This document shows, one piece after another, positions 1-64,000 of a stretch of 64,000 nt of DNA (position 1 is its first letter; the number at the start of each line of letters is the position of its first letter). Origin of the DNA: Alphaproteobacteria bacterium LSUCC0396 (GTDB taxonomy: Bacteria > Pseudomonadota > Alphaproteobacteria > Puniceispirillales > Puniceispirillaceae). Below the pieces are notes generated by a model. That model saw only the letters and a list, made by a program, of their open reading frames with translations. It had not been told where the DNA came from and made no database searches. The stretch is taken from contig CP166131.1 in the NCBI GenBank assembly GCA_041228345.1, positions 1,605,001 through 1,669,000 on the forward strand, written 5' to 3'. Made by a program: the position numbers and the translations under genes.

Positions 1-2
1 AT

Positions 3-659
3 GCGCTTGATTATCTGTTCCAGCTGTTTGGGAATTTTGGTGTTGCAACCCTTGCCTTTACCGTGGTGATCAAGCTGGCATTCTTCCCACTTGCCAATAA
101 ATCATACCGCTCAATGGCAAAAATGCGGATTTTAACGCCGAAGCTACAGTCGCTTCGTGAACGTTTTGGTGATGACCGGATGCGTTTAAATCAGGAAATG
201 ATGGCGCTCTATAAGGCAGAAAAAGTGAATCCGGCAGCCGGCTGTTTGCCTGTTCTGTTGCAGATTCCGGTGTTTTTTGCGCTTTATAAGGTGCTGTTTG
301 TGACGATCGAAATGCGCCATGCGCCATTCTTTGGCTGGGTTGCAGATTTGTCGGCGCCTGACCCAACATCAATTTTCAATATTTTCGGATTGCTGCCTTA
401 TTCGGTCGATTTTCTGCCGCCATTCCTTCAGCTTGGTGCATGGCCGATTTTGATGGGCATCTCAATGTTTCTGCAAATGCGGCTGAATCCGGCGCCGCCT
501 GACCCGGTTCAGGCCAAGATTTTCCAATTCATGCCATTCTTCTTTACCTTCCTGCTTGCCACATTCCCGGCCGGTTTGGTGATTTACTGGACATGGAACA
601 ACCTCCTTTCAATGGCGCAGCAATGGTACATCATGAAACAAGTGGCGAAGAGCAGCTAG
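3..659 (+). CDS. yidC: Membrane protein insertase YidC, C-terminal part (5' end outside window)
   Basis: YidC/Oxa1 inserts and folds inner-membrane proteins, alone or with Sec. The reading frame is open from position 3, so the gene begins upstream and only the last 218 codons are here. The visible part is the conserved Oxa1 core: a hydrophobic segment ending in [19 protein letters not shown], the cytoplasmic hairpin ([20 protein letters not shown]) and later transmembrane segments ending in a short basic tail. The GTG at 63 is internal, not a start. The downstream GTPase gene engB overlaps its 3' end, a common alphaproteobacterial arrangement. Confidence 0.97.
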
Positions 660-1300
660 CCAGTGTAATCGAGTCTGGTCGGCTGTTATTTGCCGGCCAG
701 TGTGATTTCATTGCCGCCGCCAACAACATGAAGGCACTGCCGCCGGTAACCCTGCCGGAAATTTGCTTTGTGGGGCGTTCAAATGTTGGCAAATCGTCGC
801 TGGTTAATGGACTGACCGGTCGGCGCATGCTGGCCCGCACATCACAAACCCCCGGCCGCACCCGGCAATTGATTTTTTTCAATCTGGCGGACCGGCTGCA
901 ATTGGTTGATTTGCCGGGCTATGGATATGCGTCAGCGCCAAAGGCCGACATTAAGGCATGGACGACCCTGACCCGCAAATATCTTGCTGGCCGGCCATCG
1001 CTCCAGCGGGTGTTTTTGCTGATTGATAGCCGCCGCGGCATTGGCCCGACGGATCACGAGATTATGGCCTTACTTGATGAAACGGCAGTGTCTTGGGCAG
1101 TGGTTATCACCAAGGCGGATAAACAGAAATCCGAAGCCTTGGCAAAGGTTTGCAAGGACACGCAAACCAAAATCAGCAAATATGTTGCGGCGTATCCGGA
1201 GTTGTTTGTCACCTCATCCGAGGACGGCACCGGCATCGAAGCCTTGCGGGCGCATCTGGCAGGCTTTGCCTTGCCGAAAACTGGTACCGGTCTAGCTTAG
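623..1300 (+). CDS. engB: Ribosome biogenesis GTP-binding protein EngB (YihA/YsxC)
   Basis: Essential-type GTPase of the TrmE-Era-EngA-EngB family, needed for assembly of the 50S ribosomal subunit in the cytoplasm. With the start at 623 the protein has 225 residues. G1 GRSNVGKS lies at about 51-58, the G2 region has SQTPGRT, G3 DLPG is at about 96-99, G4 TKAD at about 163-166 and G5 TSS at about 197. An in-frame ATG at 593 would add ten residues, but family members rarely extend that far, so 623 is preferred; neither start has a strong ribosome-binding site. The gene overlaps the end of yidC by 37 bp, suggesting translational coupling. Confidence 0.95.
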
Positions 1301-1452
1301 GGCTGGAAACCGAATTAAATTGCGTCAAGCTATTGCGCAATTGGCCGGATTGCCGATAATCAGCCCGGTATTTATGTGGTGTGCCTCTGGCAACTGCGTT
1401 CTTTTTCTATAAAACCCGGCCTCGGACAGGCCGTGCTTTAAAGGCTATTAAG

Positions 1453-2361
1453 ATGGAAAATTCAGCTGACCAGGTGCAAATTGATCTGCTGGCAAAAACC
1501 GGAATGCTTGTCGAGGCGCTTCCCTATATGCGCCGCTATTCCGGCAAAACCATTCTGATTAAATTCGGTGGTCACGCAATGGGCAAGGCAGATTATGTGA
1601 ACGCCTTTGCCGCTGATATCGCCCTGCTTGATCAGGTGGGCGCGCGGCCGGTCGTGGTGCATGGCGGCGGCCCGCAAATTGGTGATATGCTAAAAAAGCT
1701 GCAAATCGAGTCCAGCTTTGTCCATGGTCTGCGCGTAACTGATGAGGCGACGATTTCAGTTGTTGAAATGGTACTGGCTGGCGGCATCAATAAGGGGCTT
1801 GTTGCGGCGATTGCCGGTGCTGGTGGACGTGCGGTTGGGGTTTCGGGAAAAGACGGGGGCCTTATTACCGCCCGTAAATTAATGGCCGTTTCAAAAAATA
1901 ATGATAGCGCTATCCAGCAGGCGGTTGATCTGGGATTTGTTGGCGAGCCGGCGCATGTTGATGTGACCGTTTTGAACGCGCTGATGGCGCATAATCTTAT
2001 CCCGGTCGTCGCCCCAGTTGGCAATGGCGAGGATGGCAAGACCTATAACATCAATGCCGATACTGCCGCTGGGGCAATCGCTGCTGCGCTGAACGCTAAA
2101 CGAATGCTGATGCTGACCGATGTTCAGGGCGTCTTGGATAAGAATGGTAAATTGATCAGCAGTCTCACCATTAGCGAGGCTGAAGCATTGATCCATGATG
2201 GCACGGTTTCCGGTGGGATGATCCCCAAGGTTGAGACCTGTATCGAGGCGGTGCAGGGTGGTGCTGAAGGCGCCGTTATTATGGATGGTCGCGCGCCGCA
2301 CGCCTTGCTGGTCGAGCTGTTTACCGAACATGGTATGGGTACGATGATTACTGCCGATTAA
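1453..2361 (+). CDS. argB: Acetylglutamate kinase
   Basis: Phosphorylates N-acetylglutamate in arginine biosynthesis; cytoplasmic, amino acid kinase family. The 302-residue length is normal. The phosphate-binding motif KFGGHAM is at about 37-43 and the GGGPQI loop at about 71-76; a later GMIPKVETC segment near the C-terminus is typical of arginine-sensitive ArgB. An upstream in-frame GTG at 1381 adds 24 residues with no family counterpart ([13 protein letters not shown]), so the ATG at 1453 is chosen. Downstream, 33 bp away on the same strand, is a HAD phosphatase, a frequent neighbour of argB in alphaproteobacteria. Confidence 0.97.
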
Positions 2362-2394
2362 ATCTGATTTTTACAAGAAAGAACGATAACCGCT

Positions 2395-3069
2395 ATGACC
2401 GCTGCTTTCCCAACCGATTCAATTGGCGATTGGATTTTTGATCTCGATAATACGATCTATCCAGCCAAGACGAATCTGTTTCGCCGGGTATCCGTGCGGA
2501 TTACCGAATTCGTTGCGGCGCATTACAACGTTCCGGCTGATGATGCGCGGGTGATCCAAAAGGATTTGTTCCATCGCTATGGAACCACTATGCGCGGTAT
2601 GATGAGCGAAGAAAATATTCAGCCGAAAGTTTATCTCGATTACGTCCATGATATTGATGTCAGTGATCTGGACCATGACCATGAATTGGATGCAATGCTG
2701 GCCGCCCTGCCCGGCCGGAAACATATCTTTACCAACGGCACCGTTCCCCACGCAGAAAATATTCTATCTGCCTATGGTGTACGTCATCATTTTGATCAGA
2801 TTTTTGATATTGTCGCGGCAGATTATATCCCCAAGCCGGATCAATATGCGTTTGACTGTTTTTTGCAGCAAACCGGCATTGATCCGACTGGTGCGGTGAT
2901 GATCGAAGATATGGCAGCCAACCTTCGGCCGGCAGCGGCACTGGGCATGCGCACAGTCTGGCTGGCAAGCGATATTGAATGGGCAAATCGCGGTTCTGAT
3001 GAACCGTTTGTGCATTATAAAGCCGATGATCTAAAAGGGTTTTTGCGGTCGCTTGCGCTTGCCGGTTAA
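2395..3069 (+). CDS. HAD-family hydrolase, pyrimidine 5'-nucleotidase type
   Basis: Haloacid dehalogenase-superfamily phosphatase of 224 residues resembling the SDT1/PHM8-like pyrimidine 5'-nucleotidases. All four HAD motifs are visible: FDLDNT with the nucleophilic aspartate at about 15-20, TNGT at about 113-116, the lysine in PKPD at about 147, and the metal-binding acidic pair in MIEDMAANL at about 169-177. The helical cap lies between motifs I and II. The substrate (UMP/CMP or another phosphomonoester) cannot be read from sequence. It sits between argB and dapD on the same strand and is probably co-transcribed with argB. Confidence 0.9.
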   Translation: MTAAFPTDSIGDWIFDLDNTIYPAKTNLFRRVSVRITEFVAAHYNVPADDARVIQKDLFHRYGTTMRGMMSEENIQPKVYLDYVHDIDVSDLDHDHELDAMLAALPGRKHIFTNGTVPHAENILSAYGVRHHFDQIFDIVAADYIPKPDQYAFDCFLQQTGIDPTGAVMIEDMAANLRPAAALGMRTVWLASDIEWANRGSDEPFVHYKADDLKGFLRSLALAG

Positions 3070-3202
3070 AAGATAAGCAATCATGCAAACCCCAACTGGC
3101 TTATCACTTCTGATAATTGATGCTGTCATGGACGCATAAGCCGGTAACAGCTATAAGGATGATGAAGGGCGGCTGGCCTTTCAAAAGCAAGGAGAGAAAA
3201 GA

Positions 3203-4063
3203 ATGGACTTGGCGCAACTTGAAACCGAAATCAATGCTGCATGGGATAATCGTGACACCGTATCAGCGGCCACCAAAGGGGCGATTCGTGACGCTGTTGA
3301 CACGGCGCTTGCGATGCTTGATTCCGGCGCGGCACGCGTTGCCGAGCCATTGGGCAACCACCAATGGCAGGTTAATCAATGGCTAAAGAAAGCGGTGCTT
3401 TTGTCATTTCGTCTCAATGACATGCAAACCATCCCGAGCGGCACTATCTATGAGGGTGCTGGCGAGTCTGTTTGGTGGGATAAGGTGCCGCCGAAATTTA
3501 GTGGCTGGGATGAAGCACGGTTCCGTGATGCCGGTTTTCGTGCGGTTCCCGGTTGTATTGTCCGCCATTCGGCGTTTATCGCGCCGAATGCCGTTTTGAT
3601 GCCAAGCTTTGTTAACCTTGGCGCCTATGTTGGCAGCGGCACGATGGTCGATACATGGGCAACCGTCGGATCCTGTGCCCAGATCGGTAAGAATGTGCAT
3701 CTTTCAGGTGGTGCGGGCATTGGCGGGGTTCTTGAGCCACTGCAGGCTGGCCCGGTCATTATTGAAGATGATTGCTTTATCGGCGCGCGTTCCGAAGTTG
3801 TTGAAGGTGTCGTGGTGGAAACTGGCGCGGTGCTGTCGATGGGTGTGTTTATCGGTGCGTCGACAAAAATTGTTGATCGGGTGACTGGCGAGGTTCATAT
3901 TGGCCGCGTTCCGGCTTATTCGGTCGTTGTGCCGGGCAGCCTTCCGGGCAAGCCATTGGCCGATGGACCCGCTGGCCCGTCACTTTATTGTGCGGTTATC
4001 ATCAAGAAGGTCGATGAAAAGACCCGCGCTAAAACATCTGTGAATGATCTTTTGAGAGATTAA
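3203..4063 (+). CDS. dapD: 2,3,4,5-tetrahydropyridine-2,6-dicarboxylate N-succinyltransferase
   Basis: Succinylates tetrahydrodipicolinate with succinyl-CoA in the lysine/diaminopimelate pathway, feeding cell wall and lysine synthesis. The 286-residue protein has an alpha-helical N-terminal domain to about residue 100, followed by left-handed beta-helix hexapeptide repeats (I-x-P-x-A-V, [24 protein letters not shown]) and an extended C-terminal tail, the DapD layout. The start is supported by an AGGAGA ribosome-binding site eight bases before ATG. It lies 4 bp before dapE, the enzyme two steps later in the pathway, so the two are surely co-transcribed. Confidence 0.97.
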
Positions 4064-4067
4064 GTCA

Positions 4068-5210
4068 ATGTCTTCCTATGCCATCCAACTTGCGCAGAAA
4101 CTGGTGCGCTGTCCGTCGGTTACGCCGGCCGAGGGCGGTGCGCTTGATTTGTTGCAGGATGAATTAGGCAAGCTGGGTTTTGACTGTAAGCGGCTGCCAT
4201 TTGGCGACGGTGAAAAGCGGATTGATAATCTGTTTGCGCGCCGGGGCACTGATGGCCCGCATTTCGCCTTTGCCGGTCATACTGATGTTGTGCCGGTTGG
4301 TGATATCACCAAATGGCAGCACGACCCGTTTGGCGGTGCGCTTGTTGATGGCAAATTATATGGCCGTGGGGCGGCTGATATGAAAGGCGGGGTTGCTGCC
4401 TTTGTTGCTGCAGTGGCAATGTTTGATGCCACAGAACAAGCTGGATCAATCAGCCTGATCATTACCGGTGATGAAGAAGGTGACGCCGATTTTGGCACGG
4501 TCAAAATGGTTGAATGGCTAAAGACAAATGAGCAGGTGCCTGATGTGTGTGTTGTTGGCGAGCCAACCAATCCGGTATGTCTTGGTGAGGTAATTAAAAA
4601 TGGTCGCCGCGGTAGCCTGTCGTGTCATTTGCGGGTTGATGGGGTGCAGGGTCATGTTGCCTATCCGCATCTGGCAGATAATCCGATTACCCGCCTATTG
4701 GCAATGTTGGCACCGGTGAACGGCACTGCGCTTGATGGCGGCAATGATTATTTTGACCCGTCAACGGCGAATGTGACCAGCATTGATACATCTAGTGATG
4801 CTGGCAATGTGATCCCGGCCACGGTTGAGGCGCGATTTAATATCCGGTTTAATACCGAGCATAAATCTGAAGATTTAATCGGCTGGCTGGAAGAACATTT
4901 TGATCGCATCGGCGGCCAGTGGACGGCAAATTGGCGTGTCTCGGCATTGCCGTTTGTAACCCCTGCCGGCAGGTTGACCGAATTGATGCAGGGCGCAATC
5001 CTATCAGTAACCGGCCAGACACCGGCACTGTCGACCAGTGGCGGCACCTCTGATGCCCGCTTTATTACCACAATCTGTCCGGTTGCAGAATTTGGCCTTG
5101 TTGGCCAGACCATGCATCAGGTTGACGAGCATGTCGATGCGGCTGACATTGACCAGCTTGCCAAAATCTATCATCAAATGTTGGTTCGTTTTTTTGAGGG
5201 TGAAGTTTAA
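4068..5210 (+). CDS. dapE: Succinyl-diaminopimelate desuccinylase
   Basis: Zinc metallohydrolase (M20 family) that hydrolyses N-succinyl-LL-2,6-diaminopimelate to LL-DAP and succinate. The 380-residue length is normal. Metal ligands are visible as H71 and D73 in HTDVVP, D104 in GAADMKGG, the catalytic/metal glutamates E136-E137 in GDEEGD, and a late histidine in TMHQVDEH. A dimerisation domain occupies roughly residues 180-290. It directly follows dapD and is followed without a gap by a membrane protein gene, forming the tail of the dapD-dapE operon. Confidence 0.97.
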   Translation: MSSYAIQLAQKLVRCPSVTPAEGGALDLLQDELGKLGFDCKRLPFGDGEKRIDNLFARRGTDGPHFAFAGHTDVVPVGDITKWQHDPFGGALVDGKLYGRGAADMKGGVAAFVAAVAMFDATEQAGSISLIITGDEEGDADFGTVKMVEWLKTNEQVPDVCVVGEPTNPVCLGEVIKNGRRGSLSCHLRVDGVQGHVAYPHLADNPITRLLAMLAPVNGTALDGGNDYFDPSTANVTSIDTSSDAGNVIPATVEARFNIRFNTEHKSEDLIGWLEEHFDRIGGQWTANWRVSALPFVTPAGRLTELMQGAILSVTGQTPALSTSGGTSDARFITTICPVAEFGLVGQTMHQVDEHVDAADIDQLAKIYHQMLVRFFEGEV

Positions 5211-5777
5211 ATGGCATCATGGCCTGATCTATCACCATCTAGCCTGTTATCAATGGTGCGCACGACGCTGCTTGTTATGGTCGGCCGGCGGCCGACAATT
5301 GGCAGTTACAATGCGACGCCAGCCGGCCTGTGGCAAGCCATTGCCGCGTCAGTTGTCTTTACCGTTCTCGTTACCCTTTATCCGGGGCTTGATAGCACGC
5401 CTGGCCTGTTTTTTGCGGCGATACTGCTTCATGTGATCGGTATTGTTCTTCTGGTTCTGATGATAAATATTCTGTTGCGGGCGCTTGGCCGGCCAGCCAA
5501 GCTATTGCCCTTTGCCGTGCCGTTTCTGTGGATTGAAAATTTGCAACAGCTGCTTGGCGGCATCATCCAAAGCCTTGTCGTGATGACCGGCGATCAATCC
5601 TTACTCATCATGATATTGCCGGTGGCGGTTTGGACCTGTTATTGGCTATGGCGGGTTGGCCGCGATATCGTTGGCAAAGGTGGCTGCGTGGCGGCTGGTT
5701 TTATTGGCATCTCATTCATGATTGATGTCAGCCTGCTTTATATGCTTCAGTCACGACTGCCAGCAATTGGCGGGTAG
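5211..5777 (+). CDS. Predicted integral membrane protein, unknown function
   Basis: A 188-residue hydrophobic protein with about five membrane segments (roughly residues 42-60, 66-92, 98-118, 130-150 and 158-180). No enzymatic motif is recognised. The ATG is immediately adjacent to the TAA of dapE, so translation is probably coupled and the protein belongs to the dapDE transcript. Its 3' end overlaps the convergent truA gene by 31 bp. A Yip1-like membrane fold is possible but I cannot establish it. Conservation of this position in relatives would be needed before linking it to lysine or cell wall metabolism. Confidence 0.75.
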   Translation: MASWPDLSPSSLLSMVRTTLLVMVGRRPTIGSYNATPAGLWQAIAASVVFTVLVTLYPGLDSTPGLFFAAILLHVIGIVLLVLMINILLRALGRPAKLLPFAVPFLWIENLQQLLGGIIQSLVVMTGDQSLLIMILPVAVWTCYWLWRVGRDIVGKGGCVAAGFIGISFMIDVSLLYMLQSRLPAIGG

Positions 5778-6511
5778 TCAACGCCGACAAGGTAAAGGCC
5801 TTGTGGCGGAGCGGTTGGGCCAGCGGCACTGCGGTCGGCGGCGTCCAATGCGGCTTTGACATCATCGGGGTGCCATTTTCCGGTGCCGACCAGCGCCAAA
5901 GTACCGGTGATGTTGCGCACCTGATGATGCAGGAATGAGCGCGCCTCGACATGAAGATGAATTTCACCGCCTGCCATTTCAACATCGAGACGATCAAGCG
6001 TGCGAATCGGTGAGCGAGCCTGACATTGGCTGGCCCGAAAGCTGGAGAAATCATGCCGCCCGATAAAATGTTTGGCGGCGATTGCCATCTGCGCGGCATC
6101 AAGCGGGTGTTTGTGATGCCAGACCCGCCCTGCATCGAGTGCCGGTGGCTGGCGGCGGGGCAATATCCGGTATAGATAGCGCCGGCCAATGGCGCTGAAG
6201 CGGGCATGAAAATCAGCCGGAACCTCGATGGCGCTGCGAATGCTAATCGGCACATGGCTAAGATGCGCGTTCAGCGCCTCCATTACACGGTTCGCCGTGA
6301 ATTTATCCGGAACATCAAGATGCGCTGCTTGCTGGGTTGCATGAACGCCGGAATCTGTTCGCCCGGCACCAGCAACCGCCACCGGTGCCAGCAAAAAGGC
6401 CGCCGCCGCATCTTCAATTCTAGCCTGAACCGTGTCGCCATTATCCTGACGCTGCCAACCGGCAAACGGGCCGCCATCATATTCAATGGTGATAAGAATG
6501 CGCCGCGTCAT
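5747..6511 (-). CDS. truA: tRNA pseudouridine(38-40) synthase
   Basis: Isomerises uridines 38-40 in the anticodon stem-loop of many tRNAs. The 254-residue protein has the TruA fold, with the catalytic aspartate D53 in GRTDSGVHA, the N-terminal YDGGPFAGWQRQ motif at about 11-22 and FLHHQVRNITGTL near residue 205. It is the last gene of a def-fmt-truA run; its start overlaps the end of fmt by 4 bp (ATGA), indicating translational coupling. All three genes act in translation initiation or tRNA modification. Confidence 0.96.
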   Translation of the reverse strand: MTRRILITIEYDGGPFAGWQRQDNGDTVQARIEDAAAAFLLAPVAVAGAGRTDSGVHATQQAAHLDVPDKFTANRVMEALNAHLSHVPISIRSAIEVPADFHARFSAIGRRYLYRILPRRQPPALDAGRVWHHKHPLDAAQMAIAAKHFIGRHDFSSFRASQCQARSPIRTLDRLDVEMAGGEIHLHVEARSFLHHQVRNITGTLALVGTGKWHPDDVKAALDAADRSAAGPTAPPQGLYLVGVDYPPIAGSRD

Positions 6512-7512
6512 GAGTTTGATACGCCGATTTCCGGTTTTAGGTGATCACCAATCTTCAGCCCTGCGCCATTTAAAAAGTCAGTGGCCGACATGGCATTTTT
6601 CCCAGCAGGCTGAAGGCGCGTGATCGCCAATGCATCGTTACCGCACGAAATCAACATACTGTTTTTATTGTATTTACCAAGAAACTGGCCTGCATCTGCG
6701 GCCAAATGTTCGGCGGGGCGAGGCACCGGATGTGCGTCTAGAATCCGCAGCCGCCCCTTTGGCCCACCACACCAAGCCCCCGGATAGGGTGCAAAGGCGC
6801 GGATATGATAATCAAGCGCGCTGGCAGGTTTTTGCCAGTCGATCATCGCGTCATCAGAGGTGATTTTGGCAGCATAGATCACCCCGTCTTCGGGCTGGGG
6901 GGTCGGGGCTGCGAGGCTGGTGGGGGCGCTGTCAATGACCTCGCCAAGACAGGCCGCCGTCAGCGCGGCCAACCGGTCATGCAGGCTTCCGGCGGTGTCG
7001 CTTTTTTTTATCGGAATGCGGTGACTGCCAACAACCGGGCCAGTATCAAGACCGGCTTCCATGATCATTGCGGAAATGCCGGTTTCACTGTCACCGGCTT
7101 CGATGGCACGCTGGATTGGCGCTGCCCCACGCCAACGCGGCAATAGCGAGGCATGGCCGTTCAAACAGCCAAGCCGCGGTATCGCCAAAATTGACGGCGG
7201 CAGTAATAACCCATAGGCGACAACGACAAACAAATCAGCCTCATGCGCGGCAAGCTGTGCCTCAATATCGGCGGATTTCAGATGTTCCGGGGTAAATAGG
7301 GGCATGTTAGCAGCGTTTGCATAGGCGGCAATTGGAACTTGTGTTGGTTTCATACCGCGGCCCGACTTTTTTGCAGGCTGGCTATAGACCGCACATACAT
7401 CATGCGTTTTGACAAGTCGATCAAGCGTGGGAATGGCAAATGCCGGACTGCCCATAAAGACAATGCGTTGTTTGGCGCCCGAATGCGAGGCGCCCGAATG
7501 CGAGGCGGTCAT
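6508..7512 (-). CDS. fmt: Methionyl-tRNA formyltransferase
   Basis: Formylates Met-tRNA(fMet) using 10-formyl-THF so that it can serve in initiation. The 334-residue protein has the Fmt catalytic set: N118 and H120 in NGHASLLPRWRGAAPIQ and D156 in GLDTGPV. The C-terminal tRNA-binding domain follows. The N-terminus carries an unusual short repeat, SHSGASHSGA, before the usual QRIVFMGSPAF strand; it is encoded by a 15-bp tandem duplication (7475-7504) and looks like a slippage-born extension. The gene lies 13 bp after def and overlaps truA. Confidence 0.96.
   Translation of the reverse strand: MTASHSGASHSGAKQRIVFMGSPAFAIPTLDRLVKTHDVCAVYSQPAKKSGRGMKPTQVPIAAYANAANMPLFTPEHLKSADIEAQLAAHEADLFVVVAYGLLLPPSILAIPRLGCLNGHASLLPRWRGAAPIQRAIEAGDSETGISAMIMEAGLDTGPVVGSHRIPIKKSDTAGSLHDRLAALTAACLGEVIDSAPTSLAAPTPQPEDGVIYAAKITSDDAMIDWQKPASALDYHIRAFAPYPGAWCGGPKGRLRILDAHPVPRPAEHLAADAGQFLGKYNKNSMLISCGNDALAITRLQPAGKNAMSATDFLNGAGLKIGDHLKPEIGVSNS
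7475..7504. repeat. Two tandem 15-bp units in the fmt 5' end
   Basis: Unit gcgcccgaatgcgag occurs twice in direct succession (7475-7489, 7490-7504). It encodes the repeated SHSGA pentapeptide at the N-terminus of Fmt. The period is a multiple of three, so gain or loss of a unit keeps the frame. Confidence 0.9.
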
Positions 7513-7525
7513 ATTTAGCCCTCGA

Positions 7526-8056
7526 TTAGTTGCGTGACGCCGATTGACGCATTTCCTTCATAACCCGGCGCAGGATCATATCACGTTTCAGCCGTGATAT
7601 ATGATCGATAAACAAAACCCCGTTTAAATGGTCGATTTCATGCTGAACACAGGCTGCCAATAATCCGGTTGCGACCAGTGATTGGCTTGTGCCGTTCTCA
7701 TCTAGATAGCGCACTTCCACCTCGGCTGGCCGTTCTACATCTGCCGTTTGATCCGGAATTGACAGGCAGCCTTCTTCAAGTACTGAACGTGCATCTGACT
7801 GGCTAATGATTTCCGGATTGATCATCTTGAACAGTTCAGGGCTTTCATCCTTACCGCAATCCATAACGATAATGCGCTGGCTGATATTAATCTGTGGTGC
7901 GGCAAGCCCGATGCCGGGTGCGTCATACATTGTTGCCGCCATATCATCTAACAATTGACGCGTTCCGTCAGTAATTTCGGCAACGGGCGTTGCGATTTCG
8001 CGCAAAACCGGATCTGGCACTTTGATAATTGGTATAAGTTTGGCAGTGGCTGGCAT
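7526..8056 (-). CDS. def: Peptide deformylase
   Basis: Metalloprotease that removes the formyl group from nascent proteins, the counterpart of fmt. The 176-residue protein has the three Def motifs in order: GIGLAAPQ at 48-55, EEGCLS at 94-99 with metal ligand C97, and QHEIDHL at 138-144 with ligands H139 and H143 and the catalytic glutamate E140. It is the first gene of the leftward def-fmt-truA operon and is divergent from rmuC, so a promoter should lie in 8057-8334. Confidence 0.97.
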   Translation of the reverse strand: MPATAKLIPIIKVPDPVLREIATPVAEITDGTRQLLDDMAATMYDAPGIGLAAPQINISQRIIVMDCGKDESPELFKMINPEIISQSDARSVLEEGCLSIPDQTADVERPAEVEVRYLDENGTSQSLVATGLLAACVQHEIDHLNGVLFIDHISRLKRDMILRRVMKEMRQSASRN

Positions 8057-8334
8057 GATCGAAATTTCCCAAATATGAACGCGGCCAATATGTGAATACG
8101 GCGAATCGAAAATGGCGAATATAGCAGTCCGGACACCCTGGTATCCCGCCGTGGGTTATTCTGCTTTCATGGATTAGAAGATGGTGTCGTTGCAGTCAAG
8201 TTGCTAGGGTAGCAAAGTTGGTGCGGGCAGAATGATTTAAGCAGAATGATTTAACCGGCCAGAAAGTATATTTGGTGGGCAGTCTATCAAAGCGCCAACG
8301 GCTATACTAGGCACTGGCTATATAGGTGGTAAAA
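8057..8334. promoter_or_regulatory. Divergent intergenic region between def and rmuC
   Basis: A 278-bp spacer that must carry promoters for both def (leftward) and rmuC (rightward). No consensus -35/-10 pair stands out. It contains a perfect 14-bp tandem repeat, gcagaatgatttaa, at 8227-8240 and 8241-8254. An AGGTGG sequence just before 8335 serves as the rmuC ribosome-binding site. Confidence 0.5.
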
Positions 8335-9402
8335 ATGACCGGCACAGAAATGATACTGATTCTAGCCCTTTTGGGCGTGATACTGCTGGGGCTGGTGCAA
8401 TTGCGGCGTGGCCGAACGCCAGAAAATGGTAAAGATTTTGCCGAGTTGCGCGGCCAGCTTGCACAGATGGCAAGCCAATCTAATGAATTGCAACGATTAA
8501 TCGCCGAGCAGATGGCGCAAAGCGAGGGCCGCCTTGGCAATCGGTTGGAGCAATCACTTCGCGATCAGAATGAACGTACAACCAAATCATTGACCGGTAT
8601 GGCCGAAAAGCTGGCTGTAATCACCGAAGCAAACACCCATATTTCTGCCCTAAGCACCCAAGTAACACAGCTGCAAAATATTCTATCGAATAAACAGGCG
8701 CGCGGTAGTTTTGGCGAGGTGCAGTTAGAAAATCTTGTGCGTGATGCCTTGCCGGAAAACGCGTTTGATTTTCAGGCAACCCTTGGCAATGGGCGCCGGG
8801 TTGATTGTCTGCTGCGGCTGCCTAACCCGCCCGGGCCAATTGCGATTGACTCGAAATTTCCGCTTGAAGCCTATCGGCGTTTAACGGGTGCGGAAAATGA
8901 TGCCGAACGTGAGGCGGCGCGGCGTTTGCTTGAAATAGATGTTAAAAAACACATTCAGGATATTGCCGAAAAATACATTATTCCGGGCGAAACAGCCGAA
9001 AGCGCCATTCTGTTTCTGCCGTCAGAATCCGTCTATGCAGAAATTAACATTCAGTTGCCAAAGCTGGTCGAGGCCAGCCGCAAGGCGCGTGTCTATATGG
9101 CAGGGCCAGATAATCTCATGCTGCTGTTGCACACGGTCAGGGCGATCTTGCGCGATGCTCGGATGCATGAAGCGGCCGGTTTGATCCAGACACAGGTCGA
9201 TTTGATGATGAAGGATGTGCATCGCCTTGAAGAACGCGTTGGCAAGCTCGCAACGCATCTTTCCCAAGCCGAAAATGATATCTCAGATATCCAAACCTCG
9301 ACCCGTAAGATCATTTCGCGAGGTGATAAGATTGATGAGATTGAGGTGCTTGATGCCGATCAGGCTGCACCTGCCGTAGCCAAGCCAAATATGATTTGCT
9401 AG
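8335..9402 (+). CDS. rmuC: DNA recombination protein RmuC family
   Basis: RmuC-family proteins are implicated in limiting recombination at inverted repeats and carry a restriction-endonuclease-like domain. The 355-residue product starts with one membrane segment (ILILALLGVILLGLVQL), followed by a Gln/Glu-rich coiled coil (about 25-120), then the RmuC domain with RGSFGEVQLENLVRDALP, DSKFPLEAY and FLPSESVYAEI. The ATG at 8335 is chosen over the GTG at 8326 because AGGTGG lies at the right distance. It is a single gene converging on recR. The island at 30.6-40.9 kb is rich in inverted repeats, but no functional link can be inferred from position. Confidence 0.92.
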   Translation: MTGTEMILILALLGVILLGLVQLRRGRTPENGKDFAELRGQLAQMASQSNELQRLIAEQMAQSEGRLGNRLEQSLRDQNERTTKSLTGMAEKLAVITEANTHISALSTQVTQLQNILSNKQARGSFGEVQLENLVRDALPENAFDFQATLGNGRRVDCLLRLPNPPGPIAIDSKFPLEAYRRLTGAENDAEREAARRLLEIDVKKHIQDIAEKYIIPGETAESAILFLPSESVYAEINIQLPKLVEASRKARVYMAGPDNLMLLLHTVRAILRDARMHEAAGLIQTQVDLMMKDVHRLEERVGKLATHLSQAENDISDIQTSTRKIISRGDKIDEIEVLDADQAAPAVAKPNMIC

Positions 9403-9419
9403 CGGCGTATCGCGCTTGA

Positions 9420-10016
9420 TTATAGTTCGAGCTTGGCGCGGGCTTTTAACGCCTGTGCCAATGTGCCGTCATCAAGATAATCCAGCTCGCCGCCAACAGG
9501 CATCCCATGCGCCAGCCTAGTGATTTCCAACGACAGGTTGGTCAGTTTCTCGCCGATATAATGCGCGGTTGTTTGCCCATCAACGGTCGCCGATAACGCA
9601 AGAATCACTTCTGCTGTCTCGTCAATGCTGGCGCGGCGGATCAGCCGGTCAATATGCAAATCCTCGGGGCCGCGCCCATCAAGCGCGCTGAGCGTGCCGC
9701 CCAAAACATGATACAGCCCGCGATAAACTGCGGCACGTTCCATCGCCCACAGATCACCAACATCCTCAACCACACAGATGCGGCTGCGGTCGCGGCGGTT
9801 GTCGGCGCAGATGCTGCACCGGTCAGTAATATCCAGATTACCGCATTCAACACAAGCCCGCACATTACTGGCAACGTCATGCAGTTCCTCGGCAAGTGGA
9901 AGCATCAGCCGGTCACGGTTTTTCAATAGAAACAAAACCGCGCGCCGCGCCGACCGGGGGCCAAGTCCGGGCAGACGGCCAAGCCTGCGGATTAGATTTT
10001 CGAGCGAGTCATGCAT
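9420..10016 (-). CDS. recR: Recombination mediator protein RecR
   Basis: Acts with RecO/RecF to load RecA at ssDNA gaps. The 198-residue protein has the helix-hairpin-helix region (LPGLGPRSARRAVLFLL), a C4 zinc motif with cysteines at 55, 58, 67 and 70, and a Toprim domain beginning ICVVEDVGDLWAME at about 80. Length and layout are normal. It is the last gene in the classic dnaX-ybaB-recR series, 1 bp after the end of ybaB on the same strand. Confidence 0.97.
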   Translation of the reverse strand: MHDSLENLIRRLGRLPGLGPRSARRAVLFLLKNRDRLMLPLAEELHDVASNVRACVECGNLDITDRCSICADNRRDRSRICVVEDVGDLWAMERAAVYRGLYHVLGGTLSALDGRGPEDLHIDRLIRRASIDETAEVILALSATVDGQTTAHYIGEKLTNLSLEITRLAHGMPVGGELDYLDDGTLAQALKARAKLEL

Positions 10017-10017
10017 T

Positions 10018-10344
10018 CTAGAACGGTAAATTCATGCCGGGCGGTAGCGGCAAGCCACCAGTGATATCTTTCATCATGCGCGCCTTCTCGGCGGTTGCCT
10101 GATCAAGCGCGTTGTTCGTGGCGAGGCAAATCATATCTTCCAGCATATCAGCCTCATTCGGGTCTAACGCATCAGGGTCCAGCTTTAATTTCAGCAGCTT
10201 GCCCTCGCCAGTAACCGTTGCGCTTACCGCGCCGCCGCCAACCATTGCGGTAAATTCCATGACAGCAAGTTCGGCCTGCATTGTTTCCATGCGGGTTTGC
10301 ATCTCCTGCACTTTCTTCAGCATGCCTGCCATATTACGCATCAT
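10018..10344 (-). CDS. ybaB: YbaB/EbfC family nucleoid-associated protein
   Basis: Small DNA-binding protein (108 residues) that binds DNA as a dimer. The sequence has the family's N-terminal helix rich in Met, Gln and Lys (MAGMLKKVQEMQTRMETMQAEL, partly), the central beta strands with GGGAVSATVTGEGKLLKLKLDP, and a C-terminal GLPLPPGMNLPF tail. A GAGGAG sequence precedes the start, which overlaps the dnaX stop. Position between dnaX and recR is conserved in many bacteria. Confidence 0.95.
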   Translation of the reverse strand: MMRNMAGMLKKVQEMQTRMETMQAELAVMEFTAMVGGGAVSATVTGEGKLLKLKLDPDALDPNEADMLEDMICLATNNALDQATAEKARMMKDITGGLPLPPGMNLPF

Positions 10345-12233
10345 CTCGACATCTCCTCATCATCGGCATTTTGTTCGCTGTCCAAAGACCCGTCATCACT
10401 GGCCAGAATATCTGCATCGGCGGCTTGGCTAGCTTTGATCTCATCAATAATGGCACCGGGGAAAATTTCAAGAATTTGCGCCACCAACGGTTCGCCAGCA
10501 ATTGTATCGCGCAGTTTTTCGTCGGCATCGCGCTGTTGTTCAGCAAGGGTTTTCTCGCCGCCAGACCCGGCCAAAGACACCAACCAGCGCTGGCCGGTCC
10601 ATTGGCTGAGGTAACGCGCGATATCACCTGCCAGCTGATCTGGCGCGCTTCCAACTAGGCTGACCTGCAAATTTCCCGGTTTCAATGAAACAAGCTGCAC
10701 ATGATTGCGAATACGCGCAGCTAGCAGCATTTCATCATTGGTCTCGGCCAGAGTCACAATATCGGCCAGAGTTGTAATTTCAGCCAGAGTTGTAATTTCA
10801 GCCAGAGTTGTAATTTCAGCCAGAGTTGTAATTTCAGCAAGTGAGCTTGGCGCCGGCGGTGCCTCGGCAGTGGATGGTGCGGCCACAGGGTTGCCAGAAA
10901 TGCTGCCAGAAGTGCTGTCAGAAGTATTGCCAGAAATGCCTGCTTGGCGGGGTGCCGGATCACTATTCCCAGCGGTGGTTTGGCTGACTGATGATGCGGC
11001 TGTCTTTGTGGATCGGGGCGCGGCGCTATTTTCCGCTGGCGTCATTGTGGCTGGCGGGGCTGCGGCTGGCGGGGTGTTGCTAGCAGTTGGTAATTTCTGC
11101 ATTAATTCGCCGGGCGTTGGCATCTGTGCCGCATGGGCCAGTCGGATAATCAGCATCTCGCAAGCGGCAGCTGGATTGGGCGCCTGTCCCAGCTCGCCAT
11201 GCCCTTTTAGCAGTAACTGCCATGCGCGGCCAAGGCGGGCAATTCCGCTAGCGGCAAGGCCGGTGATCATCTCGCGCTCGCTTTCGATCAATGCCTCATC
11301 ACTGCCCCCAGCCGCCTGCATACTGGCAAGATGGATCAAATCAAGCAGATCACCTACCAGCATTTCGGGTTCGGCGCCGTGGCTATAGGCCGTTGCAAAC
11401 GCGGCCAGCGCATTTGGCGCATCACCAGCCAGCGCTGCGGTCAGGACAGTTTGCGATTCGCGCCGCCCGGGCCGGCCAAGCATATCCGCAACCATATCAT
11501 TGGTCAGTTTATCTGCAGTCATCGCGGCCGCCTGATCAAGCAGGGACAGCGCATCACGAACCGAACCTTCGGCCGCCCGTGCAATCGCGGCTAAAGCGTC
11601 GTCATCAGCCTCGATTGATTCGCGCTGGCAGATCATCCGCAGATGGCTGGCAAGCATCGCCGCTGGCACCCGGCGAAGATCATAACGCTGGCAGCGCGAT
11701 AAGATCGTTACTGGTACTTTTCTGATTTCGGTTGTGGCAAAGATGAATTTCACCGCATCCGGCGGTTCTTCCAATGTTTTGAGCAAGGCGTTGAACGCGC
11801 TTTTCGACATCATATGCACTTCGTCGATGATGTAGATTTTATAGCGCGCCGAGACAGGGCGATAACCAACCCCTTCGATAATTTCACGCGCATCATCAAC
11901 GCCGGTATGGCTTGCCGCGTCAATTTCCAGAACATCAACATGGCGGCCCTGAGCGATTGACCGGCATGGCTCGCAACCGCCGCATGGTTCTAGCGTGGCA
12001 TCACCATTGCCATCGGGGCCAATACAATTCAGCCCCTTGGCAAGCAGGCGGGCAGTCGATGTTTTGCCGATACCGCGAACGCCGGTCAGCACAAAAGCAT
12101 GGGCAAGCCGGCCAAGTGACAACGCATTGCCAAGCGTGCGAACAAGCGCATCCTGACCAATCAATTCGGAAAACGTCTCGGGGCGATATTTGCGTGCCAA
12201 TACGCGATAAGCTGGCTTGGCGGTGTCAGTCAT
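10341..12233 (-). CDS. dnaX: DNA polymerase III subunit gamma/tau
   Basis: Clamp-loader ATPase of the replicative polymerase. From the ATG at 12233 the protein has 630 residues. Walker A GVRGIGKTS lies at about 51-59, a zinc-binding set at C70, C84, C87 and C90, and Walker B IIDEVH at about 135-140, followed by the sensor and domain III regions. Beyond about residue 380 it becomes Ala/Pro/Ser/Thr-rich and contains five hexapeptide repeats (mostly LAEITT) at about 466-495, then a tau-like C-terminus. An extension upstream to 12332 is open but has no DnaX character. No A-rich slippery sequence for programmed frameshifting was seen. Confidence 0.96.
   Translation of the reverse strand: MTDTAKPAYRVLARKYRPETFSELIGQDALVRTLGNALSLGRLAHAFVLTGVRGIGKTSTARLLAKGLNCIGPDGNGDATLEPCGGCEPCRSIAQGRHVDVLEIDAASHTGVDDAREIIEGVGYRPVSARYKIYIIDEVHMMSKSAFNALLKTLEEPPDAVKFIFATTEIRKVPVTILSRCQRYDLRRVPAAMLASHLRMICQRESIEADDDALAAIARAAEGSVRDALSLLDQAAAMTADKLTNDMVADMLGRPGRRESQTVLTAALAGDAPNALAAFATAYSHGAEPEMLVGDLLDLIHLASMQAAGGSDEALIESEREMITGLAASGIARLGRAWQLLLKGHGELGQAPNPAAACEMLIIRLAHAAQMPTPGELMQKLPTASNTPPAAAPPATMTPAENSAAPRSTKTAASSVSQTTAGNSDPAPRQAGISGNTSDSTSGSISGNPVAAPSTAEAPPAPSSLAEITTLAEITTLAEITTLAEITTLADIVTLAETNDEMLLAARIRNHVQLVSLKPGNLQVSLVGSAPDQLAGDIARYLSQWTGQRWLVSLAGSGGEKTLAEQQRDADEKLRDTIAGEPLVAQILEIFPGAIIDEIKASQAADADILASDDGSLDSEQNADDEEMSR
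10748..10837. repeat. Five 18-bp tandem units inside dnaX
   Basis: Four perfect copies of ccagagttgtaatttcag (10766-10837, + strand orientation) are preceded by one diverged copy at 10748-10765. Read on the coding strand they give LAEITT hexapeptides in the low-complexity linker between the clamp-loader core and the tau-specific C-terminus. The period is a multiple of three, so copy number can change without frameshift. Confidence 0.95.
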
Positions 12234-12351
12234 CGGCCGGTAAACACCTATCTCTTTAACTGCGGTCTCTTGCTTATGGTCAAAAAAATGTGACCAATCG
12301 GGTCGGCTGTGGTTGGTGTTTGATGGCAGCATAAGATCTGATTGACCCTAT

Positions 12352-12408
12352 CCCCAAACTTATTCAGGGACCCCAAACTTGCTCAGGGACCCCAAACTTG
12401 TTCAGGGA
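12352..12408. repeat. Three 19-bp tandem units between dnaX and ffs
   Basis: Units ccccaaacttattcaggga, ccccaaacttgctcaggga and ccccaaacttgttcaggga occupy 12352-12370, 12371-12389 and 12390-12408, differing only at two internal bases. They are non-coding, about 120-175 bp upstream of the dnaX start and 53 bp past the 3' end of the SRP RNA. Confidence 0.95.
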
Positions 12409-12460
12409 ATAGCAACCGCAGCCTTTTAAAAACGCGATCTGCCAAACGCCAAAAGTCAGT

Positions 12461-12550
12461 GGAAGACTGGATGACCCGTCAACATCCTACCTCGGCTGCT
12501 TCCTTTCGGATCTGACCGGATCGACAGGGGCAACGTCCACCCAGCCTTCC
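12461..12550 (-). ncRNA. ffs: Signal recognition particle RNA, small (4.5S) bacterial type
   Basis: RNA scaffold that binds Ffh and directs co-translational membrane targeting. The minus strand carries the invariant Ffh-binding core GGTCAGATCCGAAAGGAAGC followed by AGCCGAGGTAGG. The flanking ends GGAAGGCTGG (5', ending at 12550) and CCAGTCTTCC (3', from 12461) pair over ten positions with one G-U, closing a hairpin of about 90 nt, the usual length. Location just upstream of dnaX matches other alphaproteobacteria. Exact ends are inferred from pairing. Confidence 0.95.
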
Positions 12551-12674
12551 TGTCTAACTGTATGAAACAAAGCGGCGGCTTGGACAAGTTTTTTATCACC
12601 AAGAACAGGGTGACGGCCGAAAAAATCACAGTTTTAAAAAGTCCTGTCAGACCTCGTTGCGTGCCGATCGTCGG

Positions 12675-13520
12675 CTAGGCTCGCGCCGGACTTGCCGGAT
12701 AGGTGCCAAGAACATGCACCTCATCCTTGGTGCAGTAAAAGCATAGTTCTTCCATTGCATTCTGCATCGCCGGATCATCAATATGTGCCTGTACATCCAT
12801 ATAGAATTGCGCCTGTTCGGCAACACCAGCCCGAATATAGGATTCGAGCTTGGTCAGATTGATGCCATTTGTGGCAAAACCACCCAACGCCTTATAAAGC
12901 GCGGCCGGAACGCTGCGTAGTTGAAAGACCAGTGTGGTCATCATCGCACCGCCGCGTTCAGGCAATTCTGGCGTTGCCGACATCAGCAAAAAGCGTGTCG
13001 TGTTATGTTCATCATCTTCGGCTGATTCAAACAGGATATCGAGGTCATAGATCTCAGCTGCTAGCCGTGAGGCAATCGCGCCGACCGTGGGATCACCCGC
13101 AGCACCAACATCTTTGGCGGCGCCGGCGGTATCGGGATGCATAACGGGCGTCAGGCCAAGTTTACGAATGCGCTCGCGGCATTGTGCCAGACCTTGCGCA
13201 TGGCTGTGAACATGGGTCAGCCCGTCGAGCGTCGCCCCTCGCGGTGCCATGATGTGATGATTTACCCGGTGGAAATGCTCGCCAATGATATAAAGCCCCG
13301 ATGACGGCAACAGATGGTGGATATCTGCAACCCGGCCCGCAGTCGAATTCTCAACCGGCACCATCGCAAGATTGGCGCGGCCTTCCTGTACTTCGGTCAG
13401 CATCGTCTCGAAGGACGCGCACGGAACAGGCTCCATATCCGGCTTAACAGCCTGACACGCCATGTGCGAATAGGCCCCGGGAACACCCTGAAAGGCAATT
13501 TTATGTGCTGCGTCTGACAT
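12675..13520 (-). CDS. pheA: Prephenate dehydratase
   Basis: Converts prephenate to phenylpyruvate in phenylalanine biosynthesis. The 281-residue monofunctional enzyme has a PDT domain beginning IAFQGVPGAYSH, with the VPVENSTAGRV motif at about 54-64 and the catalytic TTRF at 174-177. A C-terminal ACT domain (about 190-275) includes LTKLESY, the usual Phe-sensing region, in the form common in alphaproteobacteria. There is no chorismate mutase domain. Two tandem 19-bp repeats lie directly before the start. Confidence 0.95.
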   Translation of the reverse strand: MSDAAHKIAFQGVPGAYSHMACQAVKPDMEPVPCASFETMLTEVQEGRANLAMVPVENSTAGRVADIHHLLPSSGLYIIGEHFHRVNHHIMAPRGATLDGLTHVHSHAQGLAQCRERIRKLGLTPVMHPDTAGAAKDVGAAGDPTVGAIASRLAAEIYDLDILFESAEDDEHNTTRFLLMSATPELPERGGAMMTTLVFQLRSVPAALYKALGGFATNGINLTKLESYIRAGVAEQAQFYMDVQAHIDDPAMQNAMEELCFYCTKDEVHVLGTYPASPARA

Positions 13521-13522
13521 TA

Positions 13523-13560
13523 ACTTTCCTTTAGCTCGGCGACTTTCCTTTAGCTTGGCG
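13523..13560. repeat. Two tandem 19-bp units upstream of pheA
   Basis: actttcctttagctcggcg (13523-13541) and actttcctttagcttggcg (13542-13560) differ at one base. On the minus strand they lie immediately before the pheA start and each includes AAAGGAAAG, so the duplication also duplicates a ribosome-binding-like sequence. Confidence 0.9.
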
Positions 13561-13633
13561 ACTTTTTAACCCGAACCTTCGTTTTATCCTGATCCGACTA
13601 ATCGGCCGTTTTTACGAGCGCTGTGCTGTGCTG

Positions 13634-14398
13634 TCAATCGTTCAGCATTGCCAGCTTGGCGTCGATTGCGGCGCGCTGGCGCGCGGCCTCTAGATCCTCA
13701 GCTGTATCAATACCGCCGGGGGCACTCGCTGTTATACCAACGCCAATTGTCATTCCGGCTTCCAGCGCGCGAAGCTGTTCCAGCTTTTCCGCCTGCTCTA
13801 ACCTAGAGGGCGGTAGCGCAACAAAACGCGCCAACGCCTCTCGCTGCCATCCATAAACGCCGATATGGTGATAGAGATCGCTTGTGCCGGTGGGGATTGC
13901 GGCACGGCTGAAATAAAGCGCCCTGCCATAGACGGTATCTTGCCAGCTTACCACCGCCTTTACCACTTGCGGGCGCGCGGCTTCGGCTTCGCTGGCTGGT
14001 GTGACCAGCGTTGCCAGATCAGCGTTGCCGCGATCCAGCGTTTTGCCAAGTAAATGCGGAATATCCGGCGATAAATCAGGCAAATCGCCCTGTAAATTTA
14101 AAATCTGTGCAAAATGCTTGTCGGGGTCAATTGTCTCGATGGCTTCAAAGACGCGATCAGATCCGGACGGGTGATCCGCGCGTGTCATAACTGCCTTGCC
14201 GCCCGCCAAAGTGATGACATCGGCAATGGCGCGATCATCTGTCGCAACATAGACGGGTGCCATATCGGCGGCCATGGCGCGTTCCCACACAAGCTGAATC
14301 ATAGCTTTTCCGCCAATTTCGGCCAGTGGCTTACCCGGTAGGCGGCTGGCTGCAAGCCGTGCCGGAATAATGATGATTTTTGTGCCATTTTTTGCCAT
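13634..14398 (-). CDS. kdsB: 3-deoxy-manno-octulosonate cytidylyltransferase
   Basis: Activates Kdo as CMP-Kdo for lipopolysaccharide inner-core synthesis, so the organism makes Kdo-containing LPS. The 254-residue protein starts with the nucleotidyltransferase signature IIPARLAASRLPGKPL, contains ATDDRAI, NLQGDLPDL and GVYGWQREALARF, and ends in the typical DTAEDLEAARQ region. Length is normal. It is separated from pheA by about 110 bp on the same strand and is divergent from the cytochrome gene. Confidence 0.96.
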   Translation of the reverse strand: MAKNGTKIIIIPARLAASRLPGKPLAEIGGKAMIQLVWERAMAADMAPVYVATDDRAIADVITLAGGKAVMTRADHPSGSDRVFEAIETIDPDKHFAQILNLQGDLPDLSPDIPHLLGKTLDRGNADLATLVTPASEAEAARPQVVKAVVSWQDTVYGRALYFSRAAIPTGTSDLYHHIGVYGWQREALARFVALPPSRLEQAEKLEQLRALEAGMTIGVGITASAPGGIDTAEDLEAARQRAAIDAKLAMLND

Positions 14399-14605
14399 GA
14401 TTTCGGCAATTCATCACATATTTCAGTTTTGCGCAAAGCAATTTATTGAAATAACGTGCTGATGCATACGATAGGGGGTTGAGGGGCGGCCGGAATTTCG
14501 CTAATTAACCACGGATTGTTTGGTTTTTTGACCGCAAGAATATCGATCACAGGCCTTGCCCGCTTGGGCTGGTTAAAATTGGGAGCCCGGTTTCGGGAAT
14601 GACGC

Positions 14606-15175
14606 ATGGATGAGTTGCGCTTGAATAAAGTGTTCGCAGGGTTTTTGTTTGCTGCTTTGCTGTTAATGGCAGGCATCAAAATCGCCGATGTTTTGGTACC
14701 GCACCAAGACCTTGCTGAAAACGCCTATGTCATTGAGGTTGCCGAAACCACTGAGGTTGCGTCTGCAGTTCCGGTAGACGCTGGACCTGAACCAATTTTG
14801 GCGCTGCTAGCTGGTGCCGATCTTGGTGCTGGTGAGAAATTGTCAAAGAAATGTTCGGCGTGTCATGTGTTCGACGCTGGCGGCGCAAATAAAGTCGGCC
14901 CGGCCTTGTGGAATGTTATTGGCCGGCCAATCGCAGCGTCCGAGGGCTATGCTTATTCAGCCGCACTTGCCGAGTTTGGTGGCCAGTGGGATTACCAGTC
15001 AATGAACGCGTTTCTAGCCAAGCCGAAGGCCTATATCAGCGGCACGAAAATGAATTTCGCCGGTTTGAAAAAGCCACAAGACAGGGCAAATCTGATCGCA
15101 TGGATGCGTGACAAGGCGGATAGCCCAGTTGCCTTGCCAAGCGCTGATGATATCGCAGCCGAAGGTGCCAACTAA
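14606..15175 (+). CDS. Membrane-anchored cytochrome c (CycM/c2 type)
   Basis: A 189-residue class I cytochrome c with an uncleaved N-terminal membrane anchor (about residues 8-26) and an acidic linker, facing the periplasm. The single haem motif CSACH is at 83-87 and the probable axial methionine is M149 in GTKMNF. This resembles the membrane-bound cytochromes that carry electrons from the bc1 complex to terminal oxidases in alphaproteobacteria. The last 29 bp overlap the start of the following phosphatase gene, suggesting co-expression. Confidence 0.92.
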   Translation: MDELRLNKVFAGFLFAALLLMAGIKIADVLVPHQDLAENAYVIEVAETTEVASAVPVDAGPEPILALLAGADLGAGEKLSKKCSACHVFDAGGANKVGPALWNVIGRPIAASEGYAYSAALAEFGGQWDYQSMNAFLAKPKAYISGTKMNFAGLKKPQDRANLIAWMRDKADSPVALPSADDIAAEGAN

Positions 15176-15983
15176 CGCGCCTAACATTCCGGCTGGCACT
15201 TCGGCTGATATGATTGCCTTTCTGGCCGGCTTGCCATTGATAAGCCGGCCTATCATTTCGAAATGGTTTCGCCAGAACCCTGCCACTGAAACCAAACAAG
15301 ATCTGTCGCCCGTAACAATTGCTGACCGTGAGGTCGAGGCTGCATTGCGCGCGGCAATCGCGGCGCGGTTCCCCGATGATATGATTATCGGCGAGGAATT
15401 TGGCACCACCGGCAAATCTGACAGTCCTTATAGCTGGATTATAGACCCGATTGATGGCACCAAAGCCTTTATCAGCGGCAAACCGGCCTTTGGCACTCTT
15501 GTCGGGCTTTTGCATCATGATCGGCCGGTTGCCGGCCTTGTTGATATGCCAGTTTTTGGTGAATGCTATATTGGCCTTAACGGTTTTTCCGGCGCGGTTC
15601 ATGCTGAATGTAATGGCATGGCGATGACGCCTAGCCGGCAAACCGAATTAGCTGCGGCCAAGCTGGCAACCACGTCGCCGCGTGCATTAAGCCCGGCACG
15701 CCTGATTGATTTTGACCGGCTAGCCGATCAGGTTGCCGTAACAAATTACGGTGGTGATTGCCATAATTACGCGTTGCTAGCTGCAGGTCATATTGATCTT
15801 GTGATGGAAGATAGTCTTGCGGCCCATGATATGATGGCAGTCGTTGCGCTGATGGAGGCTGCGGGGGCCACGGTTACCGATCTTGAGGGCGCGCCGATCA
15901 GGCTGGGCCATTCAACAAGCATTCTGGCGGCGGCAACGCCGCAATTGCATCAGGCGGCAATGGCGTTAATATCGGCACAGTGA
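15147..15983 (+). CDS. Inositol-monophosphatase family protein, probable histidinol-phosphatase (HisN type)
   Basis: Mg-dependent phosphatase of the IMPase superfamily. From the ATG at 15147 it has 278 residues. Metal sites are seen as D60 in VTIAD, GEE at 82-84 and WIIDPIDGTKAF at 97-108, with a C-terminal AAHDMMAVVALMEAAGA motif. The dense similarity to the alphaproteobacterial HisN group suggests histidinol phosphate as substrate, but inositol or other sugar phosphates cannot be excluded. Alternative starts at 15108 and 15210 exist; 15147 keeps a short overlap with the cytochrome gene. Confidence 0.85.
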   Translation: MISQPKVPTNAPNIPAGTSADMIAFLAGLPLISRPIISKWFRQNPATETKQDLSPVTIADREVEAALRAAIAARFPDDMIIGEEFGTTGKSDSPYSWIIDPIDGTKAFISGKPAFGTLVGLLHHDRPVAGLVDMPVFGECYIGLNGFSGAVHAECNGMAMTPSRQTELAAAKLATTSPRALSPARLIDFDRLADQVAVTNYGGDCHNYALLAAGHIDLVMEDSLAAHDMMAVVALMEAAGATVTDLEGAPIRLGHSTSILAAATPQLHQAAMALISAQ

Positions 15984-15998
15984 TAATCTATCCGCATT

Positions 15999-16028
15999 AT
16001 TATTTAGGGCATGATTATTTAGGGCAGG
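15999..16028. repeat. Two tandem 15-bp units before the GhrA-like gene
   Basis: attatttagggcatg (15999-16013) is followed directly by attatttagggcagg (16014-16028; last two positions differ in part). Non-coding; it lies about 50 bp upstream of the reductase start. Confidence 0.85.
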
Positions 16029-16080
16029 CTGATGCCGCCCGTCACCCCTCGCATCACCTATCGAAATCAAGGATTATCCC

Positions 16081-17007
16081 ATGACAGTAATCGGCTTTTA
16101 CGGCAGTTCAAAAATGGATGGATGGCATACCAAGCTTGGTCGGCATCTTGATGATTTTACCCTTGTCGATTTGATGTCACCTGAGGGTGAGCGTGCTGAT
16201 ATCGCACTGGTCTGGGCACCCCCAAAGGGCCAGCTGGCCAAAATGCCGAATTTGCGCGGCATCATCATGCAGGGTCAGGGCGTTGATTATATGATGAGTG
16301 ATCCCACCGTGCCGCGTGATGTTCCGCTGGTACGGCTGGTCGACCCGGATATGTCAAACGCGCTGAGCCATTGGGCAATTCTGGCCGCTTTGGATTTCTG
16401 GCGGGACGGCGCTTATTATCGTGATTGTCAGGCGGCGGCGAAATGGGCACCGGTTGTGCAGCGTCCGGCAACTGGTGCCAAGGTTGGCATTATGGGTGTT
16501 GGCGCGATCGGTAGTGTGATGGCACGCCGCTTTGCCAGCTTGGGCTTTGATGTTCGCGGCTGGGCGCGCAGCGTGCGACAGGTCGAACATGTTGAAATTT
16601 TTGCTGGTGAGGAAAATTTACCTGCCTTTCTTGACGGGCTGAATATCCTGATTTCAGTGCTGCCATTAACGCCAGCAACAACGGGCATTATGAACAGCCA
16701 GCTATTTAACCAGCTTGCCAAGGGTGCCTATATCATCAATGGCGGGCGTGGCCCCCAGCTGGTAGACGCGGATTTGCTAGAGGCCATTGCCAGCGGGCAG
16801 ATTGCTGGTGCGGCCTTGGATGTGTTTGCAACTGAGCCACTGCCAACCGATCATGCCTTTTGGGCGCACCCCAAAATCACCGTCTGGCCTCACGTTGCGG
16901 CACAAACAAATCCAAACACTGCCGCGATGCAGGTCGCCGCAGCAATCCGTGCCATTATGGCCGGTAACGAGCCTGACAATCGGGTTGATTGGAGCCGCGG
17001 CTATTAG
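16081..17007 (+). CDS. Glyoxylate/hydroxypyruvate reductase A-like dehydrogenase
   Basis: D-2-hydroxyacid dehydrogenase family enzyme of 308 residues, closest in style to GhrA, which reduces glyoxylate and hydroxypyruvate with NADPH. The dinucleotide-binding motif GVGAIG is at 139-144 in KVGIMGVGAIGSVMARRF. The catalytic set is R223 in NGGRG, E252 in ATEPL and H271 in WPHVAAQT. Cofactor preference and physiological substrate are inferred from family only. It stands alone, converging on the aminopeptidase gene with 6 bp between stops. Confidence 0.88.
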   Translation: MTVIGFYGSSKMDGWHTKLGRHLDDFTLVDLMSPEGERADIALVWAPPKGQLAKMPNLRGIIMQGQGVDYMMSDPTVPRDVPLVRLVDPDMSNALSHWAILAALDFWRDGAYYRDCQAAAKWAPVVQRPATGAKVGIMGVGAIGSVMARRFASLGFDVRGWARSVRQVEHVEIFAGEENLPAFLDGLNILISVLPLTPATTGIMNSQLFNQLAKGAYIINGGRGPQLVDADLLEAIASGQIAGAALDVFATEPLPTDHAFWAHPKITVWPHVAAQTNPNTAAMQVAAAIRAIMAGNEPDNRVDWSRGY

Positions 17008-17013
17008 GTTTTT

Positions 17014-18402
17014 TTAAAAAGACTCGATAAAGCTATAGATCGCACGAAGCCCCATTGCCTCGCCGCCTTTTGGTCGGCCCGGTCGTGATGCAAGGTTCCA
17101 TGCCATCACATCAATATGCGCCCAGTTGCTGGTTTTGCCAGCAAACCGCCGCAGGAATAACGCGGCAGTGATGGCGCCTGCATATCCCGACAAGCCAGTG
17201 CTCGACAATGCGGCATAGCCAGCGTCAAGATGCCGGTCATAATCATCAAACAAGGGCAATCGCCATAACGGGTCTCCGACGTCGCCTGCCGCATTTAAAA
17301 TTGCATTTGCTGTGCTGTCGTCATTGCAGAATAGTGCCGGCAATTCGGTGCCGAGTGCCACCCTTGCAGCCCCGGTTAAGGTCGCAAAATCAATCAGAAA
17401 ATCCGGGGCATCTTCTGCTTTGCCCTCAAGCGCATAGGTCAGCGCGTCCGCCAAGACCAACCGGCCTTCGGCATCGGTATTGCCAACCTCTACCTTGATG
17501 CCGGCGCGCGTATCGATGATATCAAGTGGTCGCATCGACCGATCCGAAACAGCATTTTCAGCGGCGGCAACCAGAACGCGAAGCTGGATATTAACATTGC
17601 TGGTCATCAGCGCCTCGGCAAGCCCAAGCACCGTTGCCGCACCGCCCATATCCTTTTTCATCATCTCCATCGCCTTTGACGGCTTTAGGTCAAGTCCGCC
17701 CGAATCAAAGGTGATACCTTTGCCGATCAGGGTGATTTTAGGGCCGCTTTTTCCCCAGCGAAGATCCATTAATCTGGGGCCAATTTCTGCGGCACGACCG
17801 ACAGTATTAATTGCCGGAAAATCTTTTTCCAGAGCAGCACCGCTATGGGTTTCCAGTGCGGCGTTATGTGTTTTGGCAAGGGTTTCCATTGCCGCTTGCA
17901 GAGCCGCCGGAGTCATATGGTTTGGTGGCTGGTTAATCAGGTCACGGCATAGATAGATTCCGCCCAGCTGGCCGATAAGGCGGGAGCCATTCACATCATC
18001 ATGCAGTGTCAAGAAATTGATCACCGGTGCGGGCGTGTCGCGGTAGGTGTGAAAATGATATTGGCTAAGGCCCCATCCAAGGCTGAGGCTTTCGAGCAGA
18101 TTCTGGTTGAGCTCATCCGATGCAGCGATAAATCGCCAATGGTTTTTTGGCAGGCTGGCCGCCAATGCCGCCCCATCCCACACTGCATGATTGCCAAAAA
18201 TACCGATGGCAAAATCAATCTGCCCGTTATCTGCTGCAAAATAGATCGCCTTGCCCGGCTTGGCGGAAAAGCCCTGCGCGGTCACCCAATTCTGTTGGGC
18301 TGGAGTGGCGCTCGCCAGCCAGCTGGCAAAATCATCTGCTGTCATCAGGCGAATTTCAGTGCCGTTTGCGCCAGCGCTTTTTAAACCAAATTTTTCAATC
18401 AT
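17014..18402 (-). CDS. Leucyl aminopeptidase (M17 family)
   Basis: Cytoplasmic di-metal aminopeptidase that trims N-terminal residues from peptides. The 462-residue protein has an N-terminal macro-like domain and a C-terminal catalytic domain. Metal ligands are K228 and D233 (GKGITFDSGG), D251 (KKDMGGAA), and D310 and E312 in the NTDAEGRL signature at 309-316. Length is slightly short of the E. coli PepA type. It is divergent from nothing directly; the MATE gene lies upstream on the same strand after 124 bp. Confidence 0.94.
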   Translation of the reverse strand: MIEKFGLKSAGANGTEIRLMTADDFASWLASATPAQQNWVTAQGFSAKPGKAIYFAADNGQIDFAIGIFGNHAVWDGAALAASLPKNHWRFIAASDELNQNLLESLSLGWGLSQYHFHTYRDTPAPVINFLTLHDDVNGSRLIGQLGGIYLCRDLINQPPNHMTPAALQAAMETLAKTHNAALETHSGAALEKDFPAINTVGRAAEIGPRLMDLRWGKSGPKITLIGKGITFDSGGLDLKPSKAMEMMKKDMGGAATVLGLAEALMTSNVNIQLRVLVAAAENAVSDRSMRPLDIIDTRAGIKVEVGNTDAEGRLVLADALTYALEGKAEDAPDFLIDFATLTGAARVALGTELPALFCNDDSTANAILNAAGDVGDPLWRLPLFDDYDRHLDAGYAALSSTGLSGYAGAITAALFLRRFAGKTSNWAHIDVMAWNLASRPGRPKGGEAMGLRAIYSFIESF

Positions 18403-18526
18403 CGCTTTAAAACCTTTTTCAAATCCCGCCCGTCAGTCAGCCCTATTAACCACAATATATTGGGCGATATATTCTTCTCCAGCGCCAGACTATAGCGCGC
18501 CTTCCAGCGGTTACCAAGCCGGCAGA

Positions 18527-19933
18527 TTATGTGTCATTTTTTAACGGTTCTGCTTCGGCGTGAACATGGCCGATCAGGCACCAAAGGCTGATGCCGCGAA
18601 GCGCAAGATAACTGGCAAAACTTGCCATTAAACCTGCCAGCCCGACTGCAAGATAGAAAATGGCTATAGCAAAGCCAGCCGAGGCAATGATCATCGCATT
18701 GCGCATCTGCGTGCCTTTTGTTGCGCCAACAAAAATACCGTCCATCTGAAACGCCAAAAACGAAACGAGAGGCAGGATAATTACCCATTTCCAATAGTCA
18801 TCAATAAAGATAATCAATTCCTCTTGGCTGGTCAGCAATGCCAAGATGACGCCCTGACCCGCCCATAACAGACATGCCAGCATCAATGCCATCATGCCTG
18901 CCAGATAATTTGTCCGGCGAATAACAATGCGAAGCATAAGCGGATTCCGCCGTCCAATAGCCTCGCCAACAAGGGCTTCGGCAGCATGGGCAAACCCGTC
19001 AATGGCAAAGGCCAGAAGGCCAAAGAGCGACAGCATGATCTGGCACGTGGCAAGTGCCAAATCATCGAGCTTGGCCGCCTCATTCAACAATAATGCTTCA
19101 CAACCGATCAGCAGGATTGTGCGGATAAAAATATCACGGCCAAGGCTAAAGAACTGGCGATAGGGGGCAAGGTCAAGCCATTCGGGCAAGCGCGCGCCGG
19201 TCGGCGGCCGAAGCAATCGGCCTAGCTGGCCTGGCCAGCGGCGCGTAATCCGCCAGATCATAAAGGCGAGGCCGCCCCATTGTGCCGCCACTGACGCCAG
19301 TGCAACACCATTCACACTCATCCCAAAGCCGGTGACAAGGATGACATCCAGCACCAGATTGATGCCATTCACCAGAAACAGCAATCCCATGCCAAGCCGC
19401 ATTTGCTGGCGTCCATATAGCCCGCCAAGAAGCACCATATTGGCAAGGGCCGCCGGCATTGCAAAAATGCGGATACTGATATATTCGACCATTAACTGTT
19501 CGGCCAGCTCACTGGCAGAAAACGCGTTGACCGCGATAGTGCTGACCAGCGGTGATGCCAAGATAAATACCCCGCCAAGACCAAAAGCGAGGGTAATACC
19601 GCGTATCAACAAAAACGCGATCTTATCATCCTGACCGGTACCATACATCTGGGCGACGAGGCCGGTTGTGCCCATTCGCAAAAAACCAAGCCCGAAATAA
19701 ATGAAATTGAATACGATCATGCCAAGCCCGACACCGCCGATAAATACCGGATCATCAAGCCGCCCCATCATCGCCACATCAACCGCCCCAACAAGCGGTA
19801 TGGTTACATTGGACAGCATGATCGGCCATGCCAGCTGCCAGATATGACGCCATCCGGTATGGTCGTGCTGCTGGGAGACCGGGCCAGATTTTGATGCAGA
19901 TTTTGGGCCAGATTTCGGGGTGGGTTTCAGCAT
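18527..19933 (-). CDS. MATE family efflux transporter
   Basis: Multidrug and toxic compound extrusion family antiporter of 468 residues with about twelve membrane helices arranged as two MatE halves. The N-terminal half begins IWQLAWPIMLSNVTIPLVGAVD, and a DinF-like pattern is seen (AVDVAMMGRL). The start at 19933 (MLKPTPKSGPKS) follows a Lys/Ser/Pro-rich short cytoplasmic leader that itself looks repeat-derived; an upstream in-frame start at 20023 gives an implausible leader. Substrate is unknown; Na+ or H+ coupling cannot be told from sequence. Confidence 0.9.
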   Translation of the reverse strand: MLKPTPKSGPKSASKSGPVSQQHDHTGWRHIWQLAWPIMLSNVTIPLVGAVDVAMMGRLDDPVFIGGVGLGMIVFNFIYFGLGFLRMGTTGLVAQMYGTGQDDKIAFLLIRGITLAFGLGGVFILASPLVSTIAVNAFSASELAEQLMVEYISIRIFAMPAALANMVLLGGLYGRQQMRLGMGLLFLVNGINLVLDVILVTGFGMSVNGVALASVAAQWGGLAFMIWRITRRWPGQLGRLLRPPTGARLPEWLDLAPYRQFFSLGRDIFIRTILLIGCEALLLNEAAKLDDLALATCQIMLSLFGLLAFAIDGFAHAAEALVGEAIGRRNPLMLRIVIRRTNYLAGMMALMLACLLWAGQGVILALLTSQEELIIFIDDYWKWVIILPLVSFLAFQMDGIFVGATKGTQMRNAMIIASAGFAIAIFYLAVGLAGLMASFASYLALRGISLWCLIGHVHAEAEPLKNDT

Positions 19934-20173
19934 CTTATGCCTATTCGATTGCGCCGAAGGTTCCCACAATGTCAGCACAAAAACCGGCCATCGCCAAGCT
20001 GCTGAATAACGCACCCCCAGCACGCCGTGAAACAGATTTCATTTTTGCTGATGAAAATGCATTAACACCCCTATCAGGGTTAATAATCGACGATCCGCAT
20101 TGCCTAACCCCAGAGAAACTTGTTATGCCTTGGCTATGCTTTTTGCATTTGTGGCATAAGAGGATAACGAATT

Positions 20174-21847
20174 TTGCCCTTCTTTCATTCGCGTGCGGCC
20201 TTATATGCCCTCATGGCTATCTTGTCGGTGATGATCTTACTCGGTCATCATTCGATACCGCCGATGGATCGCGACGAGTCGCGTTTCGCCCAGGCCAGCA
20301 AACAGATGCTGCAGTCAGGCGATTATGTCACGGTTCGTTTTCAAGATGAGTTGCGTGCAAAAAAACCGGCAGGCATCTACTGGCTACAGTCAGGTTTTGC
20401 CCGCGTTTTGGGGCCAGAAACGATTTCATCCTACCGGTTGGTAAACCTATTCGCGCTGCTGGCTGCGGTTTTCATGCTTTACCATATTGGTTTGCGTTTA
20501 TACGAACCGCGCGCTGCATTGGCGGTGGCGGCTTTGTTTTCCAGCGGGTTTTTGCTGCTTGGCGAGGCTCACCTTGCCAAAACTGACACGGTTTTGATGG
20601 CGTTGGCACTTGCCCAGCAATGGGCGTTAATGCAGCTTTATCTCGCTTGGCAAAATGATCAGCCCGCACCGCGATATGGCTGGCTATGGTTCTGGCTTGC
20701 GATGGCGGCAGGGATCATGATTAAAGGGCCGGTTTTGCCGGTTCTGGCCTTGCTTACTTTGGCCGGATTATGCCTGTGGCATCGGCACTATCGCTGGCTT
20801 CGGATCATCCGGTTCTGGCCCGGGCTAATGTTGGTTTTGATCATCTGTTTGCCGTGGGCGGTGCTGGTCACCGCCGCAACCGACGGCGCGTTTTTATCAA
20901 CTGCGGTAAGTGGCGATCTCATGGCAAAGGTGAAATCGGGGCAGGAATCACACGGCGCACCGCCGGGGGTTTATGCGCTGATCGTTGGATTATTGATCTG
21001 GCCGGCGACCCCGCTTCTGGTTTGGGCATTGGCCGAGGTCAGGCAATTCACCAAACGGGCCGAAAGCCGGTTTTTACTTGCCTGGATTGTACCGTTCTGG
21101 GTCATGATCGAATTGATCCCAACCAAATTGCCGCATTATCCGCTGCCGGTTTTTCCAGCGATTATTCTGCTGCTTATTGGCGGCGTTACAGCCCTGTCAA
21201 ACCCATCAGACGGGCGCGCTAGATGGCGTTATCTTGCTGGATTGATTTGCCGCTATCTTGGTATCGGTGTCGGCGGCCTATTGGCGGCGGTAAGTTTATG
21301 GGGCGCAATGCGCTTTGGCGGCGAGACCAGCCGCGAGGCCATGCTGTTTGCGTTGCTGGCACTAGTTATCGCCGGGGTGGCGGGGTGGTGTGGTCACCTA
21401 TGGATAAAACAGGCCTTGTGGCGACCGTTTTTTGGCATGATTGGCGCGGCAATGCTGTTTCATATGGTTGTCTTTTCTGGCGTTATTCCGTCGCTGTCGC
21501 GCATTCATGTCTCCAGTGCAATTGCCGCCAAAATTGCCGATTTGCCAACCCCGCCAGTGGCGATTGCGACCAGCGGTTATAAGGAACCATCATTAGTGTT
21601 CTTGCTGGGGCGTGATTTACTATTGCTTGACCCAAGAGAGGCTGCTTTGTTTCTGGTCGAGGCACCTGGCGGGCTGGCGCTAATCGAAGCGCGCCAACAA
21701 GCGGCATTTCTCGAGGCTGCCAGCCAATTAGAGCTTGGGCTAATGCCGCCGTTACAGGTGAACGGATTCAACATATCAAAGGGCCAGGACGTGCTTATTT
21801 TGCTATATCGCGCCGAGATATTTGACGCGAAAGTGAGCAAGGAGTAA
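20174..21847 (+). CDS. ArnT/PMT-like glycosyltransferase (GT39/GT83 family)
   Basis: Polytopic inner-membrane glycosyltransferase (557 residues, about 11-12 helices) of the type that transfers a sugar from a polyprenyl-phosphate donor to lipid A or protein on the periplasmic face. The first loop carries PPMDRDESRFAQASKQML, containing the DE acceptor-site motif of ArnT-like enzymes, followed by KKPAGIYWLQ. TTG at 20174, preceded by AGAGG, is the likely start; ATG at 20213 is the alternative. The next two genes encode a polyprenyl-phosphate sugar synthase-like GT2 and a LpxB-N protein, a coherent lipid-glycan modification set. Confidence 0.9.
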   Translation: MPFFHSRAALYALMAILSVMILLGHHSIPPMDRDESRFAQASKQMLQSGDYVTVRFQDELRAKKPAGIYWLQSGFARVLGPETISSYRLVNLFALLAAVFMLYHIGLRLYEPRAALAVAALFSSGFLLLGEAHLAKTDTVLMALALAQQWALMQLYLAWQNDQPAPRYGWLWFWLAMAAGIMIKGPVLPVLALLTLAGLCLWHRHYRWLRIIRFWPGLMLVLIICLPWAVLVTAATDGAFLSTAVSGDLMAKVKSGQESHGAPPGVYALIVGLLIWPATPLLVWALAEVRQFTKRAESRFLLAWIVPFWVMIELIPTKLPHYPLPVFPAIILLLIGGVTALSNPSDGRARWRYLAGLICRYLGIGVGGLLAAVSLWGAMRFGGETSREAMLFALLALVIAGVAGWCGHLWIKQALWRPFFGMIGAAMLFHMVVFSGVIPSLSRIHVSSAIAAKIADLPTPPVAIATSGYKEPSLVFLLGRDLLLLDPREAALFLVEAPGGLALIEARQQAAFLEAASQLELGLMPPLQVNGFNISKGQDVLILLYRAEIFDAKVSKE

Positions 21848-21951
21848 AAGCGGGAAACGATAATGGCTGTTATGATTGTTCCACTAATGGTATTCATCCA
21901 GATTTAACGGCCGTAAAATTAACCGCTGCCAGAAAGAACCATGCCCAGACG

Positions 21952-22863
21952 ATGACCGCCGCCAGCCAACCTGTTGATATCTCGATCTTGGTCCCCGTGA
22001 TGAATGAGGCTGGCAATATCCGCCCGCTCATCGACGAGATTTGCAGCGTTTTTGACGGCCGCCGGTTTGAAATTATCTATATTGATGATGCAAGCAATGA
22101 CGCAACTGCAGATGAATTAGCCGCAGCATTGATCGCAGTGCCGCAATTACGCGTGCTTCGTCATGCTCATCGCGCTGGCCAAAGTGCGGCAATCCGGTCT
22201 GGTCTGTTGCAGGCAAATGGTGATCTAATTGGTGTCCTAGACGGTGATGGGCAGAATGTGCCAGCCGATTTTCCGGCGCTTGAGGCGACAGTGATTGCAG
22301 CCAGCAAAGGCGGCCAGATGGTAATGGCTGCCGGTATCCGGCAGCTGCGTGATGACAGCCCCATGCGCCTTGTGGCGTCGCGTGGCGCAAAATGGGTGCG
22401 GGCGAGCCTGCTTGCCGATACGCATCCGGATTCGGGCTGCGGTATTAAAATTCTGCCACGGGCGCTGTTTTTGCAATTGCCCTTTTTCAATCATATGCAC
22501 CGGTTTATGCCAAGCCTTGTGCGCCGTAATGGCGGTATCGTTCTTGGTGTGCCGGTGGCGCATCGGCCGCGGATCGCCGGAACGTCAAAATACCGAATTC
22601 TGGACCGGTTGCTTGTTGGCGTTTCCGACGTGCTTGGGGTGATGTGGCTATTACGCCGCGCCCCAATGCAAGGCGCAGTAGATGAGATAAACGCCCCACG
22701 CAGGGCACCAAAAAGAGCGGCTGGCAAGACGGTAACTGGCAAGACGGCAGCTGGCAAAAAAATGACCTCTGCCAAGAAAAAATCTGCCAAGAAAAAAGAT
22801 GTCACCAAAACTGTTAAAAAGGCATCTGATAAGCCAAAATCGGCAAAAGGAAATGCGCGATGA
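21952..22863 (+). CDS. Polyprenyl-phosphate glycosyltransferase (GT2, DPM1-like) with lysine-rich C-terminal tail
   Basis: Family 2 glycosyltransferase that probably loads a sugar on undecaprenyl phosphate as donor for the upstream ArnT-like enzyme. The nucleotide-sugar-binding strand ISILVPVMNEAGNIRPLI is at about 10-27, the metal motif DGDGQNVPADF at about 97-107 and HRPRIAGTSKYRI near 205. Unlike ArnC it lacks C-terminal membrane helices. Instead, residues from about 245 to 303 form a tail rich in Lys, Ala and Thr (repeated TGKT/AGKK/AKKK) resembling histone H1-like tails. It overlaps the next gene by 4 bp (ATGA). Confidence 0.88.
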   Translation: MTAASQPVDISILVPVMNEAGNIRPLIDEICSVFDGRRFEIIYIDDASNDATADELAAALIAVPQLRVLRHAHRAGQSAAIRSGLLQANGDLIGVLDGDGQNVPADFPALEATVIAASKGGQMVMAAGIRQLRDDSPMRLVASRGAKWVRASLLADTHPDSGCGIKILPRALFLQLPFFNHMHRFMPSLVRRNGGIVLGVPVAHRPRIAGTSKYRILDRLLVGVSDVLGVMWLLRRAPMQGAVDEINAPRRAPKRAAGKTVTGKTAAGKKMTSAKKKSAKKKDVTKTVKKASDKPKSAKGNAR

Positions 22864-23237
22864 TAGCCTATCTGTCCGCATCAATTGAAATGGTGGCACG
22901 CGGATTTGCCAATGCGCTATTGGCTGTGTTTCCGTTCTTGCCCGACAGCCTTGCCACACATCCAGAACAGATCATGATCATCGTTGGATTTGCCGGACAG
23001 GGGTTATTTGCCATGCGCTTTATCGTGCAATGGCTGACTTCAGAGGGTCAGGGCCGTTCAGTGATCCCGATTGCGTTTTGGTATTTTTCGATTGGCGGTG
23101 GCGCGGTTCTGCTGCTTTATGCGATCTGGCGGCAAGATCCGGTGATCATCTGCGGACAGGGGCTGGGGCTGTTTATCTATCTGCGCAATCTGTTTTTGAT
23201 CAAACGCCCGCGCAGTTCGCAATCGGCCTGTGAGTGA
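22860..23237 (+). CDS. Lipid-A-disaccharide synthase N-terminal-domain (LAB_N) membrane protein
   Basis: A 125-residue protein with three membrane helices and the LAB_N signature GFAGQGLFAMRFIVQWL followed by SVIPIAFWYFSIGGG and LGLFIYLRNL. This small domain accompanies ArnT/ArnC-like glycosyltransferases in many proteobacteria and is thought to help flip or present lipid-linked sugars. The start overlaps the GT2 stop (ATGA), so the three genes form one unit. It has no catalytic domain of LpxB itself. Confidence 0.9.
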   Translation: MIAYLSASIEMVARGFANALLAVFPFLPDSLATHPEQIMIIVGFAGQGLFAMRFIVQWLTSEGQGRSVIPIAFWYFSIGGGAVLLLYAIWRQDPVIICGQGLGLFIYLRNLFLIKRPRSSQSACE

Positions 23238-23276
23238 TCGCGCCTCTAATGAGTAATCGCGTTTGGCGAAAAAAGG

Positions 23277-23699
23277 CTAAAGGCTGGTTTCGCCCATTTC
23301 CATAATAACGGCCCAATGACTGGCTGAAACCGGGGTTACCGACAGACGTGACTGGCGCACTAATGGCATATCGGCCAGGCGTTCATCACTCTTGATCTGG
23401 GCGAGGGTAACGGGCCGATTCATGGATTTTACCGCGCGGATCGTAACCATACCAAACCGGCCAGTGATATCCGTTGGGTCGGGATGATAAAGCGCGCATA
23501 TTTCGGCAATGCCGACAATCTGTTTTTCATCGACCGAATGATAGAAAAAAACCAGATCACCGATTTGCATGGCTTTCATATTATTCGCTGCCTGATAGTT
23601 GCGCACGCCGTCCCAGCTCTCGCCAGCGCGGCCACGGTCAAGCTGATTTTGCCACGACCATGATGATGGTTCGGATTTCATCAGCCAATATTGCACCAT
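23277..23699 (-). CDS. EVE domain-containing protein
   Basis: A 140-residue single EVE (PUA-like) domain, a fold that reads modified bases in nucleic acids. The motif set YWLMKSEPSSWSW at the N-terminus, WDGVRNYQAANNM at about 29-41 and GDLVFFYHS are diagnostic. The start at 23699 is chosen because family members begin directly with (M)xYWLMKSEP; an upstream in-frame ATG at 23762 adds a stretch without family resemblance. It lies 46 bp after gpsA on the same strand and may share the tsaD-gpsA transcript. Confidence 0.92.
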   Translation of the reverse strand: MVQYWLMKSEPSSWSWQNQLDRGRAGESWDGVRNYQAANNMKAMQIGDLVFFYHSVDEKQIVGIAEICALYHPDPTDITGRFGMVTIRAVKSMNRPVTLAQIKSDERLADMPLVRQSRLSVTPVSASHWAVIMEMGETSL

Positions 23700-23745
23700 G
23701 ATCCTCGTATGATTTATCTGGTTCGTGATCTTTAATATGGCCGCG

Positions 23746-24723
23746 CTATTCGGCGCCGGCACGCCGCGCTAGCAGGCTTGCGACAACGCTATGCAAATCT
23801 TGCCCGTGATTAACCAGCTTGTCCACCGCATTGGTGATCGGCAAATCGACCCCTTTGGCTTTGGCTAATGCCGCCAGTTGCGAGACGGTACGGCTGCCCT
23901 CGGCAAGTTTTGCTGCTGGTGTTTCACCGCGCCCAAGCGCCATGCCAAATGCCATATTACGTGAATGTGGCCCGGCGCAGGTCAAGGCCAGATCACCGAC
24001 ACCGGCAAGGCCAAAAATCGTGTCTGGCTTGGCACCCATCAAGCTGGCGAAACGGGCCATTTCGGCAAGGCCCCGGGTTAGGATTGCGGCTTTGGCATTA
24101 TCACCAAATCCAGCACCAACAGTACAGCCAGCGGCAATAGCAATGACGTTTTTCATTGCACCAGCCAGTGCGACACCAACCGGGTCATCGTTGCAGTAAA
24201 GCCGCAAATTACTGCCCTCAAACGCATCTTGAATACGGTTGGTAATGGCGGTCTCATTGCTGGCAGCGACCAGTGCGGCGGGCAATCCGGCAAAGACTTC
24301 ATCGGCAAAACTTGGCCCCGAAAACACCGCCAAGGGATGGTCTGGTAATGATCTTGCGGCAAGATCGTTCAGCAGCATGGCACTGCCATCATCGGCCTTG
24401 CTAATGCCCTTGGCGCACAGAATAACGGCGCCCGGCTGACGTCCGTTCTGACGTTCAGCGATGGTTAAAAAGCTGGCCTGATTCGCCACCACCGGAACCG
24501 CAACAAAAATCAGTGCGGCATCATCAAGACAGGCGGGATCAAGGGTCGCGGCAATCGGCGCCGCCGGTTCAGCATCCGGCAAGTGCAGGCAGCGGCCAGC
24601 GGCCAGCGCATCAACACTTTCCTGACGACGTGCCAGAACCATGCTGGACTGGCCAGCGCGCTGCAATGCGCTGGCGATGGCTGCCCCCCAACTGCCAGCA
24701 CCAATAACAACAGCGCGGCTCAT
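23746..24723 (-). CDS. gpsA: Glycerol-3-phosphate dehydrogenase [NAD(P)+]
   Basis: Makes sn-glycerol-3-phosphate from DHAP for phospholipid synthesis. The 325-residue protein opens with the dinucleotide-binding VVIGAGSWGAAIASAL (GxGxxG at 8-13). It also has CAKGI, VFSGPSFADEV, the catalytic lysine in GAMKNVIAIAAG and TCAGPHSRN. Length is normal. Its start overlaps the end of tsaD by 4 bp, indicating translational coupling. Confidence 0.96.
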   Translation of the reverse strand: MSRAVVIGAGSWGAAIASALQRAGQSSMVLARRQESVDALAAGRCLHLPDAEPAAPIAATLDPACLDDAALIFVAVPVVANQASFLTIAERQNGRQPGAVILCAKGISKADDGSAMLLNDLAARSLPDHPLAVFSGPSFADEVFAGLPAALVAASNETAITNRIQDAFEGSNLRLYCNDDPVGVALAGAMKNVIAIAAGCTVGAGFGDNAKAAILTRGLAEMARFASLMGAKPDTIFGLAGVGDLALTCAGPHSRNMAFGMALGRGETPAAKLAEGSRTVSQLAALAKAKGVDLPITNAVDKLVNHGQDLHSVVASLLARRAGAE

Positions 24724-25793
24724 TGACGGACTCCTCGACCCGGCGGCGGGCTAGCCTCAGGATCAAGTGGCCATCTCGGGCGCGGCGCAAAGGCCAGATC
24801 GTCAGCGGCGTCCAGCCTTTCGAGTGCGGCCCAGGCGATCATCGCCGCATTATCAGTGCATAATTTGGCGGGCGGTACAGACAATCGAAACCCAGCGGCA
24901 TCTGCAACCTGCTGCAAACAGGTGAAAATATGTTTATTTGCGGCAACACCGCCAGCGATCACCAAGGCGGGCTGAATTCCATCTTGCGGCGGAAAAGCGT
25001 CACGAAAGCGTGCCATTGCCATTTTGGTACGGTCGGCAAGACAATCTGCGATAGCGGCTTGCAGGCTGGCGGCAAGATCGGCCAATGGCGCGGCCTCGGG
25101 CCCGCCGAGCTGGTCAAGGCGGTTGGCAAGCGCGGTTTTCAGGCCGGAAAAGGAAAAATGGCAATTTGCGCTGCCCTTTAATGGGCGCGGCAGGGCAATT
25201 GATTTTGGATTGCCGTTCTTTGCCGCCGCCTCGATGGCAGGCCCACCCGGATAGCCAAGCCCCATCGCCTTGGCGCATTTGTCAAACGCCTCGCCAGCCG
25301 CATCATCCATGGTTGTGCCATAACGGTGATATTGTCCAGGGCCAACAACAGCCAGCAATTGCGTATGGCCGCCTGACACTAGCAGCAGCAAATAGGGAAA
25401 AGCCACATCATCGGCAAGACGCGGGCTAAGTGCATGGCCTTCAAGGTGATTTACCGCGTAATAGGGAATGTTTCGGGCTGCGGCGATGGCCTTGGCCGTA
25501 ACCGTGCCGATAGCAACCCCGCCAATCAGACCCGGCCCGCCAGTGGCAGCAACCGCATCAATATCACCCATTGTCATGCCGGCGGTTGCCAATGCGTCAC
25601 GGATCACCTGATCAATCATTTCAAGATGCGCCCGTGCGGCGACTTCCGGCACAACGCCGCCATGTTTTGCATGTGTGTCAATTTGCGACGCAATTTCATT
25701 GGCGTGAATGGTCTTGTCAGCCGCGACAATGGCTGCCGCAGTTTCATCACAGCTGCTTTCAATACCAAGCATGATAACGGGGCGTTGAGCCAT
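24720..25793 (-). CDS. tsaD: tRNA N6-adenosine threonylcarbamoyltransferase TsaD
   Basis: Catalytic subunit that transfers threonylcarbamoyl to A37 of ANN-decoding tRNAs, an essential modification. The 357-residue protein starts with the ASKHA-fold LGIESSCDETAAAIV, has metal ligands H116 and H120 in NHLEGH, GGPGLIGGVAIG at about 85-96 and the C-terminal DNAAMIAW. It is the first gene of the leftward tsaD-gpsA-EVE group and is divergent from hemC, a gene pair conserved in alphaproteobacteria. Confidence 0.97.
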   Translation of the reverse strand: MAQRPVIMLGIESSCDETAAAIVAADKTIHANEIASQIDTHAKHGGVVPEVAARAHLEMIDQVIRDALATAGMTMGDIDAVAATGGPGLIGGVAIGTVTAKAIAAARNIPYYAVNHLEGHALSPRLADDVAFPYLLLLVSGGHTQLLAVVGPGQYHRYGTTMDDAAGEAFDKCAKAMGLGYPGGPAIEAAAKNGNPKSIALPRPLKGSANCHFSFSGLKTALANRLDQLGGPEAAPLADLAASLQAAIADCLADRTKMAMARFRDAFPPQDGIQPALVIAGGVAANKHIFTCLQQVADAAGFRLSVPPAKLCTDNAAMIAWAALERLDAADDLAFAPRPRWPLDPEASPPPGRGVRQ

Positions 25794-25948
25794 GAATAAT
25801 AATTCCTAAAACAAATTTGCCTCACCTTATCCGAAGCCGGATTGAGATGCCAGTCCTCTCGGTAAAGTGGCGGGGTGCGATGGTTTTTGTCGAAAGCGGG
25901 GTTTTTGGCTTTGCATTTGCCTTCCAGCCCCTTTAGACATGGCGTGCT

Positions 25949-26884
25949 ATGAAAGTTGATTTCTCGTTTTTTGATGCCGAGCCGCTGAGGCTGGCAAGCC
26001 GCGCATCGCAGTTGGCAATGGTGCAGGCTGAGATGGTGTGCGCTGCATTGAAACCTGCCGCCGTTACGGTGCGTCCGGTGACCACCAAGGGCGACCGGAT
26101 TCTGGATCGCCCGCTTATCGAGGCCGGTGGCAAGGGGCTATTTATCAAGGAGCTGGAACGATCAATTTTGGCTGGTGTTTCCGATGCCGCGGTGCATTCG
26201 ATGAAAGATATGGAAACATTCTTTGCCCCCGGCACCGAAATTGGCGCGGTACTGACACGCGAAGATCGGCGTGATGCGCTTGTTGGGCCATATCGCAGCC
26301 TTGATGATTTGCCGAAGGGCGCACGAATCGGCACCGCATCGGTGCGCCGTGCCGCTATTTTGCTGAATTACCGGCCTGATCTTCAAATCCAGCTAATCCG
26401 CGGCAATCTAAACCGGCGGCTTGGGTTGTTAGCAGCCGGCGATTATGACGCTCTTATTCTTGCTGTTGCTGGTATCAAACGGCTTGGTGTCGAAATTGAC
26501 TATACGCCGATTGCAGCCGAAATCATGCCATCTGCGGTGGCACAAGGTGCGCTCGCTGTGCAGATTGCCGCGCCTGATACACCGCGCGCGGTTGCGGTAA
26601 AGGCGCTTGTCGGCGGCCTGACCTGCCCTAAGGCGCTTGTCGAGGTGACTGCCGAACGTGCGCTTCTTAGCTTTTTGGACGGGTCATGCCAGACGCCGAT
26701 TTCGGCAAGTGCGGTGCTTGATGAGGCCGGTCAGGTGACGCTTGATGGGATGATCCTGCGGCCCGATGGCAGCGCCGCACATCGCCGCCAAATCTGCGCC
26801 CCCGCCGATCAGGCAGAAAGGCTTGGCGCGGAATTGGGTGCAGAATTACTGGGTCTTGCAGGGGGCCGTGCGTTTCTTGCCTGA
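25949..26884 (+). CDS. hemC: Porphobilinogen deaminase (hydroxymethylbilane synthase)
   Basis: Polymerises four porphobilinogens to hydroxymethylbilane in haem synthesis. The 311-residue protein has the expected catalytic aspartate D87 in HSMKDM, arginine-rich cofactor contacts GTASVRRAA and RGNLNRRL, and the dipyrromethane-attachment cysteine C247 in LDGSCQTPI. N-terminal LRLASRASQLAMVQA is typical. It begins a four-gene series hemC-hemD-mic60-hemY and is divergent from tsaD. Confidence 0.97.
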   Translation: MKVDFSFFDAEPLRLASRASQLAMVQAEMVCAALKPAAVTVRPVTTKGDRILDRPLIEAGGKGLFIKELERSILAGVSDAAVHSMKDMETFFAPGTEIGAVLTREDRRDALVGPYRSLDDLPKGARIGTASVRRAAILLNYRPDLQIQLIRGNLNRRLGLLAAGDYDALILAVAGIKRLGVEIDYTPIAAEIMPSAVAQGALAVQIAAPDTPRAVAVKALVGGLTCPKALVEVTAERALLSFLDGSCQTPISASAVLDEAGQVTLDGMILRPDGSAAHRRQICAPADQAERLGAELGAELLGLAGGRAFLA

Positions 26885-26988
26885 TCACGATTGATCGGGC
26901 GGGCGGCAGTATTGGAGTGTTTTCGACCAAGCTGGTGACCGGCTGGTTGGCAAGCGCCGGCAAAATTCGCGGCAAGAAAGGGATGATG

Positions 26989-27726
26989 ATGGCAAAATCC
27001 ACCCTAATTATCCGGCCTCAGCCTGATGCTGATCGTGATGTATTATGGCTGCAACGTTATGGTGTTCCGGCGCTTGCCAGCCCGGTTATGCGCGGTACAG
27101 CACTGGTGCATGATTTGCCCGATCCAGCCGGTTATGATGGGGTTATCTTTACCAGCCGTCATGCGGTTGATGCGATCCGGCAATCGCCCAAGGCCGCGGC
27201 ATGGATGATGAAACCGGCCTTTGTCGTTGGCACGGCAACGGCGGCAGCTGCACGTGATGCTGGATTTTCCAGATTGATCACTGGTAATGGCGGTGGGGCT
27301 GGCCTGATCGCGCCAATCCGGCAAGCTGGTGCGTCATTTGGGGTGGCGACTGGCCGTCTGGTCTGGCCAAGCGCGGTTGACATCAGCTTTGATATGGCAG
27401 CGGCTTTACCGGATTTTGACGTCGAGCGGGTGCCGGTTTATCAGATGGTTGCGGCGGCCGGTTTTACACCAGCAATCACCAACGCGCTGGACGGCCAAAA
27501 AATTGCGGCGGTCATTGCCATGTCGCCGCGGTCAATCCAGCTGTTTCGGGCGGCGATTGCCGCCGCCGGACAGGATGCAGCTTTGGCGTCGATCAGTTTG
27601 ATTGCTGGCAGCAATGCCATTGCCAGCGCCGCCGGTAGTGGCTGGAAGAAAGTCTATACGGCGCGCCATCCACGCCGCAGCCGGTTGATGGCAATTGCGG
27701 TTCTGCGCCATCAACGTGAACAGTGA
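26989..27726 (+). CDS. hemD: Uroporphyrinogen-III synthase
   Basis: Closes hydroxymethylbilane into uroporphyrinogen III. HemD proteins are poorly conserved; this 245-residue product is recognised from the HEM4 pattern (LIIRPQPDADRDVLWLQ, VIFTSRHAVDAI, VVGTATAAAARDAGF, VERVPVYQM, IAAVIAMSPRSIQLF) and from position between hemC and hemY-linked genes. Three in-frame ATGs (26983, 26986, 26989) follow an AAGAAAGGG ribosome-binding site; the last gives MAKSTLIIRP. The longer frame from 26917 is unlikely. Confidence 0.9.
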   Translation: MAKSTLIIRPQPDADRDVLWLQRYGVPALASPVMRGTALVHDLPDPAGYDGVIFTSRHAVDAIRQSPKAAAWMMKPAFVVGTATAAAARDAGFSRLITGNGGGAGLIAPIRQAGASFGVATGRLVWPSAVDISFDMAAALPDFDVERVPVYQMVAAAGFTPAITNALDGQKIAAVIAMSPRSIQLFRAAIAAAGQDAALASISLIAGSNAIASAAGSGWKKVYTARHPRRSRLMAIAVLRHQREQ

Positions 27727-27881
27727 GGCGACCACCGCCACGAAAATTTGCGCCATCATACTTTAGGTCATGCTGGTATCTTGTCGCGGTGCTATGATAT
27801 GGTTTTCAAGGGATATAGTTTGCGGGTGATCGAACGATATCACCGCAGGCCAACGGCAAACAGGACATACCACAGCGCATC

Positions 27882-29138
27882 ATGGCAAAACCAAAGCAAC
27901 CATCTGCTAGACCGGGCGATATGATTGACGGTGAAGCGGTCGAGAAACCCGCCCAAACCATCTCGCCAAAAAAGGCTGGCACAAAGAATGACACGGCGTC
28001 GTCTGATGCGGCCCCCTCTGATGCGGCCCCCTCTGATGCGTCCATGTCTGATGCGGTTTCGGGGGCACCAGACTCAAAACTTTTAGCGAAACCATTGCCA
28101 ATGTTTCAGGCAATTATATTTGCAGCGCTGGGCCTGTCAGTCTTTGCTATCGGGCTAGTGGGGTTTGCAATCTGGCAGCACCGCCATCACGCGGCAGAAA
28201 TGGCGGTAGCTCGGGCTGCAGTCGCCAATCAACAGAATCTCGAAAAGCGCCAAACGTCACCAGACATTAATTCTACCATCGATCAGGCCGCACTGGATGA
28301 GAGACTGGCCGCGCTAATGGCTCGGCTTGCGAGGGAACGTGAAAGCCAACAGGCGGCGCTTGCCGCACTGCAGGATCAGCTAGCCAAGATCGTCTCAAAT
28401 GCGGCCCCAAATCAGGTTTTAGATCTGGCATCTTCTGATCTGGCATCCTCTGATTTGGCCACGTGGCGCGCTGATATGGATCGCCGATTTGCCGCGCTTG
28501 AGGCCGGACTTGCCGATCGTGCAATTCGGAAAACCCCGTCCCAAGCCGCACAAGAAACGTCTGTTCCGGCTGATCCTGCTAACCGGTTAAGCACTAGCCA
28601 AGCTGGCCTGCCGAGTACCGGACAAACCGGTTTGCTGGTTGTCAGTGGCCTATTGGCGGATAATCTGGCGGGTCAGCCGCTTGATCGATGGGTACAGCTT
28701 CTTCAAGGGTTGGTCGATCGCGGTGTACCGGTGGCCGGTTTAGATCAATTGCGCCAGACGGCAAACCCGCTTCCCGCAAGCGCTCCACAATTGATCCAAG
28801 ACGCCTATAATCTGGTGCCGCAAATGACTACAGCCTTGAACCGTGCCGGTGATAATGCCGGCTTTCTGGAAAAAATTGGCGCCAAGATTGGTCAGCTTGT
28901 GCAATTGCGGCCGATAGGGGATGCGGCTGACGGCAATGCAATGGCCTTGCGCCAGTTCGAGGCAGCGCTGGCGGTCAAGAATCTTGCGGCGGCACTGCGG
29001 GCGGCTGAGCAATGGTCAGGTGCTGATCTGCCACCGCTGGATCGCTGGGTGCAGGCCGCCACCGCGCGGCAATCACTCGATAAGGCGGTTAATGTGCTGG
29101 TGACAAGCCACCTTGCCGCCGTGATCAAGCAGCCATAA
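27882..29138 (+). CDS. Mitofilin (Mic60)-like inner-membrane protein
   Basis: A 418-residue protein with a short cytoplasmic N-terminus rich in Ala, Ser, Asp and Pro, one membrane helix (about 73-96), a long coiled coil (about 105-170) and a C-terminal mitofilin-type domain (about 245-418). Alphaproteobacterial Mic60 homologues typically sit in the haem operon next to hemD/hemY and bend or stabilise intracytoplasmic membranes. The N-terminal region has SDAAP pentapeptide repeats (15-bp DNA units at 28002-28046) and a second set of SSDLA repeats near residues 181-192. Assignment rests on architecture and neighbours. Confidence 0.82.
   Translation: MAKPKQPSARPGDMIDGEAVEKPAQTISPKKAGTKNDTASSDAAPSDAAPSDASMSDAVSGAPDSKLLAKPLPMFQAIIFAALGLSVFAIGLVGFAIWQHRHHAAEMAVARAAVANQQNLEKRQTSPDINSTIDQAALDERLAALMARLARERESQQAALAALQDQLAKIVSNAAPNQVLDLASSDLASSDLATWRADMDRRFAALEAGLADRAIRKTPSQAAQETSVPADPANRLSTSQAGLPSTGQTGLLVVSGLLADNLAGQPLDRWVQLLQGLVDRGVPVAGLDQLRQTANPLPASAPQLIQDAYNLVPQMTTALNRAGDNAGFLEKIGAKIGQLVQLRPIGDAADGNAMALRQFEAALAVKNLAAALRAAEQWSGADLPPLDRWVQAATARQSLDKAVNVLVTSHLAAVIKQP
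28002..28046. repeat. Tandem 15-bp units in the mic60-like gene
   Basis: tctgatgcggccccc occurs twice perfectly (28002-28016, 28017-28031), followed by a diverged third unit (28032-28046). They encode SDAAP repeats in the cytoplasmic N-terminus. A second in-frame 15-bp repeat set, built on tctgatctggcatcc, lies at about 28422-28458 and encodes SSDLA units. Confidence 0.9.
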
Positions 29139-29165
29139 TGCCATCGGCCAGATTGTTGTCGTATT

Positions 29166-30425
29166 ATGTTTAATAGGCTTATTCTTCTTTTTGTAATCAT
29201 TATCGCGGCAGCGGCAGCGGCGAGCTGGCTTGCGTCCCAGCCCGGTGAGGTGCAAATTGAGTGGCTTGGTTGGGAAATGGCATTGCCGACGAGCCTTGCG
29301 GTTGTGCTGATCGTTACTTTTGCGCTCATACTGGTATTTTTTGATCGTCTATGGCGCGCCATTCGGGACATGCCGGGCTGGCTTGGTGGACGGCTTCGCC
29401 AGCGCCGCGAAGACGCTGGGCACCATGCCCTGACATTGGGGTTGATGGCGGTATCGGCGGGCGAGCCAGCCGAGGCGCGAAAATATGCAAGCCGCGCTGA
29501 CCGGCTGTTAAAGGCACCAAAATTAACCGGTTTACTGGCGGCGCAGGCGGCGCATCTGGCTGGTGATTATCAGGCGGCACGGCGTTACTTTACATCGCTG
29601 TTGGACGACCGTGAAACGGCGTTTTTGGGGCATATTGGGCTGATGCGGTTGGCACTTGACGATCAGGATCCGGCGATGGCTCGTGACGCGGCGAAGGCAG
29701 CGCTCACATTAAAGCCAAATTCGGTTCTGGCTGCTGATCATTTATTCAGGCTGGAGATTGACCGTAATGACTGGAGTGCGGCGCTGCCTGCATTAGAGGT
29801 CATCAGCCGCCAGCAGAAAAAATCAAAGGCCAAAATGGTAGTAGCGGCAGATTCTTTCGCAGCAATTTTGCGCCAGCGTTGCAGTTTGCACGTTCTAAAG
29901 GCAAAAGACCTTGCCGATGATAGGAAAGTGGCAAACAAGGAATTGAAGGCAGCATTGAAACTTGATCCGGCTTTTTTGCCGGCGGTCATGATGCTTGCCG
30001 ATCATTACCTTGACGATAAGGCGCATTCAACTGCGGCAAAAATCTTGGAAACGGCGTTTCAGCTTGCCCCGCATAATGGGATTGTCACAAGGCTAAAGGC
30101 GGCATGGAAAAGCAATGACGGCCAGTTTATTGCCCGGCTGATCAAACTGCTTCAAAAGCTTGATCCAGCGCACCAAAAGACCGGCTATCATCTGGTTGCC
30201 GAACAGGCGCGCCTCGCCGGAATTGAAGGCGAGGCTGAACGGTTACTTGCCGAGGCAAGGGATTTTGATGGCAGTGATGAGGACAGCAAGCCGATATGGC
30301 ACTGCACGGCCTGTAAAGGCCGGCATGATGACTGGCAGGCTTTTTGCCCAAGCTGTGACGAGTTTGCTGGCCTTGTTTGGCGTCGACCGACCGGAACAAG
30401 CCCGCTAATCAAACAGGCCCGCTAA
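29166..30425 (+). CDS. hemY: HemY-like TPR membrane protein
   Basis: HemY-family protein of 419 residues: two N-terminal membrane helices (about 2-20 and 40-60) around a short periplasmic loop, then tetratricopeptide repeats in the cytoplasm. Despite the name it is not protoporphyrinogen oxidase. Its link to haem synthesis is positional, and the exact role is unknown. The C-terminus carries a CxxC...CxxC ribbon (CTACKGRHDDWQAFCPSCDE), a zinc-ribbon signature found in alphaproteobacterial members. The stop codon lies inside a 17-bp tandem repeat (30401-30434). Confidence 0.88.
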   Translation: MFNRLILLFVIIIAAAAAASWLASQPGEVQIEWLGWEMALPTSLAVVLIVTFALILVFFDRLWRAIRDMPGWLGGRLRQRREDAGHHALTLGLMAVSAGEPAEARKYASRADRLLKAPKLTGLLAAQAAHLAGDYQAARRYFTSLLDDRETAFLGHIGLMRLALDDQDPAMARDAAKAALTLKPNSVLAADHLFRLEIDRNDWSAALPALEVISRQQKKSKAKMVVAADSFAAILRQRCSLHVLKAKDLADDRKVANKELKAALKLDPAFLPAVMMLADHYLDDKAHSTAAKILETAFQLAPHNGIVTRLKAAWKSNDGQFIARLIKLLQKLDPAHQKTGYHLVAEQARLAGIEGEAERLLAEARDFDGSDEDSKPIWHCTACKGRHDDWQAFCPSCDEFAGLVWRRPTGTSPLIKQAR

Positions 30426-30434
30426 TCAAACAGG
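30401..30434. repeat. 17-bp tandem duplication over the hemY stop codon
   Basis: cccgctaatcaaacagg occurs at 30401-30417 and again at 30418-30434. The period is not a multiple of three; the first copy is read through in one frame and the second copy supplies the TAA of hemY at 30423-30425. Confidence 0.9.
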
Positions 30435-30564
30435 CCAGCTGGTCAAATGGGCATAAACCCGCTGGCGACGCGGCAAAGCCTATTGAAGCCAAAGATGAGA
30501 ACAGGGTATAAAGGCACCGATCAGGATTTGCTGTTTTATCGGCAAACGCCACGCCATCCATGCC

Positions 30565-30638
30565 GCCGGATTAGTTAAATGGCATAACAGACCATTCGTA
30601 ATGGTTAGTTGGGGGTTCGATTCCCTCATCCGGCACCA
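30565..30638 (+). tRNA. tRNA-Thr (anticodon CGT)
   Basis: All four arms fold: acceptor GCCGGAT (30565-30571) with ATCCGGC (30628-30634), D arm GTTA/TAAC, anticodon stem GACCA/TGGTT with loop TTCGTAA, and T arm GGGGG/CCCTC with loop TTCGATT. The anticodon CGT at 30597-30599 reads ACG (Thr). The discriminator base is A30635 and CCA is encoded (30636-30638). The 3' end, CTCATCCGGCACCA, is repeated four more times in the next 10 kb and serves as the attachment core of an integrated island; the tRNA itself stays complete. Confidence 0.94.
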
Positions 30639-30696
30639 CTGACCACTGAAATGTAAGCATTTTATGTGCTAACAGGTCAGGTGGCGTACAGAATGA
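30625..30696 (+). repeat. Left arm of perfect 72-bp inverted repeat around integrase 1 (contains att core 1)
   Basis: Runs from inside the tRNA-Thr 3' end (core CTCATCCGGCACCA, 30625-30638) through the integrase leader to just past its start codon at 30693. It is the exact reverse complement of 31834-31905, compared base by base. It therefore holds the attachment core, any integrase promoter, the ribosome-binding site and the ATG. Confidence 0.95.
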
Positions 30697-31832
30697 CGTA
30701 CAATCAATCCTCATATATCCGTGTTCGCTATGGTGTTTATCACTTTGTCAGACGAGTGCCTGCTGATGTGCGGCAGTACTATCGTAGTGACAGGGTCAGT
30801 ATAAGCCTTCGTACCAAATCACCTAAAGCGGCATCTCGTGCTGCTCAATCAATCAGCCAAAGGTTGGATGACTATTGGCATGGGTTGAGATTGCAAAAGA
30901 TGGATGTGCCAGCTTTGCATCTGCTGATTGTTGATAAAGCTGACATGGAAGATAAAAGTCCAACTCTGCTTGAAGCTGTTGAGATGTATCTTCAGTTGAA
31001 GGCTAACAAAGATAGCCCAACATTTGTTCGTGCTGCTATACGCAACAGCAGGTATGTAGTTGAGGCATTGGGTAACAGACCCATCACTGCCTATGCCTCA
31101 TCTGATGCAGCTGCATTTCGTGACCATCTGTTTGCCAAAGGGCTATCATTAGGCAGTGTAAAACGCATATTCGGTTCAGTCAGGTCTATCATCAATCTCG
31201 TGATGTTGGAGCATGGTATCGAAGGTAACAACGCCTTCGCCAAAACCTATATGCCTGACCGTAATGACACTGAAGACAGACAGCCAATCCCTCAAGACAA
31301 ACTCATTCGCTTGCAGCAAAGATGTATCAAGGTAAATGATGAGAAGAGATGGTTGCTAGCTTTAATCAGCGATACCGGTATGCGGTTATCAGAGGCTGTT
31401 GGGTTATCCAAAGAAGATTTTGTGATGGATGCAAAGACACCCTACATAAGCCTTAAGCCACACGCATGGAGGCGCCTCAAGACAAAGAGCAGTCAGCGGC
31501 ATATACCACTTGTTGGGGCTGCCTTATTAGCATCTAGGAGGCTGCTACAAAATGATAGTAGCTATGCCTTTCCTTCATACTGCGATGGCAATATTTGCAA
31601 AGCAAATTCAGCGAGTGCCGCCCTCAATAAATGGATGAAAGGGGTAATTGGTAATGGCTATGTTGTCCACGGATTGAGGCATAGCCTTCGTGACCGTTTA
31701 AGAGCAGTAGAATGTCCATCAGATGTCGTTGATGCGATAGGTGGTTGGACAACCGATGGCATAGGTCACAGCTATGGTAAAGGCTATGGCGTGGAGATAT
31801 TGGCTAAATGGATGTGCAAGATTGAGTGCTAA
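30693..31832 (+). CDS. Tyrosine recombinase/integrase 1 (apparently intact)
   Basis: Phage-type site-specific recombinase of 379 residues. N-terminal arm-binding-like segment (RVRYGVYHFVRRVPADVRQYY), a SAM-like core-binding domain (about 95-185), and a catalytic domain with R231 in SDTGMRLSEAVG, lysines near 263-265, H326 and R329 in VVHGLRHSLRDRL, W352 and the probable nucleophile Y361 in GHSYG. The ATG at 30693 is preferred over GTG at 30666 because AGGTGG precedes it. It lies beside the tRNA-Thr target and is bounded by perfect inverted repeats carrying the tRNA 3' end. Homologous to integrase 2 at 35019. Confidence 0.95.
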   Translation: MTYNQSSYIRVRYGVYHFVRRVPADVRQYYRSDRVSISLRTKSPKAASRAAQSISQRLDDYWHGLRLQKMDVPALHLLIVDKADMEDKSPTLLEAVEMYLQLKANKDSPTFVRAAIRNSRYVVEALGNRPITAYASSDAAAFRDHLFAKGLSLGSVKRIFGSVRSIINLVMLEHGIEGNNAFAKTYMPDRNDTEDRQPIPQDKLIRLQQRCIKVNDEKRWLLALISDTGMRLSEAVGLSKEDFVMDAKTPYISLKPHAWRRLKTKSSQRHIPLVGAALLASRRLLQNDSSYAFPSYCDGNICKANSASAALNKWMKGVIGNGYVVHGLRHSLRDRLRAVECPSDVVDAIGGWTTDGIGHSYGKGYGVEILAKWMCKIEC

Positions 31833-31833
31833 C

Positions 31834-31905
31834 TCATTCTGTACGCCACCTGACCTGTTAGCACATAAAATGCTTACATTTCAGTGGTCAGTGGTGCCGG
31901 ATGAG
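31834..31905 (-). repeat. Right arm of perfect 72-bp inverted repeat around integrase 1 (contains att core 2, reversed)
   Basis: Starts one base after the integrase stop codon and ends with the reversed tRNA core TGGTGCCGGATGAG (31892-31905). It is the reverse complement of 30625-30696. The duplicated start codon points leftward into integrase 1 and gives only ATG AGT TAG, so no gene is expressed from it. Confidence 0.95.
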
Positions 31906-32086
31906 AAAGGTGTATTCCTTTGTGAGGCACTCACTTGTACTGCTACATAAGCAATACAGCCATTTTACGGATAGGCGAGTCATCGTCAACAGGCACATTC
32001 TGTGCGTCAGTTTGTGCGGCAGTGAAAATCTTCTGGTAATGGAATAAGCCTATAGATGCTTATCGTTATCAGTACAGGGTAAGTGA
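31890..32086 (+). repeat. Left copy of perfect 197-bp inverted repeat
   Basis: Begins in att core 2 and runs to GTAAGTGA at 32079-32086. It is exactly reverse complementary to 34749-34945 over all 197 positions when compared by eye. The two copies bracket the first cargo segment (hydroxylase and coiled-coil genes). Non-coding. Confidence 0.95.
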
Positions 32087-32433
32087 GATATGTAGGTGAT
32101 AGATACATATCCTTGTTAATGACACCTAGCTGTTCACTTACAGTGTCTTAACAATCCCAATATCAATAACACCTAAATGCCATACACCCCCCATGCATGG
32201 GCCACAGGGGATGTGTAGGTTATATGTTCATGGAGTGTGTGACAGATTAGGTGAAATAGCTGTTAACCATTTTAATCAGCCATAGAGACTCACTGACGGG
32301 GCGTATGGTTTTAGTGAGTCACGGGTACCTGAATATGGCTAGGGATTCTGTGTGAGTCTTGTTGAGTCATTAACAGGCTATTGCGTAACCCACTAATACG
32401 GGCAATCATATTGAGAGGCATAAGGAAAAGAGA
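32087..32433. other. Non-coding island spacer with decamer repeats, before the hydroxylase gene
   Basis: AT-rich, no gene. It holds four related decamers: gtaggtgata (32092, +), ctaggtgtca (32120-32129, -), ttaggtgtta (32167-32176, -) and gtaggttata (32215, +). The same four recur with nearly the same spacing at 37051-37179. A block of about 85 bp (32161-32253) recurs inverted at 33598-33667 and direct at 37125-37201. TCACTTAC at 32134-32141 is inverted to GTAAGTGA at 32079-32086. Confidence 0.8.
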
Positions 32434-33423
32434 ATGGCTGAGAACTCAAGAGATCGAAGGACATGGAATTACAGACCTGACGAGCCAATCAGGTACAATC
32501 CCCTATTTGATTGGCCTGTTGATTTGGGAAAGATTTTTAACTGGATGGTAAGACGCTGGATTACCATCTCACGTTTCTTGATGTTTAGTATTTTAGGGTT
32601 TTTGATTTACCAATATCTGACGCCAAGCCTCCAATCAATGAAGCAGCTAACTGTAGACTGGGTGCTTCTGGTTTTCCTACGTAATACGGCGCTTTTGTTT
32701 TTGGTTGCGGGATCGTTGCACCTTTACTTACACGTCCAAAAAGCACAGGGAGAAAGGTTCAAATTCCTTAAAAAGGAGATGGCAACAAACAACAAAGGCT
32801 TTAAATTCAACGATCAGGTCTATGACAATATGTTCTGGAGCATTACGAGTGGAGTAACTGTGTGGACTGGTTATGAGGTTCTGTACCTTCACGCTATGGC
32901 AAATAAGTGGATTAGCGTTGCCCCATTCTCTGAGCATCCTCTTCAATTCTTTGCTTGGATTTTATGCTTTCCTCTAATCCGTGGAACCCACTTTTATTTC
33001 ATTCATCGTCTTCTGCATCACCCTTTTCTCTATAAACACGTTCACATTACGCACCACAGAAATGTAAATACTGGGCCGTGGTCAGGAATTTCGATGCATC
33101 CAGTTGAAAATGTGATTTACCAATCATCACCACTGATACATTTTATCATCCCAACTGATCCAGTAATTGTTATCATCCACCTTGTTTTGGTAACCTTGAA
33201 CCCAGCATTTACCCATTCAGGATTTGAAAAGATCTTGAACAAAGATACCAAAATTCTAGATTCAGCTGACTTTCACCATCAGCTTCACCATAAATATTTT
33301 GATTGCAATTATGGAAACATGGACGTGCCATTAGATGTTTGGCTTGGAACACATCATGACGGCACAGATGAAGCAACTCAAAAGCTTCGCATGAAAAAAC
33401 GTCTTTCGGTAGCAAAGCCCTAG
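32434..33423 (+). CDS. Fatty acid hydroxylase/sterol desaturase superfamily membrane enzyme
   Basis: A 329-residue integral membrane di-iron enzyme of the sterol desaturase/fatty acid hydroxylase superfamily, which oxygenates or desaturates lipids or carotenoids. The histidine clusters are present: HRLLH at 191-195, HVHITHH at about 202-208 and HHQLHH at 281-286, plus a further HH near 307. About four membrane helices lie at 45-62, 76-98, 135-152 and 168-190. Codon use and base composition are more AT-rich than the core chromosome, consistent with island cargo. The substrate cannot be predicted. Confidence 0.88.
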   Translation: MAENSRDRRTWNYRPDEPIRYNPLFDWPVDLGKIFNWMVRRWITISRFLMFSILGFLIYQYLTPSLQSMKQLTVDWVLLVFLRNTALLFLVAGSLHLYLHVQKAQGERFKFLKKEMATNNKGFKFNDQVYDNMFWSITSGVTVWTGYEVLYLHAMANKWISVAPFSEHPLQFFAWILCFPLIRGTHFYFIHRLLHHPFLYKHVHITHHRNVNTGPWSGISMHPVENVIYQSSPLIHFIIPTDPVIVIIHLVLVTLNPAFTHSGFEKILNKDTKILDSADFHHQLHHKYFDCNYGNMDVPLDVWLGTHHDGTDEATQKLRMKKRLSVAKP

Positions 33424-33800
33424 ACTGATTAGTCCAGTCACAATCAAAACCCACAGATACTGCATCATCCTCACCCCAGAGCAATAACTATCACTTTGAG
33501 CATGACACAAATGACAAGAATGACAGTTGATCTATAAACCTCTGGCAACTCTTCTCATAGACGACTTTCCATTTTCTTTGTCATTTCTGTTATTCCTGTC
33601 ACACACTCCATGAACACATAACCTACACACCCCCTGTGGTCAGGCATGGCATGTAGGTGTTATTGATAGAGTAAGAGTTAACCAACATACAGATTTTAGT
33701 CTTTAATCTAAACTTACTTTTAGTTTGATTGTTAAATGAGATCAGCTTACGTTTTTGCAGCATGTTTTTGCACTGCCATCAATAAAAGAGCAACAGCCTA
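33424..33800. other. Non-coding spacer with inverted copy of the island repeat block
   Basis: 377 bp without a convincing gene. Positions 33598-33667 are the reverse complement of the block at 32161-32253/37125-37201 (shared blocks such as cacacaccccctgtggtcag and atgtaggtgttattgata). The decamer atgtaggtgt at 33651-33660 belongs to the same family as those in the neighbouring spacers. Confidence 0.7.
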
Positions 33801-34640
33801 ATGAATCAAAAAATCATTGAAAATATGATCGAAAAACTTGGTTTAGAGCCAAAGAACGGATCAGCGCTTCATTCGCTTGTTGTAAATGCTGACGATGACA
33901 AGTCTGATGTAAACCATGACAAAAGTGACATAAAAATAATTAATGATGAACTGGGTGATCTTTCTGAAAGTAAACACAAAAAGACATTCGAGGCTTTAAA
34001 GCGTTTGCAGGTTATCAGAATGACCAAACCAATCCTTGAACTAGCTATTCAAGCAAATTCCCATTCAGAGTTGTCAGCAGCCAAGTCTGCAGGCGTTGAG
34101 AGCCTTATCGATATTTCGAGTGGAGCCATAGCGAGGCTTAACACTTTGGCGCAAAATTTAAATGCATCTCGCGATAATCTTAAAGATCTCCAAGAAATGG
34201 AAGTTAAGGCTCTAATTAATGAATTCAGATTAGCAGAGCCACCAAAGGGATTAGAGGTCAGCGTGCTGTTCACATTGTTTGTTGCTGCAATTACAACTCT
34301 ATTATTTGTGTTCTTAAGCGTAAAGGATATGCTGAACGCATCAGAGGGTTATTGGGGTTTATTTGCAGGAGGAATCTTATTCCTGATTGGCTTAAATTTT
34401 TGTGTCACGATTGGAATTAGGGTTGTTAAATTTAAAAAAAATATCAACACCATTTTTGCTGAAGCCCGACGCAAGTATCTCGAAAAAGAGGGCGATAAAT
34501 TCTCCAATTTGCAAAAAGTAGTTGAAGAAGAGGCCTTCAATATTCAAAAGCGAGAATATCGGAAGGCAAGCGAAAAAAAATTCAATGAATTAATCAAAGA
34601 AGAGAGAATTATTTTAGCAACATTGAATAGCAACGGCTAA
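33801..34640 (+). CDS. Unrecognised coiled-coil protein with two central membrane helices
   Basis: A 279-residue protein I cannot assign to a family. Residues 1-60 are hydrophilic, with a small KSDVNHDKSD repeat; 60-145 is predicted alpha-helical and coiled; two hydrophobic helices lie at about 152-173 and 184-208, forming a hairpin; 210-279 is strongly charged helix (Lys/Glu-rich). Both ends should therefore face the cytoplasm. The bacterial cargo neighbours give no functional clue. Low GC and isolation between repeats mark it as island cargo. Confidence 0.75.
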   Translation: MNQKIIENMIEKLGLEPKNGSALHSLVVNADDDKSDVNHDKSDIKIINDELGDLSESKHKKTFEALKRLQVIRMTKPILELAIQANSHSELSAAKSAGVESLIDISSGAIARLNTLAQNLNASRDNLKDLQEMEVKALINEFRLAEPPKGLEVSVLFTLFVAAITTLLFVFLSVKDMLNASEGYWGLFAGGILFLIGLNFCVTIGIRVVKFKKNINTIFAEARRKYLEKEGDKFSNLQKVVEEEAFNIQKREYRKASEKKFNELIKEERIILATLNSNG

Positions 34641-34748
34641 ATAAAGATCACCTTGAAAGCCTATGGTTTCTTGATTTGTTTATCTGCTGACTCCTAATTT
34701 ATGGAAGCTGTGCTTATCATTTACATCAAGATGCAAACAACAAACGTG

Positions 34749-34945
34749 TCACTTACCCTGTACTGATAACGATAAGCATCTATAGGCTTATTCCATTACC
34801 AGAAGATTTTCACTGCCGCACAAACTGACGCACAGAATGTGCCTGTTGACGATGACTCGCCTATCCGTAAAATGGCTGTATTGCTTATGTAGCAGTACAA
34901 GTGAGTGCCTCACAAAGGAATACACCTTTCTCATCCGGCACCACT
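34749..34945 (-). repeat. Right copy of perfect 197-bp inverted repeat
   Basis: Exact reverse complement of 31890-32086. It runs into att core 3 (CTCATCCGGCACCA, 34930-34943), which belongs to the integrase 2 unit. Together the two copies make the 3-kb cargo segment invertible by homologous recombination. Confidence 0.95.
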
Positions 34946-35025
34946 TATTATGTTCCAATTGAACTACTCAATTGATTTGCAAGTATATTATTTGCAGCAG
35001 TCAATATGGGTAGACAATATGGTAG
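34930..35025 (+). repeat. Left arm of 96-bp inverted repeat around integrase 2 and SOUL gene (att core 3)
   Basis: Extends from the tRNA core to just past the integrase 2 start codon (ATG at 35019). It matches the reverse complement of 36767-36862 at 91 of 96 positions. TTGAAC and TATATT (19 bp apart) are candidate promoter hexamers within it. Beyond the shared tRNA core it is unrelated to the integrase 1 arm. Confidence 0.92.
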
Positions 35026-36170
35026 ACAAATCTTGTGCCTCATATCTCTATCAAAAGCGTGGTGTTTACTATTTTAGTAAGCAGATTCCATTTGATGTCA
35101 GGTAGCATTACAAGCGTTACAGAATAGTTATTTGCCTCAAAACCAAGTCAGCTAGCCGTGCAAAGAGGATGTGTGATTCCATCCTTCAAAGGCTGCATGA
35201 TTATTGGTTGTCGCTAAGATTGAGTGCAATGCCACTTCCTGCGGCGCATTTGGTGCATGATAGTAACGGTCATGGTCAGTTAACGAAAGGACCAACTCTA
35301 TCAGAAGCAAGGGATGCCTATATCAAGTTGAAGGGTGTTGGTAAGGACAAAACCTTCATCCGTGGTGCCTCAAGGAATGTTGATGTTGTCATCAAACATC
35401 TGGGTGACAGACCCATTGATGGCTATTCATCTGCTGATGCGGCAGCACTCCGTGATGCCATGCTGGAAAAAGGACTATCCATTGCATCGGTCAAGCGCAA
35501 CTTCTCTACCATCAGGTCAATTATCAATCTAACCATCATTGAACAGGGCCTTGATTGCGGTAATGCCTTTGCCCGCACCTTCATGCCTGAACAGGACAGG
35601 CAGAGAAGACTGCCCATTCCAATAGACTGTATCAGAGCCATACAGTCTGATTGTCGTCATATAGATGATGATATGCGCTGGCTTGTGGCTCTATTGAGTG
35701 ACACTGGCATGAGGCTTGGAGAAGCTGTTGGACTAGCAGTCAAAGACATCAATCTGGATGATGAGATACCGAACCTAAACCTCATCCCACATCCGTGGAG
35801 AAGGCTGAAAACCAAAGGTAGTGAAAGATGTGTTCCATTGGTCGGAGAAGCCCTGTGGGCGGCTTCTGGGGCGATTGAGGGTGCATCTGGAAGTGATTTC
35901 CTCTTCCCCAGATATAATCGTGCTTCATCTAGCAATGCCAACTCTGCTTCAGCAGCTATAAACAAGTGGCTAAAGCCAAGAGTGCCAGAAGGGTGTGTTA
36001 TCCATTCATTCAGACATTCAATGAGGGATAGGCTTCGTGCTGTTGAATGTCCATCAGACATCATTGATATTATCGGTGGCTGGACAACGACTGGAGTAGG
36101 TCAGAGATATGGTCTTGGACAGCCATTGGATGTCAAAGCCAAATGGATGGATAAGCTAATTCCACTCTAA
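35019..36170 (+). pseudogene. Tyrosine recombinase/integrase 2, inactivated by a nonsense codon
   Basis: Full-length homologue of integrase 1, starting MVDKSCASYLYQKRGVYYF, but with an in-frame TAG at 35103-35105. Integrase 1 has CAG (Gln) at the matching place (VPADVRQYY versus IPFDVR*HY), so a single C-to-T transition explains it. The remaining frame is open to 36170 and keeps the catalytic residues (SDTGMRLGEAVG, RRLKTKGSER, VIHSFRHSMRDRL, GQRYG). An internal ATG at 35169 could only give an N-terminally truncated protein. Its 3' end overlaps the convergent SOUL gene by 15 bp. Confidence 0.9.
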
Positions 36171-36773
36171 TGGATACATCGCCTCATTGCGTCTTAGGAA
36201 AGGCAATGTGAAAGGCGAATTATAGGTAGCTTTAATTGGCGGCCCCTTGATGACTATGCCGTCCTTATCCAATGCAGACTTCAATTTCGTATAATGCTCT
36301 TCAAAGTTACCGTCAGATGCAAAACCTGAGTATGAGATGACAGCGAAATATTCCGCTGGCAGGTCAATAATTCTAACTCTTTCATCATTTGGTTCTGGTG
36401 CATTTTGTTTTGAATACTGCATAGGCAAAAAGAACCTCATACTCATTTTGCCATCAGTCATGGATTGAGTGACTGGCGCAGTCATGTCTATTTCTTTGGA
36501 TTGAGTGACTGGAATAGTCATCTCAACTTCTTTAGAGCCTTTGTTGGCCCCTGAAATGTAGTCAAACAGCACTCTAAAACCGCTATCCTCTTCCCCGTAT
36601 GTAACTTCTGCTACCGTCCGTTGCTTGTATTGACGAACCTCATAAACATCAGTCTTTTTGACGATAGAGTATTCTGGTTCTTCATATGACATGGCTGGAA
36701 CTGATGCTGTTAAATATGCAAGAAGCGCTATTAAGAACACACTAAAACGCAATAGAGGCTTTGGCTCTACCAT
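36156..36773 (-). CDS. SOUL family haem-binding protein, exported
   Basis: A 205-residue SOUL/HBP-domain protein; family members bind haem or tetrapyrroles. A signal peptide (LLRFSVFLIALLAYLTASVPA) is followed by EEPEYSIVKKTDVYEVRQYK, paired MTIPVTQS/MTAPVTQS motifs and the C-terminal NSPFTLPFLRRNEAMYPLEW, all typical. The start codon ATGGTA at 36773 lies inside the right arm of the integrase 2 inverted repeat, so it uses a copy of the integrase's own leader and start. The longer reading to 36878 runs through the repeat and is unlikely. Confidence 0.88.
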   Translation of the reverse strand: MVEPKPLLRFSVFLIALLAYLTASVPAMSYEEPEYSIVKKTDVYEVRQYKQRTVAEVTYGEEDSGFRVLFDYISGANKGSKEVEMTIPVTQSKEIDMTAPVTQSMTDGKMSMRFFLPMQYSKQNAPEPNDERVRIIDLPAEYFAVISYSGFASDGNFEEHYTKLKSALDKDGIVIKGPPIKATYNSPFTLPFLRRNEAMYPLEWN

Positions 36774-36862
36774 ATTGTCTACCAACATTGACTGCCGCAA
36801 ATAATATGCTTGCAAATCAATTGAGTAGTTCAATTGGAACACAATAAGTGGTGCCGGATGAG
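36767..36862 (-). repeat. Right arm of 96-bp inverted repeat (att core 4, reversed); SOUL leader
   Basis: Reverse complement of 34930-35025 with five mismatches. Ends in the reversed core TGGTGCCGGATGAG at 36849-36862. On the minus strand it supplies the leader and ATG of the SOUL gene. Confidence 0.92.
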
Positions 36863-37225
36863 GGTGGTTATGTGCCACTTAAATGCACCAATTATAGTGT
36901 TATACAAGCAATAGCCTAGATTCAAATACCTGCTTGTTCATGTCAACAGGCACATATTTGTCTACCGTTTTGTCTACCTCACAGAAATCTTCGGGTAATT
37001 GAATAAGCCTATTGATGGTTATCGTTATCAGTACAGGGTAAGTGAGTAATGTAGGTGATAGATCCATATCCTTGTTAATGACACCTAGCTGTTCACTTAC
37101 AGTGCCTTAACAATCTCAATATCAATAACAGCTACATGCCATACACCCATGCCTGACCACAGGGGGTGTGTAGGTTATATGTTCATGGGGTGTGTGACAG
37201 ATTAGGAGGAATAGGGTGTTTGAAA
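36863..37225. other. Non-coding spacer; diverged direct copy of 31906-32262
   Basis: No gene. The first part is diverged; from about 36998 it closely follows the first spacer (taatgacacctagctgttca, gtgtgtaggttatatgttca). The decamer family recurs as gtaggtgata (37051), ctaggtgtca (37079-37088, -), gtagctgtta (37126-37135, -) and gtaggttata (37170). Confidence 0.8.
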
Positions 37226-38650
37226 CTAAAATGCAGAAGTTTTTCCAGGGCACTCTTGGAAAGCGAGGCCCCAGGCATTTTGCAATCTCTCAACTGGAAT
37301 CTTTTCTGATGTTGCGAACTTCACATTCATATCAGTTGAAATCATGTACCACGCTGACCCAACATAATCCCTATAAATTCTGAACGCTGTCATATTCAAG
37401 GAACGGTTATCAATTCTTCTGTTGCCGTCAGTTAGAATGCAAGGCTGTTCTTCAATCCATCGTAGTCTCTTTAATCCCTCTGGATAACCTGTCGTCGCAA
37501 AATTATACACCTGCTCCATCAGCGTTTTTTGTCTATTTTGATAGTCTGACCAATCTTGTGCAGCTTCCAAACGAGTTGCTTCTGCTGCCTCTTTTCGGGC
37601 CTGTTCTGCAGCTGCTTCAGCCACACGCCTTCTTTCTGTTTCTGCAATACGCGCAACTAAAACCCGTTCACCCTTATCAAATATGCTCTTCAAAACAGGG
37701 TGCGCTTCTTTCCAAATGAGCATCAATGTGAATGTAGAAGTGTTCCAGCCATTCAACGAACCGCTATTGTAATCAAAGTCTATGCAGCTTTGTGAATCAA
37801 GTGGCACTCTCCGTTCAATTATCTTCCCAGTATTGTCAACAAACTGTTCAATCCGAAATTGCTGCTCAATACATTTTACTCCACGATAACCCAGATTACC
37901 CAGAAAGTGCCTTGTCAGTTTTTTATAAAATCCGGGTGATGCTATTTCTTTTTTAGCAAGGCATTCGGCTAGGTTGTCATTTGCTGCTCGATGAATGTTC
38001 TCCATAAGCGAGAAACGCCTTAATTGGATGCCTTTCTCTTGAAACCTCTGGCCAATCCATATGCTAGCGACATTGATGCCGTCCCAATCAAAATCAGAGT
38101 TCATGGTATCCAACGCGTGATATTCATCTGAACTAAAATCAAAAAAGGGATGGGAAAACACGGCACATATATCATTTGCTGTGGCAAGCATTCCTAGCTT
38201 GGCATATTTAGTATCGCCATAACCCGTTGTTGGAGACCAGAATTCTGTCGTCGTGGTTTTTGCGGTTTCAACCTCCGCTCTTTTTGTAGCAAAATGATCA
38301 GTAGGAGTTTCAATGCATTGCAGTGGAACATCTTGATTGTCCCGAAGAACTCTCCCTGTCAAACGGCTTATTGAAAATCTGTTTTTGTTTTTCATGTAAT
38401 TCACAAAATCATTGGATACTTCAAATTCCGTGAGGATGGTTTTAATTTCACGGCCTACCTTACCTTGTTCGATTAGGTCTGGTTCCTGAATCCGCTGGAC
38501 CAAGTTTTTTTTGGCGTCATCATGCTCAAAAACAATCTGATACTCTCCGCCAGACCCTTTGCAGTGGAAGAATATTGATGGATTTGCAAAGGCGTGAGAG
38601 GCGCCTGCCAAATACAAGCCGAATACCAACAAGGTTAAGACTCTCATCAT
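37226..38650 (-). CDS. Secreted protein of unknown function
   Basis: A 474-residue protein with a cleavable signal peptide (MMRVLTLLVFGLYLAGASHAFA) and no family I recognise. The mature part has scattered cysteines and aromatic residues, a charged helical segment at about 350-385 (AETERRRVAEAAAEQ) and a final Cys-containing globular region. ATG at 38650 follows GAGGTG at good spacing; GTG at 38659 is an alternative. It lies in the AT-rich island and is transcribed toward the repeats. A periplasmic or surface role is inferred from the signal peptide only. Confidence 0.78.
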   Translation of the reverse strand: MMRVLTLLVFGLYLAGASHAFANPSIFFHCKGSGGEYQIVFEHDDAKKNLVQRIQEPDLIEQGKVGREIKTILTEFEVSNDFVNYMKNKNRFSISRLTGRVLRDNQDVPLQCIETPTDHFATKRAEVETAKTTTTEFWSPTTGYGDTKYAKLGMLATANDICAVFSHPFFDFSSDEYHALDTMNSDFDWDGINVASIWIGQRFQEKGIQLRRFSLMENIHRAANDNLAECLAKKEIASPGFYKKLTRHFLGNLGYRGVKCIEQQFRIEQFVDNTGKIIERRVPLDSQSCIDFDYNSGSLNGWNTSTFTLMLIWKEAHPVLKSIFDKGERVLVARIAETERRRVAEAAAEQARKEAAEATRLEAAQDWSDYQNRQKTLMEQVYNFATTGYPEGLKRLRWIEEQPCILTDGNRRIDNRSLNMTAFRIYRDYVGSAWYMISTDMNVKFATSEKIPVERLQNAWGLAFQECPGKTSAF

Positions 38651-38844
38651 CCCAAACACCTCACCGTCTAAACAACAACAGCCTAATCAACCGCCATATA
38701 CCTCTCAATATGATTGCTCGTATCATTGGGTTACGCAATAGCCTGTCCAAGAGGGTAAGCGAGGTGCTAATTCTGGCAGGGCTACTATCTACCGTAGGGA
38801 AATTTAGTTAGTCATCTGCCAGCAGGTGAACAAAAGCGTGTCAG

Positions 38845-39963
38845 CTATACAGCAGCTTTCTCATTACGCTTCCGCATCGCATTCGCAATTAACACATAAC
38901 CAGTACCGACCATACCGCCCAGCACAACAGCCATAGCAAGTATCAGCATCCGTTTGCTTTTGTTTTCAAACTCTGTTGCTGCAACTGCTATTACGACAGC
39001 AGAAAAGTCATCACCTCTCATCACAGGGGTGTCAGCAAACAATGTTTCAGCCCGTTCAAGCGTTTTGTCTTGCTCTAACCCTCGCCTCTTTTGCTCCAAC
39101 TCCAGCAAACCGCTCACAAATGCCTTTTTATTCTCTCTTGCCTCAATAAGCGCAATTTCCTTTTCAATTGCTTCATATCCTCGCAAGTAAAAAGGCGTAT
39201 CCGTTATAACGTTGGTAACAACACTATTCTTTCCACCAAAGCTCTGCGTTTCAATTGTGTTGTTTTTAACGCCAAGCTTGCGAGCTATAGCAGATTGTTC
39301 CCTTAGAAAAGCCAACCTATCGTCAGCCTTGCGATCATAATCACTCAACGCATTGTCAATCGTTGTGGATATATCTTCAATTTCAAATGCTTTCTTCTTT
39401 TGAGAAGCCGCTAGCGTTGTTGAGAAATCAGCTTTAACAAGCTCTTTGACATTTTGGTTAGCTTTGGCTTTCACATCAGCCAGGACATTTAGCCATTTTT
39501 CTTCATCGTTGAACTCAAATTCTATTGCCCAATGCTTACGGCTCTCGCCTTTAGCTGTTCCATCAACATTTATTGGGGGTAGCAAACTTATCTCTGCTGC
39601 AAGTTCAACGATAGCGTTGTTGAACTCTGTTTCTGTTTCGTAATCATTTTTGTCTAAAACAGCGTACTTTCGAAAAGCGTCTTCAAATAGAAGTCTGGCA
39701 TCAAGCTGCTCTATGAATAGCCCTCGCAGGTTAGCAGCGCTAACCTCAAAAAAACCAATAGAGTTCGATATCTGATATCGATTAACCATATCAGAGGTAA
39801 TTGGCTTTACTTCTGTTTTTGCGATGAAAGAAGGTGCTGGTTGGGTAAGAAAGAAACCTACAACGCCCAAAACAGCTATTACAATGACACGAGCGATTTT
39901 GAATTTGCCATCCCAAATGGTTTGGAAAAATTCCAATAAATCAATTTCGTCAGTATCTTGCAT
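38845..39963 (-). CDS. Wzz-like chain-length determinant family protein
   Basis: A 372-residue inner-membrane protein with the polysaccharide co-polymerase layout: cytoplasmic EIDLLEFFQTIWDGKFKI, membrane helix at about 24-40, a proline after it (QPAPSF), a large periplasmic alpha-helical domain with long coiled coil (about 190-320) and a second helix near 340-361 followed by a basic tail. Such proteins set O-antigen or exopolysaccharide length. No polymerase or glycosyltransferase gene lies in the island, so it may modify a system encoded elsewhere. Confidence 0.8.
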   Translation of the reverse strand: MQDTDEIDLLEFFQTIWDGKFKIARVIVIAVLGVVGFFLTQPAPSFIAKTEVKPITSDMVNRYQISNSIGFFEVSAANLRGLFIEQLDARLLFEDAFRKYAVLDKNDYETETEFNNAIVELAAEISLLPPINVDGTAKGESRKHWAIEFEFNDEEKWLNVLADVKAKANQNVKELVKADFSTTLAASQKKKAFEIEDISTTIDNALSDYDRKADDRLAFLREQSAIARKLGVKNNTIETQSFGGKNSVVTNVITDTPFYLRGYEAIEKEIALIEARENKKAFVSGLLELEQKRRGLEQDKTLERAETLFADTPVMRGDDFSAVVIAVAATEFENKSKRMLILAMAVVLGGMVGTGYVLIANAMRKRNEKAAV

Positions 39964-40698
39964 AGGATCCCGCTTTACATTCTTAGTGCTGTTTAAAACT
40001 GTATTTCATTTACTAGTAAAATTTACTTTTAATATCACGATAATGTTCCATTTGGGAAATCAGTTTTTTATTTTTCCTGGGGATACCATTTATAGCTTTG
40101 AATAATGTTTTAGAAATTTCAAATCACAAGCATAACAACGGTACTGTAGGGTACTACTACACTAAATAATAGTAATAGATTCTTCCCTAACGATCAGAAC
40201 CATATTATCTTTGCTAATGCATTTAAATGTACATTTAGATGTATCACTTAAGTGTAATTACTGCGTAGCTTAATACACGTACCTATCCATACGTACCTCA
40301 CTTGTATGCCTAATACGCCTTCGGCAATGACTCCGTATAAGCCTCATACAGGCTCTATTGTATGTGTCCGGTATCCGTGATTCAGAGTGATGCCAAAGGC
40401 TGTCAGTGAGCCTTTGTGAGTCATGCACGGCCTGTTTGTGATGCATTGTAACTGCGCATGTTAGTGACCCATTCAAATGACCTAAAAGACAAGTGATAGT
40501 GGTTTAGAGTGTCAAATACTGATCTGTGTAATTGTCTATGTATATATACGTGTGGCAGGGGGACGGATCACGCCGCCCCATAGGTGTGAAACAAACTGAG
40601 AAACATCTGTGCGTGTTGACAGCAAATTTATGACACATAAACTGACTGTGTTCGTGCAGTTCCATTGATAATGGTGCCTAAGTGAGGCAAACAGCATC
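39964..40698. other. Non-coding AT-rich island end
   Basis: About 735 bp after the Wzz-like gene with no convincing gene on either strand. The 68- and 91-residue open frames here lack recognisable features or ribosome-binding sites. It contains no copy of the decamer-rich spacer found elsewhere in the island that I could see. Confidence 0.5.
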
Positions 40699-40712
40699 CT
40701 CATCCGGCACCA
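40699..40712 (+). other. Fifth copy of the tRNA-Thr 3' end (att core 5), probable distal island boundary
   Basis: CTCATCCGGCACCA, identical to 30625-30638 (15 bp match if the preceding C is counted) and in the same orientation as the tRNA. It is followed by the leader and decayed start of a third integrase, as in the other two + oriented copies. Confidence 0.85.
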
Positions 40713-40789
40713 TCTTTGATGTTTCACTTGGTGTAACCAATCGAATTGCAACAGGTTAACTGTCTGCGGTTGAATTGGTGTGCAACAAA

Positions 40790-40909
40790 ATGAGCAACAC
40801 CTATGCGGCAAGTTAGGTGCGTTATCGTGATGGTATCTCCTATTATGGCCGGCATGTACCGCACGATCTAACGGATCACTTCAATGCATATAAATGTGTC
40901 TAGGTAAAG
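40790..40909 (+). pseudogene. Decayed N-terminal fragment of integrase 3
   Basis: From the ATG at 40790 the frame reads MSNTYAAS, a TAG stop (40814), then VRYRDGISYYGRHVPHDL, and another TAG at 40901. The middle aligns with the integrase 1 N-terminus (VRYGVYHFVRRVPADV) and integrase 2 (QKRGVYYFSKQIPFDV). Nothing of the core or catalytic domain follows. It stands 77 bp after att core 5, the same order as in the two larger integrase units, so it is a relic of an older integration. Confidence 0.8.
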
Positions 40910-41046
40910 CCAATGCCTATATGTGATGTATTATTGGTGATCTTTTTAATGGGTGACAGCAATGACAGCAATGACAGAGAAAATCGAAAGGCGCTCATAA
41001 GAAGAATTGGCAGAGGTTTACAGATCAGTTGTCATTCGGGGCATTT

Positions 41047-41154
41047 ATGTCATTATTTGGGAGGTGGCGGATATTCGAGGGCGATGTCTTGGGTGCGTCT
41101 GCCAAACATGCGGTTCAAAAAGCTCGTCAGGCTTTGCGTGATTTGCCAGCTTGA
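41047..41154 (+). CDS. Possible small protein of 35 residues
   Basis: ATG at 41047 to TGA at 41154 encodes MSLFGRWRIFEGDVLGASAK and then HAVQKARQALRDLPA. Composition resembles core-chromosome coding sequence rather than the island, so it may be a real small gene or the tail of a gene cut by the island (the frame is open upstream to 40975). No family is recognised and no clear ribosome-binding site precedes it. Confidence 0.3.
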   Translation: MSLFGRWRIFEGDVLGASAKHAVQKARQALRDLPA

Positions 41155-41205
41155 TTGAGCTGAGGGAAGTAGGGTATTTTACTTCGCTTGCTTGGCGCTT
41201 TTGAG

Positions 41206-41258
41206 TTTCAAATGATCCCGTCGGGATCGGTTCGCTTTAACCGGTGTTTCATTTGAAA
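41206..41258 (+). promoter_or_regulatory. Three-way-junction-like leader before the Liv-type operon
   Basis: TTTCAAATGA (41206-41215) pairs perfectly with TCATTTGAAA (41249-41258). Inside are two further hairpins, GATCCCG-T-CGGGATC (41214-41228) and CGGTT-cgcttt-AACCG (41228-41243). They end 43 bp before the substrate-binding protein start. There is no U-run, so it is not an intrinsic terminator; it could be a regulatory RNA leader or operator DNA. Confidence 0.6.
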
Positions 41259-41300
41259 ATTTAAAACTATTTTGATTGAAAACTTCTAGGGGTGGATACT

Positions 41301-42482
41301 ATGAAGAAAACTTTCGCTTTGTTGGTGACCAGCGCTTTGCTGGCAACACCAGCGTTTGCTGACAATGTAAAAATCGGCGTGCTTCTCGGTTTCACCGGAC
41401 CTATCGAGTCCCTGACACCGGATATGGCCAGCGGTGCTGAATTGGCGATGAAAGAAGCCAGTGACAGCGGTGCTTTCATGGGAGGCTCGAAAATCATCTC
41501 TGTTCGTGGTGACTCAACTTGTGTTGATGCGGCAGCAGCAACCGCAACCGCAGAACGGCTGATCACCGCAGATGGTGTCAGTGCCATTATGGGTGCCGAC
41601 TGTTCAGGTGTGACCACAGCGGTTTTGCAAAATGTTGCGCTTGCAAAAGGCGTGGTTATGATTTCACCGTCAGCTACCTCACCGGCGCTGTCCACGGTTG
41701 AAGATAATGGGCTATTTTTCCGGACTTCACCATCAGATGCACGTCAAGGTCAGGTGCTAGCGGAAATCCTCAAAGAGAAGGGCGTGAAATCGGCAGCCAT
41801 CAGCTATACAAATAATGACTATGGCAAGGGTCTTGCGGCCAGCATCCAGAGCAATTTTGAGGGTTTGGGCGGTAAAGTCACGATCTCGGCCTCGCATGAG
41901 GATGGTAAGGGTGATTATGGCGCTGAGGTTGCCGCATTGGCGCAGGCTGGCGGTGATGTGTTGATTGTCGCCGGTTATCTTGATCAAGGTGGTAAGGGCG
42001 TTATTCAGGCGTCAATTGACGCCGGTGCATTTGATGTTTTTGTTCTACCTGATGGCATGATTGGCGACAGCCTTCCAGCTGCAATCGGTAAGGATTTGAA
42101 CGGTTCATATGGCACTTTGCCGGGCACAGACAGCCTGGGTGCAGCAAAATTCAATGGTCTGGCTTCGGCGGCTGGCTTTAAGCCGGGGCCTTATGCGCCA
42201 CAATCATATGATGCAGCGGCATTGATGATCCTTGCCATGCAGGCATCCTCGTCTTCTGACAGCACCAAATTCAAAACGAAGATTACTGATGTTGCGAATG
42301 CACCTGGCGAAAAAATTTATCCGGGCGAATTGGCAAAGGCTCTGAAAATCCTCGCCTCTGGCGGTGATGTGGATTATGCCGGCGCGACGGATGTCGAGTT
42401 GATTGGCCCGGGTGAGTCTGCTGGCTCTTTCCAAGAGATCATTGTCAAAGATCAGAAAATCACCCCCGTTCGTTATCGCTAG
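41301..42482 (+). CDS. Branched-chain amino acid/amide-type ABC transporter substrate-binding protein
   Basis: Periplasmic binding protein (393 residues) of the LivK/HAAT class. A signal peptide (MKKTFALLVTSALLATPAFA) precedes VKIGVLLGFTGPIESLTPDM, the typical N-terminal strand; two lobes follow with TNNDYGKGLA and PQSYDAAALMILAM. The ATG at 41301 is chosen over GTG 41292 because of the AGGGG ribosome-binding site and signal peptide. It heads a five-gene operon. The ligand may be an amino acid, amide or urea; sequence alone does not decide. Confidence 0.9.
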   Translation: MKKTFALLVTSALLATPAFADNVKIGVLLGFTGPIESLTPDMASGAELAMKEASDSGAFMGGSKIISVRGDSTCVDAAAATATAERLITADGVSAIMGADCSGVTTAVLQNVALAKGVVMISPSATSPALSTVEDNGLFFRTSPSDARQGQVLAEILKEKGVKSAAISYTNNDYGKGLAASIQSNFEGLGGKVTISASHEDGKGDYGAEVAALAQAGGDVLIVAGYLDQGGKGVIQASIDAGAFDVFVLPDGMIGDSLPAAIGKDLNGSYGTLPGTDSLGAAKFNGLASAAGFKPGPYAPQSYDAAALMILAMQASSSSDSTKFKTKITDVANAPGEKIYPGELAKALKILASGGDVDYAGATDVELIGPGESAGSFQEIIVKDQKITPVRYR

Positions 42483-42541
42483 TCATTAACCAAAAATACG
42501 GCCCTGAACATGCGTTTGGGGCCTTATTTGAAAGCTGATCC

Positions 42542-43333
42542 ATGCTATCTGTTCAAAATGTCAGCATGCATTTTGGCGGCATCAAGGCTGTTGATAATGT
42601 TAGCTTGTCTATCGAAACCGGTTCAATTACTGGCTTGATTGGGCCAAATGGCGCCGGAAAAACGACGCTTTTCAACGTAATCGCCGGTCTTTACAAGCCC
42701 AATACTGGCCGAATTGTTCTGGATGGACAGGATATCACCGGTGCGGCGCCCCATGAATTATTTCACAAAGGCCTGTTGCGCACCTTCCAGCTGGCGCATG
42801 AATTTTCGTCACTGACAGTTCGGGAGAATCTAATGATGGTTCCGCCCAACCAGTCCGGCGAACGCCTGATTGATATCTGGCTTTTACCAAAAAAAGTCCG
42901 TACCGAAGAAGCCGCAAACCGTCAGCGTGCCAATGACGTGATTGCGTTTTTGCAAATCTCCCATCTTGCCGATGAATATGCTGGCAACCTATCGGGGGGG
43001 CAAAAAAAGCTTCTTGAACTGGGTCGAACCATGATGACAGACGCCAAGATTGTGTTTCTAGATGAGGTGGGCGCTGGTGTGAACCGGACGCTTTTGCACC
43101 AGATTGGCGATGCAATTTTGCGCCTTAACAAAGAACTTGGGTACACGTTCTGCATGATTGAGCATGATATGCAATTTATTGCGCGCATGTGTGATCCAGT
43201 GATCGTGATGGCACAAGGCAGAGTGTTGGCCAAAGGGAGCGCAGCCCAAGTTCAGGCAAATGAAGATGTCATCGACGCCTATCTTGGCACAGGCCTAAAA
43301 AACCAGACACGCAAAGATAGAGACCGCCCGTAA
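42542..43333 (+). CDS. livG: ABC transporter ATP-binding protein, LivG type
   Basis: First of two ATPases of the Liv-type importer, 263 residues. Walker A GPNGAGKTT at 34-42, signature LSGGQKK at 150-156 and Walker B IVFLDEV at 170-176, where the usual proline after the catalytic glutamate is valine, with GAGVN following as in LivG. The C-terminal half has MIEHDMQFI. It starts 59 bp after the binding protein and overlaps livF by one base. A G7 and an A7 run sit in the signature coding region. Confidence 0.9.
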   Translation: MLSVQNVSMHFGGIKAVDNVSLSIETGSITGLIGPNGAGKTTLFNVIAGLYKPNTGRIVLDGQDITGAAPHELFHKGLLRTFQLAHEFSSLTVRENLMMVPPNQSGERLIDIWLLPKKVRTEEAANRQRANDVIAFLQISHLADEYAGNLSGGQKKLLELGRTMMTDAKIVFLDEVGAGVNRTLLHQIGDAILRLNKELGYTFCMIEHDMQFIARMCDPVIVMAQGRVLAKGSAAQVQANEDVIDAYLGTGLKNQTRKDRDRP

Positions 43334-44037
43334 TGACATTTCTGATTGGTGAAAATATGGTTGGCGGCTATGGCGGCACAGATATTTTGAACGGCTGTTC
43401 CATTCGTGTTGACCTTGGCGACATTGCGGTTGTTGTTGGTCCAAACGGCGCCGGCAAATCCACTGCGATGAAAGCCATTTTTGGCATGTTAAATCTCCGG
43501 AGTGGCAAAATATCAATTGGTGGTGAGGATATAACCGCACTCGCGCCATTTGAACGGGTGAAAAAAGGCATGGCCTTTGTCCCACAAACCCACAATGTTT
43601 TTACCTCTATGACGGTTGAAGAAAACCTTGAGATGGGCGCCTTTATCAATACCGGCCCGATCGCTGGCATCATGGAGCAGATCTACGAGCTGTTTCCGGT
43701 GTTAAAGGAAAAGCGTCACCAGTGCGCCGGTGAATTATCCGGTGGACAGCGGCAACAGGTGGCTGTTGGTCGTGCGTTGATGACAGAACCAAAGCTGCTA
43801 ATGCTTGATGAACCAACCGCTGGCGTCTCACCAATTGTGATGGACGAATTGTTTGATCGCATTATCGAGGTGGCACGCACTGGCATTGCTGTTTTGATGG
43901 TTGAACAGAATGCCAAACAGGCTCTTGCCATTGCTGATAAGGGCTTTGTGCTGGTGCAAGGCGAAAATCGCTATACCGACAGTGGCACGGCTTTGCTGCG
44001 CAATGCCGACGTTCGTAAGGCATTTTTGGGGGGCTGA
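43333..44037 (+). CDS. livF: ABC transporter ATP-binding protein, LivF type
   Basis: Second ATPase of the importer, 234 residues as usual for LivF. Walker A GPNGAGKST at 36-44, signature LSGGQRQQ at 135-142 and Walker B LLMLDEPTAG at 155-164, followed by MVEQNAKQALAIADKGFVL, a LivF hallmark. Start and the preceding stop share one base; the next gene follows after 3 bp. Confidence 0.92.
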   Translation: MTFLIGENMVGGYGGTDILNGCSIRVDLGDIAVVVGPNGAGKSTAMKAIFGMLNLRSGKISIGGEDITALAPFERVKKGMAFVPQTHNVFTSMTVEENLEMGAFINTGPIAGIMEQIYELFPVLKEKRHQCAGELSGGQRQQVAVGRALMTEPKLLMLDEPTAGVSPIVMDELFDRIIEVARTGIAVLMVEQNAKQALAIADKGFVLVQGENRYTDSGTALLRNADVRKAFLGG

Positions 44038-44040
44038 TCA

Positions 44041-45054
44041 ATGGAAACGCTATTAAATCCACTGGTGCTTTTGGCGAATTTCATTCTGGTTCCCGGCCTT
44101 GCCTATGGCAGCCAGCTTGCCCTTGGTGCGCTTGGTGTGACGATGGTATATGCGGTGCTGAATTTTTCAAATTTTAGCCATGGTGAGATTATGTCTTTCG
44201 GTGCCATGTGTACCATTTTGGCAACCTATTGGCTGCAATCTATCGGCTTGTCGATTTCACCGTTACCAACGGCCCTTTTGGCACTGCCCTTTGGCATTCT
44301 AGGCGCGATTGGTTTGTGCCTATTATTGGACCGGCTGGTGTTTCGCTTTTATCGCCATCAACGGGCAAGCTCAGTCACCTATTTGATCGTTTCAATTGGG
44401 GTGATGTTCGTGATTGGGGGGGGGATACGTTTCATCATTGGGCCAGATGATCGAAATTTCAATGATGGCGACCGGTTTCTGCTGAAGGCCCGCGCATTTA
44501 AGGAAATAAGCGGCTTGTCCGAAGGCTTGGCAATCAAATCATCGCAGGCCATTACGGTGATTACTGCCGTCATTGTGGTAGCCGCTATATTCTGGTTTTT
44601 AAACCGGACGCGCACCGGCAAATCAATGCGTGCCTATGCCGATAATCAGGATCTGGCGCTTTTATCCGGCATAAGCCCGGATCGTGTTGTCAGCATCACT
44701 TGGGTTATTACAGCGGGGCTAGCGGCGATTGCCGGCACCTTATATGGACTTGATAAAAGCTACAAACCGCTAGTTTATTTGCATCTTGTTCTCCCTATCT
44801 TTGCCGCTGCAATCGTTGGCGGTGTTGGTAATCCAATTGGGGCAATTGTCGGTGGTTTTGTCATTGCCTTTTCCGAATTACTGCTCACTTTTGCCTATAA
44901 AAAAGTGGCCGCCTATTTATTTGGTGACGGGTTTTTTGGCGATGGGCTTTTACAGATATTATCTACTGATTATAAATTTGCAGTCTCCTTTATGATATTG
45001 GTTGTGGTGCTACTGGTAAAACCAACCGGCATTTTTAGTGGAAAGTCATTATGA
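44041..45054 (+). CDS. livH: Branched-chain-type ABC transporter permease, LivH type
   Basis: Integral membrane permease of 337 residues with about eight to nine helices; LivH features include GSQLALGALGVTMVYAVLNFSNFSHGEI near the N-terminus (given here in part) and the VGGVGNPIGAIVGGF motif near residue 260. Slightly longer than E. coli LivH. An unbroken run of nine G (44416-44424) codes for three glycines in FVIGGGI; insertion or loss of one G would truncate the protein. It overlaps livM by 4 bp. Confidence 0.9.
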   Translation: METLLNPLVLLANFILVPGLAYGSQLALGALGVTMVYAVLNFSNFSHGEIMSFGAMCTILATYWLQSIGLSISPLPTALLALPFGILGAIGLCLLLDRLVFRFYRHQRASSVTYLIVSIGVMFVIGGGIRFIIGPDDRNFNDGDRFLLKARAFKEISGLSEGLAIKSSQAITVITAVIVVAAIFWFLNRTRTGKSMRAYADNQDLALLSGISPDRVVSITWVITAGLAAIAGTLYGLDKSYKPLVYLHLVLPIFAAAIVGGVGNPIGAIVGGFVIAFSELLLTFAYKKVAAYLFGDGFFGDGLLQILSTDYKFAVSFMILVVVLLVKPTGIFSGKSL

Positions 45055-46424
45055 ACAGGCCATCAGAAAACACGCCTGCGCGCCACCGTATATTTCGTTT
45101 GCCCGCGGGATGGCCAGCCCATTGGCGCAATCTGGCGCTCGCTTGCATCATGGCATTAATGCTGAGTTTTGTCGGGTTTGTGCAAAGCTGGAATTTGGCG
45201 TTTTCACTCCTAAACATGTGCCTGATTTCTGCGATCATGTCGCTGGGGGTGAATATCCAATGGGGCTATGCTGGATTGTTTAATGCCGGGGTTATGGGGT
45301 TCGCTGCACTTGGTGGACTGGCTGCAGTGCTTGTGTCGATGGACCCGGTACCGGCTGCTTGGGCTGCTGGCGGGGGCGGGATAGGTCTGGGTTTGGTGAT
45401 CGGCTTTGTGACGATTTGTGCCAACATCTATCTCTGGAAACGGGCTCGGTCACACGGCAGGAAACGCTATTGGCTGATCGGCCTCGTTATTGTTGTTGGC
45501 TATAGTCTGATGCGTCTGGCGATTGATCCATCGGTCGCCGCGATTGAGGCGGTTGATCCAGCCATGACCGGTTACCTTGGTGGGCTTGGCTTGCCGATTA
45601 TCCTGTCATGGTTCGTTGGCGGCTTGTTTGCGGCTGCAGCGGCGTGGGTTGTTGGCAAGATCGCGCTTGGCCTTCGTTCAGATTATCTGGCTATCGCTAC
45701 GCTGGGTATTTCGGAAATAATTCTTTATGTGCTGAAATTTGAAGATTGGCTTACACGCGGTGTAAAGAATGTGAACGGCTTGCCGCGGCCGGTTCCCTAT
45801 GAAGTGGATCTGCAAGAGGCAGCGTGGTTTCAAGAAATCATTACGCAGTTTAACCTGTCAATTGTCGAGGCTTCATCCTTGCTGGTAAAGCTATGTTATG
45901 CAGGCCTTTTCCTCATTGTTTTACTAACCATAATTTGGCTCTCGGAAAGCGCCCTGCGTGGACCGTGGGGGCGGATGATGCGCGCAATCCGCGACAACGA
46001 GGTCGCGGCAAATGCGATGGGCAAGAGTGTTACCGCGCGGCATTTGCAGGTGTTTGTTTTAGGATCGGCAGTCATTGGCATTGCCGGTGCGATGCTGGTA
46101 ACGCTTGATGGGCAATTCACCCCGACAAGTTATCAGCCACTCCGGTTCACCTTTCTGATTTGGGTGATGGTGATTGTTGGCGGCTCGGGTAATAACTGGG
46201 GCGCGGTTCTGGGCGGTTTTGTTGTCTGGTTCTTCTGGATCGAGGCTGAACCAATTGGCCTTTGGCTTATCACCTTGCTGACCTCGGGCATGGAACCAGC
46301 CCATTGGCTGCGACTGCATCTAATCGAAAATGCAGCGCATACGCGCCTCATAACTATGGGGCTGGTCCTGTTGTTAACGCTGCGTTTTGCGCCGCGCGGG
46401 TTAATCCCCGAAGTTAAAAGATAA
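45051..46424 (+). CDS. livM: Branched-chain-type ABC transporter permease, LivM type
   Basis: Second permease, 457 residues, longer than most LivM. It has the characteristic LGLRSDYLAIATLGISEII, ALRGPWGRMMRAIRDNEVAANAMG and VIVGGSGNNWGAVLGGFVVW. An N-terminal basic segment and an added charged loop near residue 130 account for the extra length. It is the last gene of the operon and converges on the racemase gene, with 205 bp between. Confidence 0.9.
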   Translation: MNRPSENTPARHRIFRLPAGWPAHWRNLALACIMALMLSFVGFVQSWNLAFSLLNMCLISAIMSLGVNIQWGYAGLFNAGVMGFAALGGLAAVLVSMDPVPAAWAAGGGGIGLGLVIGFVTICANIYLWKRARSHGRKRYWLIGLVIVVGYSLMRLAIDPSVAAIEAVDPAMTGYLGGLGLPIILSWFVGGLFAAAAAWVVGKIALGLRSDYLAIATLGISEIILYVLKFEDWLTRGVKNVNGLPRPVPYEVDLQEAAWFQEIITQFNLSIVEASSLLVKLCYAGLFLIVLLTIIWLSESALRGPWGRMMRAIRDNEVAANAMGKSVTARHLQVFVLGSAVIGIAGAMLVTLDGQFTPTSYQPLRFTFLIWVMVIVGGSGNNWGAVLGGFVVWFFWIEAEPIGLWLITLLTSGMEPAHWLRLHLIENAAHTRLITMGLVLLLTLRFAPRGLIPEVKR

Positions 46425-46629
46425 AACCGGCGTTTATTCTGCGCAGTTAAATAGGCGATGAATTTTTAAAACCCGCAACCGTTCAAAAGGGAAATGACTA
46501 ATTAAGTCCAGATTGAAAACTGAAAGGCAACATACCCAGTCCATAAAGCAAGGCGCGCCAAGGTAACAACGCTCGCGTGCGGCTGTGGAGATCAGGAGAT
46601 GTGGCTGATGTCGTCAACCGAACAAGCGG

Positions 46630-47268
46630 TTAGACAAGCACAGGGATTAATTTTGCCGCGGCTGCCACTGGATCAATCAGGGTAATCTGATGATCCGGCT
46701 GTAATTTATGCCAAATATTGGTCATGCCAGCACAGCCAAGAACCACAGCATTATTGGGATATTCTAGGGCCATTTTGTGCAAATGTGACGAAATGATTTC
46801 GCGTGATTTGTCAGGCGCAGTCTCAAGATCAAGAACCGGAACGCCGCTGGCATAAACGCCATCACAAATCAGGCCAAATCCTTGCGCCCTGATATTTTCG
46901 GCGATCACCGGAACTGACACTGCCAAGGTGGTCAGCACTGAAAACCGCGCCGATGACAATGCCGCCAAATGAAACGATGCCTGACCAATGCCAATAACAG
47001 GCTTTTTTGTCAGTGCCCGCGCCTCGGCCAATCCGGTATCATCAAAACAGGCAATTACATAGGCATCAAAATTGCCGTTGGAAATGATATCAAGCACTCC
47101 CGGAACGGCAGAATCGCCATCTTCAGGGCCTTGAATCGCAGCTGGCGCCTGATGGTTGGTAATCGCTTCAACGTCATAATCTTTGGGAAGCTGGGCGGCA
47201 AATGACCGCGCACAGCTTGTGGTCATCGCAATTGTCGAGTTCGGATTGATAAAAGCAACACGGGTCAT
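46630..47268 (-). CDS. Aspartate/glutamate/hydantoin racemase family protein
   Basis: Cofactor-independent racemase of the HyuE type, 212 residues. The N-terminal INPNST motif and the paired catalytic cysteines C74 (in IACFDDTGL) and C179 (in LGCAGM) match hydantoin/allantoin racemases and related enzymes. It overlaps the upstream permease gene by 4 bp (ATGA) and so is the last gene of the potA-type transporter operon. That suggests the transported compound or its product is a substrate, for example a hydantoin, allantoin or D-amino acid derivative; which is unknown. Confidence 0.85.
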   Translation of the reverse strand: MTRVAFINPNSTIAMTTSCARSFAAQLPKDYDVEAITNHQAPAAIQGPEDGDSAVPGVLDIISNGNFDAYVIACFDDTGLAEARALTKKPVIGIGQASFHLAALSSARFSVLTTLAVSVPVIAENIRAQGFGLICDGVYASGVPVLDLETAPDKSREIISSHLHKMALEYPNNAVVLGCAGMTNIWHKLQPDHQITLIDPVAAAAKLIPVLV

Positions 47269-48158
47269 GGTGCAGGGGTTTCCGGCCGCGGTGCCTTGGC
47301 GGTTCGCCGCCGCAGCAGGGTGAATAAAATCAAAAATATGCTGATCGCCAAAAAACTGACTGCAGTGGTTAATGTGCCAAGCGCGTAAATCGTCGGGTCA
47401 GTTACCGTCGTGGTCAGGCCGCGCAATTCAAGCGGCAGTGTGTTCAGCCCGCCAATTGCCTGTGATGATCGCGCCAATTCATCATAGCTAAGCGTGAACC
47501 CAAAAAGCGCAACACCAATTAATGATGGCGCAATGATCGGCAGCACAGCCTCACGGAACGTCTGCCAAGGTCCAGCGCCAAGATCGCGCGCCGCTTCTTC
47601 ATAAGACGGGTCAAACCGGTTGAAAACAGCAAACATGATCAATAACCCAAATGGCAATGTCCAGGTTAGCTGGGCACCAAGCCCGGAGCTGAACAGCCCC
47701 ATCGTGGTGCGGAAATCATCAATCACCCACTGGATATTCATGTCACCGCCAATCGCCTTGACAGCATCATCAATGATCCGAAATTCAAGCGCTACCCCAA
47801 GGCTGATGACGATTGACGGCACGATCAGCGATGAAACGGTGGCATAGAATAAAAAGCTTGAGAGCGGAAAGCGTTTGCGGAAAGCCATCCCTGCCATCAG
47901 GCTTAAAACCACTGTTAGAACCATGACAACAAGGCCAAGGCGAATCGACCGGCCAAACGCACCCCAGATATCGATTACCCCGACGCCATCAAACAGCGAT
48001 TCAAACCAAAAGGTTGAAAAGCCGCGCATCGGAAATGTCAGGCCGCCATTTGGCCCCTGAAATGACAACACCAAGATCGATATAGTTGGTCCATACAGGA
48101 ACAAAATGAACAGGGTAAAAAAGATGCCAAGAGATAATTTGAAACCGCGACCAAACAT
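47265..48158 (-). CDS. ABC transporter permease, PotC type
   Basis: Inner-membrane permease of the spermidine/putrescine (POPT) group, 297 residues, six helices. The ATPase-contact EAA motif reads EEAARDLGAGPWQTFREAV near residue 190. It starts one base after the stop of the PotB-type gene and overlaps the racemase gene. A short Arg-rich C-terminal tail (LLRRRTAKAPRPE) is cytoplasmic. Substrate is not predictable from the permease. Confidence 0.9.
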   Translation of the reverse strand: MFGRGFKLSLGIFFTLFILFLYGPTISILVLSFQGPNGGLTFPMRGFSTFWFESLFDGVGVIDIWGAFGRSIRLGLVVMVLTVVLSLMAGMAFRKRFPLSSFLFYATVSSLIVPSIVISLGVALEFRIIDDAVKAIGGDMNIQWVIDDFRTTMGLFSSGLGAQLTWTLPFGLLIMFAVFNRFDPSYEEAARDLGAGPWQTFREAVLPIIAPSLIGVALFGFTLSYDELARSSQAIGGLNTLPLELRGLTTTVTDPTIYALGTLTTAVSFLAISIFLILFTLLRRRTAKAPRPETPAP

Positions 48159-49037
48159 CTATAACTCTTTTCGAATATCGACGAGTTTTGTCATTGCAAA
48201 AATAATCATCAAAGTTGTGATGATCAGGATCACTGCATTTGCCGCCGCCGCCGGAAATTGTAGATAGGTCATTTCCACATTGATAATTTTGCCAACCGAT
48301 GGAATCTGCTGTCCGCCCATGACACCAATAGTAATAAAATCACCCATCACAATGGTGATCACAAAGATTGATCCGATTATGATACCGGGACGGCTGAGCG
48401 GAATAATAATATTGGTCAATGTCTGAAAACTGCTGGCGCCAGCATCATGCGCAGCCTCTATCAGCGAGCGATCGATGCGCATCATCGAGTTGAAAATCGG
48501 CACCACCATGAACAGCGTGTAAAGATGTATAAATGCCAGAATGACGGAAAATTCAGAATAGAGAAGCCATTCGGCAGGCGCGTCCGTCAGACCAATATTC
48601 TGCATTGTCGAGTTCACCAGACCATTGCGTCCCAGTAACGGAATCCAAGAAATCATCCGGATGACATTCGAGGTCCAGAATGGGATTGTGCAGAGCAGAA
48701 ATAAAACAATCTGCATTTGTAAACTAGACACACAAAAAGACAAAAACAGCGCGACAAGAAATCCGGTGAGCAGGGTAATCAACCATGTAATAAAAACGAA
48801 TTTCAAGCTTGAGATATAGGTTGCAAAGGATGTGCATAAATCCGGCAGGCTCTTGACGCAGCCGTAAAAAATATCTTGGTAATTTGTAAAAATAAAATCG
48901 GGAATAATCGAATAGGAATTGTAATCCCAAAAGCTAACCATAACGACGAGGCAGAGTGGGACAATGAAAAAGGTAAAAATAACAAATGCAAAGGGAAGCG
49001 ACAGAATTGTTGCGCTGTGTTTTTTTACATCCAACAT
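48159..49037 (-). CDS. ABC transporter permease, PotB type
   Basis: Partner permease of 292 residues with six helices and the EAA motif EAAHDAGASSFQTLTNIIIPL near 190. The start at 49037 (MLDVKKHSATIL) is preferred to one at 49067. Its ribosome-binding region is a homopolymer: T7 then G9 (49042-49050 as C9 on the + strand), then TAAA and ATG. The length of that G tract could influence translation. It is the third gene of the operon. Confidence 0.9.
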   Translation of the reverse strand: MLDVKKHSATILSLPFAFVIFTFFIVPLCLVVMVSFWDYNSYSIIPDFIFTNYQDIFYGCVKSLPDLCTSFATYISSLKFVFITWLITLLTGFLVALFLSFCVSSLQMQIVLFLLCTIPFWTSNVIRMISWIPLLGRNGLVNSTMQNIGLTDAPAEWLLYSEFSVILAFIHLYTLFMVVPIFNSMMRIDRSLIEAAHDAGASSFQTLTNIIIPLSRPGIIIGSIFVITIVMGDFITIGVMGGQQIPSVGKIINVEMTYLQFPAAAANAVILIITTLMIIFAMTKLVDIRKEL

Positions 49038-49101
49038 TTTACCCCCCCCCAAAAAAATCTGCGGCAACGGTAATGGCTGCCGCAGATTATATTAATATGC
49101 T

Positions 49102-50364
49102 TTAGGCCGCTACGAATTCATTCCATTTGCGAACCATATATCTATTCTCGTCCATAGTGGCATTCCAGCAGGCAACGCCGCCCATACGCTCAACGAATGA
49201 CCCGCCGTCTCTTACTTCACCAGCACTTGCCAGCTTTTTGCCATCAGGGGCTTTGATGTCCTTGGCCGCCGCTTTGCCAAGCATCCAGTAATCCCACTCA
49301 TAATCTTCCATATACTGCTTGGCAGTTGACGGGACGGCTGAGTAATAGCCCTGACGGTTGAGATAACCACCAACAAAACCTGACAGATACCAGTTAATAA
49401 ATTCATAACAAACATCAGCCTGGTAGCCTTTGGTCGCAGCAGATAATGCAAAGCCAACTGCCCATGCACGATAGCCCTCTTTCAGCGGCTGATAGACGCA
49501 TGGGATGCCTTGCGTCCGCACGGCGGTAATCGCAGGTGACCACATAGACTGGATCACGACTTCGCCTGATGCCATCAGGTTTACGCTTTCGTTGAAATCA
49601 GACCAAAGGGCGCGGAACTGGCCGGCCTTTTTCGCTTCGATTAGAATCTTGATTGTCAGATCAATTTCATCGCGTGTCATGTTACCTTTGTCAGGATATT
49701 GATATTCGCCCATCGACTCGACAACCATTGCTGCATCCATAATCCCAATTGACGGAATGTTCAGAATTGATGCTTTGCCTTTGAATTCCGGGTTCAAAAG
49801 TTCTGCCCAGGTGTTGATTGGGCGCTTGATAAGATCAGGGCGAATGCCGAGTGTATCAGCATTGAACACAGTCGGGATCAGCGTTGCCCAGCGGGTTGGC
49901 TCAGATGAGAACTCACTCGATTTTTCATCTTTCAGATAGAAAACCTTTTTTGGCGCTGTGCCCTGATCACCAATTGTCTTGCCGCCGATTTGACCAAGCG
50001 TATGGGTCGTACTAATATTGTCGAATTCCTTAATCCGCTTTGAGTCCATTCCAAGGATATTCCCTGACGGCACCAGCTTTGGTAGGCTAAAATACTCAGT
50101 GTCAACAATGTCAAAGCTGTTTGGCTGGGTCAAAACCCGCTTCGTAACCTCATCAGTTGTTACGGGAATATATTTCACCGTAATGCCCGTATCTTCGAAA
50201 AGCTTCTTGTCAATCTCGCTTCCCATTGTCGTTGCGGTACCGAGATAGCGGACAATTTTTTCATTGGCAGAATGGACTGCTGGTGCACTGAGGCCAAACC
50301 CGGCAAGGGCGGCAGTGGCACCGGCCGTTTTAAGAAGTGATCGTCTGTCAATTTGCTTAGCCAT
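49102..50364 (-). CDS. ABC transporter substrate-binding protein, Tat-exported, PotD/POPT type
   Basis: Periplasmic binding protein of 420 residues, extracellular solute-binding family 1-like. The N-terminus carries a twin-arginine signal: DRRSLLKTAGATAALAGFGL before APAVHSA. The mature part has SFDIVDTEYFSLPKL and WKGWAVGFALSA-type stretches seen in polyamine/opine-type binders. Tat export implies folding in the cytoplasm, common for this group in alphaproteobacteria. It lies between the ATPase and permease genes. Confidence 0.88.
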   Translation of the reverse strand: MAKQIDRRSLLKTAGATAALAGFGLSAPAVHSANEKIVRYLGTATTMGSEIDKKLFEDTGITVKYIPVTTDEVTKRVLTQPNSFDIVDTEYFSLPKLVPSGNILGMDSKRIKEFDNISTTHTLGQIGGKTIGDQGTAPKKVFYLKDEKSSEFSSEPTRWATLIPTVFNADTLGIRPDLIKRPINTWAELLNPEFKGKASILNIPSIGIMDAAMVVESMGEYQYPDKGNMTRDEIDLTIKILIEAKKAGQFRALWSDFNESVNLMASGEVVIQSMWSPAITAVRTQGIPCVYQPLKEGYRAWAVGFALSAATKGYQADVCYEFINWYLSGFVGGYLNRQGYYSAVPSTAKQYMEDYEWDYWMLGKAAAKDIKAPDGKKLASAGEVRDGGSFVERMGGVACWNATMDENRYMVRKWNEFVAA

Positions 50365-50379
50365 AGTTTTGTTCCTTTC

Positions 50380-51351
50380 CTATGCTTCTAGTTGTAGCTG
50401 GTCCTTTTTTAACCAGCTGGTTTTCACCTGATCCCCTAAATCAAACTTCGTCTTGGTAAATTCCATATCTGACTGAACAACAGTAAGGAGGCCGCGGTCT
50501 GACTTGACCTTCAAGCGCACCACTGATCCTAAAAACTCTACACCCGTCACCTCGCCAGTGCCCCCCGGTGTCACCTTTATCCGATCCTCTCGGATTGATA
50601 TTGGCCGCCCCTCACCCTCAATAACATTATGCCCGCCAATGAAACGTGCAACGAAGGCATTGCGAGGCTTGGTGAATATTTCGATTGGCGAGCCCTTCTG
50701 TTCGACCTTGCCGTCATTCATCACCAGAATCACGTCAGCCAATGCCATTGCTTCTTCTTGGCTGTGCGTCACATGAACAAAGGTAATGCCAAGCTGACGT
50801 TGCAACAGCTTTAATTCCGACCGCATTTCAATGCGCAAAAAAGGATCAAGTGCCGATAGAGGCTCATCGAGCAGTAACAGTTTTGGCTTGGTGATTAACG
50901 CCCTCGCAAGCGCCACCCGCTGCTGCTGACCGCCTGATAATTGGCTGGGATAGCGTTGCGACATCGTATGGAGCTGGACACTTTCAAGAAGCTCCATGGC
51001 GCGCGCATGACGTTCGGTCTTGCCAACCCCCATGATCTTCAACGCAAAAGCGACATTGTCGATCACTTTTAGATGCGGGAACAGCGCGTAGCTTTGGAAC
51101 ATCATCGATGTGCTCCGCGCTGCTGGTGTTTCGTTTGATATATCCAGATTGTCCAGAAAAACAGCGCCACTGGTAATGTCCTCATGTCCGGCAATCATCC
51201 GCAGCAACGAAGTCTTACCGCATCCTGACGGCCCCAAAAGACAACAATATGTGTTTTCTGAGAGCGATAGATTAATCCCCCGCACGGCGACGGTGTCCCC
51301 ATAGCGCTTTTCAAGGTCAATCAGCTCAAGATGGTTATTCGACTGGTTCAT
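50380..51351 (-). CDS. ABC transporter ATP-binding protein, PotA type
   Basis: ATPase of the importer, 323 residues, with Walker A GPSGCGKTS at 40-48, signature LSGGQQQR at 138-145, Walker B LLLLDEP at 158-164 and a C-terminal TOBE domain. The start at 51351 (MNQSNNHLELIDLEKRYGD) is favoured over one at 51390. It is the first gene of the operon ATPase-binding protein-PotB-PotC-racemase. A 7-bp inverted repeat (51377-51404) lies just upstream in the leader. Confidence 0.92.
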   Translation of the reverse strand: MNQSNNHLELIDLEKRYGDTVAVRGINLSLSENTYCCLLGPSGCGKTSLLRMIAGHEDITSGAVFLDNLDISNETPAARSTSMMFQSYALFPHLKVIDNVAFALKIMGVGKTERHARAMELLESVQLHTMSQRYPSQLSGGQQQRVALARALITKPKLLLLDEPLSALDPFLRIEMRSELKLLQRQLGITFVHVTHSQEEAMALADVILVMNDGKVEQKGSPIEIFTKPRNAFVARFIGGHNVIEGEGRPISIREDRIKVTPGGTGEVTGVEFLGSVVRLKVKSDRGLLTVVQSDMEFTKTKFDLGDQVKTSWLKKDQLQLEA

Positions 51352-51376
51352 TATTTTGCCCTTAACTTTGCAGGAC

Positions 51377-51404
51377 CGTATCTGGACCACTGAAAAAAGA
51401 TACG
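51377..51404. promoter_or_regulatory. Inverted repeat before the PotA-type operon
   Basis: CGTATCT (51377-51383) and AGATACG (51398-51404) are perfect inverted repeats with a 14-bp spacer, 26 bp upstream of the operon's first start codon. Position suits an operator or a leader hairpin. No regulator gene is adjacent. Confidence 0.5.
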
Positions 51405-51648
51405 TCTATATTTTCAGCAGAGTGGAAATATTTTTGCACCGCGCCCACAACGATCGCACACTTGACTTCGCCGTGATATTACTGGTCTATCACTATCTGG
51501 CGATTGTTAGTATCGGTCAATAAATTGGTTAGGAAAAATAATATAGCCAATGATTCCATAGATATATATACGGATAATCATTGCATGAGATCATGCTGAC
51601 GCGACTAGAAATGACGAGAATCGAACTTATTTTCACAAAGGTGAAGAG

Positions 51649-52275
51649 ATGAGCCGCTTCCATATTGTTGAACATCCGCTCATTGCGCATAAGATGTCTG
51701 TTCTGCGCAACAAGGAGACGAAATCACCCCTGTTCCGACAGACTTTGCGGGAAGTTGCCTATTTAATGACCTTTGCGGTTACGCAGCATTTGGATTTGGT
51801 TCCCTTGCGTATCGAGACGCCGCTTGAGGTTGCTGACTGTTATCAACTGAAAGCTCCAAACCCTTGTCTGGTTTCGATCTTGCGTGCCGGTAACGGCTTG
51901 ACTGAAGCCTTGCTGAACATTCTTCCAGAGGCATCCGTTGGGCATCTAGGCATGGCAAGAAATGATCAGACCTTACAGCCAGAAAAATATTATACCAAAC
52001 TGCCAAGTGATATTTCTGCGCGGCAGGTTATTCTTGCTGATCCGATGTTGGCAACAGCCGGAAGCACCGTTGCTGCAATCGATATTCTGCGTGACCATGG
52101 GGTCAAAGATATTGTCTTTATGTGTCTTCTGGCGGCGCCCGAGGGAGTCGAACGATTACGCGAAGCACATCCTGATGTGCCAATCTTTACCGCAGCACTT
52201 GACCGGCAGCTTAACGAGAAGGGCTATATATTGCCCGGCTTGGGTGATGCTGGCGACCGGATTTATGGCACGTAA
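51649..52275 (+). CDS. upp: Uracil phosphoribosyltransferase
   Basis: Salvages uracil to UMP with PRPP. The 208-residue protein has the typical HPLIAHKMSVLRNKET start, SILRAGNGL, the PRPP-binding loop VILADPMLATAGSTV (Ala in place of one usual Gly) and the C-terminal YILPGLGDAGDRIYGT uracil-binding end. AGGTGAAGAG precedes the ATG. It is a single gene, divergent from the transporter operon and followed by a terminator. Its place between nitrogen transporters and urease fits nucleobase scavenging. Confidence 0.96.
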   Translation: MSRFHIVEHPLIAHKMSVLRNKETKSPLFRQTLREVAYLMTFAVTQHLDLVPLRIETPLEVADCYQLKAPNPCLVSILRAGNGLTEALLNILPEASVGHLGMARNDQTLQPEKYYTKLPSDISARQVILADPMLATAGSTVAAIDILRDHGVKDIVFMCLLAAPEGVERLREAHPDVPIFTAALDRQLNEKGYILPGLGDAGDRIYGT

Positions 52276-52324
52276 ACTTTTGCCCTGTCGGGGTAGATCA
52301 AAATCGCCGTCACACGGACCCGCA

Positions 52325-52352
52325 AAAAACCCTGTTTTTAAACTGGGTTTTT
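52325..52352 (+). terminator. Intrinsic terminator after upp
   Basis: AAAAACCC (52325-52332) pairs with GGGTTTTT (52345-52352), with an inner GTTT/AAAC stem. The 3' T-run gives a standard rho-independent terminator 50 bp after the upp stop. Confidence 0.8.
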
Positions 52353-52460
52353 AAGCACTCGAAATTTGTTTAACTTTACAAAGTCCGGTGAGGTTGTTTA
52401 TCGAAGCAAAAAACCTAATATGAACAGATGTAAATTAAATTTATCATTAGGTGTTCCAAG

Positions 52461-53282
52461 GTGCCAGTAACTGCGAATATTGAACAGCCAGCTTTGCAGC
52501 GTGCTCGTGGCACCATTGATCTTGTCATGAAATCTGGCAAGGTCGAGCGGTTTTACCAATCGGGCTCGGCCAAAATATTCATGCCGAAAACCTATGCGCA
52601 GACAATTGAGGCGGTTCTGGTGAACACTGCTGGCGGGTTAACGGGCGGGGATGAATTTGACGTTAGGCTTGGCGCTGACGGTGATACGCATCTGACCGTT
52701 TCAACGCAAACTGCCGAACGGGTTTATCGCGCATTAGGTCCGCAAAATGCCGAAATGCGTGTCAATATGACGGTCACTGGCGCGGCCACGCTTCATTGGC
52801 TGCCGCAGGAAACAATAATATTTGATGGGGCTCGATTCGCCCGTCATCTGGATGTTCAGATGGATGAGAGTGCCAGCTTTCTTGCCAGCGAAATGATGGT
52901 TTTTGGCCGGACTGCAATGCAAGAAACCGTGCGCCAGGCCAGCATATGCGATCAGTGGCGGATATGGCGCGACGGCAGGTTAATCCATGCTGAAGCATTC
53001 CGTCTTGATGGCCAGATTCACCAAAAACTACACCGCAAGGCCAGCGCAGCTGGAAATGTCTGCTTTGCCACGACAATATATATCGGCACGGATGCCGAAA
53101 CCAATGCAGAAGCAGTGCGAGAATTTTTCAATAATGTTGCCGATGTTGACGCCGCGGTTTCTGCATGGAACGGCAAGCTTGTTATCCGCAGCCTTTCTAA
53201 TGACACGGCAAGGCTGAGAAAATTCTTGGCACAATTCATCGAGCATTTCCGCCAAATTGCGAACCCGCGTGTTTGGAATTAA
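52461..53282 (+). CDS. ureD: Urease accessory protein UreD
   Basis: Chaperone that binds urease apoprotein with UreF/UreG for nickel insertion. The 273-residue protein has the family motifs VNTAGGLTGGDEFD, TVSTQTAERVYRA and LHWLPQETIIFDGARF. The start is GTG at 52461. It opens the urease operon ureD-A-B-C-E-F-G, all on the + strand with short gaps or overlaps; the only notable gaps are 57 bp before ureA and 28 bp before ureB. Confidence 0.94.
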   Translation: MPVTANIEQPALQRARGTIDLVMKSGKVERFYQSGSAKIFMPKTYAQTIEAVLVNTAGGLTGGDEFDVRLGADGDTHLTVSTQTAERVYRALGPQNAEMRVNMTVTGAATLHWLPQETIIFDGARFARHLDVQMDESASFLASEMMVFGRTAMQETVRQASICDQWRIWRDGRLIHAEAFRLDGQIHQKLHRKASAAGNVCFATTIYIGTDAETNAEAVREFFNNVADVDAAVSAWNGKLVIRSLSNDTARLRKFLAQFIEHFRQIANPRVWN

Positions 53283-53339
53283 CCGGCCCCTATTTATTTT
53301 GATAAGACTGCGCGTTCAGGTCACAAGGAGATTTTACCA

Positions 53340-53642
53340 ATGAAATTAACCCCCCGTGAAAAAGACAAATTGTTGGTTAGCGTGGCCGCTATGGTTGCCA
53401 GAGGGCGGCTGCAACGTGGGGTCAAATTGAACTATCCCGAAGCGATTGCGCTGATTACCGATTTTGTTGTCGAAGGTGCGCGTGATGGCCGCAGCGTTGC
53501 GGATTTAATGGAGGCTGGCGCGCATGTGGTGCGCGAGGCTGATTGTATGCCGGGCATCGCCGCGATGATTCATGACGTGCAGGTCGAAGCAACCTTTCCC
53601 GACGGCACCAAGCTGGTAACCGTGCATCACCCGATCCGCTGA
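53340..53642 (+). CDS. ureA: Urease subunit gamma
   Basis: Small structural subunit of urease, 100 residues as usual. [20 protein letters not shown] begins the protein, with [11 protein letters not shown] and the C-terminal [16 protein letters not shown], all highly conserved. AAGGAG precedes the start. It is a separate gene from ureB, the arrangement of most proteobacteria, not fused as in some other lineages. Confidence 0.97.
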
Positions 53643-53670
53643 GGCAAACCCCAAGACAAAAGGACATCCC

Positions 53671-53976
53671 ATGATACCCGGAGAAATTATTGTTGCCGCT
53701 GGCGATATCATCCTGAATGAAGGGCGCGAAGCCATCACCCTGACTGTGGCAAATACTGGCGATAGGCCGGTACAGATCGGTAGTCACTATCATTTTGCCG
53801 AGACCAATGCAGCGCTTGATTTTGACCGCAAGATTGCGCGTGGAATGCGACTAGATATCGCCGCCGGAACCGCTGTTCGGTTTGAACCCGGGCAAACACG
53901 GGACGTTCAGCTGATCCCGATCGCTGGCGCGCGACGGGTCTTTGGTTTTAACGCACAGATAATGGGAGATCTATAA
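53671..53976 (+). CDS. ureB: Urease subunit beta
   Basis: Second structural subunit, 101 residues. [36 protein letters not shown] and [17 protein letters not shown] are all diagnostic. It ends directly before the ureC start, so the two are translated in succession. Confidence 0.97.
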
Positions 53977-55686
53977 ATGCCAAAAACAATGTCCCGCAAT
54001 ATTTACGCTGATATGTATGGGCCAACCACTGGCGATCAGGTGCGTTTGGCTGATACTGACTTGATTATCGAGGTTGAGCGCGATCTGACGCATTATGGTG
54101 AAGAGGTGAAATTTGGCGGTGGTAAAGTCATCCGTGATGGCATGGGCCAGTCACAGGTAACCCGTGCAGATGGCGCGGTTGATACGGTGATTACCAACGC
54201 GCTGGTCATTGATGTGGCAGGCATTTATAAGGCAGATATCGGGATAAAGGACGGGCGGATCTGCGCCATTGGCAAGGCTGGCAACCCTGACACCCAGCCA
54301 GATGTTGATATTATCATTGGCCCCGGAACGGAAGCAATTGCGGCCGAGGGGCATATCCTAACTGCGGGCGGGTTTGACAGTCACATTCATTTCATTTGTC
54401 CGCAACAGATAGATGATGCGCTCCATTCGGGTCTTACGACGATGCTTGGCGGCGGAACGGGTCCGGCGCATGGCACTTTGGCGACCACTTGCACACCAGG
54501 CAGCTGGCATATTGGCCGGATGCTGCAAGCGGCCGATGGCCTTGCGATGAATCTCGCCTTTGCTGGCAAGGGAAACGCATCACTGCCGGCGGCACTCGAA
54601 GAACAGGTTATCGGTGGGGCCTGTGCGTTGAAACTGCATGAAGATTGGGGCACCACACCAGCGGCGATTGACACGTGCTTATCGGTTGCTGATGCAATGG
54701 ATGTTCAGGTGATGATCCATACCGACACGCTTAACGAAAGTGGCTTTGTTGAAAACACTGTCAAAGCGATGAAACAGCGGGTCATTCATGCGTTCCATAC
54801 CGAAGGGGCTGGCGGTGGTCACGCACCTGATATTATCAAAATTTGTGGCGAGCAATTTGTCATTCCGTCATCAACCAATCCGACGCGCCCCTATACCGTC
54901 AACACGCTGGAAGAACATCTCGATATGCTGATGGTCTGTCACCATCTGGATAAATCGATTCCCGAGGATGTGGCCTTTGCCGAAAGTCGTATTCGGCGTG
55001 AGACGATCGCGGCTGAGGATATTCTGCATGATATGGGCGCGTTTTCGATCATTGCCTCGGACAGTCAGGCGATGGGACGTGTTGGCGAGGTTATAATTCG
55101 GACATGGCAAACCGCGCATAAGATGAAAATACAGCGGGGACGTTTGCCCGAGGAAACCGGTGAAAATGACAATATCCGTGTGAAACGCTATATCGCCAAA
55201 TATACGATTAATCCGGCAATCGCTCATGGCATCTCAAACCATATTGGCTCAATTGCCGTTGGCAAGCGGGCCGACTTGGTTTTGTGGAAGCCTGCCTTCT
55301 TTGGGGTGAAACCGGAAATGGTCTTATTGGGGGGAAGTATCGCGGTGGCACAAATGGGCGACCCAAATGCATCCATCCCAACACCGCAACCGGTTTACAC
55401 ACGCCCAATGTTTGCCAGCCTTGGCCGTTCGGTTGAACAGTCAGCAGTTACATTCGTTAGTGATGCAGCACAGGCAATGGGAATCAAATCGCAACTGGGC
55501 CTTGCCAAGGCGACCCTGCCAGTTAGTCATACACGCGATATCTCAAAGGCTGATATGGTGCATAACAGCCATTGCCCTGATATCGAGGTTAACCCGGAAA
55601 CCTATGAAGTGCGCGCTGACGGTGTTTTATTGACGTGCGAGCCGGCGCATGAATTGCCAATGGCGCAGCGTTATTTCCTTTATTAA
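53977..55686 (+). CDS. ureC: Urease subunit alpha (catalytic)
   Basis: Nickel enzyme that hydrolyses urea to ammonia and carbamate. The 569-residue protein keeps every active-site residue: nickel ligands H136, H138, H248, H274 and D362, carbamylated K219 in ALKLHEDWG, flap C321-H322 in MVCHHLDK, and the surrounding [11 protein letters not shown]. Length is standard. It is preceded by ureA and ureB and followed by the nickel-delivery genes ureE, F and G, so the enzyme should be functional. Confidence 0.98.
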
Positions 55687-55700
55687 GGCAGAGTAAGACG

Positions 55701-56168
55701 ATGGATCAGGCGAAATCTCAGGAACCAACATATGCCGGTCATATCCACCGCGATGTAACCCGCCGCGATGGTGATATGATGATCACGCTGGAATTTGAGG
55801 CGCGGTTTTTGCGGCGCAAACGGATGCTCACTGATTGCGGGCTGCCGTTTATCGTGGACCTGCCCGAAACCGTTTCGCTTGATGCTGGTGATGCCTTTCT
55901 GCTGGACGATGGCCGCCGGGTTATTGTCCGTGCTGCGGCCGAGCCGGTGGTAGAAATACGCCACAAAAATCTCGCAAAAATTGCCTGGCATATCGGCAAT
56001 CGGCACACCCCGTGCGAGATCAGACAGGATTATCTTGTCATACGCCGCGATCATGTTCTGGAAGATTTGCTGGTGCGGCTTGGGACGACATTGGCTATTG
56101 CCGAGGCGCCGTTTAATCCTGAAGGCGGTGCCTATGGTGTTGGGCGCACGCATGGCCACGCGCATTGA
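55701..56168 (+). CDS. ureE: Urease accessory protein UreE
   Basis: Nickel metallochaperone, 155 residues, with the family's N-terminal peptide-binding domain and C-terminal metal-binding domain containing ACGIRHTP-like NRHTPCEI and RDHVLEDLL. The C-terminal histidine tail is short (GRTHGHAH), unlike the long His-rich tail of Klebsiella UreE, so nickel storage is probably minor. The stop overlaps the region just before ureF. Confidence 0.92.
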   Translation: MDQAKSQEPTYAGHIHRDVTRRDGDMMITLEFEARFLRRKRMLTDCGLPFIVDLPETVSLDAGDAFLLDDGRRVIVRAAAEPVVEIRHKNLAKIAWHIGNRHTPCEIRQDYLVIRRDHVLEDLLVRLGTTLAIAEAPFNPEGGAYGVGRTHGHAH

Positions 56169-56170
56169 TC

Positions 56171-56878
56171 ATGGCAAAACCAATAGATACGATTAGTCAA
56201 ACACAGGTTCTGGCAGCGCTGTTTTCACCGGCTTTCCCCATTGGTGCTTTTTCCTATTCGCATGGCATCGAGGCTGCGATTGCCGCGCGTGATGTTGTTG
56301 ACGCCGCAACCGCGCATGACTGGATTGAGACGATTCTTCTTGGGGGAAGTGGTCGTAACGATGCGATTTTGATGGCGAATACCTATAATGCAGCAAACCT
56401 GCACGCCAACAAAGGCGACGATTTGCCCAGTGGCAGACATGCCGAGATCGAGGCAATTAACGAGCTGGCCTTTGCGTTATCGTCGGGTGCCGAGCGTGCG
56501 CAGGAAACCCGTGAACTCGGGATAAATTTTACCCGCATTACCGCGCAGGTCTATCAGCTGGATATCGGGTTATCCCCGCCGCTTGCCTATCCTGTTGCGG
56601 CCGGGCTTGCGGTGCGGCATCTCGGGTGCGAATTGCGGCTTAGCCTGAGCTTTTTTCTGCAAAGTTTTGTCAGCAATCTCATTTCGGTCGCGGTGCGGGC
56701 GGTACCACTTGGACAGTCCGATGGGCAAATCATCCTTGCCCGATTAATGCCGGCTGTAGCAACGCTTGCCCATGCGGCAGCAACAACACCGCTTAATGAA
56801 ATTGGCGGCTATGCGATTCTGGCTGACCATTCCGCTATCTTGCATGAAACCCTCGAAACAAGGATTTATCGAACATGA
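56171..56878 (+). CDS. ureF: Urease accessory protein UreF
   Basis: Alpha-helical activation protein that gates GTP hydrolysis by UreG. With ATG at 56171 it has 235 residues; a TTG at 56165 overlapping ureE is possible. Recognisable motifs are [21 protein letters not shown] and, near the end, [12 protein letters not shown]. The 3' end overlaps ureG by 4 bp (ATGA). Confidence 0.93.
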
Positions 56879-57534
56879 ATATTCATCAGCAAGAACCTGC
56901 CGGCACGCCGCGAAAGATTGCCAGCCGCAATGGCCCCTTGCGTGTGGGAATTGGCGGGCCGGTTGGGGCCGGTAAAACAAGTTTGACCGAGGCGCTTTGC
57001 CGCTATCTGGCGCCACGGATTTCGATGGCGGTGATCACCAATGATATTTACACCCGTGAAGATGCCGAATATCTGATGCGGGTTCAGGCCCTGCCAGCTG
57101 AACGGATCAGGGGTGTTGAAACTGGCGGCTGTCCGCATACAGCGATCCGCGAGGATGCATCGGTCAACCTTGCGGCGGTGGCTGATCTTTGTGCCGCTAT
57201 CTCGGATCTTGATATCATCCTGATTGAGTCTGGTGGTGATAATCTGGCCGCAACCTTCAGCCCGGAACTGGCTGATCTGACAATCTATGTGATTGATGTT
57301 TGCATGGGTGGTGATATTCCGCGCAAAAAAGGCCCAGCGCTGACGAAATCGGATATGCTGGTTGTCAATAAGGTCGAGCTTGCACCGCATGTCGGGGTAA
57401 ATCTTGAGACCATGGCGGCAGATACCGCAACCGCCCGCAATGGAAGGCCATTTATCTTTGGGTCAATGCGCAAGAATGACGGTGTTGCCGCGCTTGGTGA
57501 TTTTATCCTCTATGAGGCCAACCTTGACGGCTAA
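56875..57534 (+). CDS. ureG: Urease accessory GTPase UreG
   Basis: SIMIBI-class GTPase that powers nickel insertion. The 219-residue protein has P-loop [10 protein letters not shown] at 27-36, the nickel-binding Cys-Pro-His motif at 86-88 (GGCPHTA), [12 protein letters not shown], and VVNKVELAP for guanine recognition. The N-terminus lacks the His-rich extension seen in some lineages. It closes the urease operon. Confidence 0.96.
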
Positions 57535-57652
57535 TCCGCTTTGCTTATTTTTGCGGTATTCGCATGGGCATAATAAATCATCATAATGTGCTGGCAGGCC
57601 TTTTGCCCAAGGGCCGTATATCCAGATCAACAGCAATCGGAGACATATCACC

Positions 57653-58804
57653 ATGCCGTCTGGTAAGGACGATTTATTTGCGGCTGCTGAAAAAGATCTG
57701 ACAGATTTTCTAAAAGGGCCAATTAAATCATACGAGCATTTGCGAAATTTTGATTTTGGCCCTGATGACCGGCGCAATGTCTCGTGCCTGTCGAAATATA
57801 TCTCGCATCGCGCCCTGTTCGAATATGACGTGATTGCCAAAACTCTGGCGGCCTACAGCCATGACAATGTGGAAAAATTTGTTCAAGAAATGTTCTGGCG
57901 GATTTACTGGAAGGGCTGGCTTGAACATAGGCCGAGCGTGTGGGATGAGTTTGTGTCATTCGATTTTGACCGCGCCAAAAATGCTGACTATCAAAATGCT
58001 ATCAGCGGCACTACGGGTATCGCGTGTTTTGATAGCTGGGTGAACGAGCTGCAACAGACGAATTATTTGCATAATCATACCCGGATGTGGTTTGCCAGTA
58101 TCTGGATTTTTACGCTTGGGCTGCCGTGGCAGCTGGGCGCGCGGTATTTCATGCAGCATTTGCTTGATGGTGATGCCGCATCAAATACGCTTGGCTGGCG
58201 TTGGGTGGCTGGCGTGCAAACAATCGGCAAGCACTACCTTGCGCGCGCCGATAATATTGCCCGTTTTACCGATGGCAGGTTTGGCGATGATACATTAAAT
58301 GAAGATGCCGAACCGTGCCGTGGCACTCGTGAGCATCCGGTCATTGCCATTGATCCGGCGGGCGGCATGACCCGCAAATATGCGACGCTTATCGTCTTTG
58401 ATACCGATCTTTATCTTGCCAGCCCCGAGACCTATGCCGGCTATGATAGCATTCTTGTTTTATGTCTTGGTAATGATGAACGTAATATTGCGCTTGGTGA
58501 GCCGGTGCTTGCGTTCAAGCAAAAGCTGGTCAGAGGTTTTGTGGCACGCTGTGCTAATGCCAACCTGATTGACACTGACAATATTATGGAAATGTCATCC
58601 AGCATCAAAGGCGTTGATGTTATATACCCATTTGTTGGGGATAATCTGGATTACCTAAAACGTCTTGCGGCCAGAACAAACCTAGAGCTTCATATTCTGA
58701 AACGACAGGAAGATATCCATTGTTGGCAATATGCAAAAAAGGGATTTTTTAACTTCAAGAAAAATATCCCAAATATCATTGATAGGCTGGGTTTGCAGAC
58801 GTGA
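57653..58804 (+). CDS. Photolyase/cryptochrome-like FAD-binding protein with apparently permuted domains
   Basis: A 383-residue protein whose N-terminal 210 residues match the FAD-binding helical domain of DNA photolyases: LSKYISHRALFEYDV, FVQEMFWRIYWKGWLE, YLHNHTRMWFAS (about 138-149) and LLDGDAASNTLGWRWVAG (170-187). Normally an alpha/beta antenna domain precedes this; here there is none, and instead residues about 243-383 form an alpha/beta-like region (ATLIVFDTDLYLAS, DSILVLCLGNDE). It may be a permuted antenna domain. DNA repair, light sensing or another flavin role are all possible. It is a single gene after urease with its own ribosome-binding site. Confidence 0.8.
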   Translation: MPSGKDDLFAAAEKDLTDFLKGPIKSYEHLRNFDFGPDDRRNVSCLSKYISHRALFEYDVIAKTLAAYSHDNVEKFVQEMFWRIYWKGWLEHRPSVWDEFVSFDFDRAKNADYQNAISGTTGIACFDSWVNELQQTNYLHNHTRMWFASIWIFTLGLPWQLGARYFMQHLLDGDAASNTLGWRWVAGVQTIGKHYLARADNIARFTDGRFGDDTLNEDAEPCRGTREHPVIAIDPAGGMTRKYATLIVFDTDLYLASPETYAGYDSILVLCLGNDERNIALGEPVLAFKQKLVRGFVARCANANLIDTDNIMEMSSSIKGVDVIYPFVGDNLDYLKRLAARTNLELHILKRQEDIHCWQYAKKGFFNFKKNIPNIIDRLGLQT

Positions 58805-58918
58805 TGGACCGACCAACAAATGTGAACGCAAAAGCCATAGATAGCCCGCAATGAGATGAATTAGCGGGCGATACCATCATGCTGGTGCGACGGAAGATTG
58901 ATCCAGAATCTTACATCT

Positions 58919-59335
58919 TCAGGGCGTTAAATAGCCCGCAATGACGATGTAACAGCTGGCAAGCAATTGCATAAGAAACACGGCAACCGATATAAGATGC
59001 AGCCGGCCAAACATCGTTTTTGCCGCCACATCACCATCTAGAACAGCATCGCGATAGTGATTGATCTTTGGCGTTAAAATGAACGCATTCCCCAAAAACC
59101 CGACAGCAATAAAAGCCGATATAAATCCGTTCATCGAGTGATTTTCAAAGATCGCCGCAACGACAGCACAGCTTGACGTTATAAAGCCGAACAGAAACAT
59201 CCTTGGGAATAGTTTCCTGAGATATGCACCAGCTGCCTTTTGCGACAAAACCTTAAAAACCGTTGGTGCAACAACGGCGGTAAACATCACCATAAAACCA
59301 ATATTGGCGGCATGAATTAGAATCGATAGCTGCAC
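58919..59335 (-). CDS. DUF4149-like small membrane protein
   Basis: A 138-residue protein with four predicted helices (about 4-24, 47-64, 71-88, 112-134). Pattern FTAVVAPTVFKVL, then a basic loop and LTPKINHYRDAVLDGD, resembles the DUF4149/TMEM205-like family of unknown function. The C-terminal helix ends LASCYIVIAGYLTP. It lies upstream (in transcription, downstream) of a very small membrane peptide gene on the same strand. Confidence 0.75.
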   Translation of the reverse strand: MQLSILIHAANIGFMVMFTAVVAPTVFKVLSQKAAGAYLRKLFPRMFLFGFITSSCAVVAAIFENHSMNGFISAFIAVGFLGNAFILTPKINHYRDAVLDGDVAAKTMFGRLHLISVAVFLMQLLASCYIVIAGYLTP

Positions 59336-59385
59336 GTCGTTTATCCTTTTATGAGATTGTCATGAAGCGGTTACCTGAATATTGG

Positions 59386-59526
59386 TCACCCAAATACCGG
59401 ATTTAGGCTTTCGGGATTGTTCAGCCAATGCATCACCACCAATGATGCAAACAGCAGCACAAAGATAATCGAGACGACTAAGATAATTTTACCAAGTCGG
59501 TTTTGGGGAAATGGACTCAAAGACAA
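59386..59526 (-). CDS. Small single-span membrane protein (46 residues)
   Basis: Starting from TTG at 59526 after GAGGT at a suitable distance, the frame encodes MSLSPFPQNRLGKIILVVSI, a hydrophobic span to about residue 32 and a polar end NNPESLNPVFG. The span, positive residues before it and ribosome-binding site support a real small gene between the DUF4149-like and TPR genes on the same strand. No family is recognised. Confidence 0.5.
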   Translation of the reverse strand: MSLSPFPQNRLGKIILVVSIIFVLLFASLVVMHWLNNPESLNPVFG

Positions 59527-59580
59527 AACAGGCTACCTCATGATCTAAATCAAGCTCTAGCAAGCGCAGGGCGTCGCCCT

Positions 59581-60042
59581 TTACGGCTGATGGTTTCTGA
59601 TCGCCGTGCGAAGGTCATCCAGCTCACTGCATCCAAGCCAGCATATCTTGTCGAGTTTCTGTAAATTCTTCTCGGCGCTAGCTTTATCACCAAGCATCAA
59701 AAACAGCTCGCCCTGATATTCTAAGGCGCCTTTATGCTTGGGGTCTAGGGTCAAAGCAGCGTTGTAGTGTTCCGCGGCTTTGTCCAACTGACCCGATTTC
59801 CGGTGGGCAAATCCCAGCAAGTTCTGAACATCAGCATCCTTTGGCGCCGCCTTTTCAGCCGCCTCAAGCTGGATAATCGCGTCAGCATAATTCTTGTCCT
59901 TGATCATACCAACTGCCGCATTATATGCCGCTGGTTTGGCCGCCGTGGGCGCATAATCATCACTGCCGGCGGCAACGGCCGCTGTGCTAAATGAAATCGC
60001 CAGAATGGTGGCAACGATATGGATAATTTTGTTAGCCTTCAT
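59581..60042 (-). CDS. Exported tetratricopeptide repeat protein
   Basis: A 153-residue periplasmic protein: signal peptide (MKANKIIHIVATILAISFST AAVA region) followed by two to three TPR units (about 40-130, including QNLLGFAHRKSGQLDKAAEH and GALEYQGELFLMLGDK) and a short Cys-containing end (ICWLGCSELDDL). The two cysteines near the C-terminus could form a disulfide. ATG at 60042 is chosen over TTG at 60048. Function unknown; it is probably in a transcript with the two small membrane protein genes downstream. Confidence 0.8.
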   Translation of the reverse strand: MKANKIIHIVATILAISFSTAAVAAGSDDYAPTAAKPAAYNAAVGMIKDKNYADAIIQLEAAEKAAPKDADVQNLLGFAHRKSGQLDKAAEHYNAALTLDPKHKGALEYQGELFLMLGDKASAEKNLQKLDKICWLGCSELDDLRTAIRNHQP

Positions 60043-60325
60043 AATCAACGTCCTTCAAATGAGGTTCATGGGTGGCTCTTAGACAAAATGGGTATTGCGG
60101 TGGTAATTTCAATTAGGCGATGCATTGCGTTCATCGCATAATAGAGTTGTCAGCACGGCAAATCATAAAAAAGGAAACCCAGCCAGCCCGTCTAGCCAGC
60201 CCGACCAGCTACCGCGAAAAGGGCTGTCAATTATCCCAGTAATGTGGCTATTCTTGGCTGTGCCAGCATGATCAAAACTCTTCGATCAGACACTCATAGA
60301 ACGATGCGCATATCAGGGCAGGTCA

Positions 60326-61099
60326 ATGGAACGTAAACCAATCGTTGGAGTTATTACGAATGAAACCGTCGGCTTTAACGGCAGACAGCTATCGCATTCT
60401 ACTGGAAAACGTTACGTCGAATCGGTGATGAATTTCGCCAATGTTGTGCCAATTCTGATTCCCACCTGTATCAGAGACAATGATCTTGGCGCCTTGCTTG
60501 ATATGCTAGATGGGATTGTCCTAACCGGGGGCAGGGCCAATGTAGAGCCGCATCATTTCAACGGACAAGATTTTCCGGATGATGAGCCTATTGATCCGGA
60601 CAGGGATCGAACCGTGCTGGATATCATCCCGCAGGCTGTCCGACGTGAAATGCCGATCTTTGGAATTTGCCGCGGTATTCAAGAGATCAATGTTGCCTAT
60701 GGCGGCACGCTTTTTTATCGGGTGCATCAACAAGCAGATAAAGATGATCACCGAATGCCCCAAAATGACGATGCGCCGTTGGAGGAAATCTTCAAGCCTC
60801 GACACCAGATTGCATTTACCGAACATAGTTTCATACGAAAGGCGCTGGGACAGGATAGCTATATCGTCAACAGCCTGCATGGTCAGGGCATTGACCAATT
60901 AGGCGCAGGGCTCTCGGTCGAGGCCTATTCACATGATGGGCTTATTGAGGCGATCACGATAGATGGCTATAACTCCTTTGCCGTGGGAATACAGTGGCAC
61001 GCCGAGTTTCACCCAGAGCGCGTGGAAAATTATCTGAACCGGCTGCTATTTCAAAAATTTGGCGATTCTTGTTGGCAGTTTTCCCAAAAAAAATCATAG
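60326..61099 (+). CDS. Class I glutamine amidotransferase-like (peptidase C26), gamma-Glu-GABA hydrolase type
   Basis: A 257-residue enzyme of the PuuD/peptidase C26 group, which cleaves gamma-glutamyl amides such as gamma-glutamyl-GABA in polyamine breakdown. The catalytic triad is C115 (FGICRGIQE), H225 and E227 (GIQWHAEFHPE), with LTGGRANVEP near 68 and NSLHGQGIDQL near 182. It stands alone, away from other puu genes. The nearby polyamine-type transporter makes a polyamine link possible, but the substrate is inferred. Confidence 0.87.
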   Translation: MERKPIVGVITNETVGFNGRQLSHSTGKRYVESVMNFANVVPILIPTCIRDNDLGALLDMLDGIVLTGGRANVEPHHFNGQDFPDDEPIDPDRDRTVLDIIPQAVRREMPIFGICRGIQEINVAYGGTLFYRVHQQADKDDHRMPQNDDAPLEEIFKPRHQIAFTEHSFIRKALGQDSYIVNSLHGQGIDQLGAGLSVEAYSHDGLIEAITIDGYNSFAVGIQWHAEFHPERVENYLNRLLFQKFGDSCWQFSQKKS

Positions 61100-61461
61100 C
61101 GCCAAAATCATCAGGCCAAATGAATCAGGCAAAGCACTGTCTTTTTACCTTGGTTCGCCTGGGTGATCTGCCATCTTGATTGGCCATATCTGCCACTTCA
61201 TCCCATATATTGAAGAACTCACGCTACGCCCGGTGATAGTATATTAAAGCTATAAAAATGATAAAAATTAGGGTTAAAAACTAAAAAAGGCGCAATTTGA
61301 GAATATTTTAGTGATTAAAAATCTTTAGCATATTGTACCACTCTAAATAGAAGCTCTCGTGATCAGCCCGCCGTTGATTACAATAGGGCTCAGATTTTGT
61401 TTATTGACAAAATAACGCGCTGGTTCAATGCTTTGACATAGAGCCACGGAGGTATTTACCA
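61100..61461. other. AT-rich intergenic region without a gene
   Basis: 362 bp, very A/T-rich around 61240-61330, with no gene on either strand. TTGACA at 61404-61409 is a possible -35 box for the ribbon-helix-helix gene, but no good -10 follows at 17 bp. GGAGG precedes the start at 61462. Confidence 0.4.
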
Positions 61462-61794
61462 ATGTGTGAAATATTTGCCAATCAGCCGCAAGAATCCTAT
61501 GAGCCGATAACGCGGAATATTCGCCTTAATGGGCAAAGCACGTCGATCAGGCTGGAAAGATCTTTCTGGGCGATTGTCGATACAATGGCCGAAGAGGAAG
61601 GTGTCTCAACCCCCACATTTTTGTCGACCCTTCATTCCGAGGTTCTGGAAATTCACGGTGAAGCAAAAAACTTCACATCATTGCTACGCTGCGCCTGTGT
61701 TAAGAAAATGCAGCTTATCACGTTGAATCCAAGTTCAAATCTGCTTGTCCGTTCAGCTAAGACAAACGAGAAATTGAAAAATTTTTTCCCATAA
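61462..61794 (+). CDS. Ribbon-helix-helix domain protein
   Basis: A 110-residue protein with an N-terminal ribbon-helix-helix DNA-binding-like domain of the RHH_4 type: ITRNIRLNGQSTSIRLERSF WAIVD region (about 18-43) followed by helix EEEGVSTPTFLSTLHSEVLE. Such proteins are presumed transcription regulators or arylsulfate-regulator relatives. It has a strong GGAGG site. Targets unknown; the VOC gene follows after about 95 bp on the same strand. Confidence 0.75.
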   Translation: MCEIFANQPQESYEPITRNIRLNGQSTSIRLERSFWAIVDTMAEEEGVSTPTFLSTLHSEVLEIHGEAKNFTSLLRCACVKKMQLITLNPSSNLLVRSAKTNEKLKNFFP

Positions 61795-61888
61795 ACTGCC
61801 TTTGTAGTAAAGTAATACTACCACGCCCCAATTTGTGCCCCCTAAGATTTTACCAACCATAAGGTCAAAAAACTTTGGGAGGGGAGAA

Positions 61889-62284
61889 TTGGCTAAAGCA
61901 ATACATTCGATGATACGCGTTCTTGATGAGGCCAAATCAGTGGCTTTCTACGAGTCGGCGTTCAATCTCGCAGTTGCCGATAGATTAGATTTTGAGAGCT
62001 TTACGCTGGTCTATATGAGCAATCCAGAGACTGAATTTGAATTGGAACTCACCATAAATAAGGGCCGAACAGAAGCCTATGAACTGGGCGATGGATACGG
62101 CCATTTAGCGGTCAGCGTCGATGATATTGACGCCGAGCATGCGCGTTTTGAAGCCGCAGGACTCACGCCGCGAAAGGTCGTTGAGTTTGAGCAGGATGGC
62201 GCCCTTTTGGCAAAGTTCTTCTTTGTTCAAGACCCAGATGGTTACGAGATCGAAGTGCTTCAAAGACACGGGCGTTTTAAATAG
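61889..62284 (+). CDS. VOC family protein (glyoxalase I-like)
   Basis: A 131-residue vicinal oxygen chelate protein like lactoylglutathione lyase. It begins MAKAIHSMIRVLDEAKSVAF if TTG at 61889 is the start. That start follows GGGAGGGGAG, a strong ribosome-binding site; the open frame extends upstream to 61835 without family resemblance. Metal ligands are expected at H6, E53/E55 region (FELELT), H72 (YGHLAV) and E121 (GYEIEVLQ), consistent with GloA. It likely detoxifies methylglyoxal or a related compound. Confidence 0.88.
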   Translation: MAKAIHSMIRVLDEAKSVAFYESAFNLAVADRLDFESFTLVYMSNPETEFELELTINKGRTEAYELGDGYGHLAVSVDDIDAEHARFEAAGLTPRKVVEFEQDGALLAKFFFVQDPDGYEIEVLQRHGRFK

Positions 62285-62310
62285 GAAAATAGGAAATAGG
62301 GGAGGAAATA

Positions 62311-62826
62311 ATGAGTTACGTCAAAACACTCACAAGACGAGATTTGCTGAAGTCGAGTGTCGCCGCTGGCTCACTGCTAATCATTGGTGGCGGCTTCGTT
62401 GCCGCATCAAATGCAGCTTGGGCACTGGAAGTCACGCATCTAAAACCAAGCACCATGGCAACCTTAATTCAAATGGCACGTGATATTTATCCGCATGACA
62501 ATATTGCCGATGAATTTTATGCGGCGGCGGTAAAGGGTTATGACACGGCCGAGTCGAAAGAACCGGTTGAAGATGGTATCGCAGCCTTGAATGCCGCCGC
62601 CGAAGGGCGCGGGCATGCAAGCTATCTTGCCGCTGGCTGGGAACGTGACCGGGTTGATATTCTTCGCTCACTGGAATCCAGCCCGTTTTTCCAGCAAATC
62701 CGCGGCGGATTGATCACCGGCCTCTACAATCAAAAGGCAGTTTGGCCAGTGTTTGGATATGAGGGTGAGAGCTTTAGTAAAGGCGGTTATATCGATCGCG
62801 GCTTTAACGATATTAAGTGGGTATAG
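62311..62826 (+). CDS. Gluconate 2-dehydrogenase subunit 3-like Tat-exported small subunit
   Basis: A 171-residue periplasmic protein with a Tat signal (LTRRDLLKSSVAAGSLLII) and the gluconate 2-dehydrogenase subunit 3 pattern: TLIQMARDIYPHDNIADEFY and SSPFFQQIRGGLITGLYNQKA (given in part). Such subunits chaperone or stabilise a partner GMC flavoprotein and help its export. It lies 10 bp before the GMC gene, so the two form the start of an oxidase/dehydrogenase operon whose remainder lies outside the window. Substrate sugar or alcohol is unknown. Confidence 0.86.
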   Translation: MSYVKTLTRRDLLKSSVAAGSLLIIGGGFVAASNAAWALEVTHLKPSTMATLIQMARDIYPHDNIADEFYAAAVKGYDTAESKEPVEDGIAALNAAAEGRGHASYLAAGWERDRVDILRSLESSPFFQQIRGGLITGLYNQKAVWPVFGYEGESFSKGGYIDRGFNDIKWV

Positions 62827-62836
62827 GGGGGGTAAT

Positions 62837-64000
62837 ATGTCTGTATCTTTCGATAAAAAGGACGACAGTGTCGTTGTTGTGATCGGCACCGGACCAGGTG
62901 GCGGCGTATTGGCCAGTGAATTGGCTCAAAAAGGTGTCAAGGTCGTAGCGTTAGAGGCTGGTGGCCGGCATGGCCCTGAAGATTTTGTCAATGATGAATG
63001 GGCGAGTTTTGGCCAGATTTCGTGGCTTGATAGTCGCTCAACGTCTGGAAGCTGGCGCGTTGCAAAGGATTTTTCCGGTTTGCCTGCATGGATTGTCAAA
63101 GGCGTTGGCGGTTCAAGCCAGCATTGGGCGGGGGCATCGCTGCGGTTCCAAGAGCATGAATGGAAAACCCAGACTGTCTACGGCAATGTAACGGGTGCTA
63201 GCCTGCTTGATTGGCCAATTGATGCAAAAACCATGGACCCCTATTACACAAAGGCCGAAGACAAACTTCGCGTTACCCGAACGGGTGGCCGTGACGGGCT
63301 TCCGGGGAACAATAATTATAAAGTGTTTGAGGCTGGTGCTAAAAAACTCGGTTACAAGAATGTTCATACCGGACGCATGGCAATCAATTCAAAAGATTAT
63401 GATGATTTTGTTGCGTGTCAGCAGACAGGTTTCTGTTTTCAAGGATGTAAATGGGGGGCGAAATGGTCAGCTGGCTATAATGAGATTCCTGTTGGTGAAG
63501 CCACCGGAAATCTTGAGGTTCGGATCAATTCGCAAGCCTTGAAGATTGAACATGACGCATCTGGTAAGGTTACTGGCGTTGTTTATGCTGATGCAGATGG
63601 CAAACAGCATGTTCAAAAAGCGCGGATTGTTTGCGTTGCCGGAAACTCAATCGAAAGCCCGCGCCTGCTGTTGAATTCGGCATCATCGATGTTCCCTGAT
63701 GGATTGGCAAATTCTTCTGGTCAGGTTGGCCGGAATTATATGCGCCACATGACGGGATCTGTTTATGCAACTTTCGACAAGCCGGTTAGAATGTGGCGTG
63801 GCACGACGATGGCGGGCATCATCCAAGACGAATCTCGGCATGATCCATCGCGTGGGTTTGTTGGCGGCTATGAGCTAGAAACATTGTCGCTTGGTATTCC
63901 GTTTATGGCGGCGTTCCTTGATCCTGGCGCGTGGGGGCGTGAGTTCACGTCAGCTCTCGATCAATATGAGAACATGGCTGGGATGTGGATTGTTGGTGAA
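62837..64000 (+). CDS. GMC family oxidoreductase, 3' end beyond window
   Basis: FAD-dependent glucose-methanol-choline family dehydrogenase, presumably the catalytic partner of the preceding Tat subunit. The 388 codons visible run in frame to the end of the window without a stop. The Rossmann motif VVVVIGTGPGGGVLASEL lies near 13-30, then LEAGGRHGP, the GGSSQHWAG flavin loop near 95-103 and AGNSIESPRLLLNSAS. A three-cysteine cluster (CQQTGFCFQGC) around residue 195-205 is notable. The ATG at 62837 follows a G7 run acting as ribosome-binding site. Confidence 0.9.
   Translation, partial: MSVSFDKKDDSVVVVIGTGPGGGVLASELAQKGVKVVALEAGGRHGPEDFVNDEWASFGQISWLDSRSTSGSWRVAKDFSGLPAWIVKGVGGSSQHWAGASLRFQEHEWKTQTVYGNVTGASLLDWPIDAKTMDPYYTKAEDKLRVTRTGGRDGLPGNNNYKVFEAGAKKLGYKNVHTGRMAINSKDYDDFVACQQTGFCFQGCKWGAKWSAGYNEIPVGEATGNLEVRINSQALKIEHDASGKVTGVVYADADGKQHVQKARIVCVAGNSIESPRLLLNSASSMFPDGLANSSGQVGRNYMRHMTGSVYATFDKPVRMWRGTTMAGIIQDESRHDPSRGFVGGYELETLSLGIPFMAAFLDPGAWGREFTSALDQYENMAGMWIVGE

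Follow-up and report, generated by a model that had tools for sequence, protein, structure and literature searches.

A second, inverted attachment site in tRNA-integrated islands of Alphaproteobacteria bacterium LSUCC0396 and its relatives

Behind tRNA-Thr(CGT) of Alphaproteobacteria bacterium LSUCC0396, integrase modules that each carry two attachment sites in inverted orientation are stacked at a single tRNA end, and the same design is found in relatives. Judged by sequence, the design appears to be a variant of the tRNA-integrated island, distinguished by a second, inverted attP, and its structure is well supported. The general unit reads tRNA-core-A-int-A'-core'-B'-cargo-B-core, where int is the integrase gene, and the inverted site makes up a whole second attP (B:core:A), so that the rule of a single attP per element does not hold here.

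Within the stretch of 64,000 nucleotides that we analyzed (the window), the core CTCATCCGGCACCA occurs exactly in + - + - + order (Table 1). A first-pass annotation had described these five copies of the tRNA-Thr 3' end, and they proved to be exact, real and unique in the genome: the 14-mer has five sites in the one-contig 2.59 Mb genome, all of them within these copies. Three one-mismatch copies are present in the genome, one inside the window at 13350, and seven window sites match the core with at most two mismatches compared with a mean of 0.5 in shuffled sequence. The shuffle comparison and the whole-genome uniqueness of the 14-mer rule out chance repeats as the source, and the core was not found at background frequency across the chromosome, the outcome that the annotation had named as counting against it. 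Its claim that an integrase or remnant follows each forward copy holds for 30625 and 34930 and is not confirmed for 40699, since a third remnant beyond 40712 is unsupported (best tblastn E 0.066), although the left arm at that copy has the promoter-like signal described below. Strict alternation is true of this Thr stack but not of every stack: the genome's own Leu-GAG array reads + + - + + +, the direct core precedes the inverted one at L161, and two inverted cores occur in both L074 and L102.

Table 1 Features of the stack behind tRNA-Thr(CGT), in window positions
Feature	Positions	Strand	Remarks
tRNA-Thr(CGT)	30565..30638	+	last 14 nt (30625-30638) are core 1, attL side
Arm A	30639..30709	+	right attP arm of element 1
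int1, tyrosine recombinase with DUF6538 N-terminus	30693..31832	+	reads away from tRNA
Arm A'	31834..31891	-	inverted copy of A; with core 72 nt, 100%
Core 2, inverted	31892..31905	-	center of second attP (B:core:A)
Arm B'	31906..32086	-	inverted left attP arm
Promoter-like TTGACG-16-TAAAAT in B'	31962..31989	-	points across core 2 into int1 3' end (antisense)
Cargo of element 1, fatty-acid-hydroxylase-family protein (PF04116)	32434..33423	+	
Cargo of element 1, 279-aa protein	33801..34640	+	without Pfam match
Arm B of element 1	34749..34929	+	100% inverted repeat with B'
Promoter-like TTGACG-16-TAAAAT in B	34846..34873	+	84 nt from core 3; points across core into next element
Core 3	34930..34943	+	attR of element 1 / start of element 2
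Arm C	34944..35026	+	right arm of element 2
int2	35019..36170	+	broken by in-frame TAG at 35103-35105
SOUL haem-binding-family gene	36156..36773	-	convergent with int2
Arm C'	36766..36848	-	inverted copy of C (95%)
Core 4, inverted	36849..36862	-	
Arm D'	36863..37045	-	left arm of element 2; TTGACA 84 nt from core; TAnnnT absent at 16 nt
Cargo, 477-aa protein	37226..38659	-	without Pfam match
Cargo, Wzz/GNVR-like protein	38845..39963	-	below Pfam cut-offs
Arm E	40499..40698	+	left arm unlike D (200 nt taken)
Promoter-like TTGACA-16-TAAACT in E	40616..40643	+	
Core 5	40699..40712	+	without recognizable integrase after it

The core copies mark the ends of longer inverted repeats, which frame int1 (30625-30696/31834-31905, 72 nt, 100%), the first cargo block (31890-32086/34749-34945, 197 nt, 100%) and int2 with the SOUL gene (34930-35026/36766-36862, 97 nt, 95%). 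The int1 ORF is listed from a GTG at 30666 and the ATG at 30693 agrees with homologues; the SOUL ORF, listed as 36156-36878, starts out of inverted arm C', and its ATG at 36773 mirrors the int2 start. The integrase matches PF00589, with catalytic R240, K272, H335, R338 and W361 invariant in groups A1 and A2 and Y370 invariant in A1 and conserved in at least 90% of A2; we take these residues to be the R-K-H-R-W-Y set of tyrosine recombinases. Its closest match by profile was Tn1549 Int, and by Foldseek Tn1549 Int and lambda Int, at 13-18% identity among their Foldseek matches. The structure model was of moderate quality (mean pLDDT 80.7, pTM 0.50).

The design is not a peculiarity of this window: the same genome has it at Phe, Arg-ACG, Leu-TAA and the Leu-GAG array as well. 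At Phe, Arg-ACG and Leu-TAA the inverted core is present, the A repeats are 97-100% identical and the direct core is absent: the Phe core has two occurrences in the whole genome, and Arg-ACG and Leu-TAA have no direct core within about 90 kb. Over that distance none of the three loci has a convincing B partner or far direct core, the one candidate being a 54-nt, 87% match at Phe. The int gene is intact at Phe and Arg-ACG and broken at Leu-TAA. At Gly the repeat is weaker (57 nt, 82%), the inverted 14-mer is missing, and a direct core lies at a distance of 15.8 kb. Comparison with relatives identified the tRNA-Thr behind HemY as an integration hotspot, with an integrase match in seven of ten relatives' loci having at least 600 nt downstream (two of them partial). 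The right flank of the Arg-ACG locus was not tRNA-adjacent in any of 14 relatives' loci, so that the insertion boundaries of loci lacking a direct core cannot be fixed.

The first reading in the first-pass annotation, of modules with paired inverted att sites that pile up through repeated insertion, is supported both here and in relatives; it had named a lack of the pattern in relatives among the outcomes that would count against it, and relatives show the pattern. We compared 34 non-redundant relatives of the integrase that are tRNA-adjacent and have 2.5 kb or more of sequence downstream. Of these, 30 have the tRNA end again, inverted, behind int, 29 have an A repeat of at least 40 nt, and 10 have a direct core within the stretch compared, the other 24 being without one there. 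The own Thr element and ten complete elements have the tRNA 3' end as core, directly repeated at the far end. In the ten, the two attP copies would form inverted repeats of 255-1216 nt in the circle, 98-100% identical, and in the Ruegeria sp. TM1040 element (tRNA-Phe, NC_008043) A (85 nt) and B (1148 nt) are both repeated at 100%. Hosts are mostly SAR116, with some roseobacters, and 13 tRNA types are targeted. In the integrase tree, 68 tips had the feature out of 76 that could be assessed, with scattered absences (18 more tips were not assessable); L072 has an int without stops and lacks the repeat, and at G015 Phe the sharing is limited to core and B arm. None of ten background tRNAs without an integrase of the family had an inverted core, a small sample. 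Carriage by phages or plasmids was not borne out: at E 1e-20 there were two partial matches among 50,697 phage records, one match among 72,556 plasmid records (TM1040) and six loci in 2.9 million viral contigs.

An arm and its inverted copy change together: of 2600 differences between elements, 2447 recur in mirrored form on the inverted side, and median identity is 99% within elements and 79.4% between them. Some of the repeats reach 1.1-2.3 kb. Of 66 int genes, 65 read away from the tRNA and the one reading toward it is atypical; no plain flipped int half was seen among them. The cargo half was found in both orientations relative to int, in a comparison of 6 kb that may extend beyond the element at incomplete loci; one opposite-orientation case spans 1108 nt at 87%, about 240 nt of it B arm. 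This bears out the inversion-capable element that had been suggested only in part, for the cargo half. Where the int half holds a further ORF, the longest is convergent with int in 18 of 23 cases, and 14 of these 18 open no more than 71 nt from the inverted core. Cargo includes sugar uptake, sulfatases, transporters and a restriction system, is unrelated among members of the same integrase clade and in some elements encodes PrimPol/DUF5906 or AAA_25 proteins (primase- or helicase-like). No relaxase or conjugation genes, such as an ICE or IME would carry, were found among the seven window proteins or the cargo ORFs scanned from nine of the ten complete elements (all but L050).

With known tRNA islands (ICEclc, CP4-57, DLP12) these elements share a tRNA 3'-end core, an integrase gene beside the tRNA and, when complete, a far direct core. 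They differ from tRNA islands with lambda-type integrases in the second complete inverted attP behind int, which was absent from five E. coli K-12 islands given the same treatment (the ssrA 3' end position was set by hand). Tycheposons are also tRNA-bordered islands of aquatic bacteria with a tyrosine recombinase and nutrient cargo, and the sections of PMC10872708 available to us do not mention an inverted site. Among the records listed by searches of open PMC text, none gave an account of the design.

A promoter-like signal, TTGAC-N-16-TAnnnT, is conserved in arm B; it lies about 84 nt from the core and is directed across it. In 32 of 40 B arms (28 of 34 among arms less than 70% alike) TTGAC sits at a distance of 81-86 nt from the core, with TAnnnT exactly 16 nt away in 28 of those 32 and in at most four at any other spacing tried. 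In the zone 60-120 nt from the core, TTGAC was found in 33/40 B arms, compared with 7% in shuffles and 2/40 in reverse. The A arms (n = 65) have no such excess (9 vs 9.6 expected), none of the tRNA sides examined has this signal, and arm D, L073, L104, L099, L085 and other arms give no good match. A general promoter scan of the region yielded fewer sites than shuffles (13 vs 24.8), and the conserved signal could reflect shared ancestry or a protein-binding site instead of a promoter. A shared arm-type motif of A and B is only suggestive: the best common 12-mer was matched by at most 3 of 60 shuffles in eight of ten elements (exceptions, own Thr1 and own LeuGAG2), and the opposite orientation scored equally high in four of ten.

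We propose, at a probability of roughly 0.5, that a promoter straddling the att site drives int in the circle, that integration severs it and that the inverted attP destabilizes the reverse orientation. In the would-be circle the two opposed, near-identical attP sites separate an int half, bounded by A arms, from a cargo half, bounded by B arms. Firing across the core, the arm B promoter would drive int in the circle and so favor integration; landing with int reading away would part int from arm B and substitute the tRNA end, and the internal inverted attP would then fire into the int 3' end or into a gene set convergently there. After a reverse landing or a flip of the int half, int would come under the internal promoter and stay on until excision or flip-back, leaving the away orientation as the sole stable resting state. 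The cargo half, framed by equal B arms, would be free to lie either way, and repeated landings at one tRNA end would produce the stack and its alternation. For ICEclc (intB13), PMC2704930 reports that circularization hands a promoter to the integrase gene. Because an intact int behind a neighbor's B promoter should be harmful, the proposal predicts breakage there: int is broken in four of six cases behind a neighbor's B signal and in two of ten without one, a comparison confounded by age in which two of the six look intact and L082 is loosely placed. The two cargo orientations might also stem from separate acquisition. The proposal does not account for the missing direct core at Phe, Arg-ACG and Leu-TAA, which counts against it, all the more given the intact int of the Phe and Arg-ACG loci and the 97-100% identity of the A repeats.

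A less probable explanation is that the element enters as single-stranded DNA, in the manner of CTX, and that its inverted attP copies anneal into a folded site, at which Int swaps one strand pair with the tRNA site before replication fixes the product, int orientation being set by strand choice. The + - + core order and the fixed int orientation would follow directly, the arm complementarity that such folding needs is kept, and the int module as a single strand folds into a full A:core stem. According to PMC3089051 and PMC5357621, CTX-type phages offer a precedent for two opposed attP sites with single-strand exchange; their two attP copies are about 90 nt apart, and they use host XerC/XerD instead of an integrase of their own (PMC3089051), whereas the elements described here have int between the attP copies and target a tRNA rather than dif. 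If so, the twin attP would be a further independent case of single-strand site-specific integration beside integron cassettes and CTX phage, with int inside the loop, an idea we hold only tentatively. However, the scanned cargo proteins (part of the ORFs) included no recognizable relaxase, rolling-circle Rep or phage coat protein, repeats of 1.1-2.3 kb far exceed what a folded site should need, and the B signal and the two cargo orientations are left unaccounted for.

Near-identical inverted repeats with recombination sites also split the yeast 2-micron circle (FLP/FRT), and recombination cores alternate in orientation between the segments of the R64 shufflon (Rci). By analogy, Int (or RecA) might recombine the inverted attP pair in the circle and flip its halves, for amplification during replication or for cargo variation, which we consider somewhat more doubtful than folding. 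The near-perfect repeats around a recombinase gene, the cargo in both orientations and the primase- or helicase-like genes would fit, and in vitro an archaeal integrase can invert DNA that is flanked by inverted tRNA sites (PMC5495485). Yet these elements integrate at tRNAs, their segments are whole mobile elements rather than shufflon segments, and the int half was never seen flipped. Lambda-type integrases, moreover, are not expected to pair attP with attP. Cargo halves could instead be swapped among elements by double recombination between inverted att sites, as in engineered inverted-attP exchange cassettes; the unrelated cargo within one integrase clade, the dissimilar left arms D and E within one segment of the window and the varying cargo orientation agree with this, but it predicts neither int orientation nor the B signal, and ordinary whole-element turnover also accounts for the cargo variety. 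We consider such exchange improbable. Many of the relatives are single-cell genomes, whose amplification is prone to chimeras, and at L033 the inverted repeat takes in the whole tRNA gene. An assembly or amplification artifact, which the first-pass annotation had also named as counting against it, is nevertheless very unlikely: the pattern is present in this one-contig genome, in G015 (one contig, 2,753,527 bp) and in the complete TM1040 megaplasmid record, the elements differ in sequence and agree in design, and isolate genomes already contradict it.

The inverted site offers a simple mark by which a class of mobile islands can be recognized in SAR116 and roseobacter sequences, and it changes how their limits should be drawn, since the inverted copy is not the end. 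Such sites may also account for contig breaks at tRNA genes in marine assemblies. They raise the question of why a tRNA integrase would keep two opposed attP sites. If the attP copies fold, single-strand integration would be a widespread process at tRNA genes in abundant ocean bacteria; if the att-straddling promoter acts as we propose, the islands would carry a switch that sets itself, with the attachment sites serving as its control element.

All five copies of the tRNA-Thr(CGT) 3' end (CTCATCCGGCACCA, the core) listed by the first-pass annotation are exact and alternate in orientation, and within the one-contig genome (2,592,803 bp) the exact sequence is confined to the island, rather than occurring at a chromosomal background frequency. 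The accompanying claim of an integrase or remnant after every forward copy holds for the two tyrosine integrases, int1 and int2 (the latter broken), and is not confirmed for the fifth copy, after which none is recognizable. Three of the four segments between neighbouring cores have inverted-repeat ends; the fourth has ends, D and E, that are unlike each other. Because the inverted core behind int1, taken in its own orientation as left arm:core:right arm, reads B:core:A, it is no half site but a full, two-armed attP of element 1, and in the excised circle this internal attP would face a near-identical attP formed by end joining. Element 1 is complete, and element 2 has an unlike right end in addition to its broken integrase. 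The start codons of int2 and the SOUL gene mirror each other, and cargo blocks of different elements have further repeats in common (81–96% identity).

Coordinates of cores, arms and repeats in the window and at loci of relatives (L numbers, integrase loci; G numbers, genomes)
Feature	Position	Strand	Description
Core 1	30625	+	tRNA:core:A
Core 2	31892	-	B:core:A (inverted)
Core 3	34930	+	B:core:C
Core 4	36849	-	D:core:C (inverted)
Core 5	40699	+	E:core:F
Arm A	around int1		72 nt including core, 100% inverted repeat
Arm B	around first cargo block		197 nt, 100% inverted repeat
Arm C	around int2 and convergent SOUL gene		97 nt, 95% inverted repeat
TAG	35103		breaks int2
Cargo-block repeat	33596–33649 / 37147–37200		54 nt
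Cargo-block repeat	32373–32425 / 38694–38746		53 nt
Cargo-block repeat	33502–33605 / 40950–41053		104 nt
L033	1946–2305 / 7514–7873		360-nt inverted repeat containing entire tRNA-Leu gene
L099 (Ruegeria conchae TW15)	9950–9996 / 15447–15492		47-nt direct repeat of tRNA-Phe end, 5.5 kb downstream
L152 (near Phe element of G015)	8769–9699 / 11801–12731		931-nt, 100% inverted repeat

Across the LSUCC0396 genome, 11 integrase matches are spread over six tRNA genes, and an inverted core plus arm follows the integrase at Phe, Arg-ACG, Leu-TAA and in a Leu-GAG array, whose core order (+ + - + + +) shows that strict alternation is no general rule. At the Gly locus the repeat is weaker (57 nt, 82%) and the inverted 14-mer is missing; a direct core lies 15.8 kb away. 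At Phe, Arg-ACG and Leu-TAA (L020, L023 and L025), the A repeats are 97–100% identical and the inverted core is present, with no direct core in the whole genome (Phe) or within the ~90 kb examined (the other two); the integrase is broken at Leu-TAA and intact at the others. These loci appear to have lost the right end while the left has not decayed.

An integrase match was present in 39 of 61 family genomes, and the best 80 of 299 relative-encoding candidates from a species-genome scan with integrase alignment were taken as loci. The pooled loci, including LSUCC0396, gave 143 matches of at least 850 nt, reduced to 97 at 95% identity: 65 of 66 tRNA-adjacent integrases read away from the tRNA, and 31 had no tRNA found alongside. 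The single toward-reading case (L066) is no plain flip, since its ends have only the core in common. No stop interrupts the matched part in 61 of 65 tRNA-adjacent integrases. Among the 34 with at least 2.5 kb downstream, an inverted 14-mer (≤1 mismatch) was found in 30, an A repeat of at least 40 nt in 29 and either feature in 31, so the pattern recurs in relatives; a direct core was additionally found in 10. Both features are absent at L069 and L081, whose integrases contain stops, and at L072, whose integrase does not. Elements use 13 tRNA types; at L161 the direct core precedes the inverted one, and L074 and L102 each contain a pair of inverted cores. Five E. coli K-12 tRNA/tmRNA islands treated identically showed the usual direct core in three; none of the five had an inverted core or a repeat around the integrase.

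Contigs end at or just past the tRNA end, integrase or direct core at L173, L194, L097, L100 and L103 (G062), as expected if long inverted repeats disrupt assembly. The L033 repeat is possibly a single-cell-genome amplification chimera, and the L099 repeat has no 14-mer core match at one mismatch.

Ten complete elements span 3.1–15.5 kb (integrase half 1.3–3.7 kb, cargo half 1.8–13.9 kb), with inverted attP pairs of 255–1216 nt that are 98–100% identical. In Ruegeria sp. TM1040 the A (85 nt) and B (1148 nt) repeats are both 100% identical; they surround a type I restriction system, and each B arm contains a BRO gene. Ruegeria sp. HKCCA6707 has a B repeat of 2316 nt (99.96%), and its contig stops at the direct core. 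The G015 Phe element is an outlier, its A ends having only the core in common. Among 176 non-independent pairs from 44 elements (integrase identity at least 55%, equal-length arms), 2447 of 2600 A-arm differences between elements were mirrored in the inverted arm. Identity of A arms was 79.4% between elements and a median of 99% within them (100% in 20 of 44, minimum 75%); both copies are clearly kept alike. Two groups of loci with integrases 85–94% identical occupy different tRNAs (L078, L083 and L157 at Leu-CAG and Thr-CGT; L036, L046, L050 and L073 at Gly-TCC, Phe and Leu-GAG), each inverted internal core matching the present tRNA exactly: in this target switching, both cores were altered jointly. 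In 8 of 10 elements arms A and B share a 12-mer above the shuffle level; the opposite orientation scores equally in 4 of 10, which makes arm-type integrase sites no more than a suggestion. Three Arg-TCG loci (L056, L074 and L037) have similar A arms, integrase halves of 2337, 1685 and 2182 nt and convergent frames of differing size, which suggests gene exchange within that half.

A promoter scan of the window located sites in matching positions of arms B, B' (its inverted copy) and E, which alone proves nothing because the region has 13 sites against a shuffle mean of 24.8. A promoter-like signal is nevertheless conserved among left arms: in 32 of the 40 examined (38 taken from the pooled set, together with D and E), TTGAC lies 81–86 nt from the core (28 of 34 among arms <70% alike), and TAnnnT follows after exactly 16 nt in 28 of those 32, every other spacing occurring at most four times, with 1.26 bits at the -10 position versus 0.37 in the spacer. 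Since 65 A arms show no promoter excess and all tRNA sides examined lack the signal, the integrase is probably transcribed from a promoter on the far side of its own attachment site. For intB13 of ICEclc, this same promoter hand-over upon circularisation has been reported (PMC2704930).

We infer a promoter latch, to which we assign a probability of about one half as the explanation of the twin-attP islands: the conserved signal would be the integrase promoter, integration would sever the two, and the internal promoter copy, opposing the integrase, would make the reverse orientation unstable. If a double-stranded circle carries two identical attP sites, integration in either orientation is expected; the observed bias in integrase orientation becomes understandable because a toward-oriented integrase would sit behind the internal B-promoter copy. 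Integrases behind a neighbour's signal are broken in 4 of 6 cases versus 2 of 10 without it, in small numbers confounded by age, and three more signal-bearing cores precede mere fragments or nothing (LSUCC0396 Leu-GAG 25719 and Thr 40699; G015 Phe +3146). The longest extra ORF of the integrase half is convergent with the integrase in 18 of 23, and 14 of these 18 start ≤71 nt from the inverted core, a position at which they would be transcribed from the internal promoter.

The strongest alternative, a folded single-strand attP in the style of CTX phage, would likewise fix integrase orientation but does not account for the promoter-like signal, the kilobase-long repeats and the cargo flips; we consider it unlikely. 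Cargo orientation indeed varies in the 6 kb compared, which at incomplete loci may extend past the element: one gene is opposed in G001 and L056 versus L058, L074 and L162, a second in G015 Arg versus G056 Leu-CAG and L078, and L050 is inverted relative to L074 across 1108 nt at 87%, ~240 nt of that being B arm.

The window cargo encodes a fatty-acid-hydroxylase-family protein. The scanned part of the ORFs, drawn from elements other than L050, also encodes GH32 together with an ABC transporter, a ROK regulator and a PrimPol/DUF5906 protein; AlpA and AAA_25 proteins; TctA, DctM and sulfatases; EamA transporters; and a subtilase. The integrase combines DUF6538 and Phage_integrase domains, with Tn1549 Int and lambda Int as its closest solved structures. 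Searches of open PMC text listed no description of the twin inverted attP design and no mention of DUF6538; articles matching inverted attP terms were, by title, mostly fly genetics, presumably on engineered exchange cassettes. Subscription papers and preprints lay outside these searches and may already describe the design. In a 94-tip integrase tree the feature occurs in 68 tips, is absent from 8 and is not judgeable in 18; the absences are scattered. The twin-attP design thus appears to be ancient and maintained within this integrase clade.
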